From NCBI RefSeq assembly GCF_900177615.1, contig NZ_FXAP01000007.1, positions 62,001 through 126,000 on the forward strand: DNA of 64,000 bases, read 5' to 3'. The notes below the pieces were generated by a model that saw only the letters and a program-made list of their open reading frames with translations, searched no databases and was not told where the DNA came from. The position numbers and the translations under genes are program-made. The first letter of the stretch is position 1. Every line of letters starts with the position of its first letter. The stretch comes from Plantibacter flavus. GTDB lineage: Bacteria > Actinomycetota > Actinomycetes > Actinomycetales > Microbacteriaceae. Positions 1 to 64,000 of this stretch are shown here, piece by piece.

Positions 1-554
1 GTCACACCCGATTGACCTCCGTACATCGGCGCCCCACCCGCGAATCGGACGGCGTGCGTTGCGTCACTCGGAACCTTCAACGTGTCGAAGCCCTCGTACT
101 TGCTCGGCACGAAGCTGTCGTCGGCCTCCACTGGCATGTAGACGCCCAACTGCGGGATGAAGAGCGTGTCCGGTCCCATGTCCGCAGCCGTCATCGTGTC
201 CCCACCGACATCGACTGGTTCGTCACCGGTCGGTCCGACGACCGGGGCGCCAGCGGGGATCTCGAACTCTGCAGCCGGGAGCGGTGCTTCGACACTCTCG
301 GGTGTTAGCCCCTTCCAGAGCATGAGACCGGCGGCCAGGACGAGGGCCGCAGCGATGGCACCCATCGCGATGCTCCTGCGGTGCCGCGGACGACGCCGAG
401 GGCTCCGTGCTGGAGGAACGGCCGCCGTCGCAACCTTCGGTCCACGTGGCTCGGAGGTGGAAGCTGGGGCGGAACTGGTGGTTGGTGGTGTGAACCCGGA
501 TGTGGCGCTTGGGCCCGCCCAGGTGGGTCGTTCCGGTGCTTCGACGTTGACCAT
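1..554 (-). CDS. Class E/F-like sortase, N-terminal part (runs off the left edge)
   Basis: About 184 codons of an open frame are visible; the 3' end lies outside the window. The start is ATG at 554 behind AAAGGGGCGGGAC. A Pro/Ser/Thr-rich and Arg-rich cytoplasmic stretch leads into one membrane segment (GAIAAALVLAAGLMLW). The outside part carries LFIPQLGVYMPVE, then FDTLKVPSDATHAVRFAGG, as in actinobacterial class E/F sortases upstream of the catalytic His. The catalytic His, Cys and Arg would lie beyond the edge, so activity cannot be judged. It would be a membrane-anchored transpeptidase joining surface proteins to the cell wall. It follows the partition genes on the same strand; the adhesin at 8871-13694 is a possible but unproven substrate. 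Confidence 0.8.
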   Translation of the reverse strand, partial: MVNVEAPERPTWAGPSATSGFTPPTTSSAPASTSEPRGPKVATAAVPPARSPRRRPRHRRSIAMGAIAAALVLAAGLMLWKGLTPESVEAPLPAAEFEIPAGAPVVGPTGDEPVDVGGDTMTAADMGPDTLFIPQLGVYMPVEADDSFVPSKYEGFDTLKVPSDATHAVRFAGGAPMYGGQSGV

Positions 555-572
555 GTCCCGCCCCTTTCATTC

Positions 573-1028
573 CTACTTGTTGCGAGCTTCGTACTCGGCG
601 CGCAGCTGACGATGGCGCTCGTTCCACCATTCGCTTCGCTGCGCCTCGAACTGCTCCGCGCGGTCGTCCAGCCACGCAACGAACTCAGCGTCGACGCGGT
701 CACGCTGGGATACCTCCCACTCGTGGCGACGCTCGGCCGCGGCCTCCTCGGCTTGCCACGCCGGGTCGTCGAACAGCGCGTCGAAGTCCTCGATCGGCTC
801 AGGATCCTCTGCCTCCTGATCGGGGCAGTCCGAGCGACTCATCGGGTGCCCGTCCTCGCCCACGAGAATCGTTCTGCGAGGCTCGGCATTCCTGACGGCC
901 TCGACGATCGCCTCGATGTTCTCGGGGACGATGCCGATCAGGCGCTCGTAGATGTACTCGAGCTCGTCGTCCAGAGCGTTCGCGATCGCGAGCGGCACCT
1001 GCACAGTGATGACGGGTTCAGTTGCCAT
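573..1028 (-). CDS. Conserved small protein, paralogue of the neighbour at 1041-1538
   Basis: A 151-residue soluble protein with no recognised domain. The N-terminus (ITVQVPLAIANALDDELEYI...RLIGIVPENI) and the charged, Trp-rich C-terminus (EWEVSQRDRVDAEFVAWLDD...EWWNERHRQLRAEYEA) match the next gene residue for residue in many places. The C-terminal half should be a long amphipathic helix or coiled coil. The middle is acidic (EAEDPEPIEDFDALFDD). It lies 18 bases upstream of the sortase start and 12 bases downstream of its paralogue, so the three are probably cotranscribed. Function unknown. Confidence 0.75.
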   Translation of the reverse strand: MATEPVITVQVPLAIANALDDELEYIYERLIGIVPENIEAIVEAVRNAEPRRTILVGEDGHPMSRSDCPDQEAEDPEPIEDFDALFDDPAWQAEEAAAERRHEWEVSQRDRVDAEFVAWLDDRAEQFEAQRSEWWNERHRQLRAEYEARNK

Positions 1029-1040
1029 GGTCTTGTCTCC

Positions 1041-1538
1041 CTAGTTGTCGAGATCGCTGGTGGGAACGACGTCGGACCTGTCGCGGTCGTACTCGCTGCG
1101 AAGCTCCGCGTTGCGGTTCCTCCACCAAGCGCCTCGGGCCTGGTCGAATGCCGACGCGTAGTGGGTCAGCCATTCGTTGTATTCACCTTCAACCCGAGCG
1201 TGCTGTGCTCGCTCCCAGTCGGTCCGCTTGGCGTGAGCTTCCTCATCCGCCAGCCACTCCGGGGTGTTCGCTTCGAGGTCGTACGCCTCCATGGCGGCAA
1301 TCTCCGCCGGCGTGATGTCGGACTCCGTACCGGGTTCGGGCTCCTGGCCGGCCTCGTCGACCAGGACGATCGCGCGGGTGTCCGCGTCCTTGGCCGCAAA
1401 CACGAGGGACTGCAGGTGGACCGGGATTCGGCCGATCAGCCGGTCTTCGAGGAAGTCCTGGACCTCGTCGAGCGAGTCCAGGACTTCGACCGGAATCTGC
1501 AGGGTGATGGTGGAGCGTGCGGTGGTGGTGGTCGTCAT
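1041..1538 (-). CDS. Conserved small protein, paralogue of the neighbour at 573-1028
   Basis: A 165-residue protein. ITLQIPVEVLDSLDEVQDFL...RLIGRIPVHL at the N-terminus and DWERAQHARVEGEYNEWLTH...AWWRNRNAELRSEYDRD at the C-terminus align with the downstream gene, showing a tandem duplication that has diverged. Both keep the order: short beta-rich head, acidic linker, Trp/Arg-rich helical tail. The linker contains LVDEAGQEPEPGTESD. It sits between the 226-aa unknown protein and its paralogue in the leftward partition/sortase transcription unit. Function unknown; a DNA- or filament-binding accessory is possible but unsupported. Confidence 0.75.
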   Translation of the reverse strand: MTTTTTARSTITLQIPVEVLDSLDEVQDFLEDRLIGRIPVHLQSLVFAAKDADTRAIVLVDEAGQEPEPGTESDITPAEIAAMEAYDLEANTPEWLADEEAHAKRTDWERAQHARVEGEYNEWLTHYASAFDQARGAWWRNRNAELRSEYDRDRSDVVPTSDLDN

Positions 1539-1547
1539 GATCGTGTC

Positions 1548-2228
1548 CTAGTTCTTCTGCTCGAGGTCCGCGACGCCATCGATCCCGGAAGGGTCGGCCA
1601 GGGCGAAGTCACGGAAGTTGTCCGGCAGCTGAGCTGCCAGTTCGGTGCGGCTGAGGGTCGTGCCAGCAAGGGCGAGCAGTCCGGAGGTGAGGGCCTCCTC
1701 GACAACTGGGTCAGGCACGAGCCATCGGTACTTCACCTCGTAGGCCGGGAGGCCAGGGCGAGTGCTGATGACGCGGAATCCGCCGACGTGACGACGGAGT
1801 TCAGTGTGGCGGGTGCCACCGACGACGGCGACGAGGCTCATGACTGGTGTCCTGAGCGATAGCCAGCCCGCGGCCACGCGCAGGGGGTTCATCCAGTCGC
1901 ACGCAGCGGCAGTGAAGGTGACTCCCCCGTCGAACTCGGCGATGAAGCCCTGCTCGACGGCGTACTGGGCGCCGGCGGCCGGGAAGCTGTCGACGCGGAC
2001 GTCTGTTGCGACGTCCAGATCAGTGCTGATCATCTGCACCTGGTCGTCCGCGCTGTACTGCAGTCGCGTCGGGCCGTGGTGTAGCTCTTGATGTTGCAGC
2101 TGCGTGAGCAGGTCCACTGCAAGCAGCTCCCGATCGGTGAGCGACTGGTGGCCGTAGTCAGCACGGAGGAGATCAAGCTCTTCCGCGGGATCGGAGGCCC
2201 GAAGCCTCCAGGATGTGATGCTGCTCAT
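1548..2228 (-). CDS. Unknown protein downstream of the ParM-like gene
   Basis: A protein of 226 residues, taking the ATG at 2228 (MSSITSWRLRASD), which has a strong GAGGGGGG at the right distance; an in-frame start 15 codons upstream has none. It is soluble and has no domain I recognise. Features are an acidic N-terminal helix region, a central TFTAAACDWMNPLRVAAGWL stretch and a mixed C-terminal half. It lies 72 bases downstream of parM on the same strand, so it probably belongs to the partition transcription unit, but no role can be assigned. Confidence 0.7.
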   Translation of the reverse strand: MSSITSWRLRASDPAEELDLLRADYGHQSLTDRELLAVDLLTQLQHQELHHGPTRLQYSADDQVQMISTDLDVATDVRVDSFPAAGAQYAVEQGFIAEFDGGVTFTAAACDWMNPLRVAAGWLSLRTPVMSLVAVVGGTRHTELRRHVGGFRVISTRPGLPAYEVKYRWLVPDPVVEEALTSGLLALAGTTLSRTELAAQLPDNFRDFALADPSGIDGVADLEQKN

Positions 2229-2300
2229 GTGGATTCCCCCCTCGTTGTGGCGCACCACCGACACCGCAGCCACGGAGGGCTACGGTGTCGGCGACGACTC

Positions 2301-3554
2301 TTAGGCTGCGACGAGCTTCGCGGCACCCTTCGCAGGGGCCGCCTTGTTCGCGGATTCCTCGACCAGAGTCGCTGCGATGAGCAGACCCTCTCGGTTGAGG
2401 TGACGTGAGTAGCTCACGTCGAGGAACAGCACCGGCGTGCCCTCCGGGACGACTTCGAGCAGCAACGGGTGCAGGAACTCACGGACGGAGCCGGAGCCCC
2501 CACCGAAGACGTAGACGACTTCGGTGTCACGACCGACTTCGGCCAGGATCTTCCGGAACTCCTCGACGACCTGTTCGGAGAACAGTGCTGCCTGCTCGCT
2601 GACGATCGCCGCCACCTTGGCGTGCTCGGCGCGCTTCAGGGGACTCGGCGTGGACAGCAGGTAGTCGGCAAGTGCCTTCCTGCTGTTGAACGGGAGCTTC
2701 GCACGCTTCAGCGGCGTGAGCGAGTTGAGGAGCACCGTGCCGTAGCCCTTGTCGAAGGTCCGCGAGGCGTCGCCGTTGAACTTGGCGTCCGAGAAGACGG
2801 GGAAGTTCACGGTGCCCTCACCGATGTCGATGCCGACCGTGCTCGTGGCGTCGTGGATGTCCTGGCCGGTGATGCCCTCGAGCGGCTGCCCCTTGGCGCG
2901 GACGTCCTCGAGCATCGAGTCGATGAGGGTGACACCGTGCTGACGGATCGCGAACTGCGCGGACGCCCCCTCGGCGGCGACCTGCACGTCGACGAAGATG
3001 ATGCGGACGATGACCGGCGTTTCGAAGTTCAGGACGGTCACGAGGTGGACGCCCTCCTTGAAGCTCTCCTGGTACCCGAAGCGGTGCTCGCGATACTCGT
3101 CGATGGGCAGCGCGAGCGCGACCCGCGCCTCGACCTCGAGGGTCTCGTCGGGCAAGGAGCCGGTCTTGGCGACGTGGTCACTGACAGCCTTCCCTGCGAA
3201 CAGGCCGAGGATCAGCACCTTGGCGAGGGACTGCTCGGCCTTGCTGATGCCCGAGACGACGTCGAACTCCTCGAAGCGAGGGGTCTGAGCCTTCAGGGCG
3301 CGGCGACCGAAGAGGTGGCGGTGGGTGCTGGGAACCAGCGAGGAGGCGAAGGTGACGTCGAGCTCGTTGAAGATGCCTGCAGCGAGCACGTCGGAAGCTG
3401 CGCTGTCAGGCGTCGGGAGGTCCACGGCGCCGGTGACGAGGGCCACCCCGGACGGGATGTCGAACTTCTCGGCCCGGCCATCGAGGCCCCGCAGTGCCGC
3501 CTTGACGTAGCCGTTGCCGACGTCGATACCGCCGGTGATCTTGTGCTTGCTCAT
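2301..3554 (-). CDS. parM: ParM/Alp-type actin-like plasmid segregation ATPase
   Basis: A 417-residue actin-like ATPase. Phosphate-1 loop GGIDVGNGYVKA (residues 8-19, Asp11), phosphate-2 loop VGIDIGEGTVNF (240-251) and the adenosine motif YVFGGGSGS (348-356) are all present, so the nucleotide site looks intact. ParM-type filaments push replicon copies apart when capped by ParR bound to a centromere. The C-terminus ends in an Ala/Lys-rich tail (ANKAAPAKGAAKLVAA) that may be disordered. The likely ParR gene lies 61 bases upstream, so the order is parR-parM, the reverse of R1 parMRC. It could be another plasmid actin clade; subfamily assignment needs a tree. Confidence 0.85.
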   Translation of the reverse strand: MSKHKITGGIDVGNGYVKAALRGLDGRAEKFDIPSGVALVTGAVDLPTPDSAASDVLAAGIFNELDVTFASSLVPSTHRHLFGRRALKAQTPRFEEFDVVSGISKAEQSLAKVLILGLFAGKAVSDHVAKTGSLPDETLEVEARVALALPIDEYREHRFGYQESFKEGVHLVTVLNFETPVIVRIIFVDVQVAAEGASAQFAIRQHGVTLIDSMLEDVRAKGQPLEGITGQDIHDATSTVGIDIGEGTVNFPVFSDAKFNGDASRTFDKGYGTVLLNSLTPLKRAKLPFNSRKALADYLLSTPSPLKRAEHAKVAAIVSEQAALFSEQVVEEFRKILAEVGRDTEVVYVFGGGSGSVREFLHPLLLEVVPEGTPVLFLDVSYSRHLNREGLLIAATLVEESANKAAPAKGAAKLVAA

Positions 3555-3615
3555 GCTGATGGATTCCCCTCGTCGTGCTGTAAGTGTGTGATGGCGCTGA
3601 TCTTGAGGAACGGAA

Positions 3616-4014
3616 CTAGCCGTTCATGATGTCGTCGATGGAGGAACCCCCGGTTGAAGCACCAGCGGCGACCAGGGCAGGCTCTCGCTGGGCGACGATC
3701 GACGGAGCGATCGACGGGCGCTGCTGCGTCTGTGGGTGCTGGGTGACGGGGGCCTCGGGGTGTGAGAGGCTCATACCGGTGTTGCCGGTCTGCTCCTCGC
3801 CCACGAGAGCTGGACGCCCGCGACGCGGAAGCTGCTCGACAGGGCGGTAGGCGACGTCGCCGTAACCGTTGCGTTCGATCTCACTGCGAATGAGAAGTCG
3901 GATCGAGAGACCCGGGTCCGTCTGCGAGGACCACCAGTCCAAGACCGATGCGTCGGCCTTCGGGATGCTGATCCGCTTGCGTTCCGAGTTCTCCTCGGTG
4001 GAGCTCCTCGCCAT
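3616..4014 (-). CDS. parR: ParR-like centromere-binding protein
   Basis: A 132-residue protein counted from ATG 4014, which has AAAGGGG six to seven bases upstream; a start six codons earlier has no such site. The N-terminal part carries RKRISIPKAD, then LSIRLLIRSEIERNGYGDV, the ribbon-helix-helix layout of ParR proteins (a beta strand, then helices with the SIRLLIR pattern). The C-terminal half is Pro/Gln/Ser-rich and probably disordered, ending in IDDIMNG, which could be the short actin-binding tail. It sits directly upstream of the ParM-like gene. The 370 bases before it hold GGTCAC repeats and a small hairpin that may be the centromere and autoregulatory operator. Confidence 0.75.
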   Translation of the reverse strand: MARSSTEENSERKRISIPKADASVLDWWSSQTDPGLSIRLLIRSEIERNGYGDVAYRPVEQLPRRGRPALVGEEQTGNTGMSLSHPEAPVTQHPQTQQRPSIAPSIVAQREPALVAAGASTGGSSIDDIMNG

Positions 4015-4381
4015 AGCGCGCCCCTTTCTCATGTGTGCTGTGTTTTCGATGTGATGTTACGTTTTGGCTCGAAAACGAGCTTATATGCGCACCAATCCCC
4101 CAAACAAGTGACATGACCCCTTTTCGGTCACGTTCTGGTCACTTCCTGGCCGGATGCGTGTCGTATCTTGACCAATCCCAGGTCACACACGGTTTCCGCC
4201 ACACGGCTGTCCGCGGCTTGTCCACCTTCCGGCCACGGGTTGGACAGCGCCCGGCCGCGTCTCGCCCCTCTTCTCTCAGGGATACCCCTAACAAGAGCAG
4301 GCGGCCCGAGCCGCCTCGGGAGGCGTCCGAAGGTGTGGACGCTGTGTCGACGCCGACGGTAGACACCATTCGAGGAGCCCC
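4015..4381. promoter_or_regulatory. Divergent promoter region and candidate centromere (parC)
   Basis: A gene-free stretch between parR (leftward) and the SLOG gene (rightward). It holds GGTCAC at 4126-4131, 4137-4142 and 4181-4186, TTGACCAA near 4168 and CCAATCCC twice (near 4093 and 4172). A hairpin GCTCG-AAAA-CGAGC lies at 4067-4080, just upstream of the parR start in a locally AT-richer patch. Repeats next to a ribbon-helix-helix gene are the usual form of an actin-type centromere. The same GGTCAC/GTGACC word is strongly clustered at 22.63-22.93 kb. Binding is an inference. Confidence 0.5.
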
Positions 4382-4939
4382 ATGACCACCGACGAGACCT
4401 TCCACATCGCCCTGACGGGTCACCGGCCGAACAAGCTGGCCGGCTACGACCTGACTCACCCGTTCTACGTGGAGCTGCAGGCATGGCTCGAGCACATCAT
4501 CACGACCGGGCTCGCGCAGCACCGGCACCTGAGACTGTCTTCCGGTCTAGCTCTCGGGGCTGACACGATCTGGTCGAGGGCGATCCTGGCCATGCGCGAC
4601 CGATTCCCGGGCCGGATCAGCTTCGTCGCGGAGATCCCCGTGATGACCCAGGCGTCGCAGTGGCCGGCGGCCGCGGATGTCGAATTCTGGCACGAGCAGG
4701 TGGCCCGTGCCGACTTCAGGAACGTCTACGCGGACGAGTATTCGCCGCGTGCGATGCAGCTGCGCAACGAGGGGATGATTCGCCCGGCGCAGCTCCTGCT
4801 CGCCGTCTGGGATGGCTCGTCTGGCGGCACGGGTCACGCTGTCAGGTTCGCCGAGAAGCAGGGGATCCCGATCTTCCAGATCTCTCCCACCGTCGTCTCC
4901 CGGCGCGCTTCCAGCGCGCTCTCCCCCTCAGGAAGATGA
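4382..4939 (+). CDS. SLOG-family (YpsA/DUF1273-like) nucleotide-binding protein
   Basis: A 185-residue protein starting at ATG 4382 after CGAGGAG. Family motifs run in order: IALTGHRPNKLAGYD at the N-terminus, LSSGLALGADTIWSRAIL in the first third, and LLLAVWDGSSGGTGHAVRFA near the end. These are the Rossmann-type signatures of SLOG proteins, which bind nucleotide-derived ligands such as (deoxy)nucleoside monophosphates or ADP-ribose. YpsA-like members are common on phages and plasmids. It is a lone rightward gene divergent from parR. The ligand cannot be told from the sequence. Confidence 0.85.
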   Translation: MTTDETFHIALTGHRPNKLAGYDLTHPFYVELQAWLEHIITTGLAQHRHLRLSSGLALGADTIWSRAILAMRDRFPGRISFVAEIPVMTQASQWPAAADVEFWHEQVARADFRNVYADEYSPRAMQLRNEGMIRPAQLLLAVWDGSSGGTGHAVRFAEKQGIPIFQISPTVVSRRASSALSPSGR

Positions 4940-4982
4940 GGCGTCTGCGCACCATTCCCCGGGCGATCTCAGCTGCGTGTGA

Positions 4983-5621
4983 TCAACACTCGCGCTTGGT
5001 GATCACCCCGGCAGTGGACCAGACCGTGCCAGATGGATAGCTCTGCCGAATGGCGGCAGAGAACATGTTGGGTCCGCAGTTGACGGGTGCATAGTCTTCG
5101 GTGACTTGGATGGTGTACTTCACATACGCGACGCCTCTGGGGTCGTAGTCACCTATGTTGACGCCATCGACCAGAATCGAGTCGTTTGCAACCAGGTACC
5201 CCTTCGGGTTCGTGGTGTTGCTCAGGTAGGTCGAGGATGCTACGAGCGTTACGCCGTCAGGGATCCAGCCGTGGAGGCTGACATCCTTGATCGTGTCCTT
5301 GGTGTAGTTGCTGTAGCGTACGACCACGTCGACCGTCTTGGATTCACCCACGGCGACGCTGCTCGTCCAACAGTCCTCCGGGGAGGCGCGCACGAGAATG
5401 TCGAGGTTCTCCGCGTCTGGCCGAGACGGTCGCCACTCATCCGGACACGATGCACTGCCGAAGGCGTCGACCTCGGCCGCTCGTCGTTGATCCGTTGCAA
5501 GATCCTGGAGGAAGCCGCCTGCGGCTGTCGACGTTGTCGCACCGACGATGCCGACAGCGAAGGAGAGGATGGCGATGAGTGTAGCCCGCCTCCTCGAGAC
5601 GCCTTTGTGACGCGTTCCCAT
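4983..5621 (-). CDS. Secreted protein with one DUF11-like beta-sandwich domain
   Basis: A 212-residue protein with an N-terminal signal (basic head, then LIAILSFAVGIVGATTSTAAGG), so it is exported. The mature part contains VVVRYSNYTKDTIKDVSLHG, WIPDGVTLVASSTYL and VAYVKYTIQV, the pattern of DUF11-type immunoglobulin-like repeats in bacterial surface proteins. Several Cys residues, including a Cys at the very end, could form disulfides outside the cell. No cell-wall sorting signal or C-terminal membrane segment is present, so it is probably released or held by another protein. Start: ATG 5621 behind TGGAG. The exact partner is unknown. Confidence 0.75.
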   Translation of the reverse strand: MGTRHKGVSRRRATLIAILSFAVGIVGATTSTAAGGFLQDLATDQRRAAEVDAFGSASCPDEWRPSRPDAENLDILVRASPEDCWTSSVAVGESKTVDVVVRYSNYTKDTIKDVSLHGWIPDGVTLVASSTYLSNTTNPKGYLVANDSILVDGVNIGDYDPRGVAYVKYTIQVTEDYAPVNCGPNMFSAAIRQSYPSGTVWSTAGVITKREC

Positions 5622-5707
5622 GTTGAACTCCAGACGTGTCGAGAGCGACCCCCGCTCGCTTGATCATCGTAGGGTCGAGAACAAGAGCGTCGCGAGCCCC
5701 ATTGGGG

Positions 5708-6403
5708 TCACCGGTTCTCGCTGGTTCCTGGGGCCATCGCCACGATCTCCTCCCCTTTCGGAGCAGAGGGAAGCGTGCCACGCAGACCACTGGTGAAGTG
5801 CTGCACGACGATGCCGAAGACCATCGCGGCGACGTAGATCAGCAACCAGAAGCCGCCTGGCGACGGCTCAGTCGGCCGCGCCGTCACGAGCGCCGTCGCG
5901 ATGATCGCCACCAGGCCGGCGGCGAAGACCGAAGTCCGGACGAGGTTCATGCGGCGTGAGCGAACCGAGGATTCCGGGTGCCGAAGGATGAACAGGTGCA
6001 GCATCGCCTGGCCGCCGGCCAAGTAGGCGACCAACGCCCCAGCGGAGAGAAGCGCGATCGTGCCAAAGGAGCCAACGATGATCACCAGCAGGGCGATCAG
6101 TGCGAAGGTCACGACGTCGGCTGTCACCGGGATCCAGAGTGGCTCCACCGCGGTCTTCTGCGCTCGCCACGACACGTGCCACCAGGATCGAGCTCGCAGC
6201 CGTCCCCCGACGGGGTAGGACACCAGTGCCGCGGCGAATAGCAACAGGCTCACTGTCTCGAATCCCGGCATCAGCAGCATGAGCAGACCAGCGACGGCGA
6301 ACACTGCCGTGGAGATCTGCAGGAGGACGCCGCCCACGTAGAGCCAGCGGGGACTGCCGTGCATCTGGGCCGGGTGCTGGTGTGGCTGACTGATCGTGCT
6401 CAT
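5708..6403 (-). CDS. Polytopic membrane protein of unknown function
   Basis: A 231-residue integral membrane protein with about six hydrophobic segments. Examples are YVGGVLLQISTAVFAVAGLL, VTFALIALLVIIVGSFG, TSVFAAGLVAIIATALV and GFWLLIYVAAMVFGIVV; a basic loop (RLRARSWWHVSWRAQK) lies between the early ones. Its ATG overlaps the stop of the HTH gene upstream (ATGA), so the two are translationally coupled. No family could be named. The pairing of a small HTH protein with a membrane protein is common where a regulator controls a membrane partner, but that is only context. Confidence 0.75.
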   Translation of the reverse strand: MSTISQPHQHPAQMHGSPRWLYVGGVLLQISTAVFAVAGLLMLLMPGFETVSLLLFAAALVSYPVGGRLRARSWWHVSWRAQKTAVEPLWIPVTADVVTFALIALLVIIVGSFGTIALLSAGALVAYLAGGQAMLHLFILRHPESSVRSRRMNLVRTSVFAAGLVAIIATALVTARPTEPSPGGFWLLIYVAAMVFGIVVQHFTSGLRGTLPSAPKGEEIVAMAPGTSENR

Positions 6404-6864
6404 AGGATTCCCCCGTTGTTGAATGACTTGCGTGCGTCGGCGATCGCTCTCGAGACGAACGTCGTGAGCCCACGCGGGTCGGCATTCGCCGACCGGGATG
6501 CGGCTTGACGAGTGAGTCCCAGGCGGGTCGCGATGACGGCGATCGGACGTTCCTCGGCCATCCGCCGGATCGCGTCTGAGCGGAACTCGGCTGCAATCTC
6601 ACGCAGGAGTGCGGCCATCGTGTCCAGTTCGATCGCGATGAGGGCTTGCCCCTCGTCATCCAGTGCCTCGTAGCTCGAGGCGGAGCGACCTGTCCCCAGA
6701 TCGCGAAGCACCTCCTGGACGTCTATCGGCGCGAGTCCGGCGCCCTCCAGGCGCGCTGCTGCGGCGTCCGTCTCGGCGGCGTCGCGGCCGGTCCAGTCCC
6801 GATACCAGAGCGCGGCGAGCCAGTCGCCGTCGCGCGGCGTAGCCGCCGGAGGAGTCGTCGTCAT
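6400..6864 (-). CDS. Helix-turn-helix protein coupled to a membrane protein
   Basis: A 154-residue protein. The C-terminal part contains RPIAVIATRLGLTRQAASRS, a clear helix-turn-helix of the kind used to bind DNA, preceded by a helical region (LIAIELDTMAALLREIAAEF). The N-terminus carries a Trp-rich segment (DWLAALWYRDWTGRD). Its stop overlaps the ATG of the membrane protein at 5708-6403. It is divergent from the toxin-antitoxin operon across a 150-base gap containing a perfect CGCAACCC-T-GGGTTGCG palindrome 30 bases upstream of its start. This protein or the antitoxin could bind there. Confidence 0.75.
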   Translation of the reverse strand: MTTTPPAATPRDGDWLAALWYRDWTGRDAAETDAAAARLEGAGLAPIDVQEVLRDLGTGRSASSYEALDDEGQALIAIELDTMAALLREIAAEFRSDAIRRMAEERPIAVIATRLGLTRQAASRSANADPRGLTTFVSRAIADARKSFNNGGIL

Positions 6865-6878
6865 GAGTCCACGCTAGC

Positions 6879-6911
6879 GCGCAACCCACCGTTGCGCAAC
6901 CCTGGGTTGCG
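6879..6911. promoter_or_regulatory. Palindromic operator between the HTH gene and the RES toxin-antitoxin operon
   Basis: CGCAACCC occurs at 6880-6887 and again at 6895-6902, where it forms a perfect palindrome with GGGTTGCG at 6904-6911 around a single T. Two direct half-sites plus one inverted half-site immediately upstream of the leftward HTH start, and about 100 bases upstream of the rightward antitoxin start, fit an autoregulatory operator for one or both operons. Confidence 0.6.
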
Positions 6912-7016
6912 GATCATTCGCGGCTCAGAATCTGAGCCGCCATCCACCCCTTACACGCAGAATCCGAAGTAAGATTGAGAGTGCATCCGATGTTCGAGAC
7001 ACCAGAAGGAGTCACC

Positions 7017-7808
7017 ATGTCGAAGCAAACAGCCTCCACCGATCATTCGATCGTGTCAAAGGCCGGCGGAGCAATCCGTGAGACCACCACCAGCGCCGGG
7101 CAGTTCCGCGACATCCTCGCGCACACCCCCTCCGGGTCCAGCCACCTGCTCTACAAGCACGTCATGAATGGTGCCCCGCTGACGATGAACACGAAGGGCG
7201 TTCGCCACGGCGTTGAGATCCTCGTGGCAGCCGCCAACGAACGCGGCCTGAGTGAAGACTTGATCCTCTCCCTGCTCACCGAGTCGGCGCAGATCATCGA
7301 GACGCGCCCGTCGGCCGGCGGTGCGATGACAGAGGATCAGGCTCGCTTCCTGGTCGAATCCGGAACGATGACCGCGGAGCGCCTGGCTGAGGTGGAGGCT
7401 CGCGTTGCTCGCGGTGACCTCGCAGCGCGTGAGCGCAAGACCCGGCTCAGCGTGATTGCAGACGCGATGAGCACCGAGGAGGTCGCCGACATGCTCGGTA
7501 TCGACGCGTCGAGCGTCCGACACCGTCAGAGCAAGGACCAGCTGTACAGCATCAAGGTCGGAGCAAAGCGTCTCTACCCAGCGTGGCAGTTCACGGACTC
7601 GACCAAGCCCGCAGCGTTGCCCCACCTCGCTGCGATCATCTCCGCGATCCCGAAGGGGATGCACGCGGCGACGGTCCAGGGATTCATGACGACACCTCAG
7701 CGGAGCCTGCACATCGACGACAACCGGGTGACGCCGCGTGATTGGTTGCAGCAGGGCGGCGACAAGCAGGCCGTCCTGGACATCCTCGACGGGTACTTGC
7801 TGTCGTGA
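7017..7808 (+). CDS. Xre/MbcA/ParS-type antitoxin (DUF2384-like), partner of the RES toxin
   Basis: A protein of 263 residues from ATG 7017, chosen for AGAAGGAG five bases upstream (an in-frame ATG 14 codons earlier lacks one). It contains a winged or helix-turn-helix segment (MSTEEVADMLGIDASSVRHR) followed by YPAWQF. The C-terminal toxin-binding region has LPHLAAIISAIPKG, AATVQGFMTTPQRSL and TPRDWLQQGGDKQAVLDILD, the family layout. The unusually long N-terminal third is less conserved. It should neutralise the toxin encoded by the overlapping next gene and repress the operon through the palindrome upstream. Confidence 0.85.
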   Translation: MSKQTASTDHSIVSKAGGAIRETTTSAGQFRDILAHTPSGSSHLLYKHVMNGAPLTMNTKGVRHGVEILVAAANERGLSEDLILSLLTESAQIIETRPSAGGAMTEDQARFLVESGTMTAERLAEVEARVARGDLAARERKTRLSVIADAMSTEEVADMLGIDASSVRHRQSKDQLYSIKVGAKRLYPAWQFTDSTKPAALPHLAAIISAIPKGMHAATVQGFMTTPQRSLHIDDNRVTPRDWLQQGGDKQAVLDILDGYLLS

Positions 7809-8449
7809 ACGGTGGCAAGGTCCCGGCCGTTCCGCCCGCGTCCCTCACGATCAATCCATCAGCTCACGTCAGGGCGTTCGGTGATGTCCTCTGGCGCATC
7901 TTCAGTACGAAGAACGCTCACCCGTCCCAATGGAACGAGCTTCGCCACTGGGGGCCGGCGCCGAAAATGAGATTCGACCCGCACCCGCCGCCTGCACAGC
8001 ATCACCTTGGTGCCGGTGTGATGTACACGGCGACGACAGCGAACACCGCCTTCGCCGAGGTCTTCCAGGAGTCCAGGATGATCGATCGCGATGCTGACGG
8101 CCCGGTGATCGCCGCCTGGCAACCGTCTCGCGAGCTGCAGCTACTGGACCTCACCTCCACCTGGCCGGTGCAGAACGGTGCGTCCGCGTCGATGATGATG
8201 GACGACAAGGCGAACACCCAAGCGTGGGCACAGGCGATCTTCGCGCAATTCGGTGGAGACATCGACGGGCTGTACCACCAGTCGTCGATCACCAACGAGC
8301 CGATGGTGACGCTGTTCCTCCGGGTCAAGGTCCTGGATGCATTTCCCAAACGTCCGCGCTTGTGGGTGTCGCTGGCGGACGATCAGGCCAACTGGCTCGT
8401 CGAGGACGCCGTGGACTACCTGAAGTCGTACGACGTCGTCAGGGTGTGA
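7805..8449 (+). CDS. RES-domain toxin (NAD+-consuming)
   Basis: A 214-residue protein starting at GTG 7805, overlapping the antitoxin stop (GTGA). RES domains are named for conserved Arg, Glu and Ser residues. Here DVLWRIF holds the Arg, NTAFAEVFQES the Glu and LYHQSSI the Ser. Family members (MbcT and related) degrade or phosphorolyse NAD+, halting growth until the antitoxin binds. In a plasmid the pair acts as an addiction module. A start further upstream at 7742 would lie inside the antitoxin gene and is less likely. A strong hairpin terminator follows at 8507-8536. Confidence 0.88.
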   Translation: MNGGKVPAVPPASLTINPSAHVRAFGDVLWRIFSTKNAHPSQWNELRHWGPAPKMRFDPHPPPAQHHLGAGVMYTATTANTAFAEVFQESRMIDRDADGPVIAAWQPSRELQLLDLTSTWPVQNGASASMMMDDKANTQAWAQAIFAQFGGDIDGLYHQSSITNEPMVTLFLRVKVLDAFPKRPRLWVSLADDQANWLVEDAVDYLKSYDVVRV

Positions 8450-8506
8450 ACGAGCAGCTCGGCGTTGAGTGGTAGCGTCGCCTCCGTTCGTTCCCCCACG
8501 AACACC

Positions 8507-8536
8507 AGAACCCCGCTCCTTCGAGAGCGGGGTTCT
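8507..8536 (+). terminator. Hairpin terminator after the RES toxin
   Basis: AGAACCCCGCTC (8507-8518) pairs perfectly with GAGCGGGGTTCT (8525-8536) around a six-base loop. It lies 58 bases after the toxin stop. Confidence 0.75.
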
Positions 8537-8615
8537 GTCGTCGGCATGGACGAGAGTCTCCGACCCTTGCCACGGGCGATCTGATCGTGCCACACTCGCC
8601 ACAGGGACGAACCTG

Positions 8616-8703
8616 GGTCGGTTCCTGAGAAGAACCGACCTGTACAACTGAATAGACGTGACACTGTAGACGAAACCCCCACTGCTTTTGCAGCGGGGGT
8701 TTC
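8616..8703. terminator. Two adjacent hairpins between converging operons
   Basis: GGTCGGTTC (8616-8624) pairs with GAACCGACC (8632-8640). Then GAAACCCCC-A-CTGC (8672-8685) pairs with GCAG-C-GGGGGTTTC (8690-8703) around TTTT, followed by a pyrimidine/T-rich tail. The second is a convincing terminator for the rightward operon and, read from the other strand, for the leftward adhesin operon. Confidence 0.65.
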
Positions 8704-8724
8704 GTCTTTCTCATCTCCTGACTG

Positions 8725-8874
8725 TCACTGATTCAGGAGCCCTTGGAGTCGGGACTCCATCTCCGCCGGGATGACCAGTGCCCGTACTTCGGGGACCAGC
8801 ATCAGGACCAACCAGGCCGCCAGGAGGAGAACGGCAAGCACGCACATCACGATCGCCTGTTGTGCGAGAGTCAC
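8725..8874 (-). CDS. Small single-span membrane protein coupled to the adhesin
   Basis: 49 residues from a GTG at 8874 that overlaps the adhesin stop (GTGA). It consists of a short head, one long hydrophobic segment (AIVMCVLAVLLLAAWLVLML) and a short polar tail (EVRALVIPAEMESRLQGLLNQ). The size and the overlap suggest a translationally coupled accessory protein, perhaps helping export or anchoring of the adhesin. No family recognised. Confidence 0.6.
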   Translation of the reverse strand: MTLAQQAIVMCVLAVLLLAAWLVLMLVPEVRALVIPAEMESRLQGLLNQ

Positions 8875-11800
8875 CGGCCGGTCTCCCGTGCCTGCATCTC
8901 CTGCCGACGGATACCCCAGCCGAGCACCGCGGCCGCCAGCAACAGCGCGCCGGCGCCGCCGAACAGCCACAGCCTCGAGCTCGCGAGCGACAACGGGTCA
9001 CCGGTGACGGCTCCACCCATCGGCGGGATCGCAGGCAGCGACGCGTTCCAGCTGTCATTGTCGACGACCTCCGTGCCTGAGTAGGCGCCAACGGACGTGA
9101 CGGTTGCCGTGTCCGCGTGTGACGTGCCCGGCTCGACGCCGGTGAGCGTGCCCACCAGAAGCGCCTTCTGACCAGCGGCCAGGGTGACCAGCTCGCTGAT
9201 CGGACGAGCCAGGTAGCGCTGTCCAGCGATCTCCACCGTGACCGGCTTCGCCGGCTCTGATGATCCCTCGCCCGAAGAGGGTTCGGTCTCTGTGGTGTCA
9301 TCAGTGGTGACCGGGTCAGAGGCAGCGTCGGTTGCTTCTGGTACGGGGTCGAGCCAGTGGATGTCCTCCACCTTGCCGGTCATGCTCTCGTCCGTGAGGT
9401 CCTCGAAGCCCGTGATGGTGAGCCGCTCGTCGCCGGTGTTGGTGACGTCGAAGGCGATCTGGACACCGTTCTTCGCCTGGTCGTGTGTGAGCACCAGCGC
9501 GTTCTTGGACTCGTTCCGGTCGCCGGCGTCGCGGCCTTCGCTGAGCGTGTACTTCACGATCTCGAGCGCAGGGGCTGAGGCTGCCGCGGCGAACCAAGCA
9601 TCCTCGGCCTTCACCGTGGTCGCGGAGAAGATGGAGTCAGCAGTGACGACCACGGTGTCACCGTGGACCATGCCGGGCTCCATGCCCCGCAGCGTGCCCT
9701 TGCAGTCGACCGTCTGCTTGACCTTCAGCTCGGTGATCGCAGAGGGAAGCACCCACACGAGGCCGTCCTCGTCTGCTCCCACGGCTTCGTTTCCCTGGAT
9801 GATTCCGGGGATGCCTGGCGCTGCGTTGTCGGGGATCGCGCAGACGAGCCCTTCCACGTCGCCGTAGCGGCCGTCGTGAGTCATGTCGGCGAACTGGACG
9901 TTCGTGAGCGGAACATCGCCGGTGTTGCTGAAGCGGATGCCCACCTCAACACCGTGCTGCTTCGCCACAGCGTCTGCCGCCGCATCCTCCGGAAGCACTT
10001 CGTCGGCCAGCTGCTCCTTGGAGAGCGGGTACGCCTCGTCGACGTCGTTGCGATCGCCCTCCTGTTCACCCTCGTCGAGGGTGAACTTCTTCACCTCCAC
10101 GGACGGGTGCTCGATGGTGTTCGTCCAGACGGTGTTCGACTCGCGCAGGACGTCGTTGTAGCTCTCGGAGACCGTGTTCTCGACACGGTCGGACGGTGCG
10201 ATGCGCACCATCTTCGTGTAGACGGAGAACGCGGCCGCGAGGTCACTGCGGGTCTGGACGAGGTCGAGGAACTTCTGCGTCGCGGTGACGCTGAGCGTGT
10301 AGCTCGACTCATCGAAGGTCACGTCGAAGAGCCCCTTCAGGGCAGCCCCCTCACGTCCAGCGGAGTCCTGCAGCAGCTCCCCCGCTGCTGCGAGCAGGGT
10401 GGTGCCGTCATAGACGTCGGCGTTCGCGTAGATCGCCCAGACGCCGGTGTACTCATCGTGAGCTCGGTCGAAGGTGTCACTCATCGACCACTGGCTCGCT
10501 GCGTACGCCCGGTTGCCCGGAATCTCCGAGCTGTTCAGCCGGTAGTTGAACTCCGAGTACATCGGAATCTCGGTCGCGTCGACCGATGTCTCCTCGCCAT
10601 CGTCCGAGATGACGACGTCCTTGCTGGGGTCGATCTCCTTCAGGGGGTTGGAGACGATCTTCGTCGCCTTGTAGGTGTTCTGGATGTTCTGGCGCGCCTG
10701 GTTCTCGATGACGTACCCGTCCTGCTCCTTGGTCACCACGGTCGGAAGCGTGATCCAATACTGCTTCCCGAGCAGCGACTGGTCGATGATCGGGTGCTCG
10801 AGCGGGAGGATGGGCGCCTGGTCGTATGCGGCCAGGTCTGCAGGCTGCGGGTCGCCGGCGATCGTTCCGCCGAAGATGCTCGTCGTGTCGGTCTGCTTCG
10901 CGAAGACGTAGGCGACGCCGTCGATGACCTGCACGTTGAACTGCGCGGTGACGTCGGCTCCCGTTGTCTTCTCGGTGACGCGGATCGCCGCCGGGTCGAG
11001 CGTCAGGAAGTCCTCGTCGAAGTCGTCCACCATCCCGAGCTTGTGCACGTTGTAGGCGAGCTGATCGCGACCGGGGTTCGCGTCCAGCGTCAGGCGGTAG
11101 AGGATCACATCGCCCTTGACGACGGTCTTGCCGTCGATGTCGTTCTGCTCCGAGCTGAGGCTCTCCTTGTCAGGCGTCTGGGTCGGGATCTCCACGGTTG
11201 GGATCTCGGTCCCGGTCCGAGCGTCGTTGACGATCTGGAACGCCTGGTTCACGACGGTGCTGCCCTCGGCGATGTCCTTCTTGACGGTGCCCGTGAAGCG
11301 CAGCGTCAGCCACCCCTGCGTCAGCCACTCGGAGTTCGCTCCGGAAGTGCTGACGTTGTTCGCCAGCCACTCGTCGGTGAAGGTCGCGGTGAACATGTGC
11401 TTCTCCTCGTCCACCACCAGCGTGTACTGGCTCCGCGGGATCGGCTTCGGGTTCGCGGTATCGCGGGAGTCCCAGAACTCGATGGAGCCCTTGTCGGGCG
11501 TGAAGTACGGGTCGTACACGTCCTCGACCGCGAGGCTCTTGATACCGCGAGCGGTACCGGCGGGGACACGGAGGTCCACGCCGATGGAGTACTCGAGCTT
11601 CTGCCCAGGCCACACGGTCGAACCGTTGATGTCGCCGTGCGTGCTGTCGCCTGACTCATCGCCCGAGCCGAGGACCTGCTTGTTCGGGTTCGGCGTCCAG
11701 GTGTAGACGGGCGGTTCGTTGGTCTCGATGGTCTCGTTGTTCCAGACCTCTGAGCCGGCGTTGACCAGCGAGACGACCTCGCCGGCGGTGTCGAAGTCGG

Positions 11801-13694
11801 TGCGGAACGCCCCCGAGACGATCAGCTTGATCTTCCGATCCGCGCTGAGGCCCTTCGTCGCAGCGAGGTAGCTAGCTTTCGCCGTCGCGGTCGTGACGGT
11901 ACCGGTGATGTCGATGTCGAACTGATTGGTGACGCTCACCCAGCTGCCCGATCCGGGAGCTGTCTCGGCGTAGACCTTCGCCAGCGACTTGTCGCTGAAG
12001 TCCACGTACTGACCGGCCTGCGTCCAGTCGTCGATGATCTTGTAGGTCGAGAGGTTCTCGGCCAGGTTCGCCGGGATGCGGCCGTTGACCACGGCGCTCA
12101 CCTCGTCACCCATCAGGAAGACCTTGTTGTCGGCGCCCTGCTGGTTCGTCTGGCCGGGGTCCGAAGTGGTCAGGCCACCTTCAGGGTCCAGGAGCCACAC
12201 CTTGTCGGGCTTCGGCGTCACCTTGCGGATCTGAGCGCTGTTGCCCGCCGCGCAGCTGTTCTTCGCCGCGGTGTAGCAGACCTTCGAGTCGTCGGCGACC
12301 ATGTAGTCGGTCTCGGTCGGAAGCACGAACGTGGGGACGATGAGCTTGTACTGGCGCGACTGGAACGTGTCGGGGATGTTGGTGACGGTGCCCTCGACGA
12401 TGACCTTGCCGCCTGAGCGGGTGACCGTGACCGTAGCGCCAGCGACCTTCGCGCCGTTGGGATCGACCATGTAGGCGGCCGATGGAACGTCCGCCGTCTG
12501 GGATCCGATCCACACCTTGTCGGTCCCGATCGTGTCGGTGATCGACATCGAGCTCGTGAACCCGTTCGTGCTCGCGGTGATCTCGGCGTTGTAGAACATG
12601 CCCGAGGCCAGGACCTCGGCGTTCTTCAGCGGATCAGCCGGGTTGCCGCTCGTGAGCTGCTTCGTCGGAGCGACGGGCCCGACGGCCCAGTTCTCGCGTG
12701 CGTCGTTCTCGCCGGCGTGGCTGACGGCCGCCTTCATCTTGCCCTGCTTGGTGATGCTGACGTCGAACCAGAACTTGCCCGAGGGCCAGCTCGTCCATCC
12801 GAGGTCGGCAGGTGCGAAGGTCGGTGACAGCGTGGATCCCGAGTTGGAGACGACGACGTTCTTGGTCGCGCTCTTCCGCGTTCCTTCGACGCCACCCCAG
12901 TTGAGACGCACGGTGGCGGTGATGTTCTCGCGGATGGAGGATGAAGTGCTGGTGTTGATCGTGTCGCGGACCGTCGTCGTCGTACCCGCCAGCGCGAACG
13001 CACCCACCTTGTCGGTCGAGACGGCGAGGTCGTACTCCGGGACGGCTTCGATGTTGTTCAGAGCCACGCAGACGATGCGCGGGTTCGGCGGGATGTTCGC
13101 CATGAAGGTGTTGTAGACGGCGGCCTGAGCCGATGCGTCGTAGGCCGGGAGCATCGCCTGCCAGTAGCTGCGCTCAGTGAGGCCCTGGTACCAGGCGGCC
13201 ATGGCCCCCTGATTGCCACCCCAGCCCATCCACGCGGTGCCGCCGCTCCAGTCGAGCGCGACACCCACCTGGATGACGCGCGCCTGCGATGCGGCACCGT
13301 TGCTGCGAGCGATCGCCTGGTTGATCGCGGTCCCGCACGCCTGGTTGATGCCCGTGCGGTTGCCACCGACCCCGGTTGCCCACCCACCCTGGGACTCCAT
13401 GGCCGTCGCGAAGGTGTCGATCGAGGTCTGACCCCAGCCCTGGGCGGGACTGCCGTTCACGAAGGTGTCGCCGGTGTAGAGCCAGTACTCGCTCGCGATA
13501 CCACCGGAACCGCCGCCGCCACCGACACCTCCGCCGCCGATGCCATCGGCAGCGAACGCCGAGACGGATCCGGTGACAGCGAGTCCGAGGGCCAGAGCGC
13601 CGGCCAGCGCCGCACGAGCTCCGCCCTTGGCGACACGACGAAGCGCGCCTCGTCTCGAACTCGAATCTGCGGCACCGAGCTTCTGGTTGCGCAT
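8871..13694 (-). CDS. Giant secreted adhesin with isopeptide-type repeat domains
   Basis: 1607 residues. A long signal peptide (basic head, then ALAGALALGLAVTGSVSAFA) is followed by a Gly-rich linker and an N-terminal domain of about 150 residues. At least four repeats of the streptococcal antigen I/II C2 isopeptide type follow, for example KTVVKGDVILYRLTLDANPG and LGMVDDFDEDFLTL, STVWPGQKLEYSIGVDL and EIPMYSEFNYRLNSSEIPG. Two related beta-sandwich repeats come next (VEVKKFTLDEGEQEGDRND; LEIVKYTLSEGRDAGDRNE). The end is an anchor: LPAIPPMGGAVTGDP, membrane segment LWLFGGAGALLLAAAVLGWG, basic tail. A standard LPXTG box is missing. Start ATG 13694 has GAGAGGGG. It probably mediates cell contact. 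Confidence 0.85.
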   Translation of the reverse strand: MRNQKLGAADSSSRRGALRRVAKGGARAALAGALALGLAVTGSVSAFAADGIGGGGVGGGGGSGGIASEYWLYTGDTFVNGSPAQGWGQTSIDTFATAMESQGGWATGVGGNRTGINQACGTAINQAIARSNGAASQARVIQVGVALDWSGGTAWMGWGGNQGAMAAWYQGLTERSYWQAMLPAYDASAQAAVYNTFMANIPPNPRIVCVALNNIEAVPEYDLAVSTDKVGAFALAGTTTTVRDTINTSTSSSIRENITATVRLNWGGVEGTRKSATKNVVVSNSGSTLSPTFAPADLGWTSWPSGKFWFDVSITKQGKMKAAVSHAGENDARENWAVGPVAPTKQLTSGNPADPLKNAEVLASGMFYNAEITASTNGFTSSMSITDTIGTDKVWIGSQTADVPSAAYMVDPNGAKVAGATVTVTRSGGKVIVEGTVTNIPDTFQSRQYKLIVPTFVLPTETDYMVADDSKVCYTAAKNSCAAGNSAQIRKVTPKPDKVWLLDPEGGLTTSDPGQTNQQGADNKVFLMGDEVSAVVNGRIPANLAENLSTYKIIDDWTQAGQYVDFSDKSLAKVYAETAPGSGSWVSVTNQFDIDITGTVTTATAKASYLAATKGLSADRKIKLIVSGAFRTDFDTAGEVVSLVNAGSEVWNNETIETNEPPVYTWTPNPNKQVLGSGDESGDSTHGDINGSTVWPGQKLEYSIGVDLRVPAGTARGIKSLAVEDVYDPYFTPDKGSIEFWDSRDTANPKPIPRSQYTLVVDEEKHMFTATFTDEWLANNVSTSGANSEWLTQGWLTLRFTGTVKKDIAEGSTVVNQAFQIVNDARTGTEIPTVEIPTQTPDKESLSSEQNDIDGKTVVKGDVILYRLTLDANPGRDQLAYNVHKLGMVDDFDEDFLTLDPAAIRVTEKTTGADVTAQFNVQVIDGVAYVFAKQTDTTSIFGGTIAGDPQPADLAAYDQAPILPLEHPIIDQSLLGKQYWITLPTVVTKEQDGYVIENQARQNIQNTYKATKIVSNPLKEIDPSKDVVISDDGEETSVDATEIPMYSEFNYRLNSSEIPGNRAYAASQWSMSDTFDRAHDEYTGVWAIYANADVYDGTTLLAAAGELLQDSAGREGAALKGLFDVTFDESSYTLSVTATQKFLDLVQTRSDLAAAFSVYTKMVRIAPSDRVENTVSESYNDVLRESNTVWTNTIEHPSVEVKKFTLDEGEQEGDRNDVDEAYPLSKEQLADEVLPEDAAADAVAKQHGVEVGIRFSNTGDVPLTNVQFADMTHDGRYGDVEGLVCAIPDNAAPGIPGIIQGNEAVGADEDGLVWVLPSAITELKVKQTVDCKGTLRGMEPGMVHGDTVVVTADSIFSATTVKAEDAWFAAAASAPALEIVKYTLSEGRDAGDRNESKNALVLTHDQAKNGVQIAFDVTNTGDERLTITGFEDLTDESMTGKVEDIHWLDPVPEATDAASDPVTTDDTTETEPSSGEGSSEPAKPVTVEIAGQRYLARPISELVTLAAGQKALLVGTLTGVEPGTSHADTATVTSVGAYSGTEVVDNDSWNASLPAIPPMGGAVTGDPLSLASSRLWLFGGAGALLLAAAVLGWGIRRQEMQARETGR

Positions 13695-14011
13695 CTGTTC
13701 CCCTCTCTACTGTGAACGAGCCCGGTCGCCGAGTGGATTCTGCGGCGGCCAGGGCACCTGCCCAGCCTAACCGGATTCAAGGCACTGAGAGAGCATTTCG
13801 CCTGATTTATGAGGGAAAACGCCGATACATGACGCCTGTCGGGCGCACGGGCGCCCAGCCGGAGGTCGACGCCCGAATGTCTCAACGAGCCGGGGCGCAT
13901 CAACTCGCTCGACCTCAGCCAGTAGCGTTCGCGCAACCGGGCTCTCACACGAGAGCACGAGCCCCAGCAGCGCTGGCGCCGGGATGACCTCCGACAGAAA
14001 GAGGTAACCCC
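13695..14011. promoter_or_regulatory. Divergent promoter region (adhesin / DUF3846 cassette)
   Basis: 317 bases without a gene between the leftward adhesin and the rightward small-gene cassettes. An AT-richer patch lies at 13795-13830. The right end holds GCGCCGGGATGACC...GACAGAAAGAGG, a version of the leader element repeated before the following genes. No clear hairpin terminator was found. Confidence 0.4.
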
Positions 14012-14416
14012 ATGGACACGCCACACGACACGTCCCCCGCTGCGCCGGCCGCTACCCGGAAGGCGCTGCGGATCACCACCGACGAGAGACTCGAGCTGAT
14101 CGAGGTCCCCACCTCCGACGCGCTACTCACACTCCAGCGAGCCGTCGGCGGCTTCATCGAGATCCTTGACATCGCGCCGGATCTGTCGATGGTCCTCGAC
14201 GAGGAAGGCAAGCTCAAGGGCAAGCCGCGCAACGACATCGCGATCCGGCTCATCCACCACTTCGCGGTTCCGCTGCAACCCGGCGATCTCATCGTCGGTG
14301 ACGTCGTACTCATGGGCATCGATGCGTCAGTCGACATGGACGATGGTGACTCCGAAGCCGACGTACCTGACAGCGCCATCGAGCTTCTGGCTCGCCTCGG
14401 CTACCCGGTGAGCTGA
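14012..14416 (+). CDS. DUF3846 family protein
   Basis: 134 residues; ATG 14012 after AAAGAGGTAACCCC. The family core is visible: LQRAVGGFIEILDIAPDLSM, VLDEEGKLKGKPRNDIAI, then LQPGDLIVGDVVLMGID. DUF3846 proteins are small and common on actinobacterial and firmicute plasmids and phages; their function is not established. The C-terminus is acidic (DMDDGDSEADVPDS). It is the first of a run of small genes, each with its own leader. Confidence 0.8.
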   Translation: MDTPHDTSPAAPAATRKALRITTDERLELIEVPTSDALLTLQRAVGGFIEILDIAPDLSMVLDEEGKLKGKPRNDIAIRLIHHFAVPLQPGDLIVGDVVLMGIDASVDMDDGDSEADVPDSAIELLARLGYPVS

Positions 14417-14545
14417 CGCGGTTCCTCGGCAGCAACCGGACCTCGGGGTCGACGACTGCAGCCCCCCCCCAAGACCGAGCCAGCGGAGCCGCCTCCGGGA
14501 ACATCTCTGACCAAGCAATCCTCTCGACCACACAGGAGATCTCCC
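14417..14545 (+). promoter_or_regulatory. Leader with C9 tract and repeated element
   Basis: Contains nine C in a row (14462-14470). It then holds GCCAGCGGAGCCGCCTCCGG and, a few bases on, TGACCAAGCAA, similar in order to the leaders at 15127 and 15681. The ribosome binding site ACAGGAGA precedes the next ATG. Confidence 0.4.
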
Positions 14546-15028
14546 ATGGCACCCTTCACCTTCTTCGATCCTGCTGTCGCCGCCCAAGCGGTCAACCCTT
14601 CGAACCTCGTGGTCTCGACGCCTCCTGGGAGAGGTGCCCTCGCGGACCTCCAGTCGGAGCTGGTGTCGCGTGGATCGGACTACGTCATCGTCAGCGCCTG
14701 GCAGGACGGCGACATCCTCGCCCTGCCGAGGCGCGACAGCGGCCCGGTTCACGTTGATCCGGGCCTGCAAGGGGCGAAGGCGATCATCTTCGATGACGCA
14801 TCGCGCGCATCGGCGTCGATGGCGCCGCTCATGCACGAACTCGTGGAGAGCAGGACGATCCTCGGTCAGGCCCTCCCGGGTCTCAAGACCGTGATCCTCG
14901 TACACACGCGGATCGACGAGAACGAGGGCCGTGCGGCGGTCGCAGCGCTGGTCGAGCTTCCGAGCGAGTACAAGACAGTCAGCATCAGCCTCCACGAAGA
15001 GGTCACGCTTCCTGTTGCCGACCTCTAG
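14546..15028 (+). CDS. Small protein resembling a decayed MoxR-type AAA+ domain
   Basis: 160 residues; ATG 14546 with AGGAGA. The layout follows an AAA+ core. LVVSTPPGRGALADLQSEL (21-39) sits where a P-loop would be, but the GKS/T is replaced by GAL. AKAIIFDDASRASASMAPL (78-96) sits at the Walker B position, with DDASR instead of the DEINR seen in the intact MoxR-type protein at 63649. The end (LPGLKTVILVHTRIDE...) resembles the sensor strand. It should not hydrolyse ATP. If the resemblance is real it could be a regulatory or inhibitory subunit; otherwise it is an unrelated small alpha/beta protein. Confidence 0.55.
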   Translation: MAPFTFFDPAVAAQAVNPSNLVVSTPPGRGALADLQSELVSRGSDYVIVSAWQDGDILALPRRDSGPVHVDPGLQGAKAIIFDDASRASASMAPLMHELVESRTILGQALPGLKTVILVHTRIDENEGRAAVAALVELPSEYKTVSISLHEEVTLPVADL

Positions 15029-15042
15029 CCCGAACGCACCAC

Positions 15043-15076
15043 ATGACCCCTGACGCCGCATGGTGACAGGGGTCAT
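15043..15076 (+). terminator. Hairpin terminator
   Basis: ATGACCCCTG (15043-15052) pairs perfectly with CAGGGGTCAT (15067-15076), followed by TGCTTTG. It lies 15 bases after the preceding stop. Confidence 0.65.
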
Positions 15077-15126
15077 TGCTTTGACCGCCGAGGGTGAGCG
15101 CCGAGAGCACTGGTAACCGTGGTTCG

Positions 15127-15172
15127 AAACCAAGCCGGCGAAGCCGTCTCCGGGACATGTTGTGACCAGAAG
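15127..15172 (+). promoter_or_regulatory. Leader element with triloop hairpin
   Basis: CGGC-GAA-GCCG (15136-15146) is followed by TCTCCGGGACA and GTGACCAGAAGG. The same order (triloop hairpin, CCGGG, TGAC(C)AGAAG) occurs at 15681-15722 and, more loosely, before 14546 and 14012. Confidence 0.4.
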
Positions 15173-15220
15173 GACTTCCCCTCAGGTCGTTGATCGTCGT
15201 TTCAGAGAGGAAACAGCACC

Positions 15221-15331
15221 ATGACCGCAGGAATGCACCGCACCAAGACCGGCGAGAACGTCCTCGTGACGATCACGACCGACGGCCACTACATGCTCCG
15301 CTACGCGGACGGCCGCGTCACCTTCATCTGA
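15221..15331 (+). CDS. 36-residue protein
   Basis: Reads MTAGMHRTKTGENVLVTITT, then DGHYMLRYADGRVTFI. The start has GAGAGG ten bases upstream and codon use fits the neighbours. The alternating hydrophobic pattern suggests a small beta-sheet protein. It lies 24 bases before the next gene and is probably cotranscribed with it. No family recognised. Confidence 0.6.
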   Translation: MTAGMHRTKTGENVLVTITTDGHYMLRYADGRVTFI

Positions 15332-15355
15332 TCCTGAACCCACCGAGGAGCTGCC

Positions 15356-15586
15356 ATGCCTACGTCCACCACCACGACCGCGCCGTGCAACGGTGCCGCA
15401 GCACCGCGCGCGCTGGTCCCCGGTATCTATCGAGGTGGGTCCGCGGCCGAGTTCGGCTTGTGGCGCCTGCGCGCCGACGGAGTCTGGCTCTTCTGCGTGC
15501 CCGTCGCGGGTGCGGTGTGGAAGCGCGCCGGCGACCAGGATCCCGGCGACAGCCTCATCCTCCTCGTCGACGAGACCCGCATCTAA
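15356..15586 (+). CDS. Small protein of unknown function
   Basis: 76 residues; ATG 15356 with GAGGAG six bases upstream. After a Thr/Ala-rich start it has GIYRGGSAAEFGLWRLRADG, then VWLFCVPVAGAVWKRAG and SLILLVDETRI, a compact beta-rich pattern with conserved-looking Trp residues. It follows the 36-residue gene and ends just before a terminator. No family recognised. Confidence 0.65.
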   Translation: MPTSTTTTAPCNGAAAPRALVPGIYRGGSAAEFGLWRLRADGVWLFCVPVAGAVWKRAGDQDPGDSLILLVDETRI

Positions 15587-15611
15587 CCAGCTCGCTCCGA
15601 GCCACTGAACC

Positions 15612-15654
15612 GAGAAACCCCCGTTCGCCGTCGCTGGCAGCGGGGGTCTTCTCG
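15612..15654 (+). terminator. Hairpin terminator
   Basis: GAGAAACCCCCG pairs with CGGGGGTCTTCTC with one bulge across about 16 bases. It lies 26 bases after the stop at 15586. Confidence 0.65.
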
Positions 15655-15680
15655 TCCTGTAGCTAGACCTCCCGACAGAA

Positions 15681-15722
15681 GGGATCGGCACAGCCGATCC
15701 GGGGCCGGTTGTGACAGAAGAA
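15681..15722 (+). promoter_or_regulatory. Leader element with triloop hairpin
   Basis: GATCGGC-ACA-GCCGATC (15683-15699) is a perfect hairpin followed by CGGGGCC and TTGTGACAGAAGAA. It has the same organisation as 15127-15172 and precedes the gene at 15761. Confidence 0.4.
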
Positions 15723-15760
15723 TCCGAACGCGCTGAGCTGCGCAGAATCGAGCAACCATC

Positions 15761-16090
15761 ATGAGCATCGCCATCATCGCTGCGCCCTCGAGCACTGCCA
15801 CCTCCGCCGTCGAACTCTCGATCGACTTCGTGAAGATCTCGATGGACCTCGGCGAAGCCACGACGCTCGCCGGCCTCATGGGCATGATGGAGCGCTCGCT
15901 CGACAACGACCTCGAGCTGCAGATGCCGACCCAGAACGCGGTCCTGACCCTGCGTCGCGACGCCGACGACGAGAACTACACCGAGCTGCTGCTCGGCGGT
16001 GTCGTCACGGCCCTGCTCACGGACGGTCAGCTGCGCGACGCTGTCAAGGCGATCGAAGCGTTCGAGGTCGAGCTGCCCGTCGCCGCCTGA
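15761..16090 (+). CDS. 109-residue protein, paralogue of 16478-16807
   Basis: Ala/Ser-rich start, then VELSIDFVKISMDLGEATTL, LTLRRDADDENYTELLLGG and VVTALLTDGQLRDAVKAIEAF. The second half matches the next gene (VTRRTESADDIELVSDGGVV, LSADECLDAVRVIRGYYF), and both are exactly 109 residues. They are an ancient tandem duplication. The fold is probably mixed alpha/beta. No family recognised; the ribosome binding site is weak (AGAATCGAGCAACC). Confidence 0.7.
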   Translation: MSIAIIAAPSSTATSAVELSIDFVKISMDLGEATTLAGLMGMMERSLDNDLELQMPTQNAVLTLRRDADDENYTELLLGGVVTALLTDGQLRDAVKAIEAFEVELPVAA

Positions 16091-16477
16091 GGAACCCCAC
16101 CTCTCACCGAACTCCGGTGCCCGATCGGCTGGTCATACCGGTCGGGCATCGGCTCCAACATCCCACCCATCCACCTCGAGCCGTCACCGGTTCGACCACA
16201 GACCGACAGGGTCGCCGCGGCCAGCCGCGATGTCGCCGAAGAACTCGACCGTGCGCAATCCCGTGAGAAGCAGCCGCCCAACGCCTCCCCCGCGTCCCGC
16301 AGCCAAGCCGCAAGCGATCCGCACGCACTCCTCCGCCAGCGAGAAGCACCGCCGGCGACCCTGTCTGAATCACCCGCAACACCGAGAGCCGTACGTGCGA
16401 GCAGATGCTCCTACGTGCGGCTCTCTTCATTCCACAGACCACATCTACCGCGGCAGCATGCGCAAGAAGGGGCCGCC
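16091..16477 (+). other. Gene-free stretch with two hairpins
   Basis: 387 bases between the two paralogues. TGCCCGATCGG (16118-16128) pairs with CCGGTCGGGCA (16138-16148), a likely terminator. A longer imperfect hairpin spans 16384-16426 (GAGAGCCG-TACGT on the left, ACGT-GCGGCTCTC on the right) followed by TTCATT, about 50 bases before the next gene; it could be a terminator or a leader attenuator. Confidence 0.45.
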
Positions 16478-16807
16478 ATGACGGTCAACACCAGCACCAC
16501 CACCATCAAGAACGCTGCCGACGGACTCGTCGGCGTCGACCTGACCATCCGTTCGTTGGGGATGACCCTTCACGACGGCGACGCACTGGGCCTCGCCCAG
16601 ACGCTCCAGGACGTCATCAACAGCGCGGCCGAAGAGGACGCCGTTCACGCCTGGGTCGGCATCCCCCACGGATTCATCGCTGTGACCCGTCGAACGGAGA
16701 GTGCCGACGACATCGAGCTGGTCTCGGATGGCGGCGTGGTGCTCGCAACCCTCTCGGCAGACGAATGCCTCGACGCTGTTCGTGTCATCCGCGGCTACTA
16801 CTTCTGA
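16478..16807 (+). CDS. 109-residue protein, paralogue of 15761-16090
   Basis: The start at ATG 16478 is fixed by AAGAAGGGG and by equal length with its paralogue; an in-frame ATG 21 codons earlier would lie in the hairpin leader. It contains VDLTIRSLGMTLHDGDALGL, FIAVTRRTESADDIELVSDG and LSADECLDAVRVIRGYYF. Identity with the first copy is clearest in the RR...DDxxEL...GGVV...LxDAVxxI core. It ends before a strong terminator. Function unknown. Confidence 0.75.
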   Translation: MTVNTSTTTIKNAADGLVGVDLTIRSLGMTLHDGDALGLAQTLQDVINSAAEEDAVHAWVGIPHGFIAVTRRTESADDIELVSDGGVVLATLSADECLDAVRVIRGYYF

Positions 16808-16842
16808 GACGAGCTGCCGTCGACGGCACCAGTCCCAACGAG

Positions 16843-16877
16843 AAGACCCCGAAGCGCATTACGCGCTTCGGGGTCTT
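16843..16877 (+). terminator. Strong intrinsic terminator
   Basis: AAGACCCCGAAGCGC (16843-16857) pairs perfectly with GCGCTTCGGGGTCTT (16863-16877) around ATTAC, then TCTTTC. Confidence 0.85.
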
Positions 16878-17059
16878 CTTCTTTCGACCGACGAGCTCAC
16901 GCGCGTCGGTCTATCCGTTCGCTATCGCGGGCGGATGACGATCCTGATCTCACCAGGACGCATCGGCGTCCGGGGGTTCACAGGTTTCAGGGGGATTCTC
17001 TTGATAGGCACGATCGGCCTTTCCGCACCGCACGACACCCCTTCTCCCGGGCAGACGAG

Positions 17060-17221
17060 TTGACGTCTTCCCAGTGAGAAGGGTTAAGATCAAAGCGAAT
17101 CTCCACCACGAAATTCCGCTCAGACCCTTGTTGTCGCTGACCCAAGTCCATTGGCGATCTACCAACAGGGGTCTTTTGCGTTGCTGGGTCCATCGTACCG
17201 TTTGGCGCTGACGGTGACCCA
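17060..17221 (+). ncRNA. Candidate structured small RNA or attenuator
   Basis: Within a 530-base gene-free stretch (16878-17411). A promoter-like TTGACG (17060-17065) and TTAAGA (17084-17089) are spaced by 18 bases. Downstream, CAGACCC-TTGTTG (17121-17133) pairs with CAACA-GGGGTCT (17163-17174), followed by TTTTG like an intrinsic terminator. A second hairpin pairs TGGGTC (17185-17190) with GACCCA (17216-17221), plus ACCGT with ACGGT inside. TGGGTC could instead pair with GACCCA at 17139-17144, so two exclusive folds exist. This suggests a small RNA of about 80 bases or a switch; nothing else was seen in the stretch. Confidence 0.4.
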
Positions 17222-17411
17222 AGAAAACGCCCGTTTGAGGCACTTTTCCGTGCCCGGAGGCCGAATTTGCCTCCCTAGCCGTAAGTATGGCGTGTACAAC
17301 CCCGCTGGACGCCTGCCCGTGGGGCTTGGGTGCCCGGGCGCCTTGGCCGGAGCGATCCAATTGCGCATAGTGTCGAAGATGTTGCAGTCGACCGGAGGAT
17401 ACGGTGGTCCG

Positions 17412-17780
17412 ATGAGGTCGACATCCCAGCGTGACGCGCACGCCGACACCATCAGACTCGCGATGCGATCCTCTGGTGAGGTGCTCGACGAGCTGGAGTC
17501 AGCTCTCCATCGAGATCCCGACATCGACCCCGGGCGCATCGTCCGGATCGACAACGGCTTCCGCCTGCAGGAGACGGACGATTACGTCGTCGAGGCCTGG
17601 AAGATGCTCTACAACTGGCGACTCGTCGTGATGCGACCACACCAGCAGATCGACACCATTCACGGGTACTGCTACTTCGGCACCGACCTTGAGACGCTGG
17701 CGCGCGCCGTGGCCGGTGGGCTTCAGTGGGAGGACCCGCTGCACTCGGCGCCGGAGGGCTTCGACAAGCAGGCGTTCTAG
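17412..17780 (+). CDS. Small soluble protein of unknown function
   Basis: 122 residues from ATG 17412 with GGAGG 12 bases upstream. It has DTIRLAMRSSGEVLDELESA, a helical start, then GRIVRIDNGFRLQETDDYVV, EAWKMLYNWRLVVMRP and IHGYCYFGTDLETLARAVAG. The last part resembles a compact alpha/beta domain ending in GGLQWEDPLHSAPEG. No family recognised. A terminator shared with the converging gene follows. Confidence 0.7.
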   Translation: MRSTSQRDAHADTIRLAMRSSGEVLDELESALHRDPDIDPGRIVRIDNGFRLQETDDYVVEAWKMLYNWRLVVMRPHQQIDTIHGYCYFGTDLETLARAVAGGLQWEDPLHSAPEGFDKQAF

Positions 17781-17804
17781 CCCGCCATCTCGCGTGAACC
17801 GCGC

Positions 17805-17845
17805 AGAGGGGCGAGCCTACCGATACAGGGTGGGCTCGTCCCTCT
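17805..17845. terminator. Bidirectional hairpin terminator
   Basis: AGAGGGGCGAGCC pairs with GGCTCGTCCCTCT with one mismatch. It lies between converging genes ending at 17780 (plus) and 17880 (minus). Confidence 0.65.
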
Positions 17846-17879
17846 GGTCGCTGAGCTGAAGCTCAGCCGTCGTTGCTTG

Positions 17880-18143
17880 CTACTTCTTCCAGTACGCGAT
17901 CTTCGCGACGTGCACGGTCAGGATCTGCGAGCAGCCGCCGGCGTCGACGGCGTAGCCGAGCTTCTCCAGCTGGTTGATCTTCTGCGCGCGCTTCAGTGCG
18001 CACACGAGGAAGGTGTCGCCGGTGACCCTGACGTATTCGATCGCGGATGCGGCTGGCGCCGTGACAGCACCGCCGACCAGCAGCGCTCCGGAGACGGCAA
18101 ACGTCGTCAGGACGCGGTGGACCTTGGTTCGAGCATTGGACAT
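17880..18143 (-). CDS. Small secreted protein
   Basis: 87 residues from ATG 18143 (GGGGGAACC upstream). The N-terminus is an export signal (TKVHRVLTTFAVSGALLVGG, then AVTAPAASA). The mature part of about 55 residues has two Cys (FLVCALKRAQ and GGCSQIL) that could form a disulfide, and a basic end (VHVAKIAYWKK). It may be an exported peptide acting at the cell surface. No family recognised. Confidence 0.7.
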   Translation of the reverse strand: MSNARTKVHRVLTTFAVSGALLVGGAVTAPAASAIEYVRVTGDTFLVCALKRAQKINQLEKLGYAVDAGGCSQILTVHVAKIAYWKK

Positions 18144-18391
18144 GGTTCCCCCATTTCTGCACGGGCCGACCCCCGGCCCGTGCAATCCACCATACTGACG
18201 GGCGTCGAAACGGGGTGGTCATGGCCGCCGAGTCGACCACGGGCAGCCAGCACCGTCTCGCGTCCCGCGATGATGTCGTCGAGCACGTCGAGCGACCCCT
18301 CGAGGAGACCTGCGGGGTCTTCGATTCCACCTGCGATCTGTCGTGCAACGAACTCGGCGTATCGGTCCCTGATGGACTGCGGCGTCATCAT
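18107..18391 (-). CDS. Possible small protein overlapping the secreted-protein start
   Basis: A 94-codon frame starting MMTPQSIRDRYAEFVARQIA, with an ordinary helical, amphipathic N-terminal half (GLLEGSLDVLDDIIAGRETV). The last third overlaps the next gene's leader and signal peptide and looks like noise. A real gene of about 60 residues with read-through is possible; the ribosome binding site is weak. Confidence 0.35.
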   Translation of the reverse strand: MMTPQSIRDRYAEFVARQIAGGIEDPAGLLEGSLDVLDDIIAGRETVLAARGRLGGHDHPVSTPVSMVDCTGRGSARAEMGEPCPMLEPRSTAS

Positions 18392-18430
18392 GGGTCGAGT
18401 CTCGCTGATTGGTCCCGGCCGGGCGCTGAG

Positions 18431-18439
18431 TTATCCACA
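18431..18439 (+). promoter_or_regulatory. Perfect DnaA box
   Basis: TTATCCACA, the exact consensus, in a 73-base gap between two leftward genes. It is a single copy with no second box nearby, so it may be chance or a DnaA-controlled promoter element. Confidence 0.35.
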
Positions 18440-18464
18440 AGGCCAGAGATGCTTCGCGCCGAGC

Positions 18465-18887
18465 TCAGCCCTCGAGGCAGGCCTTCGCCTCGTCGACGCC
18501 GTCCTCGGTCACCGAGAACTCCTCGCCGTTCATCTGGTGCGGCCACACGGTGAACTCGGCCGCGAAGCCGTCGATCGCGACCAACGGTCCGGAGCCAGGC
18601 GTGAGTGATCCACCGATGCCCCAGGTGCCGACCTGCGCATCCTCGATGCCATCGACGGTGAAGCTCATGGCGACGATGTAGACGTCGCTGCGCTCGGCGG
18701 ACTTCACGGCGCCGGCTGCGACCGGCGTGATCGCCGGGCCGTCGTTGGCTCCTTCGGCGATCGCGCTCAGCAGCTCTGGCGGAACGGTCTCGCACGGGCG
18801 GCCGTCGCCGGCGTTACCGCCGGAGCAGCCAGTGAGCAGGAGGCCCACTGCAGCGAGCACAGCGACGGGCGTGACGAACTTGGGCAT
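18465..18887 (-). CDS. Lipoprotein
   Basis: 140 residues from ATG 18887. The N-terminus VTPVAVLAAVGLLLTGCSGG has a lipobox (LTGC) with Cys at about residue 21, so it is expected to be lipidated and held on the outer face of the membrane. The mature domain has a Cys pair (RPCETVPPEL and AKACLEG) and a beta-rich core (VYIVAMSFTVDGIEDAQVG). It diverges from the gene at 18927 across a 39-base gap. A longer open frame upstream is antisense to that gene and was not used. Function unknown. Confidence 0.8.
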   Translation of the reverse strand: MPKFVTPVAVLAAVGLLLTGCSGGNAGDGRPCETVPPELLSAIAEGANDGPAITPVAAGAVKSAERSDVYIVAMSFTVDGIEDAQVGTWGIGGSLTPGSGPLVAIDGFAAEFTVWPHQMNGEEFSVTEDGVDEAKACLEG

Positions 18888-18926
18888 GAGCCCTATTATC
18901 CCGAGCGGCATCGATACCCTGAGGCC

Positions 18927-19478
18927 GTGACGCTCACCGAAGAACCCTGGTACCAGCAGCTCCGCTTGCAGTGGAAGCCGGCCCACGTGAAGCTCCTTCT
19001 GGTTGCCGAGTCGGCGCCCGACTCCGGAGCGGCCGCGGCGACGGAGCGCCGCTTCTTCTACGCGCCGATGGTCTCTCGCGCCGACAACCTGTTCCGCGGT
19101 GTCATTCTCGCGCTCTACGGCGCGAAGGTCACCACCGGTGACGACCGCACGCCGTGGCTCACGCGGCTGCGCGATGACGGTGTCTGGCTGATCGACCTCG
19201 CGCCCTTCCCGGTGAACAACCTCTCCTCCGGCGATCGCCGACGGGCTCTCCTCGAGCACGCGCCGGCGCGCACCCGCGAGATCCTCGACCTCGCCCCTGA
19301 CGGGATCGTGATCTGCCACGCGCCCACGTTCCGAGCGCTGGCGCCGGCCCTCGTCGCGGCAGGGGCTCCGCTGCTGCACGACGAGGCGATCCCGTTCCCG
19401 CTGGGGAACTTCCGGGCGCGCTTCGCTGCAGAGGTGCGCGAGGCGGTTGCGTCGCTGGGGCTGAAGGGGTCGCAGTGA
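18927..19478 (+). CDS. Uracil-DNA glycosylase-fold-like protein
   Basis: 183 residues, GTG start at 18927. VKLLLVAESAPDS at residues 21-33 and RRFFYAPM shortly after resemble the VGExPG and active-site strand of uracil-DNA glycosylase-like proteins. VWLIDLAPFPVNNLSSGDRR and GIVICHAPTFRALAPAL continue the alternating strand and helix pattern. Catalytic residues cannot be placed with confidence, so a non-catalytic relative is possible. It stands alone on the plus strand, divergent from the lipoprotein. Confidence 0.5.
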   Translation: MTLTEEPWYQQLRLQWKPAHVKLLLVAESAPDSGAAAATERRFFYAPMVSRADNLFRGVILALYGAKVTTGDDRTPWLTRLRDDGVWLIDLAPFPVNNLSSGDRRRALLEHAPARTREILDLAPDGIVICHAPTFRALAPALVAAGAPLLHDEAIPFPLGNFRARFAAEVREAVASLGLKGSQ

Positions 19479-19560
19479 TCTCGGTCGCTTGGACGGTCGA
19501 GCCTCACGTCGATGATGCCTCGAACACCTAAGAAGATTCACCTGATAGACGCCAATTCTT

Positions 19561-19595
19561 GTTCGGAGCGACACTTTACGTTGCGAACTCCGAAC
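19561..19595. promoter_or_regulatory. Inverted repeat upstream of 19647
   Basis: GTTCGGAG (19561-19568) and CTCCGAAC (19588-19595) are perfect inverted halves with a 19-base spacer containing TTTACGTTGCG. This is a plausible operator about 50 bases before the next start. Confidence 0.4.
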
Positions 19596-19646
19596 TGGGT
19601 GATGGAGCGTCTTCCCGCGCGGAGGTCGGCGCGCTAGCGTGCGCGT

Positions 19647-20189
19647 ATGAACTCTGACGAACTCTTCGCATCTTGGGCTGACCACGGCGCCTTCCACAGC
19701 GGTGTGCCGATCCGGTACGCGACCGACTTTGACCTCCCGCCTTCGGCGGCGCTGAGCACCGATGCGGAGGCTCTCAGGAAGGACATCCGGATGATGGGTG
19801 GCACCTACCCGAGGATGAATGTGCTCGCGTCGGTCGCCTTCAACCTCGGAACGCTCTACTTCCTCGAGGATGAGCTCACGGAAGGGCTTCGCTGGAGCGT
19901 GATCGCGCGGCACGCGGCAGACTCGACCATTGAACTGCTCGACGAGCCCAGCAAGAACCTGTCACTTCTGCAAGCGGCCATCTGGTTGAACCTCTCGACC
20001 GTCTCGCGCCTCCACCAACCCGAAGAGTCCATCAAGGCTTTGCGCGCTGCCGTCCAGTCGCTACAGACGAGCCGTCTCGCGACGTCTCAGGGCGAGACTT
20101 GGACCGAACTGGCGTACATCGAACTCGGGAACCGTGCCAAGCACCTCGGTCATCAGCTCGGTGTTCCGGAAGAAGAGTTGTCCCTCTAG
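19647..20189 (+). CDS. Helical, TPR-like protein
   Basis: 180 residues. Repeated antiparallel-helix patterns include MNVLASVAFNLGTLYFLEDE, LTEGLRWSVIARHAADSTIE, LLQAAIWLNLSTVSRLHQPE and ESIKALRAAVQSLQTSRLAT. These fit two to three tetratricopeptide-like units, usually protein-binding scaffolds. No membrane segment. The ribosome binding site is weak, so the start is uncertain. A terminator follows. Confidence 0.65.
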   Translation: MNSDELFASWADHGAFHSGVPIRYATDFDLPPSAALSTDAEALRKDIRMMGGTYPRMNVLASVAFNLGTLYFLEDELTEGLRWSVIARHAADSTIELLDEPSKNLSLLQAAIWLNLSTVSRLHQPEESIKALRAAVQSLQTSRLATSQGETWTELAYIELGNRAKHLGHQLGVPEEELSL

Positions 20190-20204
20190 CCGGTCTTGCT
20201 GACA

Positions 20205-20237
20205 GAACCCCGCTGCGCAGTTCGCACAGCGGGGTTC
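20205..20237 (+). terminator. Hairpin terminator
   Basis: GAACCCCGCTG (20205-20215) pairs perfectly with CAGCGGGGTTC (20227-20237). Between converging genes. Confidence 0.7.
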
Positions 20238-20275
20238 CGCGTTTCCGATCAGCCGCCGCAGAGGCCAGCCGAGCA

Positions 20276-20953
20276 TCAATCGCCGACGTCTGCCTCATCG
20301 TCGGGTTCCAGGTAGGACACCGGGCTAGGTGTGAAGACCGAGCGCGTCTGCACGGTGTCATCGCCATCCACCCACTCCTGCAGCGCGATCATCGCGACGG
20401 AGACGCCCTCCTCCTCGAGCAGATTCAGCTCCAGCGAGACCGACGGGTTGAATCTGCTGCATACGATCACTGGGCGGTGCATCCCGCTGCCAAGGAAGCG
20501 CGGAATCGTGCCGAGGCGTACGAGCACAGCCTCGTCGAAGAGCGACTTCGGCTGATGTCTGGTGAAGATCTCCCGGATGGATTCCTCGGTGACCTCGGAG
20601 AGCCACTCTCGCTGTCGAAGGATCCGCTGGACGGCCCCGAGCGTCACCGGCCCCTCCTCGACCACGACGGCATGGAGGATGCCGAACTCGTCGAGAGCAA
20701 GCAGGTCGATCGTCTCCCCAGGGATCGTCGGCACGCCGCGACCGATCACCAGGAGGGGCGTGCCGAGGAACTCCGGGTCGCCGCTGAGCGCCGCGACCAG
20801 CGACTCCTCCACATGCTGCGCATGCTCATGAAGCGGGTCCCCCAAGGAGCCGTCCGCCAATCGCCGACGCATGGCGACCACGCCGTCTGCGTCGCTGTAC
20901 TCGTACGCGTCCTCTGGCTTCTCGGTCATGGGTGGCATCATTTCACAGCCCAT
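20276..20953 (-). CDS. NucS/DUF91-like nuclease-fold protein, probably inactive
   Basis: 225 residues as the longest frame; the true start may be a few codons later (MTEKPEDAYEY). EESLVAALSGDPEFLGTPLL, VIGRGVPTIPGETIDLLALD and EFGILHAVVVEEG follow the NucS/DUF91 pattern (nucleotide-independent endonucleases of the PD-(D/E)XK fold). The Asp of DLLALD is kept, but the expected E-x-K strand reads VVVEEGP with no Lys, so catalysis is doubtful. LGAVQRILRQREWLSEV follows as the usual helix. It is the last gene of a leftward membrane-protein cluster. Confidence 0.55.
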   Translation of the reverse strand: MGCEMMPPMTEKPEDAYEYSDADGVVAMRRRLADGSLGDPLHEHAQHVEESLVAALSGDPEFLGTPLLVIGRGVPTIPGETIDLLALDEFGILHAVVVEEGPVTLGAVQRILRQREWLSEVTEESIREIFTRHQPKSLFDEAVLVRLGTIPRFLGSGMHRPVIVCSRFNPSVSLELNLLEEEGVSVAMIALQEWVDGDDTVQTRSVFTPSPVSYLEPDDEADVGD

Positions 20954-20965
20954 GAACCGCGGCGT

Positions 20966-21601
20966 TCAGCCGCGAGGGGTCTGCAGCTCTACCAGACGCG
21001 GGTCATCGAGCTCATACGTCAGGTGACCCTGAGCGGCGGCGTCCATGCACACCACCGCGTCGACGCGTCGGACGCAAGCCAGGTCGAGGAAGTCGATCGC
21101 CTCGGCGCGAGAGTACGACGTGAACGAGCCGGCCGTCGGGTGTTCCTGGATGCCGAGGATCCACTGCTCCGCCGTGCCACATTCGTCGAACGTCGCGAGG
21201 AGGGCGACCTCGCTCTCGGACGGTTCGTTCTCTGCGGCGATCATCGCGTTGCTGCATGCGGCGGACAGCTGCGGCGCGGCCGCCTGGCGGGCAACGGCTC
21301 CAACGATGCCGACCCCGATGATGACGGCTGCCGCCGCTGCGAGGACGCCGAAGACGATCTCCCGACGAGGGCGCTTCCCGCGGTCCTTCTTCTTGGTCGC
21401 GCTGCGCTGATCCTCGGCATCGAGCTCACGCTCGATCTCCTCCCGCCAACGTTCCTCCTCCTGGAGCTCACGCGCCGCTCGGCGACGCGCCTCCATGGAG
21501 GTCACTGCCTTGCGCGGACCCCAGGCGGCTCCGTCCCACCAACGGTCGATGCCGTCGGCCTCTGGATCGGGATACCAACCAGGAGGAGGAGCGTCAGACA
21601 T
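20966..21601 (-). CDS. DUF2510 membrane protein
   Basis: 211 residues from ATG 21601. Starts with the DUF2510 signature PPGWYPDPEADGIDRWWDGA, typical of actinobacteria. A highly charged coiled-coil (EARRRAARELQEEERWREEI) and a basic patch follow, then one membrane segment (IVFGVLAAAAAVIIGVGIVG). The outer domain of about 110 residues has Cys at SAACSNAM, FDECGTA, DLACVRR and VVCMDAA, suggesting two disulfides. DUF2510 lies inside the cell. Partner and role unknown. Confidence 0.8.
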   Translation of the reverse strand: MSDAPPPGWYPDPEADGIDRWWDGAAWGPRKAVTSMEARRRAARELQEEERWREEIERELDAEDQRSATKKKDRGKRPRREIVFGVLAAAAAVIIGVGIVGAVARQAAAPQLSAACSNAMIAAENEPSESEVALLATFDECGTAEQWILGIQEHPTAGSFTSYSRAEAIDFLDLACVRRVDAVVCMDAAAQGHLTYELDDPRLVELQTPRG

Positions 21602-21639
21602 AGCCGGAAGCCTAGCGAACGGGCGTGGAGCCAACCCTC

Positions 21640-21987
21640 CTACTCAGCGCTTCGACCGGCTCGGCGCGAGAGCTTGGCCATGACCCAGTAGCCGGCAAGA
21701 AGAACGAGCGCCGTGACGATAGCCGGTCCGGCGGCATAGATACCGACGAACGCTTGGAAGATGCCGCCGCCGATGGACGGCGCTGTCAGGTCATCCGCTG
21801 GTGGATCGAGCTGCGCGAGCAGCGGCGCGCCGAAGAGCATGACGCAGACGCCGAGCATGTAGACCAGGACCATGGTGACGAGGACTCCGATAGCGACTCG
21901 CCTGCTGCCGACGAGGAACTGCACCGCTGCCCAGATCACGAGAACGATGCCGATCGGGATCAGGATGAGGAGCCAGGAGTCAGTCAC
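21640..21987 (-). CDS. Small membrane protein, three spans
   Basis: 115 residues. Hydrophobic segments LLILIPIGIVLVIWAAVQFL, VAIGVLVTMVLVYMLGVCVM and AGPAIVTALVLLAGYWVM; basic C-terminus (KLSRRAGRSAE). Its start overlaps the stop of the next upstream membrane gene (ATGA-type, 4 bases), so the two are coupled. No family recognised. Confidence 0.7.
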   Translation of the reverse strand: MTDSWLLILIPIGIVLVIWAAVQFLVGSRRVAIGVLVTMVLVYMLGVCVMLFGAPLLAQLDPPADDLTAPSIGGGIFQAFVGIYAAGPAIVTALVLLAGYWVMAKLSRRAGRSAE

Positions 21988-22283
21988 TGCGAGGCGTCTC
22001 GTTCGGGCTGATCAACCATCGAGTCCGCGGATGCGGATGTCCGCGTCAGCCGCTTCGTCAGGAATTCGGCCAGCGCAGAAAGAGCCAGACCCGGAACCAT
22101 GATCAGCGCCACAGCAGCAATGCTGATGAGGTTCACAAGGGCGCCGGAGGTCAGAGCGGTATTGAGCGCGTCGTGCGGTAGCTCCCACAGCACAGTGTCC
22201 CAGAAGAGCTGCCAGACGAGATATCCCGCCGCGAGGCCAAGCAAACCACCGAGCAGCCGAGCGAGCATGTAGCGGTTCAGCAT
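21984..22283 (-). CDS. Small membrane protein, two spans
   Basis: 99 residues. Segments LLGGLLGLAAGYLVWQLFW and LVNLISIAAVALIMVPGLAL are followed by a charged cytoplasmic tail. Overlaps the downstream membrane gene by 4 bases. Part of a leftward run of four membrane-associated genes. No family recognised. Confidence 0.7.
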   Translation of the reverse strand: MLNRYMLARLLGGLLGLAAGYLVWQLFWDTVLWELPHDALNTALTSGALVNLISIAAVALIMVPGLALSALAEFLTKRLTRTSASADSMVDQPERDASQ

Positions 22284-22307
22284 CCGCGGTGCCCTTCCTC
22301 AGATGGA

Positions 22308-22550
22308 TCAGACATCATCGTGGGACCTCGCTGTCTCGATTGCATCCTCGGCCTCGTACTTCGAGAAGCCTTCCTCGCGCAGCCGGACACGGAGCTCAGC
22401 GTCTGCGCGAGCGCGTTTCCCCCGAGGGAGGCTCTGTCGCATGCGTTTGTACTGACGTCCGAGACCCAGAGCGATGAAGATCGTCAGAGCGGCGATCAAG
22501 AGTCCGAGCGTCAGCATTATCCCCGCACCCAGCTCGTGAATCAGTCCCAC
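22308..22550 (-). CDS. Single-span membrane protein with charged tail
   Basis: 80 residues from GTG 22550. One span (GIMLTLGLLIAALTIFIALG) is followed by a basic and then amphipathic helix (RADAELRVRLREEGFSKYEA). On the coding strand nine G in a row sit four bases before the start and are the only Shine-Dalgarno candidate, so slippage there could change translation. First gene of the leftward membrane cluster, at the edge of the 2.2 kb gene-free hub. Confidence 0.6.
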   Translation of the reverse strand: MGLIHELGAGIMLTLGLLIAALTIFIALGLGRQYKRMRQSLPRGKRARADAELRVRLREEGFSKYEAEDAIETARSHDDV

Positions 22551-22628
22551 TGCGCCCCCCCCCGAATGTCACTGTCGTCGCGCCTCCAGGGTACCCGTCG
22601 CGCCCGATCCGGCAACGGACGCCGCCAG

Positions 22629-22931
22629 GTGACCAGATTCCACCCACAGCTCGGCCCGTTCCGGCCCGATCAGCACCCCCCGATGCGCACCAACTGCGGC
22701 ATCGACCAAGAAGCGGCCACGAGGTGACCAACAGCCGGTCCCTATTCGGTCACCACTGCCCCAATCCCTCGCGATGCCGCTCGGGAATGCAGTGGTGACC
22801 AGAGCGAGACCGCGGAGTGGTCAACAGGCGGTCACTGCGTGCCCGCTGCTTCGTTTCGCGGTTGCAGGGCCGGTCCGTATCCGGCCCGGAGCCGGTCACA
22901 GGTGACCGTATCGTGACCAAGGATTGGTCAC
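22629..22931. repeat. GTGACC/GGTCAC cluster
   Basis: Nine copies in about 300 bases: 22629, 22724, 22748, 22795, 22830, 22894, 22902, 22913 and 22926. The last four form two back-to-back inverted repeats, GGTCAC-AG-GTGACC (22894-22907) and GTGACCAA-GGA-TTGGTCAC (22913-22931). Random expectation for a six-base word on both strands is well under one. Confidence 0.7.
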
Positions 22932-23441
22932 AGATTCCCGGTGATGCTCACCGGATCCACCGCCTGGAAGGGGCCATGAGGGGCGGGAGCGTGGAGCGTA
23001 TTCACGCTGCCAACGAGGGCCCTACGTTTGCTGTCGCGCGAGCTCCCCAGCTCCGTCGTCTTCTGCTCCGCTCCTTCGTCGCAGCCGCAGATCCTCCGTC
23101 GCTGGTCGCCCGAGCGCCAGCAAACGAGCAAGGGTGTTGTGTCAGGCCGGTCCCTCAATTCGGTGCCGAGCGCGCAAGCCGACAGGCCGCTCCCCGCCCC
23201 CTTCGAGGAGGCTGCATCAACGACGAAGCAGAGCTGTCCTCTGTCCGCAGGAGTGAGCTGGAACAGGGCGACGGCCGACTGCTGGTGAACCAGCTGCTGG
23301 CCGTCGCCGCGGCGGAGCCGATCGAGCAACAGCCGTCCTCGGGGGCTACGCCCCGTCGGCATGGAGCGCAGCGTCCAGATTCGACACTCGTGCCGAATCT
23401 CGAGCCGAGGGGACCGAGAGAGCAACAGGCGGTTCGCCACA

Positions 23442-23491
23442 ATTTCGGAACCCGCGGATCGAGAGTGCAACAGTGGCGCGGGTTCCGAAAT
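23442..23491. repeat. 15-base perfect inverted repeat
   Basis: ATTTCGGAACCCGCG (23442-23456) and CGCGGGTTCCGAAAT (23477-23491) with a 20-base spacer that includes GAGAGTGCAACAG. Length and perfection suggest a protein site or a cruciform. Confidence 0.65.
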
Positions 23492-23618
23492 CGATGGGGC
23501 CAAGGACCTGTCGGTGAGAGAACGGGCAGTCAGAACTGCGGAGGTTTCAGCGCCTCCGGGACGGATCCAGGGACGAATTAGGTAGCCGATTCTGTGACTC
23601 GGCGCAGGGAGCACAGAG

Positions 23619-24593
23619 GCTTCGCCCGCGCCTCGCGGTGGCAACGATCGGGTGACCAGGTCGCAGCGCTGCTGCTCCCACTCAGGCATCCACCCGAGCG
23701 ACCGAAGAGGTGTCGACAGTCGTCGCCAAGCAGATGCTTCCACGGAGGCTTCGCGCAACATCATGAACGCCGTGAACGGCTGTCGCGAGGCCCTCGGACG
23801 CTCCTGCGTCGCGCCCGATGATGCGGCGATGCCGCGGGTGAAAGCTGCCAAGGAAAGGAGCACGGCATAGCCGAGCTCCGCGCTGCCTGCAGAGCAACAA
23901 CGACCGTGTGCCCACGGTCGCGACGGGGATGAAGCGAGGTCGGATACAAGAGCGGTATCCAACCTCTGCGTCGCTGCGCTCCAGGTCTGAATCATGGTGC
24001 CACTTCGTTCCAAACCATGATTCAGCCCAACCCCGTCTATCCGGGGCCAACGGAGGCGCTTGAATCAGCCGCAAGCAATGAATCTTCGATCCATGCAGCT
24101 GATTCAAGAATGTGAAATTACACCGTTACCCCCGATGAGGCCGCAATTATGACCCCGATTCTCCGCTGAAGCTCCGAATGCGTGGGAGAAAGGAAAAGGG
24201 CATAAGGGAGCGTGGCACCAGTCGTCGTTTCCATCCTCGCTGCGCTCGTCGGAATCTAGCCTGGTGGTCGGCATAGCCGACACGCTTTTCGGGCGCCCCT
24301 GAGCCTCTCGCTTCGCTCGGTCTCCGGGTCTTCCTCACCCTCGTCGCTGCGCTCCTCGGGCCCATACTGCGTCGCTTCGCTCCTGGCCCTCTTCGTCATC
24401 CCTGTGGGGATGTCTCGAGGGTGCCCACGCCCTCCGCGCGTCCGGGCTGCCGCCACCATCTCCTCCGCGCTGCTCCTCCGCTGGACGACGTCAGAGACCA
24501 CCGGATGAACCGGTGATCCGCAACCGCCAAAGGCTGCTGCGGAGTTCATCTGAACTGCTGAGGGCGCTCGGTCATCGCTTCGCTTCGCTACGC
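23619..24593. repeat. Array of GCTNCGC words (GCGNAGC mini-hairpins on the minus strand)
   Basis: Eleven copies, all in one orientation: 23619, 23748, 23875, 23973, 24239, 24310, 24346, 24374, 24577, 24582 and 24587. The complementary strand reads GCGNAGC, known to form exceptionally stable single-strand hairpins. Two opposite copies lie only outside the array (23311, 23366). Confidence 0.6.
23987..24108. repeat. Two TGAATCA inverted repeats
   Basis: CTGAATCATGGT (23987-23998) pairs with ACCATGATTCAG (24014-24025); CTTGAATCAGC (24059-24069) pairs with GCTGATTCAAG (24098-24108). Both are perfect. The shared TGAATCA core occurs four times, with TGAATC once more near 24080. An AT-richer segment follows to 24200. 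Confidence 0.65.
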
Positions 24594-24730
24594 CTCTGAT
24601 GATGACCGGGCACCCAAGTCAAGGGTGGTCGGCGATGCCGACCCGGGGGTCGTTTCGATGTCCCTCACGGTTCCGTGAGATCAGGAATCGGACGACCCGC
24701 AGAACGCGGAACCAGGACGGAGATCCAGTC

Positions 24731-25228
24731 ATGTCGAAGGGCCAGAATCGAGGTCGCCGCGAAGAGCGGACCCCGCGGCGAGAACTTCCTCAGGTCCCCG
24801 ACCTTGGGACATTGTCGATGCCTCGCAAGAGCAACCGTCAGGCGGCCAAGTTCCTCGCTGCCGGCGGACGACTGTGGGACCACCGTCGTGTTGAGCGGAA
24901 GGCGCGGAAGCTCGCACTTGATCGTGCCGATGCGGCGGCCCAGCACCCAAGACGTCAGCACCTCGCCAAACGAGTGCGTGTGCAGATGCTGGAGACGATG
25001 ACGGGGTGGTCCTTCGAACCCAGGACGAGAGCGTTCGTGGCGACCGACCGCCAGACGGAGCGCCTCGAGGAACTGATCTCAGCCGCGATCCAGCTCGGTG
25101 ACGAACCGGTTGTCCTCCGCGTCTCGGGGCTGTCTTTTCAGGAGGCCGCTCGAGTCCGTGGATACCTCAACCGAGACTCGCGCCTGCTCGTCGTGCAACC
25201 CCGGACTGACGGGCCGGCCTTCGTCTGA
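24731..25228 (+). CDS. Basic protein of unknown function
   Basis: 165 residues from ATG 24731, behind ACGGAGA; an earlier in-frame ATG lies in the repeat hub. The first half is very basic (KGQNRGRREERTPRRELPQV, then VERKARKLALDRADAAAQ), suggesting nucleic-acid binding. The second half is a mixed domain with FEPRTRAFVATDRQTERLEE and VVLRVSGLSFQEAARVRGYL. First gene rightward of the hub. No family recognised. Confidence 0.65.
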   Translation: MSKGQNRGRREERTPRRELPQVPDLGTLSMPRKSNRQAAKFLAAGGRLWDHRRVERKARKLALDRADAAAQHPRRQHLAKRVRVQMLETMTGWSFEPRTRAFVATDRQTERLEELISAAIQLGDEPVVLRVSGLSFQEAARVRGYLNRDSRLLVVQPRTDGPAFV

Positions 25229-25245
25229 TCCCGGCTGCGAGCACG

Positions 25246-25283
25246 GAAATGATTCACGCATTCATTTCGCAAATGATTACGCG
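25246..25283. promoter_or_regulatory. AT-rich direct repeat upstream of 25355
   Basis: AAATGATTCACGC (about 25248) and AAATGATTACGCG (about 25271) form an imperfect direct repeat around CATTCATTTCGC. It includes TGATTCA, the core of the hub palindromes. Confidence 0.4.
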
Positions 25284-25354
25284 CCGGCCGCCCCAACCGG
25301 AACCCGCCCACGTCGGGCGCGCGGAGGTTCATCCACCACGACCAGAGGAGTGCC

Positions 25355-25816
25355 ATGAAAGACCCCGAGACCATCGTCAACGACCTGATCCGAACGCGGT
25401 ACGCCGACTCCCTAGACTCCGACTCCCTTGGTCGAGCAGCTCCAACCGAGCCCACGATCGAGTACATGCTGGCATCAGTGCTCAGCGACGGAACATCCGT
25501 GGAGTCTCTCCTCGCGGCCGCGGCGGCTCACGCACAGCTCGACTTGCGCTCGGAGGACGAAAGCTCCACGCAGAGCACGCTGACCCTGACCGGATCAGAG
25601 CGGTCGATGGTGCTCTCCGCACTTATCGACAAAGAGCTCGACGAACGTCGCTACGTCTCTGGCGCGGAGGTGGCCAAGACACCGGCAGCCACCGATTCGT
25701 GCTGCGACGAGCACCTCACCCGGTATCGAGAGCGACGCTCCAGCTACCTGGCGCTGCGCGATCGCAAGAGACGCGTGTCCGATCTGGTCAAGCTCTTCAC
25801 CGCCAGCCTCTCGTGA
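25355..25816 (+). CDS. Small soluble protein of unknown function
   Basis: 153 residues; ATG 25355 after GAGGAG. Starts MKDPETIVNDLIRTRYADSL; a central helical part (IEYMLASVLSDGTSVESLL), an LTLTGSERSMVLSALIDKEL segment, adjacent Cys (DSCCDEHL) and a basic helical end (RDRKRRVSDLVKLFTASLS). No family recognised. Confidence 0.65.
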   Translation: MKDPETIVNDLIRTRYADSLDSDSLGRAAPTEPTIEYMLASVLSDGTSVESLLAAAAAHAQLDLRSEDESSTQSTLTLTGSERSMVLSALIDKELDERRYVSGAEVAKTPAATDSCCDEHLTRYRERRSSYLALRDRKRRVSDLVKLFTASLS

Positions 25817-25994
25817 AGCACCGCGCTCACGACACCACCGAACCATCCGCCCTCGTGGCACGCTCGTAAGCGATGGTTCTCCACCCCTCGATTGGCAGAC
25901 TCAGCCTGCGTGCTGCCGCCATGCTCAACGAGCCTGTCACCGAACAACGCACTATCGCTGTCGCTCAAGCGACTGCGCAGAAAGGACCAGGAGA

Positions 25995-26480
25995 ATGACC
26001 GACAGCACCGAAGCCCCTGTCTTCGTCGGAACCCCTGACGATTGGTGGCAGCAGGCCCAGACCATCACTGAAGCAGAGGCCGCCGAGCGTGTGATCGGGA
26101 ACTGGTACATCACCAACGAACAGCGCTCCGCGAATCAGGCGGCGTCCTATCGAGTCTCGATCGGCAATGGAGCATCCAACGGGACGCGCAAGGCGGCTCT
26201 TCGTCGCGCGATCGAGCAGGGTGTCATCGCAAGCCAGGAGCGCATCTCGCCACACGTGCGGCGGTTGATCCAGGCCCAAGTCGAGACACCGCCTTGGCTC
26301 GATGCGGATCTCGTCGTCGCGAACAGCCACATCGGCAGCTCAGAACGACTGCTCTGGCGCAAGTCCACCAACGGCTGGCAGCGTGTCTTCGACGGTCGCA
26401 TCACCGTGAGCCTCCACACGATGCTGCAGCTCGAGCCGGTCGCCGCAGAGGTCGTCGTCGCCCGTGATCACCGTGGCTGA
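25995..26480 (+). CDS. Unknown protein overlapping the DUF6283 gene
   Basis: 161 residues; ATG 25995 after CCAGGAGA. Acidic start, then GTRKAALRRAIEQGVIASQE and RISPHVRRLIQAQVETPPWL, helical with possible DNA-binding character, and a beta-rich end (LLWRKSTNGWQRVFDGRITV). The last 17 bases overlap the next gene, so the two are coupled. No family recognised. Confidence 0.65.
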   Translation: MTDSTEAPVFVGTPDDWWQQAQTITEAEAAERVIGNWYITNEQRSANQAASYRVSIGNGASNGTRKAALRRAIEQGVIASQERISPHVRRLIQAQVETPPWLDADLVVANSHIGSSERLLWRKSTNGWQRVFDGRITVSLHTMLQLEPVAAEVVVARDHRG

Positions 26481-26886
26481 CGGGGCCCTGCCGCGAAAGA
26501 CACCTTGCGCCTCGTGCCCATGGCGCCGCGAGGTCAGCTCTGGCATCTGGGACCGCACGGAGTACGAAAAGCTCCCCCGATACGACGGCGACATCGCTGA
26601 CCAAGAGGCTGCCGCAGTCTTCCTCTGCCACCAGCCCATCGGCGAGCAGCACGTCTGTTCAGGGTGGCTCGGACATCGTGATCCACAAGACCTGCTCGCA
26701 GCACGCCTCGGCGTCCTCTCGGGTGAACTTGACGTGTCCGCGATGGAATACACGACTGACGTGCCGCTCTTCGCCAGCGGCGCGGAAGCCGCAGCCCATG
26801 GCTTGGTCGACGAGGGGTCACCCGGTACTTCGGCCCGTGCGGTGATCGACAAGATCCTCCGCCTTCGCGGCGACGTCCCGGAATAG
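26464..26886 (+). CDS. DUF6283-type Cys-rich protein
   Basis: 140 residues from GTG 26464 (a second GTG three codons on is equally possible). The N-terminal half has the family pattern: RKTPCASCPWRREVSSGIWD, then EYEKLPRYDGD, then AAVFLCHQPIGEQHVCSGWL-GH. The Cys-x-x-Cys plus Cys-His and Cys-x-Gly-Trp set could bind a metal ion. Common in actinobacteria and their phages; function not established. The C-terminal half (YTTDVPLFASGAEAAAHG) is less conserved. Confidence 0.7.
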   Translation: MITVADGALPRKTPCASCPWRREVSSGIWDRTEYEKLPRYDGDIADQEAAAVFLCHQPIGEQHVCSGWLGHRDPQDLLAARLGVLSGELDVSAMEYTTDVPLFASGAEAAAHGLVDEGSPGTSARAVIDKILRLRGDVPE

Positions 26887-26898
26887 CGCCACCAGTGC

Positions 26899-26928
26899 AG
26901 CGCCGTCGGTCATCGAACCGGCGGCGCT
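26899..26928 (+). terminator. Hairpin terminator
   Basis: AGCGCCGTCGGT pairs with ACCGGCGGCGCT with one mismatch, 13 bases after the stop. Confidence 0.5.
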
Positions 26929-26996
26929 TCGTCGCGCCCGCGCGCCGCCAAACCCCGACCAGTCCATCGAACCTATCGACCCAGGAGGTCACTGAA

Positions 26997-27164
26997 ATGA
27001 GCCGCGACCACCGCGACCAGCGAGGCGGACACGTTCGCCCGAAGATCGACCGCGTCGGGTGCTACTGCTGCGAGGCAATCCCGCCCGAGACCCGCTCACG
27101 TTCGCGCCGACGTCGCAACCGAGCACTCGACAAGCAGGAGCGCCGTGCCGACGACCGCGCCTGA
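26997..27164 (+). CDS. 55-residue basic Cys protein
   Basis: ATG 26997 after AGGAGGTCACTGAA, a near-perfect ribosome site. MSRDHRDQRGGHVRPKIDRV leads to GCYCCEAIPPETRSRSRRRR and a charged end. Three Cys in CYCC and many Arg fit a tiny nucleic-acid or metal-binding protein. No family recognised. Confidence 0.6.
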   Translation: MSRDHRDQRGGHVRPKIDRVGCYCCEAIPPETRSRSRRRRNRALDKQERRADDRA

Positions 27165-27204
27165 GGAACAACCCACTCACTGACTCACCAAACAGGAAGC
27201 ATCC

Positions 27205-27684
27205 ATGTCTACTTTCGAGGCCACGGCCCGCACCAATCACTTCCGCGTCCGCGACGTCGCAGCACTCCGCGCCGAGCTGGCCACCTACGGCATCCACGCG
27301 CCCAACCTCCTCGACCACCGCGCTCACGGCGCCGCACTCGTGCTCGACGACCGCGACGTCGTCACCGGGACGATCGCACTCTTCGGCGACATGGGTTGGC
27401 CGTCACTCGACGAAGACGCCGTGCGGGAACGCTTCGACTGGGACGAGAGCATCTCCGTACCCGACCAGCACCAGACGCTCGTCGAGCTCATCGCCTCCCA
27501 CCTCGAGGCGGGCCAGGTCGCGATCTTCCTGGAAGTCGGCCACGAGAAGATGCGCTTCCTCAGCGGTTCCGCCGTCGCGGTCAACGCATCCGGCGAGACC
27601 CGTTCCATCGAACTCGAAGACATCTACGGCCTCGCGAGCGAGCTGACCAGCCCCGAACAGGTCATCACCCCAGCCCACGTCTGA
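27205..27684 (+). CDS. Acidic protein with a phage/plasmid-type FxVxD start
   Basis: 159 residues; ATG 27205 after AGGAAG. ARTNHFRVRDVAALRAELAT at the start, TGTIALFGDMGWPSLDED in the middle, HQTLVELIASHLEAGQVAIF and LEVGHEKMRFLSGSAVAVNA at the end. The pattern of strand-helix units with a conserved-looking NxFRVxD opening recurs in small unannotated proteins of plasmids and phages. Function unknown. Overlapping frames are shadows. Confidence 0.65.
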   Translation: MSTFEATARTNHFRVRDVAALRAELATYGIHAPNLLDHRAHGAALVLDDRDVVTGTIALFGDMGWPSLDEDAVRERFDWDESISVPDQHQTLVELIASHLEAGQVAIFLEVGHEKMRFLSGSAVAVNASGETRSIELEDIYGLASELTSPEQVITPAHV

Positions 27685-27743
27685 GACACCCCGTCCGGGC
27701 AACCACCTCCACTTCCGCGGTTACATCACAGAGAGGGCACCTG

Positions 27744-28220
27744 ATGCCTCAACCGACGATCACCACCCCGCCCCTGCTCAACCTCACCGTTCCCGCGACC
27801 CCCGATCGCCCCTCGGTCAAGATCCGCGTCGCGCACGACAGCCGCCGAGGCGTCTACACCACGAACAACCTGGGGATCGAGCACCCCGTCATCGCCGTCA
27901 CCCCGACACTGCTCGGCAAGATGAGACTCGGAGCCGTCAGACGCGACGCCCTCCGCTCAGCCCTGAGTGAGGCCAACGACGAACTCGCCGGTCGCGCGCC
28001 GGTCAAGAGCTACTTCCGAGGGTCCAACGGTCGCGCAGTCTCAGAGAAGGTGCGGGCCGAGCCCACGCTCGAGCACCTCGAGAACCTCGCGATCATCTAC
28101 CGACTCGCACGACTGGTCGGGGACTTCCCCGTCCAGTCCGTCGCTCGCTCCTTCGGTCTCGAGCCGGTAGACGCTCAGCGCTGGGTAGCCATCGCTCGCA
28201 AGAGCGGCTCGCTCGCGTGA
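27744..28220 (+). CDS. Protein with C-terminal helix-turn-helix
   Basis: 158 residues from ATG 27744 (GAGAGGG upstream). The C-terminal third (LARLVGDFPVQSVARSFGLE, then PVDAQRWVAIARKSGSLA) is a helix-turn-helix that could bind DNA or sigma factor. The N-terminal part has a beta-rich head with TNNLGIEHPVIAVTPTLLGK. It may regulate the surrounding small genes; no target is known. Confidence 0.65.
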   Translation: MPQPTITTPPLLNLTVPATPDRPSVKIRVAHDSRRGVYTTNNLGIEHPVIAVTPTLLGKMRLGAVRRDALRSALSEANDELAGRAPVKSYFRGSNGRAVSEKVRAEPTLEHLENLAIIYRLARLVGDFPVQSVARSFGLEPVDAQRWVAIARKSGSLA

Positions 28221-28263
28221 CCGGCTGCCTGCGCATCCAGGGGGTCACCCGAGGGACTCGACC

Positions 28264-28914
28264 GTGACGCGCGTACGCAAGAAGGGGCCGAAGAAGTACC
28301 TCGATGCACGACGCACACAGGTATCTCCGGCATGGCTCGAATGGGATGCAACGACACGCGAGCAGATGGCGGAGTTCGCCTGGGAGCAGATCGCTTCCGC
28401 CGGCCTCGAACCGTCCATGTACCTTCCCGGCGACAAGGGCATCTCTGATGACGGCGCCTGGATCTTGATTCTGGAGATCCCTCAGACGCCGATCAACACG
28501 CAGTTCGAGCTACCCCTCCTGAGCATGTGGCGTGCTCGCCGTCACGACCTCAACGACGGGGGCTTCATGACCGACGCAGGGGTCAAGTTGTACCCGCAGC
28601 AAGCCGTCATCGCGACTCCCGCGGGAGACCTGCACCTGTGGCCCCACGAGTACATGGTCGCGAAGGACCCCATGGGGCTCGCGTCGGATCCCGACGCCAT
28701 CCTGCACACGCTTGGTGGAGAGGCGGTGCTGGACCCCGAGGAGCTCTTCTACCTCCAGAGCCGAGGGATCACGCACCAACAGGCAACGATGATGCTCTTC
28801 GACAAGATCCAGTCCCTCGACTTCGTCTACGTGACGTTCCCCGAGTGGATCACCGCCTTGCTCGAGGGCGTCGGCAGACCACTGCACCGCCACATTGCGC
28901 TGAACCCGCGCTGA
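28264..28914 (+). CDS. Unknown protein with a SufB/SufD-like C-terminal segment
   Basis: 216 residues from GTG 28264. Basic start (TRVRKKGPKKYLDARR), a helical part and a middle with WILILEIPQTPINTQFELPL. The end reads LDPEELFYLQSRGITHQQAT, strikingly like the C-terminal segment of SufB/SufD iron-sulfur scaffold proteins (EELFYLxSRGI). The rest is not SufBD-like and no Suf partner is nearby. It may be a shared motif only. Confidence 0.5.
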   Translation: MTRVRKKGPKKYLDARRTQVSPAWLEWDATTREQMAEFAWEQIASAGLEPSMYLPGDKGISDDGAWILILEIPQTPINTQFELPLLSMWRARRHDLNDGGFMTDAGVKLYPQQAVIATPAGDLHLWPHEYMVAKDPMGLASDPDAILHTLGGEAVLDPEELFYLQSRGITHQQATMMLFDKIQSLDFVYVTFPEWITALLEGVGRPLHRHIALNPR

Positions 28915-28952
28915 GCGGGATCACCGACAATCCGCATGGAAGGAAGCCCTCG

Positions 28953-29129
28953 ATGGGTCAGAAGAAGCGCCACTACACCGTCGAGGGCTTCCGGCCGTCG
29001 GCCAACCCGCCGCTGAGTGCAGCGATGCGGGCGCTGGGCAGCTCAAGTGCCGCACAACCCCACGTACCGAAGCCCAGAAAGGGCACTCGAACCCAGCAGA
29101 GACGCGCAGCCGTCCAAGACCAGAAGTAG
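28953..29129 (+). CDS. 58-residue basic protein
   Basis: ATG 28953 after GGAAGGAAG. MGQKKRHYTVEGFRPSANPP, then a Ser/Pro linker and KPRKGTRTQQRRAAVQDQK. Low complexity and high charge suggest a disordered nucleic-acid-binding peptide. No family recognised. Confidence 0.55.
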   Translation: MGQKKRHYTVEGFRPSANPPLSAAMRALGSSSAAQPHVPKPRKGTRTQQRRAAVQDQK

Positions 29130-29143
29130 CGAAGGATCACAGC

Positions 29144-29497
29144 ATGCCAACAGTCGACGTACCCACCTCCGCCACCCATCCCTGGCGCATCGTGCACCAG
29201 GAGGGTTACGACGTGCTGGGCTACCCGAGCTTTCCCCCGTACGCCACAGAGGATGATGCGCGAGAGGCAATTGACGTTGCCCGAGCGCAGGGCAATCCAA
29301 TCGACGGAGCATTCGAGCCTCGGTGGCGACCCGAGCTCGATCAGAACGACCATGTCGGTCTCGCCCACATGTTCATCGAGGAGGCAGACCAGGCGGAGAA
29401 CGTCACCGCAGAGATCGCCCTCTTGCTGAGAGCCCAGATCGAGGCAACTTTCGCGCTACGTGATCAGATCGCGGGATATCGGCCAGACCCGGCCTAG
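29144..29497 (+). CDS. Small acidic protein of unknown function
   Basis: 117 residues; ATG 29144 after GAAGGA. HPWRIVHQEGYDVLGYPSFP, PYATEDDAREAIDVARAQGN, then helical VTAEIALLLRAQIEATFALR. Resembles small proteins that fold as a short beta unit plus a long helix. Its stop overlaps tail-to-tail with the NERD gene by four bases. Function unknown. Confidence 0.65.
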   Translation: MPTVDVPTSATHPWRIVHQEGYDVLGYPSFPPYATEDDAREAIDVARAQGNPIDGAFEPRWRPELDQNDHVGLAHMFIEEADQAENVTAEIALLLRAQIEATFALRDQIAGYRPDPA

Positions 29498-30192
29498 GCG
29501 GGTGGGAAGTCCGCAGCGAGGCGCTGCGCTACGGCATCGACGTCGAACATCGGCGATGCCGTCGCCTCACGGGTGAGCTGCTTCCGCAGCATCCGGGGGC
29601 TGCTCACCCGAACGCCGCGAACACTGAACCCGCCGCCAAACAATGGCCAGTCGGCGTCTACGAAGCACAAGGTGGCCGAGACCGGCACGTCGCCTCCGAC
29701 TGCCGAAGAGATTCGCCCTACCTGTCCGATCACTCCGTCGATCAATCGGTCGCTTCGGCGCCCGTCGACCTTCAGGTGTTCAGTCGCACCGAACCCGAAC
29801 AAGCCGCCTTCAAGGGACCGTTCCGGACGTTTGTTGACGTATCGCTTCGCGTCCACAACCCAGATACCTGCCGGGGTGACAACGATGTGGTCGATATTCG
29901 CACGTGATCCGGGGATCTTCCGATCATGGAGCGAGCGTACTTCGGACACTGAATCGAGGGCTGCGGCGACCACTTCCTCGCCAACAGCACCAATCGACCA
30001 AACCTCCGTACTGCGCCGCGGCCGATCGTCAACGCTGAGAGCCACTGCGACCCGACCGACCAATCCGTTCCCCCAACGAGCTCGAACAGCTGCCTCGGCA
30101 GCCACGACGGCGGCTCTGTCACGCGCCGTCCGTCGCTCGTGCTCTCGCCGAGCCGAACCGCCTGCCATTCCACCACCCGCGTCAACCGTCAT
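29494..30192 (-). CDS. NERD-domain protein (nuclease-related)
   Basis: 232 residues taking ATG 30192; an ATG eight codons later is also possible, and a much longer frame upstream is antisense to the next gene. After a basic helical N-terminus (SARREHERRTARDRAAVVAA) the NERD domain shows GAVGEEVVAAALDSV, LHDRKIPGSRANIDHIVVTP and AGIWVVDAKRYVNKRPERSL. The Asp of IDHIVV is kept; the usual E-x-K is DAK here. NERD proteins are a PD-(D/E)XK relative thought to act on DNA. The only leftward gene between 24.7 and 56.8 kb, so probably on its own promoter. Confidence 0.75.
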   Translation of the reverse strand: MTVDAGGGMAGGSARREHERRTARDRAAVVAAEAAVRARWGNGLVGRVAVALSVDDRPRRSTEVWSIGAVGEEVVAAALDSVSEVRSLHDRKIPGSRANIDHIVVTPAGIWVVDAKRYVNKRPERSLEGGLFGFGATEHLKVDGRRSDRLIDGVIGQVGRISSAVGGDVPVSATLCFVDADWPLFGGGFSVRGVRVSSPRMLRKQLTREATASPMFDVDAVAQRLAADFPPA

Positions 30193-30367
30193 GTGATGAG
30201 CATGCCGTACCGCGCAGACACCAACCCCTGTGCTCGCCAGCTCCAACGCGGTCCAGCCGGGCAATTGCACACCCCCAAGGGCGCACGAACTCAACGCGAT
30301 CGCGACGCGATCCGCGTACAGACCGGGTCTCGGACATCCTCCGGGCCCTGAAAGACGGAGAACCACC

Positions 30368-30871
30368 ATGGACCAGAACAAGAACATCTCCCGGCAAACG
30401 AACGATCGAATGATCCAGGAGCTTCGGGCCGCGACGCCCGTGCTTGGCTCGAGCGTCGCGGCACTTCTCGCCACGCGCAGGAAGATCGGCGAGTCACTGT
30501 TCCTCATCGGATTGCACGGTGGCAGGGCGGCGATTCTCGGACCGACGCCCAGCGCGCCTTCCGGTTCGAAGATGACCCTCGAAACTGAGTTCGGACCGGT
30601 CAAGTATCGCGCCGACGATGTGCTGCTGATCGCCACATCCCACGGCGGGCTTGACGCCGTCGAGAAGACCGACTCCGATCTCTGGGTCTCGTGGACGATC
30701 ACCGACGAATCGACCGACACGTCGCCAGTCGACGTTGTCCGCGGCGTCTGGATGAACGTCTTCGGAAGGAACAGCGTTGGTCCAGACGACGCCTGTGTCT
30801 TTGACGTGACCGACATATCGAAGGGTCGGAGCGTGCGCGTGGATCTGAGCGACTTCGGGCTCGACGACTGA
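30368..30871 (+). CDS. Unknown protein upstream of RarA
   Basis: 167 residues from ATG 30368 (GACGGAGAACCACC). Helical N-terminus (DRMIQELRAATPVLGSSVAA), then beta-rich ESLFLIGLHGGRAAILGPTP and LWVSWTITDESTDTSPVDVV, ending SVRVDLSDFGLDD. Starts the long rightward unit that continues through RarA; the gap to RarA is 37 bases. No family recognised. Confidence 0.65.
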   Translation: MDQNKNISRQTNDRMIQELRAATPVLGSSVAALLATRRKIGESLFLIGLHGGRAAILGPTPSAPSGSKMTLETEFGPVKYRADDVLLIATSHGGLDAVEKTDSDLWVSWTITDESTDTSPVDVVRGVWMNVFGRNSVGPDDACVFDVTDISKGRSVRVDLSDFGLDD

Positions 30872-30908
30872 TGCCTCGGCGAACCACCGCTACCTGAGAG
30901 GACCCGGC

Positions 30909-32207
30909 ATGATTGCGAACCCACAACCCCTGGCCGCCCGTATGCGCCCAACCACCCTTGATCAGATCATTGGCCAGGACCACCTGATATTCCCGGGTGC
31001 CCCGCTCATGAGACTCGCCTCTTACGCTTCCACAGCATCGACATCGGTGCTCCTCTGGGGGCCGCCCGGTACAGGGAAGACGACGATCGCTAGCGTGATC
31101 GCCCACGAGACGGGCAGCCGCTTCATCGAGCTGTCGGCGACCTCCGCCGGCGTTGCAGATGTGCGGAAGGCACTCGCTGCCGCCCAGACCGAACTCGACA
31201 TGAACGACAGGCGGTCGATCATTTTCCTCGACGAGATCCATCGATTCTCGAAGGCTCAGCAGGACGTCCTCCTGCCTGCCGTCGAGTCGGGCCTCATCAC
31301 ACTCATCGGGGCGACGACCGAGAACCCGAGCTTCTCGGTGAACTCGGCGCTGATGTCCCGTTCCGTGCTCCTGACCCTCCATCCGCTAGACGAAGCTGCC
31401 ATCGTCGCTGTCATGATGACGGCGCTCGATGCCCAAGCGGGTCTCAACGGCTGCGTCGGATTCGACATGGACGCCATTCAGTCCATGGCGCGTCACGCGA
31501 CAGGCGACGCGCGACAGGCGCTCACGCTCATGGAAACCGTCGCCGAAGCCGCGGTCGCTCAGAACCGGCAGAACGTTGACATAGACTTCGTGCTCACAGT
31601 CGCCCCGACCGCGATCTCCAGATACGACCGCGACGGTGATCAGCACTATGACGTGATCTCGGCCTTCATCAAGTCGATGCGCGGATCTGATCCCCAAGCG
31701 ACCCTGCACTGGCTCGCACGACTCATCGAGGCGGGCGAGGATCCTCGCTTCATCGCTCGACGCATCGTCGTCCACGCCAGCGAGGATGTCGGCATGGCGG
31801 ACCCTTCAGTTCTCCCGGTTGCCGTCGCAGCAGCCCAGGCGGTGCAGCTCATCGGCATGCCCGAGGCGCGTATCAATCTTGCCCAGGCGGCGCTTGCGGT
31901 GGCCATGGCGCCGAAGTCTCCGGCGGTGATGGGCATCGACATCGCTCTCGCGGATGTTCGCGCCGGCCGTACTGGCGAGGTGCCCATGCACCTTCGCGAC
32001 GCCCACTACCCAGGTGCCAAGGCCCTCGGCCACGGCAACGGATACCTCTTCCCGCACGACTTCCCACACGGACTCGTCAACCAGGCCTACCTCCCCAGTC
32101 GAGCCTCCAGCGCGCGGTACTACGAACCCACCATCAACGGCTTCGAGCAGACCATCACTGCCCGAATGGAGGCCATCGCGCGCATCACGGGAAATCAGAC
32201 CCCATGA
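30909..32207 (+). CDS. rarA: RarA/MgsA-type AAA+ recombination factor
   Basis: 432 residues, the usual full length. [17 protein letters not shown] opens the protein, Walker [10 protein letters not shown] at 51-59, [20 protein letters not shown] as Walker [19 protein letters not shown] as sensor 1 and SRS arginine finger region. The C-terminal tetramerisation part includes [34 protein letters not shown] and VGMADPSV. RarA acts at stalled forks with SSB. Finding a complete copy on an element that also encodes its polymerase suggests fork maintenance for the element. ATG 30909 after GAGGACCCGGC. Confidence 0.9.
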
Positions 32208-32282
32208 CCCCTCACAACCCCTCTGCCAACTCGTCAACGCCGACCTCGAATCTCCCGAGCGGCGGCCAGAACGGAGCTCCAC

Positions 32283-32705
32283 ATGACCAGCCAACCCATC
32301 GATGAGATCGCGCACCGCCGCCACGCGGCAGAGGAGGCGTTCCGAACAGCGAAGGCCCACGCGGACGAGCTGCGCATCGAGCACACCCGTCTAGTCCTCG
32401 GAGCCGCGTTCCCTCGACACACCGTCGCGATATTCGCTCGTCAGTGGGACGAGGACCAGGCATGCCTCGTCCAGCTCCTCACCGACCAGCCTGGGGTCAC
32501 CGACATCGACCTGATGAACGACCCGACAGACGGGATCCTCCTCAGCGAGCAACGACGCGCCATCGCCCTCGCCGATCAAGCGGTGATCCTCGTGGGCTCG
32601 GATGAGGATCTGTGGCGACTCATCGGAACGCCCGAGGTCGACCACAGCGACTGGTCGGAGTTCCCACTCGAGCTCCGGCACGTGGCCCACCAGGCGGCGG
32701 CATGA
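32283..32705 (+). CDS. Unknown helical protein
   Basis: 140 residues. Coiled N-terminus (HRRHAAEEAFRTAKAHADEL), then VAIFARQWDEDQACLVQLL and a C-terminal part with AIALADQAVILVGSDEDLWR. Overlaps the next gene by four bases (ATGA). Start ATG 32283 after CGGAG. No family recognised. Confidence 0.6.
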   Translation: MTSQPIDEIAHRRHAAEEAFRTAKAHADELRIEHTRLVLGAAFPRHTVAIFARQWDEDQACLVQLLTDQPGVTDIDLMNDPTDGILLSEQRRAIALADQAVILVGSDEDLWRLIGTPEVDHSDWSEFPLELRHVAHQAAA

Positions 32706-33400
32706 GCCACCCGGTCATCGCGCCACTGTCCGACGGCCGCCGGGTGCAGGTGCCCGGTGACTACGTCGATGAGTGGAAGACCGACGTGCGCGAGCTCAAC
32801 ACGCTCCTCGGTCTCGGCGACTGGTTCACGGATGGGGGCGAGAAGCGACAGGCCCTCATCGAGGGAGCGTCCAAGGATTGGGCGCGCTGTGACCATCCTC
32901 GGAACCCTGCGACGCAGGTACGCGTGACGAATCTGCGGCAAGCCGGCACCTTCGTCCCGAACGAACCACACGCCTCCGTCTGGATCTGTGACAAGCGAAG
33001 CTGCCTCCTGGACGCCATGGCCTGGGCGGAGCGCCAGACCAACGACACCGCGGTGTGGATCGACGCCGACGGTGCCGCCCATGAAGAATTGCCGGCGGTC
33101 ACGGCATCGAACGAGCCTGCCGTCACGCTCCCGCTGACCCCTGCGGCAGCGAGCAAACTGATGGACGAAGATGGTTTCGTCGACCTCGCAATCAGCATCG
33201 ACAAGGTCGAGTACTTCGATGCGCTCGGTGAGAGGGGTGAGCGCACCATCGAGGACTTCCTCCACGACCAGTCGTTCACTTTCGGGTTGCCGCACGACTG
33301 CAGCTCCGAACCCGTCGCCATCAAGGGCGAGGTCATCACCGTCAACTACACCACCAACATCCGGGAAGTGCTCCCGGAGGAGAGTGAGAGTCAGCAATGA
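32702..33400 (+). CDS. Unknown protein with CxH/Cx4C motifs
   Basis: 232 residues, ATG 32702 overlapping the previous stop. DWARCDHPRNPATQVRVTNL and VWICDKRSCLLDAMAWAERQ contain Cys/His that may bind metal. The C-terminal part has LTPAAASKLMDEDGFVDLAI and SFTFGLPHDCSSEPVAIKGE. Overlaps the next gene by four bases, so three genes (32283-33978) form a coupled set. Function unknown. Confidence 0.65.
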   Translation: MSHPVIAPLSDGRRVQVPGDYVDEWKTDVRELNTLLGLGDWFTDGGEKRQALIEGASKDWARCDHPRNPATQVRVTNLRQAGTFVPNEPHASVWICDKRSCLLDAMAWAERQTNDTAVWIDADGAAHEELPAVTASNEPAVTLPLTPAAASKLMDEDGFVDLAISIDKVEYFDALGERGERTIEDFLHDQSFTFGLPHDCSSEPVAIKGEVITVNYTTNIREVLPEESESQQ

Positions 33401-33978
33401 CCACAGCAGAGAACGCACCCGATGTCACGCCAGAGTCCGTTCCGAAGAAGGAGTTCACGGTCGCGGTCTTCGCTGACCCTCGGGCTGCGACGCACCTCTT
33501 GCAGGAGACGATCGCGAAGCTGATCGACACACGCGGCATCGAACTGGGGCTCATCGACCTCTCCTCGACGGCCGGTCGCTGCGTCGCCCAAGCATTCAAG
33601 GACGCCGGCGTCCCATACAAGTCACTGGAGTTCGGGCAAGAGTATCCCGTCGATGAGTCAATGGTGGACGGCGTACCCGCCGTTGACGTTGTGGCCGTGA
33701 GCTCGACGTGGGGTCACGCGTTTTCACGAGGTCAGCACTTGACGACCATCGACGAGCTTGGCGCCATCGATGCGAATGTCGTCCTCATCCCCGCCATGGT
33801 CGACATCGACGAGACGCACCTCGACTTCACACACGGCTCCCTCATGGGGGTCGTCTACACGCAGCTCGAGGAAGCGCGGCGACCTGTGCTCATCATCGAC
33901 ACCCCCGAGCGCGGACTGCGCATGGGTCCCGACGGGGCGTATCTGCGTGCCATCGTGCACGTGTCGGGCGCAAGCTAG
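33397..33978 (+). CDS. Unknown alpha/beta protein
   Basis: 193 residues. Alternating strands and helices: FTVAVFADPRAATHLLQETI, IELGLIDLSSTAGRCVAQAF, AVDVVAVSSTWGHAFSRGQH, ANVVLIPAMVDIDETHLDFT and VLIIDTPERGLRMGPDGAYL. The layout suggests a Rossmann-like or SLOG-like fold, but no nucleotide motif is certain. Last of three overlapping genes before the RecJ-like gene. Confidence 0.6.
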   Translation: MTTAENAPDVTPESVPKKEFTVAVFADPRAATHLLQETIAKLIDTRGIELGLIDLSSTAGRCVAQAFKDAGVPYKSLEFGQEYPVDESMVDGVPAVDVVAVSSTWGHAFSRGQHLTTIDELGAIDANVVLIPAMVDIDETHLDFTHGSLMGVVYTQLEEARRPVLIIDTPERGLRMGPDGAYLRAIVHVSGAS

Positions 33979-34091
33979 CTGGATCCAGCACCCGCGAGCC
34001 GTCGTATCTGTTCATAAACGAGTGAGTACGACGGCTTCGTCGGTCCTAGTCTTGGACCAGTCCCCACCCTGATCTTCCGCGAAGGAGCGAC

Positions 34092-36026
34092 ATGAACAAC
34101 CCCGGAATCACCAGCACCATCGCCGAACCGATCGACTTCGGCGTCTACCAGGACACATCCATCTTCAGCGTCCTCCGCCGAAAGAACGGCTGGACCGACG
34201 ACTACCTGCAGAAGATCAACGATCCGTTCCACGCGGAGCTCAAGGACGTCGAGCAGATGACGGCAGAGCTCGAACGCATCCGCCTCTCCGGGGAACAGCT
34301 CGTCGTTCTCCCCGACTTCGACATGGACGGTGTGACCTCGGGCGTTCTCGGGTGGGCTGGTCTCAACGAACTCGGCTTCAACGTCCACCTCTACGTGCCT
34401 GACTATCGACGTGGGCACGACATCTCCGTCGACGCCGTCCGCGAACTGCGAGACCAGTTCCCCCACGCCAGTGCGATCATCACCTGCGATGGCGGCATCA
34501 ACAGCAACGAGGGCATCGAGGAGGCCCGTCGCCTCGGTCTGCGCACGCTTGTCACCGATCACCACGTTGAGCTGCCGCCGGGAAGCGCCGCCGACTTCGC
34601 AGTGAACCCTGAGCGAATCGTCGAGGACTACGCACACCCCGGGATCTGCGGGGCCTACGTCCTGCACCAGGTGCTTGTCGCCTACGCGCAGCGCTATGCG
34701 CCCCACCACCTCGGGAGCATCTCGCTCCTGAAGCTGTTCGCGGGGATCGGGACAGTCTCCGACGTCATGCCGCTTTTCTTCGAGAATCGGCAGATGGTGC
34801 GCGACTCGCTGTCGTTGGCTCGCATGCTCCACGTATCAATCGCCGAAGACGACCAGAACACCAAGTACGACATCGAGAACAGCATCCTCATGATGCTGCT
34901 GCGGTCCAAGCCTCACCACCCGGCGTTCGTCTCGGCCTTCGAGGGGTTCGCGTTGATGATGCAGGCCTTCAAGGAGCACCGCAAGCCACTCCTGGATGAG
35001 AACGGTCTGCAGCTCGTCGACCCGTACGGCAAGCCGATGTTCGCCGCCGGCAAGCTGCGCAGCCTGGCCGACCTGAACGAGGAGTTCTACGCGTTCTACC
35101 TCGCACCGGCATTCAACGCCATTCGGCGAGTAGAGGGATCGATGCACGACGCCTTCGGGGTCTTCATGGCACCGACGACTGCTGAGAAGTACGAGCACGC
35201 GAAGAACGTCATCGACGCCAACGAACTGCGGAAGGAGCTGTCGGGCGAGTACCTGGAGAAGATCTGGACGGAGGACCAACCACTTGCCGACCAGGGGGTG
35301 TACTTCACAGATGCACCGTCCGGCATGTTGGGTCTCATCGCATCCCACATCATGCGCGAAACGGCTCGGCCAACGCTCGTCGTGCATCGGCCGAGCAACG
35401 CCTCTGATCCGATCAGCGGATCTGCACGCTCTCCGTTCTGGTTCCCGATCATCACAACGATGACGCCTCTCGGCTTCTTCGCCATCGGGCATGAGAGTGC
35501 ATGCGGTGTTCGCCTGGAAAACCTCGCACAGCTCGGCCGCTTCGCCGAGGCGCTGGAGGAGGAAGCCGGTGGCATCTACGCCAGAATGCTCCTGAGCGGC
35601 GAGCTCGAAGCGGCAGAGAGCGCTGCCCTCGTCCTCGGACCGCAGGTCGACTGCGACGCTGGGCTGACCGACGTCGATGAGCTCATGGACCTCGCAAAGG
35701 GTATCGACTCCCTGGCGCCGTACGGCCACGGATTCCCTCGGCCCGATGTCGAAATCGTGGTGGACCTCGCGCGTTGCTCGATCAAACTCCTGGGCTCAGA
35801 CGACCAACACCTGCGCATCGTCCTCCCGATCGGGATGAAGGTGCTCTGGTGGAACGCAGCGGATCGGTTGGAGGAACTGCAGCAGCTGGCCAAGAGTCAC
35901 GTCCCCGGTGAGAGCATCATCCGGTTGCACGTGCGCTTCTCCATCAACGTCTTCCGAGGCAACGAGTCCGTTCAAGCGGTCGTCGAGCGGATGATCGACG
36001 ACATGCGCACTGTCGACGATGAGTAG
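34092..36026 (+). CDS. DHH-family exonuclease, RecJ-like
   Basis: 644 residues; ATG 34092 with GAAGGAGCGAC. Motif I VVLPDFDMDGVTSG (Asp75, 77, 79), motif II IITCDGGI (Asp133), motif III LVTDHH (156-158) and a later Asp region (GIGTVSDVMPL) form the DHH metal site. A DHHA1-like end contains FFAIGHESACGVRLENLAQL. RecJ degrades 5' single-stranded ends in recombination and repair. The insert of about 100 residues between the domains (AFEGFALMMQAFKEHRKPLL) is longer than usual. Overlaps the CPBP protease gene by eight bases. Confidence 0.85.
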   Translation: MNNPGITSTIAEPIDFGVYQDTSIFSVLRRKNGWTDDYLQKINDPFHAELKDVEQMTAELERIRLSGEQLVVLPDFDMDGVTSGVLGWAGLNELGFNVHLYVPDYRRGHDISVDAVRELRDQFPHASAIITCDGGINSNEGIEEARRLGLRTLVTDHHVELPPGSAADFAVNPERIVEDYAHPGICGAYVLHQVLVAYAQRYAPHHLGSISLLKLFAGIGTVSDVMPLFFENRQMVRDSLSLARMLHVSIAEDDQNTKYDIENSILMMLLRSKPHHPAFVSAFEGFALMMQAFKEHRKPLLDENGLQLVDPYGKPMFAAGKLRSLADLNEEFYAFYLAPAFNAIRRVEGSMHDAFGVFMAPTTAEKYEHAKNVIDANELRKELSGEYLEKIWTEDQPLADQGVYFTDAPSGMLGLIASHIMRETARPTLVVHRPSNASDPISGSARSPFWFPIITTMTPLGFFAIGHESACGVRLENLAQLGRFAEALEEEAGGIYARMLLSGELEAAESAALVLGPQVDCDAGLTDVDELMDLAKGIDSLAPYGHGFPRPDVEIVVDLARCSIKLLGSDDQHLRIVLPIGMKVLWWNAADRLEELQQLAKSHVPGESIIRLHVRFSINVFRGNESVQAVVERMIDDMRTVDDE

Positions 36027-36819
36027 GCCAGGAGCAGCGCGCAGACCAGTGACCGGAGCCTGGGCCAGGACTGTCCTCGTCCTGGCCGGGTCGCTCGCGA
36101 TCTACGTCGCGACAGCGCTGCTGGGCACGGTACTCACCGGCGACGCGATTGCTGGAGCTGCGATCTCCAACCTCGCCGTCTTCATCCTGGCCCTCGCGCT
36201 GCGGTGGCGCCGCACGGGGACTCCCCTGGCTCCGCCACCGCAGTTCCGCGCTCGATCGATCAGCTTCTGGGCCGCAGCCGCCTTCGGACTCGTTGTGTGC
36301 TGGCTCCTCGGCCAGACGGCCGCTGCGCTCGCCTACGACACATTCGGGTCTCCGGCGTTCGATGCGGCCAATGCGGCGAAGGCGGCGGGGCCGATCTGGC
36401 TACTGCTGCTGACGTCGTTGTTCCTTGCTCCGCTCGGCGAGGAGTCGTTGATCCGAGGGATCGCCTATCCGGTCTTGCGCCGCCACTGGCCCCCCTTGGC
36501 GTCGGCCTTCGTTACGTCCATGGTGTTCGCGCTCCTGCATGGCAACCTGGTCCAGATCGCCCTGACCATCCCCTTGGGGATGGTGCTGGCGGCCGTCTAC
36601 GAGGCGACAGAGCGCCTCTGGCCGGTAATCATCATGCACGTCATCTTCAACATGACGAGCACCTTCGTTCCGAGATCATTCATCGAAGGTATAAGCCGCC
36701 CGGCAGTCGTGGTGGCCCTCATCGTGGCGACCGGGCTCGTACTGTTCGCTCTTTCACCAGCGCGATACAGGGCCGAGGGTTTAGAGGTCGAAAAGAGCAC
36801 GGGACATCCGGCTGGGTAG
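36019..36819 (+). CDS. CPBP-family intramembrane metalloprotease (CAAX-like)
   Basis: 266 residues with about seven spans. The family motifs are present: EESLIRG (141-147), FALLHGN (His174) and HVIFN (His207), which form the Glu/His metal site. CPBP proteins cleave membrane or prenyl-type substrates; in bacteria some confer bacteriocin immunity or process surface proteins. The ATG overlaps the end of the RecJ-like gene, so it is cotranscribed, an odd pairing. A strong terminator follows. Confidence 0.85.
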   Translation: MSRPGAARRPVTGAWARTVLVLAGSLAIYVATALLGTVLTGDAIAGAAISNLAVFILALALRWRRTGTPLAPPPQFRARSISFWAAAAFGLVVCWLLGQTAAALAYDTFGSPAFDAANAAKAAGPIWLLLLTSLFLAPLGEESLIRGIAYPVLRRHWPPLASAFVTSMVFALLHGNLVQIALTIPLGMVLAAVYEATERLWPVIIMHVIFNMTSTFVPRSFIEGISRPAVVVALIVATGLVLFALSPARYRAEGLEVEKSTGHPAG

Positions 36820-36835
36820 CCGTTCCGTGCTCGAG

Positions 36836-36881
36836 AACCCTCGCTGAGAGCTTCCGCCCGTTGGCGGTCTCAGCGAGGGTT
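36836..36881 (+). terminator. Strong intrinsic terminator
   Basis: AACCCTCGCTGAGA (36836-36849) pairs perfectly with TCTCAGCGAGGGTT (36868-36881); CG-rich inner stem. Confidence 0.85.
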
Positions 36882-37011
36882 TCGGCTTGGTGGCCACCGC
36901 GCCGTGTGTTGAGCGGGGGCGCTGCTCCCCGCTGATTCAGTCAAAGTTCCAGGCGACCGAGTCCCGGCGGCGGGGCCGCGGCGACTTGATCGGTGCCTGA
37001 CTGTTCTGTTT

Positions 37012-37036
37012 GGGTGACCGGGTCGGCCGGTCACCC
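37012..37036. promoter_or_regulatory. GGTCAC-containing inverted repeat
   Basis: GGGTGACCGG (37012-37021) and CCGGTCACCC (37027-37036) around GTCGG. Contains GTGACC and GGTCAC, the word of the hub and parR region. Lies in a 304-base gap (36820-37123) before the gene at 37124. Confidence 0.5.
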
Positions 37037-37123
37037 GGGTGTGTGGTTGAGGAGTGCTTTTCTGGCTGTGGCCGGTAGTCTCCTCAGACACACTTTTCAA
37101 ACAGGATGAGACGAGGTGAGACC

Positions 37124-37519
37124 ATGAAGATCAGCACGACGTTCTACAACGACGAGGGTGAGCTCATGGCTCCCCGTGAGCTCGACGTGAAGCTCTCCAG
37201 CGTCACGCCCGGCGGGTTCCCCTCCCTCGAGGAGGGCTTCTACCACCGCTTCAAGTTCGAAGGCCGGACCGAAGCTGAGCTCGAGACCAAGTCTCGACGC
37301 TTCTTCGCGGAAATGAACGACGTCTCGGGCTACCTGAGCCTCGTCATCCGCCCCTACAGCGTCGAGATGGGCAACTACGTCCGCCATGGCATCGACGTCA
37401 TCTACGTCGTCGAGAGCGCCAAGCAGGCCGAGCAGGCAGCTGCGCAGGCATCCGCCCGCAGAGCTACCCAGGCTCACCTCGCGCCGTCTACCGTCGTCGC
37501 TGCCTCTCGCACGCGGTAA
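37124..37519 (+). CDS. Unknown protein
   Basis: 131 residues from ATG 37124 with ACGAGGTGAG upstream. Beta-rich core: MKISTTFYNDEGELMAPREL, GFPSLEEGFYHRFKFEGRTE and GYLSLVIRPYSVEMGNYVRH. An Ala/Gln-rich helical tail (SAKQAEQAAAQASARRATQA) follows. No family recognised. Start of its own unit downstream of the inverted repeat. Confidence 0.65.
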   Translation: MKISTTFYNDEGELMAPRELDVKLSSVTPGGFPSLEEGFYHRFKFEGRTEAELETKSRRFFAEMNDVSGYLSLVIRPYSVEMGNYVRHGIDVIYVVESAKQAEQAAAQASARRATQAHLAPSTVVAASRTR

Positions 37520-37826
37520 CTCCGATTCCCCGAGCCTCCCTGCGCGGAGGCTGCCCCCCGGGTACCCCGCGAGGGATCTCTCCACAACTGCCTCGGCGGA
37601 TCGTGGCGAGGTCCCTCGCACCTTTTCCTTGAACCTTCCGGCGTAGGCGCTGGCTCGGCGGTAGCCCTACGCCCGCTTGCGCCGGAAGCACGACGCCCCG
37701 TCCAGCCGATCTGCTTGCCGGAGTGACCTCGCTCGATTCTGTGATTGCACCCGTTCGAGGGCCATGTCCATGGAAGACTGAGAAGAGGCTCGTATACGCG
37801 CAAAAACAGAGAGATTCGGTACCGCC
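37520..37826 (+). other. Gene-free stretch with three stacked hairpins
   Basis: AGCCTCC (37533) with GGAGGCT (37546-37552); GCGAGGGA (37569-37576) with TCCCTCGC (37612-37619); CTTCCGGCG (37635-37643) with CGCCGGAAG (37680-37688), inside which GCGTAGG can pair with CCTACGC (37666-37672). Terminator plus a structured leader or small RNA. Confidence 0.45.
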
Positions 37827-38390
37827 ATGAAGATCGCCCAGCAGGCCCGCGTTACCACCATCATGGTGGCCGCAGCCCTTGTGCTCACAGGCTGTGTCGG
37901 TGCTGGTCCGGCCGTCGATCGAGACACGGAGACCGCAGCGCCCGCGCCCAGCGCGTCCGCTTCTCGGTCGGGCGCCGATGGGCAAGCGGCGTTTGAGAAG
38001 GCGGCGAAAGATGCCGTCGACATCAAGGTGCTCTCGGTCATCGACCCGCGCACCTTCCGGGTCGCGCCAAGCGACGAGGCTCAAGCGAGAAACCACCTCT
38101 CAGGTGAACTCACCGTCACCCTGTTTGACGACGCGAAACTCGTCACACCAAAGCCCGACGAATGTGGCTACGACAAGGCGCTCGCTTTCGCCACCCAGTA
38201 CTTCACCGAGAACCCGGAGGCCGGCGCGATCGTGTCCGGTTCCTTCTCGAGCTCGTCCTATTTCGAAGCGGCCCTTCGTGCAGGTGTGGCTTACATTCCT
38301 GACGTCACTCCTCCCCTCGCGATCGCGCAGGAAGAGGGTCAGGTCGCCGACGGGAGCCTCTGGGTGACCTGCCCCGGCTTCGGCGACTGA
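37827..38390 (+). CDS. Lipoprotein
   Basis: 187 residues. Signal TTIMVAAALVLTGCVGAG with lipobox LTGC, then an Ala/Pro/Ser linker. The mature domain contains VLSVIDPRTFRVAPSDEAQA, LVTPKPDECGYDKALAFATQ-YFTENPEAGAIVSGSFSSSS and LWVTCPGFGD, with two Cys. Should sit on the outer membrane face. No known family. Confidence 0.8.
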   Translation: MKIAQQARVTTIMVAAALVLTGCVGAGPAVDRDTETAAPAPSASASRSGADGQAAFEKAAKDAVDIKVLSVIDPRTFRVAPSDEAQARNHLSGELTVTLFDDAKLVTPKPDECGYDKALAFATQYFTENPEAGAIVSGSFSSSSYFEAALRAGVAYIPDVTPPLAIAQEEGQVADGSLWVTCPGFGD

Positions 38391-38620
38391 CGAGCCGCTC
38401 GCAAGCCCCTGCGAGGAGCGCAGTGCCGAACCTTGCTCCTCTCAGAACAATGCGGTCGACCGCTACCGCCAGTGTGAGATCTTCACTGCCGGCGCCCTCG
38501 AAAGACCATGTCCGACCTGTTACCCCTACGCAGCCCGCGGCGATGCTGCCGATGCGTCTGCCAGGAATCGACCAAACTCCCCACTTCACCAACACCTAGC
38601 TCCAGAAGGAGATGATGACC

Positions 38621-39547
38621 ATGTCTGACGAAGTCAGTAGCAAGAGCACCACCACGAAGCCGCCTCGGTCAAGCAAGAAGCGCTTCGCTCTCCTCGCAGC
38701 CGGCGTGCTCGTCCTCGCCAGCACGATCACGGTCATCTCTGTCGGCGCCAGCGATCGTGAGACCGCGCGCCAGTGCGCAGTCGCCGTCGAGAACGGCAAG
38801 TCCATCGCGAAGCGCGCGACTGCCTCCGTGGTCAACGCCAATGCCGCACTGGAAGCCGTCAAGAGCACGGTGCTGCCGAAGAACGGCGGTACCAGCCGCG
38901 ACTACGCCTCGACGCGTCCCGCCGTGGAGGAAGTGGCCGAGATCAAGGCCGTGCCCGCCAGCGACGGTGTGGCTGCTGTGGCAGCCGTCGCACCCGTCGA
39001 GGGCCGTCTCAGCGGCGCCGAACTCATCGCGACCGTCGCTGACGCCACGCCAGCAGTCGAGAAGATCACGATCGCCGCGAAGTGCGCCGATCGTGACCAG
39101 GCGGCGGCAATCGTCAAGACCACCAAGGCCGCCGAGGCGGCCGCCAAGACGCTGAACACCGCACGCGCCGTGCTTGTGGCAGACTTCGCCGGATTCCAGA
39201 CCGACGAGACCAAGCGCATTGCCGCGGAAGTCGAAGCCGCCCGCGTCGCGGCCGAGGCAGCCGAAGCCGCTCGCGTGGCTGCGGAAGCCGCAGCTGCCGA
39301 AGAGGCGGCTCGCCGAGCAGCCGAAGAAGCCGCTAACAACAGCAACAACAACTACGACGATTCCGACAGCTCTAGTGGCGGGAGCAGTGGTGGTGGTTCC
39401 GGCGGTGGCGGTGGTTCCGGTTCCGGTTCCGGTGGCGGTGGCGGTGGCGGTGGCGGTGGCGGTGGCGGTGGCCAGATCGGCCCCGGCGGCAACCCGGACG
39501 GCAACTGCTGGACGGACAACGGCGCCGGCGGAACCCGTCCCTGCTGA
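38621..39547 (+). CDS. Membrane-anchored coiled-coil protein with Gly-rich end
   Basis: 308 residues from ATG 38621 (AAGGAG nine bases upstream; ATGs at 38612 and 38615 are too close). One N-terminal anchor (RFALLAAGVLVLASTITVIS), then long Ala-rich helices (VVNANAALEAVKSTVL; RIAAEVEAARVAAEAAEAAR) likely to coil, an Asn/Asp/Ser linker, a tract of over 20 Gly encoded by GGTGGC repeats, and a Cys-containing end (NPDGNCWTDNGAGGTRPC). Probably an exported surface or spacer protein. Confidence 0.75.
   Translation: MSDEVSSKSTTTKPPRSSKKRFALLAAGVLVLASTITVISVGASDRETARQCAVAVENGKSIAKRATASVVNANAALEAVKSTVLPKNGGTSRDYASTRPAVEEVAEIKAVPASDGVAAVAAVAPVEGRLSGAELIATVADATPAVEKITIAAKCADRDQAAAIVKTTKAAEAAAKTLNTARAVLVADFAGFQTDETKRIAAEVEAARVAAEAAEAARVAAEAAAAEEAARRAAEEAANNSNNNYDDSDSSSGGSSGGGSGGGGGSGSGSGGGGGGGGGGGGGGQIGPGGNPDGNCWTDNGAGGTRPC
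39431..39472 (+). repeat. GGTGGC hexanucleotide repeat, seven copies
   Basis: Seven exact GGTGGC units inside the coding frame encode 14 of the Gly residues. Unit gain or loss would keep the frame and change length by two Gly. Confidence 0.85.
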
Positions 39548-39632
39548 GCCATCCCGCGCACAAACCTCTCACCCACCATCGGTGGTGCTGAGAATCGGAC
39601 CACGTCACCATCGGGTGGCGCGTCCAGACCGA

Positions 39633-39668
39633 GAGTCCCCCGGGGAGCATCCGCTCCTCGGGGGACTC
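39633..39668 (+). terminator. Strong intrinsic terminator
   Basis: GAGTCCCCCGGGGAGC pairs with GCTCCTCGGGGGACTC, then TTTT. Confidence 0.85.
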
Positions 39669-39737
39669 TTTTCGTGCCGAACCGCGAACCGTGCAGTCGA
39701 TGTCCATGCGTCCGCATCCAAGGAACTGTGAGCAATC

Positions 39738-40322
39738 ATGAACGAGATTCACAACACCGTCACCACGGACGGTGCCACCCTGATGATCATCGCGTTTGTC
39801 GTCGCGGTCATCTGCTTGATCGTGTTCTTCTTCTTCGGCGGTGAACCAACCGGCTCGAAGCTCAAGCGGCGCCGAGGACAGATCTGCCAGGGCGTCGCGG
39901 CATTCATCTTCGTGCCCAGCGTCGTCGCCTTCTTCGTGGTCGGGGGCACCCATCGCGCAGACTTCGAGGTCGTCTACTCGGATACTGACCGGGCCAACGA
40001 CGTCATTCTGCCGGACGGTTCAATCACCGGTATCGGCGGACCGTTCGTAGAGATTGACCTCGACCAACACCGAGCCTCCTTCGTCACTCGATCGGAGGAT
40101 GGCGTGCTCAAGAGCTGGGATGTCCGAACCGGCACGACGTGGGACAGCACTCTGCTCGGAGGCGTGACTTGGTCGATCGCGGATGACGCTTCGGGCGGTT
40201 CCGCATACGTGAGCCACCAGAGCTGCAAGCTCGTCAATCGCGCGGGTCACACAGCCGCCACCGGAGGATGCGGAGCTACCAACGTGATCCACATCCCACC
40301 GATCCCCGAACGCCTGCCGTGA
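39738..40322 (+). CDS. Membrane protein with outer domain
   Basis: 194 residues. Two spans (LMIIAFVVAVICLIVFFFFG and GVAAFIFVPSVVAFFVVGG) flank a basic inner loop (SKLKRRRGQ). The outer domain of about 120 residues is beta-rich (DFEVVYSDTDRANDVILPDG, VLKSWDVRTGTTWD) with two Cys (HQSCKLV, TGGCGATN). No family recognised. The ribosome site (AAGGAACTGTGAGCAATC) is weak. Confidence 0.7.
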   Translation: MNEIHNTVTTDGATLMIIAFVVAVICLIVFFFFGGEPTGSKLKRRRGQICQGVAAFIFVPSVVAFFVVGGTHRADFEVVYSDTDRANDVILPDGSITGIGGPFVEIDLDQHRASFVTRSEDGVLKSWDVRTGTTWDSTLLGGVTWSIADDASGGSAYVSHQSCKLVNRAGHTAATGGCGATNVIHIPPIPERLP

Positions 40323-40373
40323 GCACCCCCTGCACCGCGGGAGATGCTCTCCGATCGAATTGCGAGCCCAACC

Positions 40374-41000
40374 ATGAACCCAGACAACCTCGTGCAGCCC
40401 ATCGTGGTTCTCCCGTCGAATCACTTCGAGACGATCGCAGCCGCGGCCCTCGCCTCGGCACTCGCCTGCGCCGGCGCCGACCGTTCAGGGGCCCCCTGGA
40501 GCGATTGGCTCAGTGCCGGATTCACCAAGAGCGTTCGCCGAGCCAAGCGCCCGGCAGACCTCGACCGCGTCCGAGCTGTCGCGCTCACCCGGACTGAGAT
40601 CGGCGTCGGAGAGGCTGTGGCCATGGCTTTCGCGCCCATCGTCTATGCGGACAGCCCGCCGCCGATCAGCCGACTGCAGGTGTCCGGACTCGATCTGGCC
40701 CGCGAGCAGACCACGTTCACCCTTCCGGGTGCGATCGTGCCGCAGGTCCAGATCAACGCCACCGTCGCCATGACGACCGGGAAGACCGCTGCGCAGGTGG
40801 CGCACGCGCTCGGAGTGTGGGTGCTCACCATGCCGTCCGAGCTCGTCCATTCGTGGGTAGAAAACCCAGGCCTCGAACTCGTGACGTGCCCGTTCAGCGG
40901 TGACACCGGTGAACCAGGTTCATGGGCAGTGGTCCGTGACAACGGGCTCACAGAGATCCCGGCGGGAACCGCCACCGTTCGGGTCGGCCTGCAGTTCTGA
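40374..41000 (+). CDS. PTH2-like peptidyl-tRNA hydrolase fold with N-terminal extension
   Basis: 208 residues from ATG 40374; an ATG at 40344 is an alternative. The C-terminal half has the PTH2 signatures INATVAMTTGKTAAQVAHAL (the GK-AAQ-HA motif) and, at the end, VVRDNGLTEIPAGTATVRVG (usually DAGxTEixPGTxTVLAxG). PTH2 enzymes release peptide from tRNA; plasmid or phage relatives may act otherwise. The N-terminal 110 residues include LPSNHFETIAAAALASALAC and a basic region and are unassigned. Key Lys and Asp-like positions are present, so activity is possible. Confidence 0.65.
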   Translation: MNPDNLVQPIVVLPSNHFETIAAAALASALACAGADRSGAPWSDWLSAGFTKSVRRAKRPADLDRVRAVALTRTEIGVGEAVAMAFAPIVYADSPPPISRLQVSGLDLAREQTTFTLPGAIVPQVQINATVAMTTGKTAAQVAHALGVWVLTMPSELVHSWVENPGLELVTCPFSGDTGEPGSWAVVRDNGLTEIPAGTATVRVGLQF

Positions 41001-41018
41001 CGCGCCGGCCAGCTCGGC

Positions 41019-41499
41019 TGTACCCAACTCAACCCGTCGAAGCCGGGTACAGCCGGGTCGGTAGCGTGCGGACGAAGAGTGCCTGATCAAGGACGCAATC
41101 CGAGACCGCAACGCTGAACAGCGTAACCAAGTGCGTAACGCACCGATTCAACCAATTGTTCCTCCTGACCAGTGATTTTGATGATCTGTACCCGTTGTAC
41201 CCACGATTCTCGATTTTCGCTTTGCATGCACGTGTGTGCGCACATGCGCATGTGTGGGCTTCCTGGGAAAGGTGGGTACATGGGGTACAGGGTTACGTCT
41301 ATTCGTTGAAAAATATAGGAAGAAGGCCCCTACACCTGTACCCAACCTCATATATGGGCCGAAAAAGTTGGGTACACGCATTCGAGCTGAGGTCTCCCCA
41401 TTTGGCGAGCTGATCAGTGGTTTAGCACTCCCGGGGTTGTACCCAACCTCACTTCCCTACTCGGGTACAACAGCGCTCGATGGTCATCAGCACGTACCC
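41019..41499. repeat. Iteron array, GTACCC/GGGTAC (consensus TGTACCCAA), candidate origin
   Basis: Eleven copies: 41020, 41045, 41188, 41197, 41274, 41283, 41338, 41370, 41439, 41463 and 41494, in both orientations. TGTACCCAACCTCA occurs exactly twice (41337 and 41438) and TGTACCCAAC once more at 41019. The middle has AT-rich patches (41300-41325, 41350-41370). The gene-free stretch runs from 41001 to 41907; from 41500 to 41907 I see no further order except an AT-richer part at 41755-41850. Confidence 0.7.
41224..41256. repeat. Alternating purine-pyrimidine tract with overlapping palindromes
   Basis: Thirty-three bases alternate pyrimidine and purine without a break. TGTGCGCACA (41235-41244) and CACATGCGCATGTG (41241-41254) are perfect overlapping palindromes. 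Prone to Z-DNA or cruciform; lies inside the iteron array. Confidence 0.65.
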
Positions 41500-41907
41500 A
41501 GTCCACGCGAACTCGAGAGCAGACCTCGCGGTCAAAGCGGTGTCCGCCGACCAGCCTGGACGAGCGGAGCGGCCGCCTGCTGCTGAGGTTGGGCGAAGCT
41601 CCGTCTGCGACCGACCGGACACCATGCGGCCACATCAACCGCACTCCCCGACGCCAGTGAGTCGGACCCGATTGCAGCACTCGACTGGCATTCCGAGCAA
41701 CACGCAGCTTCGAAACCGTGGGCTTCTGCACCCGGTGCTTCGTCCGCTTTTTGCCGCATCTTGTGTTTTTGTACCTCCAGCCACATCTGACTTCAACCCG
41801 ATGGTATTCTGGTACCGATAAACGCGATTATCAGAACTATTCGGAGAAGACCCCTTTTCCGCGATTCTGAGGTCGAAATCGACGATTCGGGGTGCTGGTG
41901 TGAACGG

Positions 41908-42522
41908 ATGGATGAGCGAGAGCCTCATGCCGGCCTGCGTACGGACCACTCCTCCGCGCGTCCTGGGTCCGTTTCGCGTGAGCCGAGTGTCCTCGTGAGC
42001 GCCGGTAACTTCGACGGCCTGCGCTCGGCCGTCGTGGACGCTTCCGAAGCAGGGAGCTGGATGGAAGCCCGCAAGGAGTGGGAGATCATCGGGGCCGAGG
42101 AGAGTGTCGCGCTGAAGGGTGTGTGTCGGTGCGGGCAGGCACGCCTGCGCATGCTCTTCACCATCGGCAACCGACTCAACGGGCGGGAGATTGCGCCGGT
42201 GGGGAGCTCCTGTATCAACAACTTCCTCCGCAGTGACCTCAACGACGAAGTTGAGATCCTGAGCCGAATCTCGAAGCTCCGTCTGGCAATTCTGGACGGG
42301 ACACCCACCCAACTCGACGGGAAGTACTTCTCGAGAGTTCTGGTCAAGCACTTCGAAGCTGTCGGCGTCATCACGACGAAGGAGCACCAGTTCCTGCTCG
42401 ACATCTTCAACAAGTCTGCGTCCGGCAAGGGCGCTCTTTCCGTGAAGCAGCAGAGCTACCTCGACTCCCTCACGATCGGCAAAATCGGTCCCTACGTCCT
42501 CCATCACCCGAAGCTCACCTGA
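41908..42522 (+). CDS. CxCG-motif protein, first gene of the recombinase operon
   Basis: 204 residues from ATG 41908; a GTG at 41995 may be the true start, since family-like sequence begins only near AGSWMEARKEWEIIGAEES. Then GVCRCGQARLRMLFTIGNRL and NGREIAPVGSSCINNFLRSD: a C-x-C-G pair and a second Cys, a plausible small metal site. The second half is helical. Such C-x-C-G...N-x-x-NG...G-S-x-C-I proteins occur on plasmids and phages without known role. Its stop shares one base with the recombinase ATG. A link to the adjacent iterons, for example as initiator, is speculation. Confidence 0.6.
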   Translation: MDEREPHAGLRTDHSSARPGSVSREPSVLVSAGNFDGLRSAVVDASEAGSWMEARKEWEIIGAEESVALKGVCRCGQARLRMLFTIGNRLNGREIAPVGSSCINNFLRSDLNDEVEILSRISKLRLAILDGTPTQLDGKYFSRVLVKHFEAVGVITTKEHQFLLDIFNKSASGKGALSVKQQSYLDSLTIGKIGPYVLHHPKLT

Positions 42523-43670
42523 TGATCGATCCCACGAGCAACCAGCCGACGACGACCATCGTGGCCGCAGGCGCAACTGCGCCGTCCCTGCAGAGCGCAC
42601 CCATCCCAGATGACCTTCTCGCTGGCATTGCCGCCCACCAGGCGAACTCCAGCGCAGCAAACACGACTCGTGCCTACCGCAGCGACTGGGCCGCCTTCGT
42701 GCGATGGTGCGAGGTCCACGACCAGGTCGCTCTACCTGCCGACGGCACCACGGTTGCCGCGTACATCACAGACCGCGGCGCGCTCCTGAGCGCCTCGGGT
42801 GAATATGCGTACGCGCCGAGCACCATCACCCGCTGGGTCACATCGATCAACATGCAACACCTGCGCGCCGGCTACCCCGCGCCAGGTGCGCTGGCGGCCG
42901 TGAAGGACACGCTCTCCGGCATCCGTCGAGGTCACGTCCGTCCTCCCCGACGAATGGCGCCTCTCCTGCTGGCTGACCTGAAGAAGGTCCTCACCGCAAT
43001 CGACATCCACAGCTACCCGGACGGCATCATCGGCCACCGCGACGCAGCGCTCATGGTCATGGGTTTCGCCGGTGCGTTCCGCGGCAGCGAGATCGCCGGG
43101 CGAACCATCGGGGACGTGACGATCCACAGTGAAGATGGGTTGCACGTGCGGCTGCTCACCTCCAAGACAGATCAAGAGGGTCGTGGATCGGTGAAGGGTC
43201 TCCCCTACGGCGAGAACCCGCTCACTTGTCCCCCCTGTGCATTCCTCCGCTGGATCCGTGTCCTCGATGTGGCAGAGAACGCGTCCCGCAGCGACATGAT
43301 GACGCTCCTGCGCACTTCGGACTCTGCGTCACACCTGTGTCATGGGCCGACACCCGAACTCGACCGTCTCGACCCGAAGGCCGGCCTCTTCCGACCAGTC
43401 CGGCGCGGCGGCCACATCGGAGCCAAGTCCATCAGCGGGGACGTCGTCAACATCGTCGTGAAGCGACGCCTCGGGGCCGCCGGAATGAACGCGAAGCGCT
43501 TCGGCGGACACTCGCTCAGAGCAGGCTTCGTCACCCAGGCGCTCCGCGCCGGAGCCTCGCCGCAGGAAGTAATGCGCCAGACTGACCACAAGAGCGCTTC
43601 GACGGTAGAGATCTACCGCCGCGAGCACGATCCGTTGCGGCAGAACGCTGTAACGAGGATAGGGCTGTAG
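42522..43670 (+). CDS. Tyrosine recombinase (site-specific, XerC/D-type fold)
   Basis: 382 residues. N-terminal SAM-like core-binding domain (ANTTRAYRSDWAAFVRWCEV), then the catalytic domain with all key residues: Arg187 (GAFRGSEIAG), Lys215 (TSKTDQEGRG), His330 and Arg333 (GGHSLRAGF), His356 (QTDHKSAST) and Tyr365 (VEIYRRE). A C-P-P-C insert (PLTCPPCAFLRWIRVLD) is shared with its decayed relative at 45046. Likely roles are dimer resolution, integration or movement of the element. It starts on the previous stop and is followed after 14 bases by the HA-repeat gene. Confidence 0.9.
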   Translation: MIDPTSNQPTTTIVAAGATAPSLQSAPIPDDLLAGIAAHQANSSAANTTRAYRSDWAAFVRWCEVHDQVALPADGTTVAAYITDRGALLSASGEYAYAPSTITRWVTSINMQHLRAGYPAPGALAAVKDTLSGIRRGHVRPPRRMAPLLLADLKKVLTAIDIHSYPDGIIGHRDAALMVMGFAGAFRGSEIAGRTIGDVTIHSEDGLHVRLLTSKTDQEGRGSVKGLPYGENPLTCPPCAFLRWIRVLDVAENASRSDMMTLLRTSDSASHLCHGPTPELDRLDPKAGLFRPVRRGGHIGAKSISGDVVNIVVKRRLGAAGMNAKRFGGHSLRAGFVTQALRAGASPQEVMRQTDHKSASTVEIYRREHDPLRQNAVTRIGL

Positions 43671-43684
43671 AAGATGAGGATGAC

Positions 43685-45049
43685 ATGTCCCCGATGACCG
43701 ATGACGACTACCGCCAGCGAGCAATCGCGGTGCGCCAGATCGTTGAGACCACCGGGCGTATCCCGCGACACTACGCGAACCACGTGCCTGAGTCCGAAGG
43801 CAAACTGCGCGCGTGGTGGGACGGACAGATGACACGCCTTCGCAACGGGCGCATGCCAGCAGAAGTCGCGGAGATTCTCGATGACGCCTTCCCCGGGTGG
43901 CTGGAGAACAGCAACCTGAAGAAGGAGCACAAGCTCGTCATCCTCCACCCGCTCCAGTTCGACGACGCCGTCAAGCAACTTGCAAAGAAGCTCGAGCAGG
44001 ACGGCTCCTACCCGATCTGGATCACTTCTCTGGGGCAGTGGCTCCGCGAACAGCGCACTCGTGACACCGCCGGCGAGCTCCCAGAGGACGAACGCGCCAC
44101 CCTCGACTCCGTGGCGCCGGATTGGCGAGCACCTGGTGTGAGGAAGTCCGCTGCTGCGGCGAAGGAGTGGCGCGAGCGCACGGAAGAAATCAGTGCCTTC
44201 ATCAACGAGTTCGGCCACCTACCTCGCGCATCCCGCAGAGCAAGCACCGAAGAACGCAAGCTCAATGCCTGGCTCAGTCGCACGATCCAAGGGGAGATCG
44301 ATGTCATCGCGAGCGGCGATCTCGACCGCTTCGCACCAGGGTGGCGCGACTACAAGATCGTGGTCGATTCGGGCATTGATCTAGAGTTCGCGGACTTCAC
44401 GACAGAGCTCGCGACCTTCGTCACAGCCTTCGGTCGCCTACCCGAACCAGACGGAGAGGCTCTCCCTGACGATGGGGAGGCAGAGCTCCACCGCGAGCTC
44501 AACAGCTACCGCCTCCGTCGACGGGACCTCGCCCTCGACGCGATCCAGATCGAACAGCTCGATGCGATCGACCCGGGCTGGGCTGTACCAGCGCAGCAAC
44601 TCCCGGAAACAGATGCATCCTTCCGTCGCCGGCTCGAGCGCGTGCGAGAGCTGTACAAGCGCAACTACTCCTGGCCGAAGACGCCTCACTCCGACTACCT
44701 CGTTGCAGACGCCGCACAGTTCATCCTCGACCAACAGCTGAACTTCCGCGCCGGAACACTGGGTAAGACCCGCCTCGGACTCCTGGACTCGGTCTTACCA
44801 GGGTGGCTCACCGCGTCCGTTGTGTACGGCGTCCGCAGCGTCGCCGGACAGGACTACGTCGACGTCGCCATCGAAGCCGTTCAGACCGCGTTCCCGAAGC
44901 TGGCATCGACCGATCCTCTCGGGTTCGCGCGTCGTGTCGCGATCCTCACGAAGGAGGGCGTCATCGAGTCAGAAGAAGACGACACCGTGGTCGATTCTTC
45001 GAAGACGAAGAAGAAGGACTCCGACGAGGGGGATGACCCGAAGGAATGA
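43685..45049 (+). CDS. Five-repeat helicase-associated (HA) domain protein
   Basis: 454 residues. Five copies of the HA pattern (G-x-x-P at the start, R-x-x-x-x-x-L-x-x-W in the middle, LD-x-x-x-PGW at the end): GRIPRHY...LDDAFPGW, GSYPIW...LDSVAPDW, GHLPRAS...RFAPGW, GRLPEPD...LDAIDPGW, YSWPKTP...LDSVLPGW. HA repeats usually sit beside helicases and bind nucleic acid; here no helicase is fused. The tail is acidic and Lys-rich. Placed between two recombinase-type genes and overlapping the second by four bases, it may act as DNA-binding accessory of the recombinase. Confidence 0.8.
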   Translation: MSPMTDDDYRQRAIAVRQIVETTGRIPRHYANHVPESEGKLRAWWDGQMTRLRNGRMPAEVAEILDDAFPGWLENSNLKKEHKLVILHPLQFDDAVKQLAKKLEQDGSYPIWITSLGQWLREQRTRDTAGELPEDERATLDSVAPDWRAPGVRKSAAAAKEWRERTEEISAFINEFGHLPRASRRASTEERKLNAWLSRTIQGEIDVIASGDLDRFAPGWRDYKIVVDSGIDLEFADFTTELATFVTAFGRLPEPDGEALPDDGEAELHRELNSYRLRRRDLALDAIQIEQLDAIDPGWAVPAQQLPETDASFRRRLERVRELYKRNYSWPKTPHSDYLVADAAQFILDQQLNFRAGTLGKTRLGLLDSVLPGWLTASVVYGVRSVAGQDYVDVAIEAVQTAFPKLASTDPLGFARRVAILTKEGVIESEEDDTVVDSSKTKKKDSDEGDDPKE

Positions 45050-45951
45050 CACAGCTGACCTCGAGAGAGGCGCGCGACTGGGAGCTTTTCGTCGACTGGT
45101 GCGTGTCGATGTCCCTCGCGCCTCTCCCGACGTCCGGCGCGACTACTGAAGCCTTCCTCGAGGCATTCCCCGCGGCGGCCGCCACCCAGATCCGGCGCCG
45201 GCGCGTGATCCACAAGCAGAACTCTGCCGTCGGTGTGGCCTCAGAAGCTCCCGTGTCCTCAGCGCTGAGGCACGGCGACGGTTGGGCGTCTGTGTCACGA
45301 GCGCTCGCCCAGGTCCCGAAGTACCACTACCCCACCGGATTCCAAGAGGCTGTTCGAGGACGCCGCGATGGATGGCTCATCGTGCTCGTCGGTGTGCTCG
45401 GTATGAACCGCCAGCAAGCCGTCGACGTCACGACGGACGACGTGACGGTGTCCCCTCACCTGTCCATCTGCGGCCAAGCTGTCGAGCGTTCCGAATCCGC
45501 GGACGAATGTGCCGCGTGCGCTGTGACCCGTTGGCTGCGCGTCGTCGGTGACCTGACGCCATGGTTCAACAAGGCTGCGATTACGAGGGTGGTCTCCCCC
45601 ATCGGCGTCGAACAGTCGTCACACGACTGCGGCGTGGATGTGGACAGGGCCTGGAAGGATGCCACGACGCTCCTTCCCTCCATCAACCGTCACGGTCACC
45701 CCGTCGACAGCCCGCTGAGCCTTCGGTCCATCAGCGCGACGATGGCTCGCCGACAACAGTTCGGGGAAGTCGCCACCATCCAGGAGTACACCGTGCGAAC
45801 AGGCGGACGCTTCGCGAACGCCACCTCGAGCGAACTCGCCGCCGCACAGGACGACGTCGATGCTCGGCTCGATGAGATGAGTGCCTGGCTGAAGGCCCTA
45901 CTCGCTGAAACCACGGAAACCCTGGATCACCTCACGGTGATCGGTTTGTAG
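45046..45951 (+). CDS. Tyrosine-recombinase-like protein lacking catalytic residues
   Basis: 301 residues. The N-terminus (DWELFVDWCVSMSLAPLP) matches the recombinase core-binding start. VLVGVLGMNRQQAVDVTTDD aligns with MGFAGAFRGSEIAGRTIGD of the active enzyme and keeps the Arg. ADECAACAVTRWLRVVGD matches its C-P-P-C insert. LSLRSISATMARR matches HSLRAGFVTQALR but the His is Leu. No catalytic Tyr or final His is found near the end. It should bind DNA or its partner but not cut. Probably a dedicated regulator or architectural subunit. Confidence 0.75.
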   Translation: MTQLTSREARDWELFVDWCVSMSLAPLPTSGATTEAFLEAFPAAAATQIRRRRVIHKQNSAVGVASEAPVSSALRHGDGWASVSRALAQVPKYHYPTGFQEAVRGRRDGWLIVLVGVLGMNRQQAVDVTTDDVTVSPHLSICGQAVERSESADECAACAVTRWLRVVGDLTPWFNKAAITRVVSPIGVEQSSHDCGVDVDRAWKDATTLLPSINRHGHPVDSPLSLRSISATMARRQQFGEVATIQEYTVRTGGRFANATSSELAAAQDDVDARLDEMSAWLKALLAETTETLDHLTVIGL

Positions 45952-46160
45952 TGTCCGCCCCTCGGCGGACACGCCCCTGACGGATGAGCAACATGGCGCG
46001 CGCGAAGCGCGCACCGGGTGGTGGTTCGAAGTCTTCAACCTGACTTCTCCACACCGCTGTAGCTCAATTGCTCCGGATCCACCCTCGCTGGTCGATACCG
46101 ACCTAGCCGCCCCAGCGCGAAGCTGGCCACCTTGATTGCGTCTGCAGAGAGTTGGTCACC

Positions 46161-46457
46161 ATGGGTCTGTTCATCGACGCCGGAGAACGCGTTCCCAGAC
46201 GGGCTCCGATGAGCGGTCTCGCCATCACCGCTTTGGTGTTCGCGGCGACCGGCTTCATCACCGTCATCGGCTTCTTCATCGCACCTGCACTCGCACACGT
46301 AGCCCTCTTGCGCCTGCGCAACCGAGACCTCGGAGGACGTCGTCTGGCGATCGCCGCGCTCTGGATCTCCTACATCAGCCTGACCACCGGAACGCTGTCG
46401 CTCGTGATCATGCTGATCGCGGCGTACGCAGCTCTTCCCGCCCCACAGTTCTTCTGA
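46161..46457 (+). CDS. DUF4190-like small membrane protein
   Basis: 98 residues, ATG 46161. RAPMSGLAITALVFAATGFI, TVIGFFIAPALAHVALLRLR and LWISYISLTTGTLSLVIMLI form two to three spans with the RxRxR loop of DUF4190-type proteins. Role unknown. The 200-base gap before it shows nothing clear beyond a short GC-rich palindrome near 46000. Confidence 0.65.
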   Translation: MGLFIDAGERVPRRAPMSGLAITALVFAATGFITVIGFFIAPALAHVALLRLRNRDLGGRRLAIAALWISYISLTTGTLSLVIMLIAAYAALPAPQFF

Positions 46458-46494
46458 CCGAACCCGTCGATCACCGACAGAAAGCGAGCCGCTC

Positions 46495-46902
46495 ATGGCC
46501 GACCACCCCGACGACGAGTGGTCCGACAACGCTGGCCTGTCCGAGGACCGCGAACCCCTGAGCAAGAACGATCCCGATGCAGGTAGCCGGTCCAGAGTCG
46601 ACTCCGCTCGGCCGGAGGCAACACACGCTGCGGACTGTGGCTGCGCAGACTTCCACAGGCAGCGGATCTGGCTGACGCTCGATCGCGCTTTCCCGACCGA
46701 TCCGCACATCTGGCGGGCGCTCGAGGAGATCTTCGCCCTGTCAGAGCAGAACCCTCATCCCCTGGACGCTCACGGTCGACGAGCCGCTCTCTCGCGAGCC
46801 GCGCAGCACCTGCAGCAGCAGCTCGAACTCACGCCTGTGCCGTCTGGACCGCTCGACCAGTTGGTCGAGGAGTTCCGCCGACAGCTGGACGACGGCATCT
46901 GA
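46495..46902 (+). CDS. Unknown protein before the replication module
   Basis: 135 residues; ATG 46495 after AAAGCGAG. Acidic disordered start, then THAADCGCADFHRQRIWLTL with a C-x-C-x-x-x-H set, and a helical end (LSRAAQHLQQQLELTPVPSG). No family recognised. Followed by a strong terminator. Confidence 0.6.
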   Translation: MADHPDDEWSDNAGLSEDREPLSKNDPDAGSRSRVDSARPEATHAADCGCADFHRQRIWLTLDRAFPTDPHIWRALEEIFALSEQNPHPLDAHGRRAALSRAAQHLQQQLELTPVPSGPLDQLVEEFRRQLDDGI

Positions 46903-46913
46903 CCGAAGACACC

Positions 46914-46945
46914 AAGGCCGCACCCCTACACCGGGGTGCGGCCTT
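46914..46945 (+). terminator. Strong intrinsic terminator
   Basis: AAGGCCGCACCCC pairs with GGGGTGCGGCCTT, then GCTTTG. Separates the replication module from upstream genes. Confidence 0.85.
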
Positions 46946-47028
46946 GCTTTGTCGCGCCCGGATCGGCTCGGACCAACCGCGATCCCCCGTGAGGAGAAAC
47001 CCTCCACAGACACCCGGAAAGGTGAACG

Positions 47029-48687
47029 ATGGCCACCACGCAGAATGAAATCACCATCCAGGCCACCCGGACCTACCTCGCCTCGATCAAGTCAAATCCC
47101 TTGCCGTCGCCGGCAGCCATCGAGGAGTCTCTCCTGGCGAAAACGAACGCGCTCTTCGCGCTCGAGAACAGCGGGCGAACGGGATCGCACAGAATCAACC
47201 TGCTCAAGCGCCTCACGTTCTCCCAGGTCGCTGAGATCCTGATCTCCCTGCACCGCGTTGTTCGTATCGCCCCCTCGGGTAAGAACACCGATCGGGACCA
47301 TGATCTGCTCGCGATCTATGTCGACGACGGAGAGGACGAGGGAATCTACGCAACGAGCGAGGACCAGATTCGCAGCATCGCGCGTCTGTACAACCGGGAG
47401 CTCACCATCAACGAGTCCCGAGAGGTCATGACCGTTCTTCGTGAGGAAGCCCCCAGGGTCTCACGCTGCGCCGACCGCGACATGATCGCCGTCAACAACG
47501 GGGTCTTCGACTACCGGAAGAAGGAACTGAAGCCGTTCGATCCCAGCATGGTGTTCCTCTCCAAGGCCCGCGTCGACTACGTCCAGGGGGCGCTCTCCCC
47601 GGGGATCCTGACACCCGACGGGGAAACCTGGGAGGTCGAGAGCTGGATGCACACGCTCACGGACGACCCGGAAATCATCGTGCTGCTCTGGGAGATCCTC
47701 GGGGCCATCGTTCGGCCGCACGTGCGCTGGAACAAGAGCGCCTGGTTCTTCTCCGAGCTCGGCAACAACGGCAAGGGAACACTCGTGGAGCTCATGAGGA
47801 ACCTGGTCGGAAGCGCCAGCTATGCATCGATCCCGATCAGCGACTTCGGCAAGGAGTTCCTGCTGGAGCCGCTGACTCGGGCAAGCGCGATCCTCGTCGA
47901 CGAGAACGACGTCGGAACTTTCATCGACCGCGCCGCAAACCTGAAGGCGATCATCACCAACGACGTCATCTCCATCAACCGCAAGCACAAGACTCCCATC
48001 GCCTATCAGTTCTGGGGGTTCATGGTCCAATGCCTGAACGAGTTCCCGCGCATCAAGGACAAGTCCGAGTCGTTCTATCGGCGGCAGCTGTTTGTGCCGT
48101 TCACGAAGAGCTTCACCGGCGCTGAGAAGCGCTACATCAAGGACGACTACGTCGGGCGCGACGACGTGCTGCAGTACGTGCTCCACCGCGTGCTGCACAT
48201 GAACTACTACACGCTCTCGGAGCCCGAGGCAACGAAAAACGTCCTCGAGGAGTACAAGGGCTTCAACGACCCGGTGCGCTCGTTCTGGACCGAGTTCGAG
48301 GAAGCATTCGTCTGGGACCTCGTCCCCTTCGCCTACCTCTACGACCTGTACAAGGCATGGTTCGCGAAGACGAACCCGTCCGGCTCACCGATCGGACGCA
48401 TCGTGTTCGTGAAGGATCTGCTGGCGATCGTGCACAAGTCGACGCTCTGGCATTGCGCCGATCAGCGCCAGCAGGTGCGACCGGGGAAGATGATGGATAG
48501 CCCTGAACCCCTCACCGCACGCTTCGACCTGAAAGACTGGATGAACCAGGCGTACACGGGCAGTGATCCCTTGAGGAAGTCCACCGTGCACCCGCTGTCA
48601 TCGAGCTATCGAGGCCTGCAGCGGACCAACACCCCGCCGGCAGCGGCGGGCGCAGTGTCGGCACCTGGAGGCGGATCCACGACGTAG
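47029..48687 (+). CDS. SF3 replicative helicase (D5/P4 phage-plasmid type)
   Basis: 552 residues; ATG 47029 after GGAAAGGTG. The N-terminal 170 residues are helical and divergent; then AVNNGVFDYRKKELKPFDPS, typical of the D5 N-terminal domain. Walker A ELGNNGKGTL (about 243-252), Walker B ASAILVDEND (about 285-294) and QFWGFMVQCLNEFPRIKDKS with YRRQLFVPF form the helicase core. No primase motif is present, in keeping with a separate primase-like gene at 59002. It should unwind the origin and lead the fork. The Pro/Ala/Gly tail is probably flexible. Confidence 0.85.
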   Translation: MATTQNEITIQATRTYLASIKSNPLPSPAAIEESLLAKTNALFALENSGRTGSHRINLLKRLTFSQVAEILISLHRVVRIAPSGKNTDRDHDLLAIYVDDGEDEGIYATSEDQIRSIARLYNRELTINESREVMTVLREEAPRVSRCADRDMIAVNNGVFDYRKKELKPFDPSMVFLSKARVDYVQGALSPGILTPDGETWEVESWMHTLTDDPEIIVLLWEILGAIVRPHVRWNKSAWFFSELGNNGKGTLVELMRNLVGSASYASIPISDFGKEFLLEPLTRASAILVDENDVGTFIDRAANLKAIITNDVISINRKHKTPIAYQFWGFMVQCLNEFPRIKDKSESFYRRQLFVPFTKSFTGAEKRYIKDDYVGRDDVLQYVLHRVLHMNYYTLSEPEATKNVLEEYKGFNDPVRSFWTEFEEAFVWDLVPFAYLYDLYKAWFAKTNPSGSPIGRIVFVKDLLAIVHKSTLWHCADQRQQVRPGKMMDSPEPLTARFDLKDWMNQAYTGSDPLRKSTVHPLSSSYRGLQRTNTPPAAAGAVSAPGGGSTT

Positions 48688-48700
48688 CAACCAACCCCAA

Positions 48701-48730
48701 CCGGGCGCACTGAGAGATCGGTGCGCCCGG
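48701..48730 (+). terminator. Hairpin terminator or attenuator
   Basis: CCGGGCGCAC (48701-48710) pairs with GTGCGCCCGG (48721-48730). Between helicase and polymerase genes; may reduce read-through. Confidence 0.65.
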
Positions 48731-48793
48731 CACAGGCGTGCATCCGCATGCCCGAGACCCACACCCCAAGACACCAGAGGAAGGAGCCGGCAG

Positions 48794-51700
48794 ATGTCGC
48801 AATCCACGCAGGCACCCCACCCGATCAAGCAGGCCGTAACCGCCAAGACGGCGAACTTCCTCTACTACGACATCGAGTCACTGAACAACGTCTTCTCGCT
48901 GTGCGCCTACTCGCCCCGCACCAACTCGGTGGAGGTGTTCTTCCTGGTCGATCCCGTGGAGGGTTCGTCGCTGACCGAGGAGCTCCGCGCGCATCCGTTC
49001 AGCACCAAGCTCGCCGCCGAGAGGATCATCGCCGAAAACCCGGCCTTCCAGGTAGTCGATGATCTGAAGCGCACGATCAACTTCCACGACCTCTCGACCT
49101 GGCTGGGCAACTACGCGCTCGCGCAGCTGTTCGGAGTGAGCGACGCAGACTCCGTCAACGACCCCGATTCGAAGTCGCAATTCACCAACCATCTCCGCCC
49201 GGTTTGCGACACCGACCCCGGTTACGATCCATTCCTGCGGCACCCCTATTTCGTCGGCTACAACTCGTTCAGCTACGACACGACGATGCTTGCGGCGTAC
49301 TTCTTGGAGGCGCTCAGCCACCTGCCCAAGGCGCTCGCGCAGAAGCAGGCCGCCGACTACGGGTTCCAGCCGCCGAAGGCCAGCATCATGCGAACCCACA
49401 ACGACGAGCTGTTCAAGGACACGTACATCTCGTACATGCCGCGCTACCTCGTCGAGGGTTCCGTCGCCCAGGGCAAGCGCTGGAACTCCATTCCGAACAA
49501 GATCCGCCAGGCGATGATCAACTCGGGTCGCCACATCGACGCCGCGCGCCTCAACGAGGCGCAGCAGTTCGTCGGCCTCAAGCGTCTGCTCGGCGGTCTC
49601 GGGAGACAGATCATGGAGAGCGACAAGCTCGGTGCACACAACGCCACGGTGGAGACGGTGCGGGATCTCTACGACCTGCTCGCCTACAACGTGTCTGACG
49701 TCGTGGGACTCGCGAAACTGTTCCAGCACCCCACGTTCTCGTCGGCGTTCGACCTCAAGAAGGGTCTGATCGACGAGTACCCGGAGACGATCTACGAGCG
49801 ATCGAAGTTCTCCTCCGCGCCGAACATCAGCCCGAAGGCTGTGAGGAAGGGGCGCCTGACGCCGGATTCGTCGTCAGCGAAGCTCGTGGGGCTGATCCTG
49901 AGCCCGTATGGCCACCTGAACGACATCCGGGGCGTGAGCTTCATGTACCCCTCCGAGATGGTCGCCAAGGAGCGTGGCATCGAGCGGGTGAACGTCCTCG
50001 ACGAGTGCCGAACGTTCTTCTACGACGGTGTCAGCGATCCTGCGGCACGAGCCCAGTTCGACCTCGTCTACGCGTACTACAAGTCGATCGAGGGGAAGAA
50101 CTTCAACGCCTCGGAGGAGTACGCCGACACCTATCCTGACGGCGATCGCGCGCATGTGCTCTCGGAGATCCCGAAGGCGCCCAACAACCTGCCGTACTTC
50201 CACGCAGACGGTTCGCCGTCGACCTGCTTCGCCACCTTCTCCACCGGTGGCATTCACGGCGCCGAGGCGGACTGGGGAGCCTACGGCGAGGAGCTCCTCG
50301 CCTGGTCGGAGAACGAGCAGCTGCTCGCCGACGTGAAGGCTGCATACCCCGACCCGCTCGTGGTGCGCACCACCAAGGGTGGTGTGACGCTGCCGAATGG
50401 TCGAGTGGTGCAACACGGTGAGGTCCTGACAGCCAAGGCGACCATCAAGGCGCTCACCGCTCGCTCCGAAGCCATTGCGGCGCTCGGTGCGAACCCGTCC
50501 CCGGAGCAGCTCGACGCCATCGAGCAGCAGTACGTGGGCGCCGGATACAAGCCCGCGAAGCCGCGACCCGAGCTCTTCGAGCAGAAGGTCGATGGCTCAA
50601 CGAAGCTGAAGCCGAAGTATGCGTTCACCTCGATGGCCCGCGCCATCCACGAGGACTTCACCAGCTACTACCCGAACATGCTCCGCAACATGAGCGCGTT
50701 CTACAACGCGGACCTCGGTGAGGACCGCTACGCGAAGATCCTCGCCGACAAGGACCGCTATGGGCGAGAGATGAAGATACCGGGACTGAGCCCTGAGGAG
50801 AAGACCCACCTGGGTGTGCTCCGCAATGGGACCAAGCTCATCCTGAACTCGGCATCCGGTGCAGGTGACACCACGCACACGACCCCGATCCGGGTCAACA
50901 ACGCCATCATCTCGATGCGCATCATCGGTCAACTCTTCTCCTGGCGTATTGGCCAGGCGCAGACCTTGGCCGGCGCCCGGATCATCTCCACGAATACCGA
51001 CGGTCTCTACTCGGTCCTCGACGAGGAGACCAACAACCGTGTGCTCGCCGAGCAGCAGGCGCTGATCAACGTGGAGATCGAGCCCGAGCCACTGATCATC
51101 GTGAGCAAGGACTCGAACAACCGTCTGGAGCTCGAGGTCCCCGAGGACGACTCGACGCCGGTGTGGGAAGCGAAGATCGTCTCCGCATCGGGTGGAACAC
51201 TCGCGTGCCACCAGGAGCCACAGCCCACGAAGAGCCTCGCCCACCCGGCGGTGCTCGACTGGGCGCTGGCAAGGTACCTCCGCTACGCGGCCGGCGCATA
51301 CGTGCCGAGCTGGAGGACCGACCCGATCAGCCTGGCCGAGCCACTGGACCGCCGTCTCGGCAAGCAACTCCTGCTCGAGGCGGCACGTGACAGCGACCCT
51401 GTACTGGCAGCCCGCCTGTTCCAGAACGTCGTTGTCGCCTCCAACGGCAAGGTGACGATCCCGTTCGCGTCGGACCCCGTCGACCCCTCGAGCGACGACC
51501 AGGACACCGTCGTGAACCCACGGACCATCCAGCACTACAACCGGATGTTCATCGTGCACGAGGGCAAGCCCGGGGCGGTATCGCTTCGGGCCGCTGGTGC
51601 CTGGGTCGTGAATGCTGCGTCCAAGATCCGTCGCAGCCGCGACGGTGTGGCGCCGGTGCACACCGATCCCGTGGCAATGGGGATCCTGAAGGCGAATGGC

Positions 51701-52021
51701 TTCGCCAGGGACCGACTAGACGCCCAGACGAACAACCGAGTGTTGCTGCCCGAGGATCAGGACGTCGCCGTACGCAAGATCACGGGTATTGACCCGGCGT
51801 GGAACATCCTCATCGAGAACGGCGATCTGCTGTGCATGGGTGAGGACAGGCTCCGGGACCTGCTCGGGTGCCTGGACCTGGATGTCTACCTCGACATGCT
51901 GGCCAGCACCTACGAGAAGAACTGGAAGAACAGCGCGGCTGACGCCGGCGTGGCGGGCGACGTGCTCGCTGAGTCGTCGTCTCAAGACGACGAGCTCGCA
52001 GAAGACGGCATCGCCGCATAG
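48794..52021 (+). CDS. Family B DNA polymerase
   Basis: 1075 residues; ATG 48794 after GGAAGGAG. 3'-5' exonuclease motifs: I FLYYDIESL (Asp26, Glu28), II VGYNSFSYD (about 154-162), III LLAYNVSDVVG (about 294-304). Polymerase motif A HEDFTSYYPNM (about 617-627), motif B LRNGTKLILNSASG (about 675-688), motif C ISTNTDGLYSVL (about 730-741). Motif C has N-T-D where most family B enzymes have D-T-D. The core is the small plasmid/phage type, but the protein is long, with a 300-residue insert before motif A (residues 310-610). No terminal-protein domain seen. Confidence 0.88.
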   Translation: MSQSTQAPHPIKQAVTAKTANFLYYDIESLNNVFSLCAYSPRTNSVEVFFLVDPVEGSSLTEELRAHPFSTKLAAERIIAENPAFQVVDDLKRTINFHDLSTWLGNYALAQLFGVSDADSVNDPDSKSQFTNHLRPVCDTDPGYDPFLRHPYFVGYNSFSYDTTMLAAYFLEALSHLPKALAQKQAADYGFQPPKASIMRTHNDELFKDTYISYMPRYLVEGSVAQGKRWNSIPNKIRQAMINSGRHIDAARLNEAQQFVGLKRLLGGLGRQIMESDKLGAHNATVETVRDLYDLLAYNVSDVVGLAKLFQHPTFSSAFDLKKGLIDEYPETIYERSKFSSAPNISPKAVRKGRLTPDSSSAKLVGLILSPYGHLNDIRGVSFMYPSEMVAKERGIERVNVLDECRTFFYDGVSDPAARAQFDLVYAYYKSIEGKNFNASEEYADTYPDGDRAHVLSEIPKAPNNLPYFHADGSPSTCFATFSTGGIHGAEADWGAYGEELLAWSENEQLLADVKAAYPDPLVVRTTKGGVTLPNGRVVQHGEVLTAKATIKALTARSEAIAALGANPSPEQLDAIEQQYVGAGYKPAKPRPELFEQKVDGSTKLKPKYAFTSMARAIHEDFTSYYPNMLRNMSAFYNADLGEDRYAKILADKDRYGREMKIPGLSPEEKTHLGVLRNGTKLILNSASGAGDTTHTTPIRVNNAIISMRIIGQLFSWRIGQAQTLAGARIISTNTDGLYSVLDEETNNRVLAEQQALINVEIEPEPLIIVSKDSNNRLELEVPEDDSTPVWEAKIVSASGGTLACHQEPQPTKSLAHPAVLDWALARYLRYAAGAYVPSWRTDPISLAEPLDRRLGKQLLLEAARDSDPVLAARLFQNVVVASNGKVTIPFASDPVDPSSDDQDTVVNPRTIQHYNRMFIVHEGKPGAVSLRAAGAWVVNAASKIRRSRDGVAPVHTDPVAMGILKANGFARDRLDAQTNNRVLLPEDQDVAVRKITGIDPAWNILIENGDLLCMGEDRLRDLLGCLDLDVYLDMLASTYEKNWKNSAADAGVAGDVLAESSSQDDELAEDGIAA

Positions 52022-52050
52022 TCGCCCGAATCCACAGGCCGCAATCGCCA

Positions 52051-52090
52051 CACGAAGGGGCTCTGGCAACCCAGCCAGGGCCCCTTCGTG
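52051..52090 (+). terminator. Strong hairpin terminator
   Basis: CACGAAGGGGC (52051-52061) pairs with GCCCCTTCGTG (52080-52090); an inner CTGGC/GCCAG extends it. Confidence 0.8.
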
Positions 52091-52128
52091 CACCATCCAA
52101 ACACCCGTCCTGAGATTGAGAGCCCCCG

Positions 52129-52413
52129 ATGCAGAAGCAGCAGCAGAAGACCCAGATCAACGACATCGGTGATGTCCTCCCCTTCATCGGATCGTCCGTC
52201 GTCGTCACCGCCCCGCTGGCTCACCAGACGGCGGTCGTCGCGGCCGGAGTCCTGACCTACATCACCGAGGTGACAGACCGCAACGGCACAGGCGAGTTCC
52301 TCGACCTGGTGTTCCAAGGTGCCGTCACCGGGCATTACGACCCGCTCGTGCGCATCGACTGGAACAACTGGGACGGAGAGGAGCACACGGCGCCAACCAT
52401 TCAGCGGATCTAG
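52129..52413 (+). CDS. Small unknown protein
   Basis: 94 residues. Gln-rich start (QKQQQKTQIND), then a compact beta-rich domain (VVVTAPLAHQTAVVAAGVLT, EFLDLVFQGAVTGHYDPL). Lies in the replication module after the polymerase. No family recognised; the ribosome site is weak. Confidence 0.6.
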   Translation: MQKQQQKTQINDIGDVLPFIGSSVVVTAPLAHQTAVVAAGVLTYITEVTDRNGTGEFLDLVFQGAVTGHYDPLVRIDWNNWDGEEHTAPTIQRI

Positions 52414-52493
52414 TCAGCCCGGCTGGCAGACACGACCGAAACGAACCAGCTCACCAACTGTCCAGATTCCATCGCAGAAAGCGAGACCCTTCC

Positions 52494-53054
52494 ATGAGCA
52501 CCACTTCTCCACACGGTGAGACTGCCAGTCCGCCACCATTCGACGGAGCTGAAGCCGAGCTTGGGGTGATCGCCAGCTGCATGGCGGAAGACCGCAGCAA
52601 CGACTGGTCCGAGGAAGTGAGGACATTGGCCACGATCGAGGCCGAGATCACCTCGGTGCGCCACGAACTCCAGCGCTACCGCAGAGCCTTCGGACCGATC
52701 GACGGCATCGAGACCGTCAAGCGCTACGCCGACCTCGGCGAGTTCACGGCCGCAGCACTCGGGTCCAACACGGAGTGGCCCGGAGCGGAGCCGCTGGAGT
52801 GGATCGATGAGCACTGGGGGAAGCTAAGCCCCATCGGCATCGGCGATCAGACTCCTGAAGACCTCGTCCACTGGCGGGCGATCGCCGACCGGCTCGGCAT
52901 CGAGCACAACGGCGAGCCCGTCGAGGTCTGCTCGGTCGATGAGTGCAGCGGACTCGTCCCCGCGGACATGCTCACCACGGTCTGCCCGCAGCACGAAGAG
53001 GACGAGGCACCCGACGTCGCCACTATCCCCGGATACGCCACCACGACGACCTGA
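52494..53054 (+). CDS. Unknown acidic protein
   Basis: 186 residues; ATG 52494. Helical core (VRTLATIEAEITSVRHELQR), then EPLEWIDEHWGKLSPIGIGD and a Cys pair (VEVCSVDECSGLVP, TTVCPQHEED) that could bind zinc. No family recognised. Confidence 0.6.
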   Translation: MSTTSPHGETASPPPFDGAEAELGVIASCMAEDRSNDWSEEVRTLATIEAEITSVRHELQRYRRAFGPIDGIETVKRYADLGEFTAAALGSNTEWPGAEPLEWIDEHWGKLSPIGIGDQTPEDLVHWRAIADRLGIEHNGEPVEVCSVDECSGLVPADMLTTVCPQHEEDEAPDVATIPGYATTTT

Positions 53055-53069
53055 CCCGAAAGAGATCCC

Positions 53070-53576
53070 ATGACTCTCCATCGAACCCTCGCCACGATCA
53101 GCACCGTGCTCGCTGATGGCGACCTCGAACCCCTGGACAAGATCCAGGAGCTGAACCGAATCACCGCCCGAGCACAGGCTGACGCGCAAGACAATGCGGT
53201 CACGATGGCCACGAAGCGCCCCGAGGAGGTCTTGCGCGACGTCGTCGGAGTCGGTGCACTGTCAGGGCTCCCACCTGCCGGCTTCGCACCGCTCGTCAAG
53301 CCTGTCATCGATCGTCTGCCCAAGCTGTTCGACAGCTTGATGGCCGCGCCCATCGATCGCGGGTACTTCGACGAGTTCCAAAACGTGCCCGGCGTGTCGG
53401 CCCTCGAGCAGCGCGCGCTGCTTGATCTCCTCGCTCGCTACGACGAGACGATCGCCAACCACGACGCTCTCACCGACTCCGAAAAGGAGGACGTGAAGGT
53501 CTACGAACGCCACGAAGACACGCTGCTGGCCTTCACCTCCGAGTTCGCCGACGCCATCCGAAAGGCCCTCGCATGA
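53070..53576 (+). CDS. Unknown helical protein
   Basis: 168 residues; ATG 53070 after AAAGAGA. Nearly all helical: LDKIQELNRITARAQADAQD, LVKPVIDRLPKLFDSLMAAP, RALLDLLARYDETIANHDAL. Overlaps the next gene by four bases. No family recognised. Confidence 0.6.
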   Translation: MTLHRTLATISTVLADGDLEPLDKIQELNRITARAQADAQDNAVTMATKRPEEVLRDVVGVGALSGLPPAGFAPLVKPVIDRLPKLFDSLMAAPIDRGYFDEFQNVPGVSALEQRALLDLLARYDETIANHDALTDSEKEDVKVYERHEDTLLAFTSEFADAIRKALA

Positions 53577-54058
53577 GCCCCTTTGACCACGAATCCGCGA
53601 AGCTCTCCCGAGCGAAGAACCCCCGCCTGACCGTCTTCGACACCGGTGAGGTACTCGAGGCTCAGCCGCAGCCCATCAACACCGCGACGACCACAGAACA
53701 GATGGGGTGGGTCGACTTCGAGAACGACGAGAGCGCGACCATTCTCAGCATCCGAGTCTCTCCCTCGGGCACTCAAGAGGACACGACGGTCATCAACTTC
53801 GACTCCCTCGCCGACGGTCGGATCGAGATCCAGCGGTTGGGTGCCACTGTCTGGTCAGGCGAAGCCTTCAACGATCCGAACCAGAACACCGATCCCACCA
53901 CGGTCGGCGACCTCGATGGATCACCCGACGCGGCCAACTGGCTGAGCCCCGGCCACGTCCTCGATGCGAGCGAGGTCGCGTACCTCCGCAGCCTCCGACT
54001 GCCGGCCGACGCAGGACCCTCCGCCGTCGACGGGCGAGTGACGGATGTCCATGGGTAA
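53573..54058 (+). CDS. Unknown acidic protein
   Basis: 161 residues. ESAKLSRAKNPRLTVFDTGE, MGWVDFENDESATILSIRVS and DGRIEIQRLGATVWSGEAFN suggest a beta-rich domain; the end is acidic. Overlaps both neighbours (53070 gene and the VRR-NUC gene), so it is translationally coupled. No family recognised. Confidence 0.6.
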   Translation: MSPFDHESAKLSRAKNPRLTVFDTGEVLEAQPQPINTATTTEQMGWVDFENDESATILSIRVSPSGTQEDTTVINFDSLADGRIEIQRLGATVWSGEAFNDPNQNTDPTTVGDLDGSPDAANWLSPGHVLDASEVAYLRSLRLPADAGPSAVDGRVTDVHG

Positions 54059-54365
54059 GCCCGAAAACTACGTCGAGTCGTACCTGTACAGCCGGGTGAG
54101 AGCGAGCGGCGGCCTCTGCCTGAAGTTCATGTCCTCGATCAGCGGCGTCCCCGACCGGATCGTCATCCTCGCCGGGCGCACGGTCTTCGTTGAGACGAAG
54201 GCTCTAGGGAAGAAGCCGCGGAAGCTCCAGCTGGTCCGCTTCAACGAGATGCGCGTGGCCGGCGCTGACGTGCGCGTCATCGACTCTAGAGAACTCGTCG
54301 AGGAACTCATCAGCGAGCTGCTGGCGTCGTCGTCTGGCTCCTCAACCCTCCGCGCAGTCGCGTAG
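54045..54365 (+). CDS. VRR-NUC domain nuclease
   Basis: 106 residues; ATG 54045 or 54051. A standalone VRR-NUC domain: ENYVESYLYSRVRASGGLCL, KFMSSISGVPDRIVILAGRT, VFVETKALGKKPRKLQLVRF, VRVIDSRELVEELI. The Glu, G-x-P-D and E-T-K residues of the PD-(D/E)XK site are all present. Phage and plasmid relatives cut branched or structured DNA such as Holliday junctions. It sits among replication genes and overlaps the previous frame. Confidence 0.85.
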   Translation: MSMGKPENYVESYLYSRVRASGGLCLKFMSSISGVPDRIVILAGRTVFVETKALGKKPRKLQLVRFNEMRVAGADVRVIDSRELVEELISELLASSSGSSTLRAVA

Positions 54366-54489
54366 AGCCACCCGCAGAATCGCGACAGAACCGATACGGC
54401 GCCAGGCGGCGCACCACTGGTGTGGCACAGAACGGTCCACCACGCCGACCACAACCACGGGTTTGCAGACCCACAGAAGGGATACACCT

Positions 54490-54837
54490 ATGCCTGCTTC
54501 GAGCAGCACAGACACCAACACCGCTGAGCTCACGACCGTCGTGTTCAGCAAGAACGACTGCCCCGCATGCACGAGCACCAAGCGTCAGTTCACGAACAAG
54601 GGTCTGCCATTCGTGGAGATCAACGTCGAGCTCGACACCGCGCCCCGCGACGAGTTCGGGGGTCTCACGCCCCTGGAGCACGTCATCGAGAACTACGGAC
54701 GCCAGATGCCGGTCGTCGTCGTCACCGACGACCTCGACCAGGACGACGCCTGGTCCGGTGCCCGACCTGACAAGATCTTCGGCACGATCGCCCGCTTCCG
54801 AGACGCCGGCCTCCTGATCGACATTGTCCCGGAGTGA
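54490..54837 (+). CDS. Glutaredoxin/NrdH-like thioredoxin-fold protein
   Basis: 115 residues from ATG 54490 (AGAAGGGATACACCT). TVVFSKNDCPACTSTKRQFT has the C-P-A-C redox pair at the end of strand 1, followed by NKGLPFVEINVELD and, later, QMPVVVVTDDLD with the cis-Pro. Typical of NrdH/glutaredoxins that reduce ribonucleotide reductase; on phages and plasmids they support nucleotide supply. No ribonucleotide reductase is in this window. Overlaps the next gene. Confidence 0.8.
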   Translation: MPASSSTDTNTAELTTVVFSKNDCPACTSTKRQFTNKGLPFVEINVELDTAPRDEFGGLTPLEHVIENYGRQMPVVVVTDDLDQDDAWSGARPDKIFGTIARFRDAGLLIDIVPE

Positions 54838-55261
54838 GCCGGCCGGTTCGGTCGAGATCGCCCACCTCTGCACACAGTTCCTCGCGAACGACCGCGACGC
54901 TCAGGGGTGGGCGTTCCTGTACCCGAACGAGGAGTCATGGGAGTCCCCAGACTGCGATGAGATGAGCGAGCGCTTCCTGCGCTTCGCTCGTGAGCTCGGC
55001 TTCGACGGCGTCCTGGTGCGAGCGGAATCCGCCGCAGAGGGAGAGCACTGGTTCACGGTCGTTCAGCCGGCACACGCCGGGGAACCAGTGGCGATCGACT
55101 GGACGGCTCGTCAGTTCCACAACGCAGGTCACCCCGCGCCACCGACGGATCCGCTACTCATCCCGTGCCCGCTGGTCTTCCCTTGGCCATCGGACTACCC
55201 CCTCGACATCGTCGACTTCAAACGCATGGGACAAGCGTCCACGCCTGCGAGACAGTCCTGA
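54824..55261 (+). CDS. Possible papain/transglutaminase-fold protein
   Basis: 145 residues with a TTG start at 54824 inside the end of the redoxin gene. EIAHLCTQFLANDRDAQGWA, then GFDGVLVRAESAAEGEHWFT and EPVAIDWTARQFHNAGHPAP. The order Cys, His-Trp, then Asp-Trp-Thr-x-x-Gln-Phe resembles small papain-like fold proteins (Cys-His-Asp). The family is not certain. It may modify proteins; no target known. Confidence 0.45.
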   Translation: MSRSEPAGSVEIAHLCTQFLANDRDAQGWAFLYPNEESWESPDCDEMSERFLRFARELGFDGVLVRAESAAEGEHWFTVVQPAHAGEPVAIDWTARQFHNAGHPAPPTDPLLIPCPLVFPWPSDYPLDIVDFKRMGQASTPARQS

Positions 55262-55278
55262 CGTCACAACGTCCGAAG

Positions 55279-55289
55279 CCCCCCCCCCC
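55279..55289. repeat. C11 homopolymer upstream of the SNF2 gene
   Basis: Eleven C in a row 20 bases before the ATG, in the untranslated leader. Prone to length change; the ribosome site (GAGAGGAG) lies between tract and start. Confidence 0.8.
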
Positions 55290-55309
55290 GCTCAGAGAGG
55301 AGTCTCACC

Positions 55310-56800
55310 ATGGCGTTCACCATGCCAACCCTGCTGCCGCACCAAGACATCGTCTGCGAGTGGATCGTCCAGCACGCGAAGTGCGGGATCTTCCTCACGA
55401 TGGGCGGAGGGAAGTCGCTCAGCACCCTGACGGCGCTCGCGCGGATTCGACCCGCTGGCCACATTCTCGTGGTTGCCCCCATCAACATCGCCCGGTCGAC
55501 CTGGATCGACGAGATCGTGAAGTGGGGCTTCCCGCTGCGCGTTCGGAGTCTCATCGTCAACGAGCGGGACAAGAAGCTCAGTCGTGCCAAGCGGCTCGAG
55601 CGCTACAAGGCCATCTTCTCCGAACCGCCCACGATGTACTTCATCAACGTCGACCTCATCGACGACCTGGTGAAGAACATGCCCCGCATGCAGGTGAACG
55701 GGCAGGAAGAGATCCAATGGCCGTTCCAGACCGTGATCGTGGACGAGTCGCAGACGCTCAAAAGCCCGACCGGTACACGCTTCCAGGCGCTGCAGATTGT
55801 CGCGCCGGCGACGGTGCGATTCATCGAGCTCACCGGCACACCGACACCGAACGGTCTGATTGATCTCTGGAGTCAGATGTTCCTCCTGGACGGTGGCCTC
55901 GCCCTCGGGCGAACCTTCCAGGAGTACGTCGACCGCTTCTTCAAGCCCGCCCTGATCGTCAACAACGTCGTCCGCCGGTGGGAACCTCGACCTGGGGCCG
56001 AGGATGAGATCTACGCTCGGGTGCGGCACAAGGTCATGAGCGCCCAGAACACCAGCATCCCGATGCCGGAGGTGTCGAACGAGATCGTGAACGTCACTCT
56101 GGACAGCGACACCCTCCAGGCATACAAGGACTTCACGCGGGACCTGGTGCTGGACCTCGCCAGCCCCGACCCGAACAACCCGGGAACCCTGACGATCACC
56201 GCCGACAACGCGGCGATCCTCTACGGGAAGCAGCTGCAGTTCGCCTCGGGCACGATGTACGTCGACGACCAGAAGAACTACGCGGTCATCCACGAGGAGA
56301 AGCTGGCGATGACGGACTACCTCGTTCGGAACAACGGGGGATCACCCGTCCTCATCGCCTACCGCTACAAGTCGGACCTGAAGCAGCTCCTGCGGCATCT
56401 CGGTGCTGCAGGGCACGACGTCAGGGCGTTCGATGGAAGCCGAGGCATGATCGCGGCCTGGAACGCAGGGCAGATCCCGGTCATGCTGGTTCAGCCCGCA
56501 AGTGCGGGACACGGCCTGAATCTCCAGGACGGTGGCCGCACCTTGATCTGGTACTCGCTTCCCGACTCCCTCGAGCACTATCAGCAGACCAACGCCCGTC
56601 TCGCGCGCATGGGGCAGAAGCACCCGGTGCAGATCTGGCGACTGGTGACCAAGGGGACGCGCGACGAGAAGATGCCTCGGATGCTCGAGCGTAAGCACCT
56701 CGTTCAGCTTGGTCTCCTCGACGCGGTCCGCGTCGAAGTGCTCGACGTCGCTGACGACATCCGCGAACTCCTCGGCGATCTGGACCTGATCAACATCTAG
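55310..56800 (+). CDS. SNF2-family helicase/translocase
   Basis: 496 residues. Motif I IFLTMGGGKSLSTLTAL (about 27-43), motif Ia LVVAPINIARSTW, motif II VIVDESQTLKS (about 142-152), motif III ELTGTPTPNG, motif V QPASAGHGLNLQDGG and motif VI QTNARLARMGQ are all intact, making a complete superfamily 2 ATPase without extra domains. Compact phage/plasmid-type SNF2 proteins act on double-stranded DNA during replication or recombination. ATG 55310 with GAGAGGAG. A perfect terminator follows. Confidence 0.9.
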   Translation: MAFTMPTLLPHQDIVCEWIVQHAKCGIFLTMGGGKSLSTLTALARIRPAGHILVVAPINIARSTWIDEIVKWGFPLRVRSLIVNERDKKLSRAKRLERYKAIFSEPPTMYFINVDLIDDLVKNMPRMQVNGQEEIQWPFQTVIVDESQTLKSPTGTRFQALQIVAPATVRFIELTGTPTPNGLIDLWSQMFLLDGGLALGRTFQEYVDRFFKPALIVNNVVRRWEPRPGAEDEIYARVRHKVMSAQNTSIPMPEVSNEIVNVTLDSDTLQAYKDFTRDLVLDLASPDPNNPGTLTITADNAAILYGKQLQFASGTMYVDDQKNYAVIHEEKLAMTDYLVRNNGGSPVLIAYRYKSDLKQLLRHLGAAGHDVRAFDGSRGMIAAWNAGQIPVMLVQPASAGHGLNLQDGGRTLIWYSLPDSLEHYQQTNARLARMGQKHPVQIWRLVTKGTRDEKMPRMLERKHLVQLGLLDAVRVEVLDVADDIRELLGDLDLINI

Positions 56801-56820
56801 AACGCGTCCGGAAACAGCGT

Positions 56821-56849
56821 AGAGACCCCCTCGAGTCGAGGGGGTCTCT
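56821..56849. terminator. Perfect bidirectional terminator
   Basis: AGAGACCCCCTCGA and TCGAGGGGGTCTCT pair completely around a single base. Lies between converging genes. Confidence 0.85.
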
Positions 56850-56863
56850 GCGAGAGCGATGTG

Positions 56864-57355
56864 TCAGCCGAACGCCGGCGTCGCGTCGGCGGAGGCCGGG
56901 TCGGGTGCTGGAGGAATGTAGATGAACGGTACCCGCAGCACTGCCCCTTCGGAGATGACGTTCACGTCGCGCACCGCGTTGTAGTTGGCGATGTAGTCGA
57001 TACTCATCCCGAACCGCGCAGACAGGTCTGTGAGGGTGTCACCCTCCTGGATCACGTAGATCTCATCAACCGGTTCTGGAACCGGGTTCTGATCGCTGTC
57101 GCGATCCGGGGGTGTTACCGAATCGTCTGTGTCCGGTGTTGGGCTCACGCTCATAGTCGGCACAGCCTGTGCGGCACGGGCATCCGCGATCGCGGACATC
57201 GTGTTCGCGGCGCCCAGGCCACCAACCAACAGGACGCCCAGCAGCACGGCCGCAGATGCTCCACCGGCGATCATCGGGCCTCGACCGAACCCCTTCCCGA
57301 GGTACGTGCGAGCACGACCGGAGGGCCGTGGTTCGGTATTCGATTCGCCGGCCAT
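56864..57355 (-). CDS. Membrane-anchored LysM protein
   Basis: 163 residues. Inner head, one span (GASAAVLLGVLLVGGLGAAN), a Pro/Asp/Thr-rich spacer, then one LysM domain: IYVIQEGDTLTDLSARFGMS and IDYIANYNAVRDVNVISEGA, with VLRVPF at the end. LysM binds peptidoglycan. It may remodel or tether the envelope. The only leftward gene in this half, divergent from 57528 across 170 bases, where a promoter is expected. Confidence 0.85.
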   Translation of the reverse strand: MAGESNTEPRPSGRARTYLGKGFGRGPMIAGGASAAVLLGVLLVGGLGAANTMSAIADARAAQAVPTMSVSPTPDTDDSVTPPDRDSDQNPVPEPVDEIYVIQEGDTLTDLSARFGMSIDYIANYNAVRDVNVISEGAVLRVPFIYIPPAPDPASADATPAFG

Positions 57356-57527
57356 TCGGGACGCCCTTTCGCGGTGTCTACTTGGTGATCGAGAACAACG
57401 CGCAACAGTCGTTTTTCCTCGTTTCCCAGTGTAATCCGAGATACCCTAGGAACCAAGCAGGTCCCGCAGGGGCAGCAACACCCACCACAAGAAACCACGC
57501 AGAAACCTCAAAGAAAGCAGGCTCATC

Positions 57528-58595
57528 ATGGGCATCCCCGCAGAGCGACTCCGTGAGGGCCAGCAGGTCCTCGTCCGCGGCAACATCTCCTTCTCCCGTC
57601 TCGCCAGCCTCGTCGAGGGTGAGGCGCTGGCTCGCAGCATCGAGCAGGCCAAGAGCCGAGGCTCGCTCTACCCGACCAAGGTCCCCCACACGACGATCAA
57701 CATCGTCAACGCGCGCGTCGTCCCCGGCGACCCTACCAACCCGACCCTCGAAGAGCAGTTCGTCAACGAGAAGATCTTCCCGGTGAAGAAGGGCGAGAAC
57801 GCCGGGAAGCCCGGCTTCGGCCTCGACAGCAAGTCGACCTACCTGCCGACCATCCTCGAGCCGGACCCGGAGCACGAGGGTCAGTACCGCCAGGTCGTCC
57901 TCGAGCGAGACCTCGCAAGCGGCCTCGACGTCACCATCGTGATCAACATCTTCAAGAACGGTGATTTCGAGAAGCGTGGCCTCGGTCTGCAGCAGGTCGT
58001 CCTCCACGAAGAGCTCCGGTACTTCGCCTCCGGCGTGAGCGCGGCCCAGCTGGCTGCTCGCGGCATCGTCGTCCACGGAGACGTCAAGCCGGTCACGGGC
58101 GTCGCGGCTGGCCCCGTCGCCGGCGCCGCCGCGCCGCAGGCAGCCGTCGCAGCTGCGCCGGTGGAGTACCCCGCCAACACCGTCGCCGACCCGCGTGGCT
58201 ACGCGGCACCCATGCCGGGTGCCCAGGGCACGTTCCCGGCGCCGGCAGCGCAGTCGTTCCCGGTGAGCGCGCCCCTGGTGCAGACTGCACCGGCGGCGCA
58301 GGCGTTCCCGCAGGCCGCACCGGCCGCCGCACTGGCCGCTCAGCAGTTCCCCGTCAGCGCTCCGGTCCAGGCTCCCGCGCCGGCGGCCGCCACCGTCGCT
58401 GCCCCGGTCGAGTCGCCCGAGGAGACGATCGCTCGTCTGCAGCAGCAGCTCGCCGAGCAGGCCGCAGCGCAGAACGGATCCGGTGGCGCATCTGCGTTCG
58501 ACGCGGCCGCGCCCGCGGCGGCGCCCACCGCGGTCGGCGGATCGAGCCCCTGGGACGTCGCCGGCCTCGTCGGGGCTGGTTCGTACCAGGGCTAG
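57528..58595 (+). CDS. Putative ssDNA-binding protein of the replication module
   Basis: 355 residues; ATG 57528 after AAGAAAGCAG. The first 185 residues form a beta-rich domain that could be an OB fold (LREGQQVLVRGNISFSRLAS, TTINIVNARVVPGDPTN, YRQVVLERDLASGLDVTIVI). The rest is a long Ala/Pro/Gln linker with a short helix (ETIARLQQQLAEQAAAQ) and a conserved-looking tip (SSPWDVAGLVGAGSYQG). OB domain plus disordered tail with a tip motif is the layout of single-strand-binding proteins. Identity not proven. A perfect terminator follows, suggesting strong expression. Confidence 0.5.
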   Translation: MGIPAERLREGQQVLVRGNISFSRLASLVEGEALARSIEQAKSRGSLYPTKVPHTTINIVNARVVPGDPTNPTLEEQFVNEKIFPVKKGENAGKPGFGLDSKSTYLPTILEPDPEHEGQYRQVVLERDLASGLDVTIVINIFKNGDFEKRGLGLQQVVLHEELRYFASGVSAAQLAARGIVVHGDVKPVTGVAAGPVAGAAAPQAAVAAAPVEYPANTVADPRGYAAPMPGAQGTFPAPAAQSFPVSAPLVQTAPAAQAFPQAAPAAALAAQQFPVSAPVQAPAPAAATVAAPVESPEETIARLQQQLAEQAAAQNGSGGASAFDAAAPAAAPTAVGGSSPWDVAGLVGAGSYQG

Positions 58596-58606
58596 AACCA
58601 ACCAGC

Positions 58607-58644
58607 GCAGAAGGGCCCGGGGCATTCGCCCCGGGCCCTTCTGC
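58607..58644 (+). terminator. Perfect intrinsic terminator
   Basis: GCAGAAGGGCCCGGGGC pairs fully with GCCCCGGGCCCTTCTGC around ATTC. Confidence 0.85.
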
Positions 58645-58674
58645 GTACTCACCCCAACCCAACGAAGGAATCCC

Positions 58675-58980
58675 ATGACGACGCCCATCGGTACACCCGC
58701 CGCGAATGCGATCGCTCCTGCCACTGTGTCTGGCATGGTCACCGTCCACATGACCGAAGTGATCGTCACCAGCTACGAACTGCCCGCCGCGGACTTCACT
58801 GCCCTCGGACTCACCGGTTCGGCTGGTGAACGTGCAGAACCGTACGATGAGAAGGCGATCCTTGCCGGTATCGAACAGCTCGACGAGCTCGAGCCGCTGG
58901 TGATGGCCAGCATCGCCGACCACGAACCGGGCGAGTACTCCGTCGTCGAGCGCACGATCACCCTCACCGCTTCCCAGTAG
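58675..58980 (+). CDS. Small unknown protein
   Basis: 101 residues from ATG 58675 (GAAGGAATCCC). Ala/Thr-rich start, then VTVHMTEVIVTSYELPAADF, EPYDEKAILAGIEQLDELEP, LVMASIADHEPGEYSVVERT. Compact alpha/beta layout. It precedes the primase-polymerase-like gene by 21 bases. No family recognised. Confidence 0.65.
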   Translation: MTTPIGTPAANAIAPATVSGMVTVHMTEVIVTSYELPAADFTALGLTGSAGERAEPYDEKAILAGIEQLDELEPLVMASIADHEPGEYSVVERTITLTASQ

Positions 58981-59001
58981 AAACCTCCGAGAAAGCTCCT
59001 C

Positions 59002-59985
59002 ATGCCGAACACGACCACAGCAGATCTCTACGCGGCGTTCCCGGCCTTCTACGACAACAGCCTCATCGGGGCAATCGCCGATGTCGCCCGGTGGACGGTC
59101 TCCGACAGCGACAAGATGCCCATCAACATGCGTAACCTCATGGCTGGTGGCCCGATCTGGGGCGCTCATGAGATCAGCGATCAGTGCCTGGTCACTCTCG
59201 ATGAGATGACGAGCTTCCTCCCCAACGCCGCCAACAACGCCTTCTACCTGCGAGCACAGACCGATGGCTTCGTCGTGCTGGACATCGAGCCGAGCTGCCC
59301 ACCGGAAGTCGCCGCTGCGCTGCTCGGGATTCCGAGCCTCTACTCCGAGCTGTCGATGAGCGGGAACGGATACCACCTCGCGCTCCCCTTGCCGGCGAAC
59401 TTCTGGGACTTCCCCATCGCCAGCACCAAACGAGTGCTCCGCCACGAGCACGGCTGGTACGAGATCCTGCTCGATCACTGGGTCACCTTCACCAGGTCTG
59501 AGATTCCGGACGACAGACGCCCTGTCCAGGACTTCACGCCAGGCGCCTGGGAGGCGCTCTACGCGTCGCTCGCCAAGGATGCCGTTGAAGCACCGACGAC
59601 AGGGTTCGACATGTCGTCCGAGCGACCCGATGTTCCGAACATCGAGAAGATCCTCGAGCTCATGACCCGACGCCCACTCGAGAAGACCCTCGACGACTTC
59701 CGCGGCGACTCGTCTCGATACGAGTTCTCAACGCTCGGTGTGCTGTACAACCGACTGCGTCCGATCCTCGTGGCTATGCGGGATGTGGCGCCTGACGCCG
59801 TCTACGACGACGGCGTCCAAGCCTGGCTTGTCTACGAGGCCGCATCTCAGCTGCTGCCTCCCCGGGACAAGCACGAGGAGATGCGCAACGGTCTGCCCTT
59901 GCTGCTGAACGCCGCAGTCGCCCTCGTGGCCCGACGTCTCGGCGACAAAGCTGACGAAGAAGCTCGCAACACTTCAGAACGGTAG
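59002..59985 (+). CDS. Archaeo-eukaryotic-type primase (prim-pol-like)
   Basis: 327 residues; ATG 59002 after GAGAAAG. FVVLDIEPSCP (Asp94, Glu96) fits motif I, ELSMSGNGYHLALPLP (Ser120 to His125) fits motif II, and ILLDHWVTFTRSEIPDD fits the motif III region of AEP primase-polymerases. EISDQCLVTLDEMTSFLP precedes them, as in bifunctional prim-pol domains of phages and plasmids. The C-terminal 140 residues are helical (IEKILELMTRRPLEKTLDDF). With the SF3 helicase and PolB this would complete priming. Assigned by motif, not full alignment. Confidence 0.7.
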   Translation: MPNTTTADLYAAFPAFYDNSLIGAIADVARWTVSDSDKMPINMRNLMAGGPIWGAHEISDQCLVTLDEMTSFLPNAANNAFYLRAQTDGFVVLDIEPSCPPEVAAALLGIPSLYSELSMSGNGYHLALPLPANFWDFPIASTKRVLRHEHGWYEILLDHWVTFTRSEIPDDRRPVQDFTPGAWEALYASLAKDAVEAPTTGFDMSSERPDVPNIEKILELMTRRPLEKTLDDFRGDSSRYEFSTLGVLYNRLRPILVAMRDVAPDAVYDDGVQAWLVYEAASQLLPPRDKHEEMRNGLPLLLNAAVALVARRLGDKADEEARNTSER

Positions 59986-60026
59986 CCCGTGGGTTGCCGA
60001 TCTGGCCGACCCCGAAATGAGACCAG

Positions 60027-60425
60027 ATGACAACCGAGCAACACCTCATAGCGATCGTGGAATCCGTCGCCCAGGCTATCCACGACGACGAGATGGGTCG
60101 TGGGTCCTGGGACGACTACGGCTGCTGGACCATCAACACCGACACGGTGCACGAGGAGTACCGCTCGCGCGCACGTGCCGCGCTGGACGCGATTCCGGGC
60201 CTGCGTCTGGAGGAGCAGGTCCGCGTCACCTATCGCCACGACGGCCGATCCGGCGAAGCCCTCGGTCCGAGCGTCGACGCCATCGTCAAACGCGTCGAGA
60301 ACGTCGGGCTGCAGCGATACGTCAGCGCAGAGGTGCTGATCGACAAGGTCGAGCGACAGATGGTGCTCACCGCCCTCACACCGTGGATCACCGATCGCAC
60401 CAACCAGACGCGGTCACACGGCTGA
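60027..60425 (+). CDS. Small unknown protein
   Basis: 132 residues. HLIAIVESVAQAIHDDEMGR, GSWDDYGCWTINTDTVHEEY, RSRARAALDAIPGLRLEEQV and VSAEVLIDKVERQMVLTALT. Helical with a WDD-x-x-G element. The ribosome site is weak. No family recognised. Confidence 0.6.
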   Translation: MTTEQHLIAIVESVAQAIHDDEMGRGSWDDYGCWTINTDTVHEEYRSRARAALDAIPGLRLEEQVRVTYRHDGRSGEALGPSVDAIVKRVENVGLQRYVSAEVLIDKVERQMVLTALTPWITDRTNQTRSHG

Positions 60426-60531
60426 GCCACGCATCGCAGACGGCGACGGCTGGTCACGTGGCCAAACCCCCATATCGACGCACCCGCGGTACAACACCCT
60501 CAACCCAGATGCCGAACGAAGGACACCGATC

Positions 60532-61119
60532 ATGACTACCCTGACCACCGTCGATGAGATCAACGCGTACTTCGAGTCGACCGTATACGCGGCATCGTCG
60601 ACGACGAATTTCGTCACAGCGCTGAACGCGGCCGGCGACCCGTTGATCCTCTGGGAGGACGAAGACGGGAACGTCTGCTTCCAGGGGGTCCCCTGGGCTC
60701 AAGACGAGGCGGGCGCGACCGTCGACCCGAACCGCGGCACCCTCCACGAAGAATCGAGCGCACTGCCGCTGACCGTACTTCATCCACTCACGGGAGCGAA
60801 CGATGCCGCGATCGAGTGGGAGACGGGGCAACCAAACGGCACCGGTGAGATCGAAGCATCCACGGAACGCGACTGGTATACGGACTCGCGGGTCACCCAC
60901 CGGCGCCTCGTCACCCGAGGGCCGTGGCTGCCTGCGCCCGCTGGCATAACCGCGCCCAAGTCAACGACCGATGGACCAGTGCACTGGATTGGAGACGCGC
61001 CCACCAGTCTCCACGGCAACGGGGCGACATCGTTCAAGCGGACGACCCGTAGCCCCATCGAAGTCACCTGCGGGCTGTGTCTCAACCTGCTGGCTCGAGA
61101 TGAGCCGAGCGAGTCATGA
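60532..61119 (+). CDS. Unknown protein
   Basis: 195 residues; ATG 60532 after GAAGGACACCGATC. VDEINAYFESTVYAASSTTN, PLILWEDEDGNVCFQGVPWA, then a hydrophilic middle and a C-terminal IEVTCGLCLNLLARDEPSES with a C-G-L-C pair that may bind metal. Overlaps the next gene by four bases. First of a chain of overlapping micro-genes. Confidence 0.65.
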   Translation: MTTLTTVDEINAYFESTVYAASSTTNFVTALNAAGDPLILWEDEDGNVCFQGVPWAQDEAGATVDPNRGTLHEESSALPLTVLHPLTGANDAAIEWETGQPNGTGEIEASTERDWYTDSRVTHRRLVTRGPWLPAPAGITAPKSTTDGPVHWIGDAPTSLHGNGATSFKRTTRSPIEVTCGLCLNLLARDEPSES

Positions 61120-61331
61120 GTGTTCGGATCTCGCTCAAGAATGCCGAGATCGACGTGCTCTACGACTTGCAGGACGGAGATTCAGTCGGGTCGCCGGAAC
61201 ACCCGGACTACGGCGTACTCATGGGAATCGTGGACAAGGTGGCACGCGCCGACCAGCGGCCGTCCCAGGGGTCACCCGGTCTCGGTCTGGTCGACAGCGA
61301 AGCGTGCGACTCGGAGGTACATCGTGGCTAG
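61116..61331 (+). CDS. 71-residue unknown protein
   Basis: SVRISLKNAEIDVLYDLQDG, then VGSPEHPDYGVLMGIVDKVA and a hydrophilic end. Overlaps both neighbours (4 and 8 bases). The overlaps and codon use support it as real. No family recognised. Confidence 0.6.
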   Translation: MSVRISLKNAEIDVLYDLQDGDSVGSPEHPDYGVLMGIVDKVARADQRPSQGSPGLGLVDSEACDSEVHRG

Positions 61332-61743
61332 GACAAGGCGTGACATCGCGCTGCGCATGGCTCGCGAGATCGACCCGACCGGCGCGCCGGAGGATGACGA
61401 CTACATCGACGACTGGGAGCCGGGGCACACGGTCTGCGGTGGTCACGGCGACCCCGGCTGCTCAGGCTGCTGGATGCACGACTACGACGAGGGCGATTCA
61501 TTCGAATCCATGGACTCACTTGAGTTCCACCGCCTCGTGAGCGAGCAAATCGAGAGCAACGTCCGACTTCTCGTGCTCGCCAGCGGTGTCACCCTGCCCG
61601 AGTACCAGGCAGATGTGGACGGGATCATCGCCGCGCTCGCGACGGGTGCAGTCACAGTCGCTCTGCAGCACGGCCTGGTGACCCCGATACCGATCGATTC
61701 AACGAAGGAGGGACACCGTGGCTCAGAAGCTCCGCGTCGCTGA
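61324..61743 (+). CDS. Cys/His-cluster protein
   Basis: 139 residues from GTG 61324, chosen for GGAGGTACATC upstream. RDIALRMAREIDPTGAPEDD, then HTVCGGHGDPGCSGCWMHDY, a dense Cys/His set likely to bind zinc, and a helical C-terminus (VDGIIAALATGAVTVALQHG). Overlaps the next gene by 26 bases. No family recognised. Confidence 0.65.
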   Translation: MARTRRDIALRMAREIDPTGAPEDDDYIDDWEPGHTVCGGHGDPGCSGCWMHDYDEGDSFESMDSLEFHRLVSEQIESNVRLLVLASGVTLPEYQADVDGIIAALATGAVTVALQHGLVTPIPIDSTKEGHRGSEAPRR

Positions 61744-61993
61744 ACAGGACGGAGATGTCATCGTGCTCGGAACGGACCAGATTCGCGAGGCAGCTGACTT
61801 CGCCGGCCTCGACAACGACAAGGGCATCCACTGGGACGCCTCTCACGGCGGCCTGCTCGCCCGGAGGAACGGGCGCTGGGTGTTCCGGAGCGAAGACCGG
61901 CCACCGAAGGATGCCCGACCCGGCGTAATGTTCACGTCCGTTCGCAAACCAATCGACCCGGATCAGGAGCGTCATGGAAGGATTGCCGAATGA
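61718..61993 (+). CDS. 91-residue unknown protein
   Basis: GTG 61718 after GAAGGAGGG. VAEQDGDVIVLGTDQIREAA, then FAGLDNDKGIHWDASHGGLL and RRNGRWVFRSEDRPPKDARP. Compact, hydrophilic. Overlaps the following 51-residue gene by four bases. No family recognised. Confidence 0.6.
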   Translation: MAQKLRVAEQDGDVIVLGTDQIREAADFAGLDNDKGIHWDASHGGLLARRNGRWVFRSEDRPPKDARPGVMFTSVRKPIDPDQERHGRIAE

Positions 61994-62145
61994 GCGTGTG
62001 GATACTCCTGCGAGACGACCCGTTCGGGAACGGCGACATTCAGTCAGTGCACTCGTCACAGGAACGCGCCGACGCAGCCCTACTCGCCGCGCAACGACCG
62101 GGCGAATCGTTCACCGTGGAGGAATGGCCCGTCGACGGGGTCTAG
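61990..62145 (+). CDS. 51-residue protein
   Basis: ATG 61990 overlapping the previous stop. MSVWILLRDDPFGNGDIQSV, then HSSQERADAALLAAQRPGES and FTVEEWPVDGV. The alternating strand, helix and strand pattern looks like a real tiny fold. No family recognised. Confidence 0.65.
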   Translation: MSVWILLRDDPFGNGDIQSVHSSQERADAALLAAQRPGESFTVEEWPVDGV

Positions 62146-62176
62146 AGACCGTCGTTGAACTAGCGGGTGGCGCTTC

Positions 62177-62434
62177 GTGACGGCCGTTCGTGACTTCGGA
62201 GCTCAACGCAATGCAAGCCTCTGGAGAATCGCCGTCGTGACGATCGCCTGTGATGGGCCGCATGCGCACGGCACTCAGCCGGCCGGTATTCGATCAGTCA
62301 GTGCCGCCGAAGGGCGGAAGGCCGCTCGGCTACAGGGATGGGCTGTCGCCGTGAAGAACCCGGGTGGCAAGCCCCGCGACTTCTGCCCCGAGCACCACGG
62401 TAACCCGAACAGTTCGAAGGATGGACATGGCTGA
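62177..62434 (+). CDS. Small Cys/His protein
   Basis: 85 residues from GTG 62177; a GTG at 62237 (VTIACDGPHAHGTQPAGIRS) may be the true start. The later part (NPGGKPRDFCPEHHG) completes a C-x4-H...C-x2-HH set typical of small zinc-binding proteins of phages and plasmids. Overlaps the next gene by eight bases. Confidence 0.6.
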   Translation: MTAVRDFGAQRNASLWRIAVVTIACDGPHAHGTQPAGIRSVSAAEGRKAARLQGWAVAVKNPGGKPRDFCPEHHGNPNSSKDGHG

Positions 62435-62573
62435 ACGCCCACGTGACCTGTCGCAGCGCGAGCTTGACGACCTCATCCACGAGCTGATCCTCGCGGGTAG
62501 GGAAGATACGCCGGAGTTTCTCCGAGCGTTCAAGGAAGACGAGCGACGCAGTGAGGAAGCCGACCGTGGCTGA
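62427..62573 (+). CDS. 48-residue acidic protein
   Basis: ATG 62427 (ATG 62421 also possible) after GAAGGATGGAC. AERPRDLSQRELDDLIHELI, then LAGREDTPEFLRAFKEDERR. Probably a helical hairpin. No family recognised. Confidence 0.55.
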   Translation: MAERPRDLSQRELDDLIHELILAGREDTPEFLRAFKEDERRSEEADRG

Positions 62574-62688
62574 ACCGACAAAGGCGAAGGCATCTACCGC
62601 GACGAATGCAGGATGGGGCTCGGGACTCACCGTCCGTGCGACCCACGCTGCACTGCGCACACCTCCTAGAACATGGTCGCAGCAGTGA
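62566..62688 (+). CDS. Possible 40-residue protein
   Basis: GTG 62566 with GAGGAAG seven bases upstream, overlapping the previous stop. AEPTKAKASTATNAGWGSGL, then TVRATHAALRTPPRTWSQQ. Support is only the ribosome site and overlap. Confidence 0.3.
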   Translation: MAEPTKAKASTATNAGWGSGLTVRATHAALRTPPRTWSQQ

Positions 62689-62701
62689 CCAACTAGGTCA
62701 C
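62685..62701. promoter_or_regulatory. GTGACC-AACTA-GGTCAC inverted repeat
   Basis: A perfect inverted pair of the GTGACC word with a five-base spacer, about 120 bases upstream of the gene at 62819. Same word as at 4.1, 22.6-22.9 and 37.0 kb. Confidence 0.5.
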
Positions 62702-62818
62702 TGACGCGCGCCAACCCCGGCGTGCCACATCCCTCAGCCCGACGCTTCGGCGGAGGGCTCATTGGCGCGCCCGAAAACGGGTGCCGCCGTCTCACCCCCA
62801 CCGAAACCAGGAGGCAGC

Positions 62819-63307
62819 ATGCCAGACACATCTGCGACAGCGGTCCTCGAAGAACCGCCGATCGAGACCGCGGACGACTTCGACGACAAGATCGTCCACG
62901 TCATCGAGAGCCGGTACCACTACCGCGACGATGACAACTACCCGGTCGTCAAAGACGAGATCCAGGTCGACGAAGGATGGTTCTCCACCCCCGAGTCGGC
63001 TCAGGCCCGATGCGACTACCTCAACACCCGGCACATCGCTGGATACAACGCCAGCGTCGACGCTGCTCGACGCGCACATGAGGCCAAGATCCAGCGGGCG
63101 GAGCTCGCCAACCAGGAAGCCGCCGTCATCCGCGCGGCCGGCCTGAACAAGGCCGATGTGCGGGTACCTCCCCCATTCGTGGCGGAGAGCCTCGCCAGCT
63201 TCAGGAGCGGAACCAGCTACACGGTCTACGAGGTCGTCGAGATCAAGCACTCCGACCACGATGGCCTCGCTCGCGCGGCCGGGGTCGTGTTCCCGCCCAA
63301 GGAGTAA
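62819..63307 (+). CDS. Unknown acidic protein
   Basis: 162 residues from ATG 62819, preceded by AGGAGG. IVHVIESRYHYRDDDNYPVV, KDEIQVDEGWFSTPESAQAR, then a coiled helix (VDAARRAHEAKIQRAELANQ) and VAESLASFRSGTSYTVYEVV. A TTG start 19 codons earlier is less likely. No family recognised. Terminator follows. Confidence 0.65.
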   Translation: MPDTSATAVLEEPPIETADDFDDKIVHVIESRYHYRDDDNYPVVKDEIQVDEGWFSTPESAQARCDYLNTRHIAGYNASVDAARRAHEAKIQRAELANQEAAVIRAAGLNKADVRVPPPFVAESLASFRSGTSYTVYEVVEIKHSDHDGLARAAGVVFPPKE

Positions 63308-63320
63308 CCCGACCGAGAAC

Positions 63321-63346
63321 GGGCGCCGCAGAGATCTGCGGCGCCC
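63321..63346 (+). terminator. Hairpin terminator
   Basis: GGGCGCCGCAGA and TCTGCGGCGCCC pair fully around two bases, 14 bases after the stop. Confidence 0.7.
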
Positions 63347-63648
63347 ACCACTGCGTGAGCATCAGAGGTCATGCGCTCTGGCCCTGGCGGGGGGGGCCAG
63401 AGCGGCCGCGCAGCGCGCAGCCGGGGGATCTTGCGACGGCCGGACCAGGGGCGTATGCCCTGCCCGGCACGACGCCGAACGAAGAGCCCTTCGTCTGCAG
63501 CGGCGTCCGTCGGCGTCCCGAAAATCTGAAACCCAGAACCCCTGTTCGTCGATGCCTTCGGTGTCCGACGAGCCGAAACCCAACTGTCGCAACGAGGGCA
63601 TCGCCCGACGTCGCTCAGCCACTCGATCCAAGACAAGGAATCCCGCTC
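63347..63648. other. Gene-free leader region with G8 tract
   Basis: About 300 bases before the MoxR-type gene. Eight G in a row at 63389-63396 and GC-rich self-complementary patches (GCGCAGCGCGC near 63405). No clear promoter. Confidence 0.4.
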
Positions 63649-64000
63649 ATGAAGCTCGACGCCACCCTCAGCGACATCCTCAAGTACGACCTCGAAGTCG
63701 GCGCCGTTCCCGCCATGATGGGCGAGCCCGGCATCGGCAAGTCCTCATTCGTCGACACCCTCGCCATGAGCATGGGGACGAAGGCGTTCACCCTGGCGTG
63801 CAACCAGCTCGCCGACAAGGCCGACCTGACCGGCGGCCGTCTCGTGCCCACCGCCGACGGCAAGAGCTACCGCCAGGTGTTCTACCCGCACGAGGTCATC
63901 CAGGAGGCCATCCAGTACGCCGAAGCGAACCCGCGCGAGTGGCCCATCCTGTTCCTCGACGAGATCAACCGGTCCACCAGCGATGTGACATCGGCAGCCC
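63649..64000 (+). CDS. MoxR-type AAA+ ATPase, N-terminal part (runs off the right edge)
   Basis: 117 residues visible from ATG 63649 (ACAAGGAATCCCGCTC). Walker A GEPGIGKSS (25-33) and Walker B ILFLDEINRSTSDVTSA (Asp104, Glu105) are intact. MoxR ATPases work as chaperone-like remodellers, usually with a von Willebrand A-domain partner encoded next to them, which would lie beyond the window. Phage and plasmid relatives are known. The decayed relative at 14546 shares the layout. Confidence 0.85.
   Translation, partial: MKLDATLSDILKYDLEVGAVPAMMGEPGIGKSSFVDTLAMSMGTKAFTLACNQLADKADLTGGRLVPTADGKSYRQVFYPHEVIQEAIQYAEANPREWPILFLDEINRSTSDVTSAA

Follow-up and report, generated by a model that had tools for sequence, protein, structure and literature searches.

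The operon at positions 41,908 to 45,951 of the window, the whole 64,000-nucleotide stretch of Plantibacter flavus DNA that was analysed, encodes a complete tyrosine recombinase (INT) and a catalytically dead paralogue of it (PART), and comparison with other loci supports, at the level of sequence, that the two form one conserved module recurring on many actinobacterial plasmids. We favour, with some reservation, the reading that this pair is a two-subunit module for the resolution of plasmid multimers or cointegrates, in which an active recombinase is accompanied by a dead regulatory twin. The operon consists of four plus-strand genes, coding for a 204-residue CxCG protein (41908..42522), INT (42522..43670; 382 residues), a protein of 454 residues with five helicase-associated (HA) repeats (43685..45049) and PART (45046..45951; 301 residues). 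The CxCG and INT genes overlap by one base, a gap of 14 bases separates INT from the HA gene, and the HA and PART genes overlap by four bases, all in agreement with the initial annotation of this DNA. Among the loci opened, the order CxCG-INT-HA-PART was seen in this window only.

INT is a predicted Cre/Xer-type tyrosine recombinase with the full residue set. It matches PF00589, its best solved relative by sequence is Cre (E 2.4e-14), and a match to phrog_1 reflects a general similarity to integrases. The annotated claim that the recombinase is complete is borne out: the catalytic set Arg187, Lys215, His330, Arg333, His356 and Tyr365 is present in INT, and in the alignment the Arg, the Lys, H330, R333 and the Tyr occur in 31/31 INT rows, while position 356 is His in 28 and Trp in three, giving R-K-H-R-(H/W)-Y throughout. 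A C236-C239-H271-C273 motif is also found in INT. The structure model of INT was poor (pLDDT 60.2) and was left out of the analysis.

The contig that carries the operon is about 174 kb long and has 95-bp identical ends, and we therefore take it to be circular. As annotated, the operon is located beside iterons: an iteron-like cluster at 41019..41469 contains 10 of the window's 13 TGTACCC/GGGTACA heptamers and is a probable origin region. Next to it, 69 bp before the operon, is a dif-like core site, GGTACCGATAA-ACGCGA-TTATCAGAACT (41811..41838, plus strand), an 11-6-11 inverted repeat that is new here and is the proposed substrate of INT. The pattern of this site, with up to two mismatches allowed, has a single match in the genome to which it belongs. 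A single site on a circular replicon, as needed for multimer resolution, is thus found for this plasmid; the picture is mixed in 12 other whole plasmid records, where a simpler pattern gives one match in six, two in one and none in five, with a match directly upstream of INT only in record W07. Elsewhere, ParA and RepA genes lie upstream of INT (L017, L018 and L019), and Tn7/Mu-type transposition genes lie beside INT-PART in L021, L107 and L110.

We counted such sites upstream of INT in the window and 50 loci with an INT score of at least 60 bits, excluding same-genome duplicates and the broken locus L014; the stretch tested was short (329–425 bp) in three paired loci (L006, L008 and L011) and measured 1060 bp in the window. 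Under a relaxed rule a site is present in 19/51 loci, against 0.26 expected by chance, and absent from 32/51; under a strict rule it is present in 12/51 (chance 0.085). Both rules were written after the Curtobacterium sites were known, and were controlled with shuffles, coding sequence, downstream sequence, motif and spacer. Inside the INT coding sequence the relaxed rule finds a site in 0/51 loci, and only a spacer of 6 is enriched, other spacers from 0 to 14 giving one site at most. In a separate comparison of nine genomes, one genome has three sites, and the backward control pattern used there has one match in each of two genomes. Inverted arms around a fixed spacer in the 6–8 bp range near the recombinase gene therefore occur in the window and 18 further loci. 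The stretch tested is without a site in close INT relatives from Glaciihabitans (L017), Leifsonia (L023) and Agromyces (L027). Across INT lineages the arms differ yet remain inverted repeats, which fits recognition by INT and not by a fixed host protein. The same kind of site is found at 9/26 INTs that have no PART in the stretch examined, so the site does not depend on PART. The idea that asymmetry between the arms marks a half-site for PART was rejected, as the difference in arm symmetry (a mean of 8.1 in paired loci versus 8.9, of 11 matches) is not significant (p 0.16).

These data bear on what the pair does. It is possible, though rather unlikely, that INT-PART is an integrase module, in which recombination at attachment sites would insert the plasmid or move a segment and PART would serve as directionality factor. 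The phrog_1 similarity of INT would fit such a role, as would the three sites on three contigs of Curtobacterium sp. VKM Ac-1393, but the site has one match only in the whole genome studied here, the contig is a free circle and no att pair was seen; moreover, Tn7-type genes, where present, could provide integration themselves. We give still less credence to the reading that the host XerC and XerD use the dif-like site, with INT and PART doing something else, such as binding DNA or acting as regulators at the origin. The arms do share CCGATAA with the actinobacterial dif consensus, and the chromosome has a dif-type match (C10:1254448) with one mismatch to that pattern. Sites upstream of INT in 19/51 loci, some with lineage-specific arms unlike dif, argue against a host site, as do the right arm, which is TTATCAGAACT here and TTATGTCAA in the chromosomal match, and the full catalytic set kept by INT. 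A second, host-type dif-like site on the plasmid (C6:32933, three mismatches) means that host XerCD might resolve dimers.

PART is, to judge from its sequence, a catalytically dead paralogue of INT. Its annotation as a recombinase relative is confirmed by profile-profile comparison (hhalign: 99.5%, E 1e-22), in which it is homologous to INT residues 47–329 only; against Pfam, PHROG or NCBIfam models PART gives no useful E-value. The homology, which covers the core-binding domain of tyrosine recombinases and the first half of the catalytic domain, stops just short of catalytic box II, and from there PART has a different, non-homologous tail. Box II and the Tyr that characterize tyrosine recombinases are thus missing: in the joint alignment with INT, the Lys, the box II His, the H/W and the Tyr each occur in 0/29 PART rows, MAFFT columns beyond INT residue 329 not being trusted for PART. 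The annotated lack of the catalytic Tyr and His therefore stands, but the Arg said to be kept is doubtful. The PART-only alignment (n=14) has one invariant Arg, R121, which in joint alignments sits one residue past Arg187; the Arg187 column itself has Arg in 0/29 PART rows, and the column after it in 19/29, with none in the Rhodococcus/Gordonia group. Because of this offset and this gap we do not regard the first catalytic Arg as retained. A C-terminal helix at 261–300 in the low-confidence PART model (pLDDT 64.5) suggests that the different tail is probably helical. In a fold comparison of PART Cre came out on top, with a best E of 0.15 that is not significant, and Cre is also the top match, a weak one (E 0.027), for positions 14–91 of the PART profile.

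INT lies directly upstream of PART in 26/31 distinct PART loci, and 5/31 have PART without INT. These are counts of loci opened or returned as loci, a minority having been opened among 44 plasmid records, and in one search at most six candidates per genome were scored. The fourth gene of the operon is thus tied to the recombinase, as the annotated grouping implied, and does not generally occur independently of it. In 299 genomes of the family, PART adjoins INT in 10 of the 12 INT loci of at least 42% identity. Codons of the two genes overlap at 13 of 21 INT/PART junctions and the genes are 4–13 nt apart at five more, so that translation of the pair is predicted to be coupled in most relatives. 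A tree of 30 INT and 28 PART rows, built with no outgroup, splits at one branch (SH-aLRT 100), and the two proteins have diversified together (Mantel r 0.84, 0/5000 permutations, 23 pairs); the Frondihabitans INT with a split frame (L018) and the truncated Curtobacterium PART (L028) were left out of both analyses. The PART rows form one group found in plasmids of Microbacteriaceae, Micrococcaceae, Pseudonocardiaceae, Nocardiaceae and Gordoniaceae. A phage origin was considered and rejected. Viral contigs gave 188 loci with INT relatives, and the best 80 of these contain no PART-type ORF, although some end right after INT (e.g. L113); when viral contigs were searched with a PART pattern, 0/27 candidate stretches were confirmed; and no phage record matches PART.

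The dN/dS ratio is 0.23–0.31 for PART and 0.09–0.16 for INT, in 10 pairs from five sequences each; this sample contains the truncated PART of L028 and the interrupted PART of L031, and the four pairs that involve L031 all have dS above 1. These ratios indicate that PART is under purifying selection and not decaying, and the label "decayed" has to be dropped. It is accordingly very improbable, and already largely refuted, that PART is a functionless copy carried along with INT. Interrupted or truncated copies do occur (L011, L014, L028, L031, L102 and L105), and when the same Curtobacterium pairs are compared PART has a dN higher than that of INT by a factor of about 1.9 to 2.6, but the pseudogene reading is rejected on the dN/dS values, with the single row group across plasmids of five families and the coupled junctions also speaking against it.

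The HA and CxCG genes, in turn, are best regarded as passengers of the operon, outside the conserved module. The HA protein was rightly described as five helicase-associated repeats without a helicase, as it matches the Pfam family HA (PF03457, E 8.7e-14), has five P[GD]W repeat ends and matches no helicase family. HA matches are found in 5/299 genomes of the family, this one included, and four opened loci with HA homologues have no INT or PART ORF, so the gene can occur independently of the recombinase; the CxCG protein belongs to an independent plasmid-borne family. The first proposal, that all four gene products make up a single machine in which the HA protein is the architectural subunit, is the least credible reading, and the HA and CxCG proteins were rejected as parts. 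Although the operon is compact with overlaps and HA repeats are regarded as nucleic-acid-binding, the HA gene lies between INT and PART in 1/26 paired loci, and HA proteins, like the CxCG family, are found apart from the pair. What survives of the proposed "resolution or integration machine" is the INT-PART module beside iteron-like repeats and a recombination-type site.

A conserved, coupled pair together with iteron-like repeats and such a site makes a resolution machine a good guess. In this mechanism INT would bind both 11-bp arms of the dif-like site that shortly precedes its own operon, and Tyr365 would cut where the arms meet the 6-bp spacer. Two directly repeated sites, present only in a plasmid dimer or cointegrate, would be recombined by INT to give monomers. 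PART presumably arose from an INT-family gene that lost the tyrosine together with catalytic box II, and its tail is a different one. Made next to INT, with coupled translation in most relatives, it would most likely assemble with INT on the DNA as a subunit that does not cut but has a regulatory or architectural role, and it may allow the reaction to run only as resolution or only in one direction. A more specific form of this mechanism, which we put forward only tentatively, is a heteromeric recombinase: PART, a half-recombinase that never cuts, would hold one arm of the site, and INT would make one pair of strand exchanges or work only in a synapse built by PART, a one-way resolution switch that would have evolved together with its catalytic twin across actinobacterial plasmids.

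INT-PART is thus a candidate for a system that resolves large actinobacterial plasmids. Our searches of open-access literature found no described counterpart on such plasmids and no paper on the pair. Among known systems, Cre resolves dimers of the P1 plasmid, and Cre/loxP resembles the present case in that Cre is the nearest solved relative of INT, that a single site lies on a plasmid-like replicon and that dimer resolution is the proposed outcome; it differs in its spacer, which is 8 in lox and 6 here, and in that here a dead paralogue is co-encoded. The site, with its 11-6-11 layout and ATAA-N6-TTAT inner bases, resembles dif and plasmid dif-like sites, but XerC and XerD are both catalytic, whereas here the catalytic box is missing from the second protein and the site is close to symmetric. 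Ndc10 of the yeast kinetochore, a non-catalytic relative of tyrosine recombinases, turns up as a weak match (E 0.51) in the fold comparison of PART; unlike PART, it is eukaryotic and is not known to have a co-encoded recombinase. RIT elements also have several recombinase genes per operon, but according to PMC10214605 the archetype has three, each of which retains its catalytic tyrosine, and there are two recombinase-type genes here, one of them dead; this class does not fit, and the annotated likeness to recombinase-trio elements is lost. In the Tn4651 subgroup of Tn3 transposons, TnpS and TnpT are a tyrosine recombinase and a helper protein at the resolution site (PMC7157771), to which INT and PART, a recombinase plus partner at a candidate resolution site, are comparable. 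Dead recombinase-fold partners are already known: Tfp of strand-biased circularizing elements and GinC of GInts are, according to PMC10214605, recombinase-fold proteins without the catalytic motif, in operons with two active recombinases and a small further protein, on integrative elements of proteobacteria. The same paper treats Tfp sequences of less than 550 aa as truncated, and PMC5385486 differs from it in reporting that GinC lacks no more of the motif than its first Arg. PART likewise is a dead recombinase-fold protein beside an active recombinase, and is set apart by these descriptions, as far as they go, in its length of about 300 aa and in the one active recombinase present in the window and the opened loci. 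The role of such proteins in the GInt and strand-biased-element operons is not settled in the literature covered. INT-PART offers a simpler case than these operons, made up of a single active recombinase, a single dead paralogue and a 28-bp candidate site, in which INT-family relatives without PART are natural controls that make the role of the dead subunit directly testable.

We consider it somewhat probable that a tyrosine recombinase encoded in the window and its catalytically dead paralogue together form a plasmid multimer-resolution module. The initial annotation had described a four-gene recombinase operon, and all four genes are present: the CxCG gene (41908–42522), the Cre/Xer-type recombinase gene INT (42522–43670), the HA gene of helicase-associated repeats (43685–45049) and the paralogue, PART (45046–45951). 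The junctions it reported are confirmed: the CxCG and INT genes share one base, INT and HA stand 14 bases apart, and HA and PART share four bases. The full catalytic set of INT and the five repeat ends of the HA protein are confirmed as well.

Comparison of a profile of 14 PART proteins with one of 9 INT proteins gives a match of 99.5% probability (E 1e-22) that covers INT residues 47–329 and stops one residue short of the box II histidine. PART lacks the lysine-bearing stretch, and nothing in it corresponds to the remainder of INT (H-x-x-R, H/W, Y). None of the 29 PART rows in a joint alignment has the lysine, the box II histidine, the H/W or the tyrosine, which bears out the earlier claim that the fourth gene lacks the catalytic Tyr and His. 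In place of the C-terminal part of INT, PART carries a different tail, with a helix predicted at PART 261–300 (local scores 60–85; the model as a whole has low confidence, pLDDT 64.5). At a Curtobacterium luteum locus (L029, 5947–8232) the PART frame continues into an ORF of 1050 codons whose C-terminal portion is a different one. A four-residue C-C-H-C motif occurs in 31 of 31 INT rows and is complete in 21 of the 29 PART rows; the other eight make up one tree group, consisting of Rhodococcus, Gordonia, Prescottella and three further loci. In INT these residues are C236, C239, H271 and C273, a possible metal site within the catalytic domain. Comparison of PART, and of 14 PART relatives, with curated families gave no match of useful E-value.

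INT lies directly upstream of PART, on the same strand, at 26 of 31 distinct PART loci, the window included and each locus taken once. PART without INT is found at L031 (interrupted N-terminus), L100, L102 (a fragment), L105 (a truncated copy in a 3.8-Mb genome of one contig) and L111 (a Pseudonocardia alni plasmid, 4007–5882). At L111, PART shares 8 bp with the gene upstream of it, whose annotation is aminoglycoside phosphotransferase family, and the stretch holds no INT. Seen from the INT side, PART accompanies 10 of the 12 INT loci of at least 42% identity in 299 Microbacteriaceae genomes, L096 and L097 being the two without it. It is also present at four of five Rhodococcus-type loci examined from the INT match list (L112 lacks it), and at none of the best 80 of 188 viral-contig loci with INT relatives. 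Outside the window, 21 INT–PART junctions were compared: the two genes share 4 or 1 nt in 13, stand 4–13 nt apart in 5, and in 3 there is no start close by. The joint is occupied by the HA gene in the window, where the PART start overlaps the HA stop, and by an opposite-strand gene in Leifsonia (L005/L023).

The two ends of the contig (C6, 173,885 bp) are identical over 95 bases, so that it closes into a circle of ~174 kb. Of 13 heptamers TGTACCC/GGGTACA in the window, in both orientations, 10 fall in 41019–41469 adjoining the operon, a putative iteron-like origin region. Upstream of it, 30909–36026 encodes a plasmid-borne RarA/MgsA-type ATPase and a RecJ-like DHH protein. Downstream of the operon (47029–52021) the plasmid carries replication genes of phage-like type: one for a D5-type primase/helicase (552 aa) and, after it, one for a protein of 1075 aa that partially matches a phage DNA polymerase (phrog_1252, E 1.3e-21). 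A 1607-aa surface-type protein with antigen I/II C2 and Antigen_C domains is encoded at 8874–13694 on the minus strand. On three other plasmids (L017, L018, L019) ParA and RepA genes lie upstream of INT–PART, and on Rhodococcus and Gordonia plasmids (L021, L107, L110) Tn7/Mu-type transposition genes adjoin the pair; at these loci and L209 they include TnsA, Mu-type transposase, TniB or TniQ. In the Prescottella plasmid NZ_KX443407 such genes lie ~22 kb from INT–PART with a weak site match beside them; the weak dif-like match of L021 and of L209 is next to the transposition genes rather than INT. Resolution systems are used by both maintenance regions and transposons.

A candidate dif-like 11-6-11 inverted repeat, GGTACCGATAA-ACGCGA-TTATCAGAACT (41811–41838), lies 69 bp before the operon, and its pattern with at most two mismatches has this single match in the 4.3-Mb genome. 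Four of five aligned Curtobacterium loci have GTTCYGRGAA-N6-TTATCGGAAC upstream of INT, at varying distance from the gene. In the ~900 bp that precede the conserved core of INT, a strict rule finds a site at 12 of 51 INT loci (expected 0.085; 5/25 with PART, 7/26 without) and a relaxed rule at 19 (expected 0.26; 10/25 and 9/26). Under the same rule spacer 6 yields 19 loci, and none of the other lengths between 0 and 14 yields more than one. The relaxed rule finds no site within the 51 INT coding sequences, spacer 6 finds none in 32 downstream stretches, and five scrambled inner motifs have no match. Arm sequences vary by lineage (e.g. CTCTTGATAA...TTCTCAAGAG in L057 and L059) and the inverted-repeat form is kept, as expected if INT reads the arms. 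The 32 of 51 loci without a site by the relaxed rule, close relatives of the window INT among them, are a real gap. In Curtobacterium flaccumfaciens plasmid p1 the sole match is ~25 kb from INT. Curtobacterium sp. VKM Ac-1393 has three sites (L231, L232, L228), two of which adjoin similar small-gene pairs, with no INT in the stretches examined.

Action of host XerCD on the dif-like site is an unlikely alternative. A second dif-like site on the plasmid, CCGATAA-TGCACC-TTATGACAG (C6:32933–32954, minus strand, outside the window; ~4934 in L233), sits between two called ORFs and resembles the chromosomal dif-type match C10:1254448; host XerCD could act through it, which counts against resolution by INT. 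A simpler pattern matched once in six of 12 whole plasmid records, twice in one and in none of the other five, and only one of the seven with a match (W07) has it directly upstream of INT; some of the other matches are weak. A related pattern with at most three mismatches matched five of nine whole genomes (four once, one three times), and the backward control of that pattern had a single match in two genomes. These control matches, and the placing of the match upstream of INT in only one of the seven records, make resolution by INT and PART slightly less likely and action of host XerCD slightly more so.

Among Curtobacterium copies (10 pairs each) dN/dS is 0.23–0.31 for PART and 0.09–0.16 for INT; the PART values largely rule out that it is debris and do not sustain its description as a decayed recombinase. 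One branch separates 30 INT from 28 PART rows (SH-aLRT 100; single tree, no outgroup), and the sub-groups on either side of it are similar. Over 23 pairs the distances of INT correlate with those of PART (Mantel r 0.84, 0/5000 permutations), which indicates joint inheritance, not contact, since linked genes are expected to correlate. Compared with other genomes, the PART profile matches PART itself best and then INT and its relatives, which points to derivation of PART from this INT family.

The proposal that the HA protein is a subunit of the machine is not supported: on four other plasmids the genes around HA-repeat proteins are those for helicase, methyltransferase, Fic or PPE proteins, and the stretches examined contain neither an INT nor a PART ORF. 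HA matches occur in 5 of the 299 family genomes, our own counted, and a second HA-repeat ORF lies on the same plasmid outside the window (C6:136105–137928). The best relatives of the CxCG protein are on plasmids of Curtobacterium, Arthrobacter, Lactobacillus and Entomospira (E 1e-29 to 3e-24), and unrelated genes adjoin the one at the single locus examined. Both genes are passengers.

For resolution by INT and PART, a plasmid dimer would present two direct copies of the site, which INT would recombine. PART, produced beside INT, keeps the DNA-binding half with the cutting half lost, and would most likely shape or restrict the INT complex. It may hold one arm, bridge synapses or block the back reaction; sequence alone does not discriminate between these, and arm symmetry gave no significant signal for its role. 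Since sites of this kind also accompany INTs that lack PART, PART was probably added to an already working recombinase.

Some recombinase operons are already known to encode a recombinase-fold protein that lacks the catalytic motif, namely Tfp of strand-biased circularizing elements and GinC of GInts, all four genes of which were shown to be essential, according to PMC10214605. GinC is described in PMC5385486 as missing the first arginine alone, and TnpS/TnpT in PMC7157771 as a recombinase with a helper protein. INT–PART differs from these systems, as they are described, in that just two genes are paired, an active recombinase and a dead paralogue of that same recombinase, on plasmids, at a dif-like site and in Actinobacteria.
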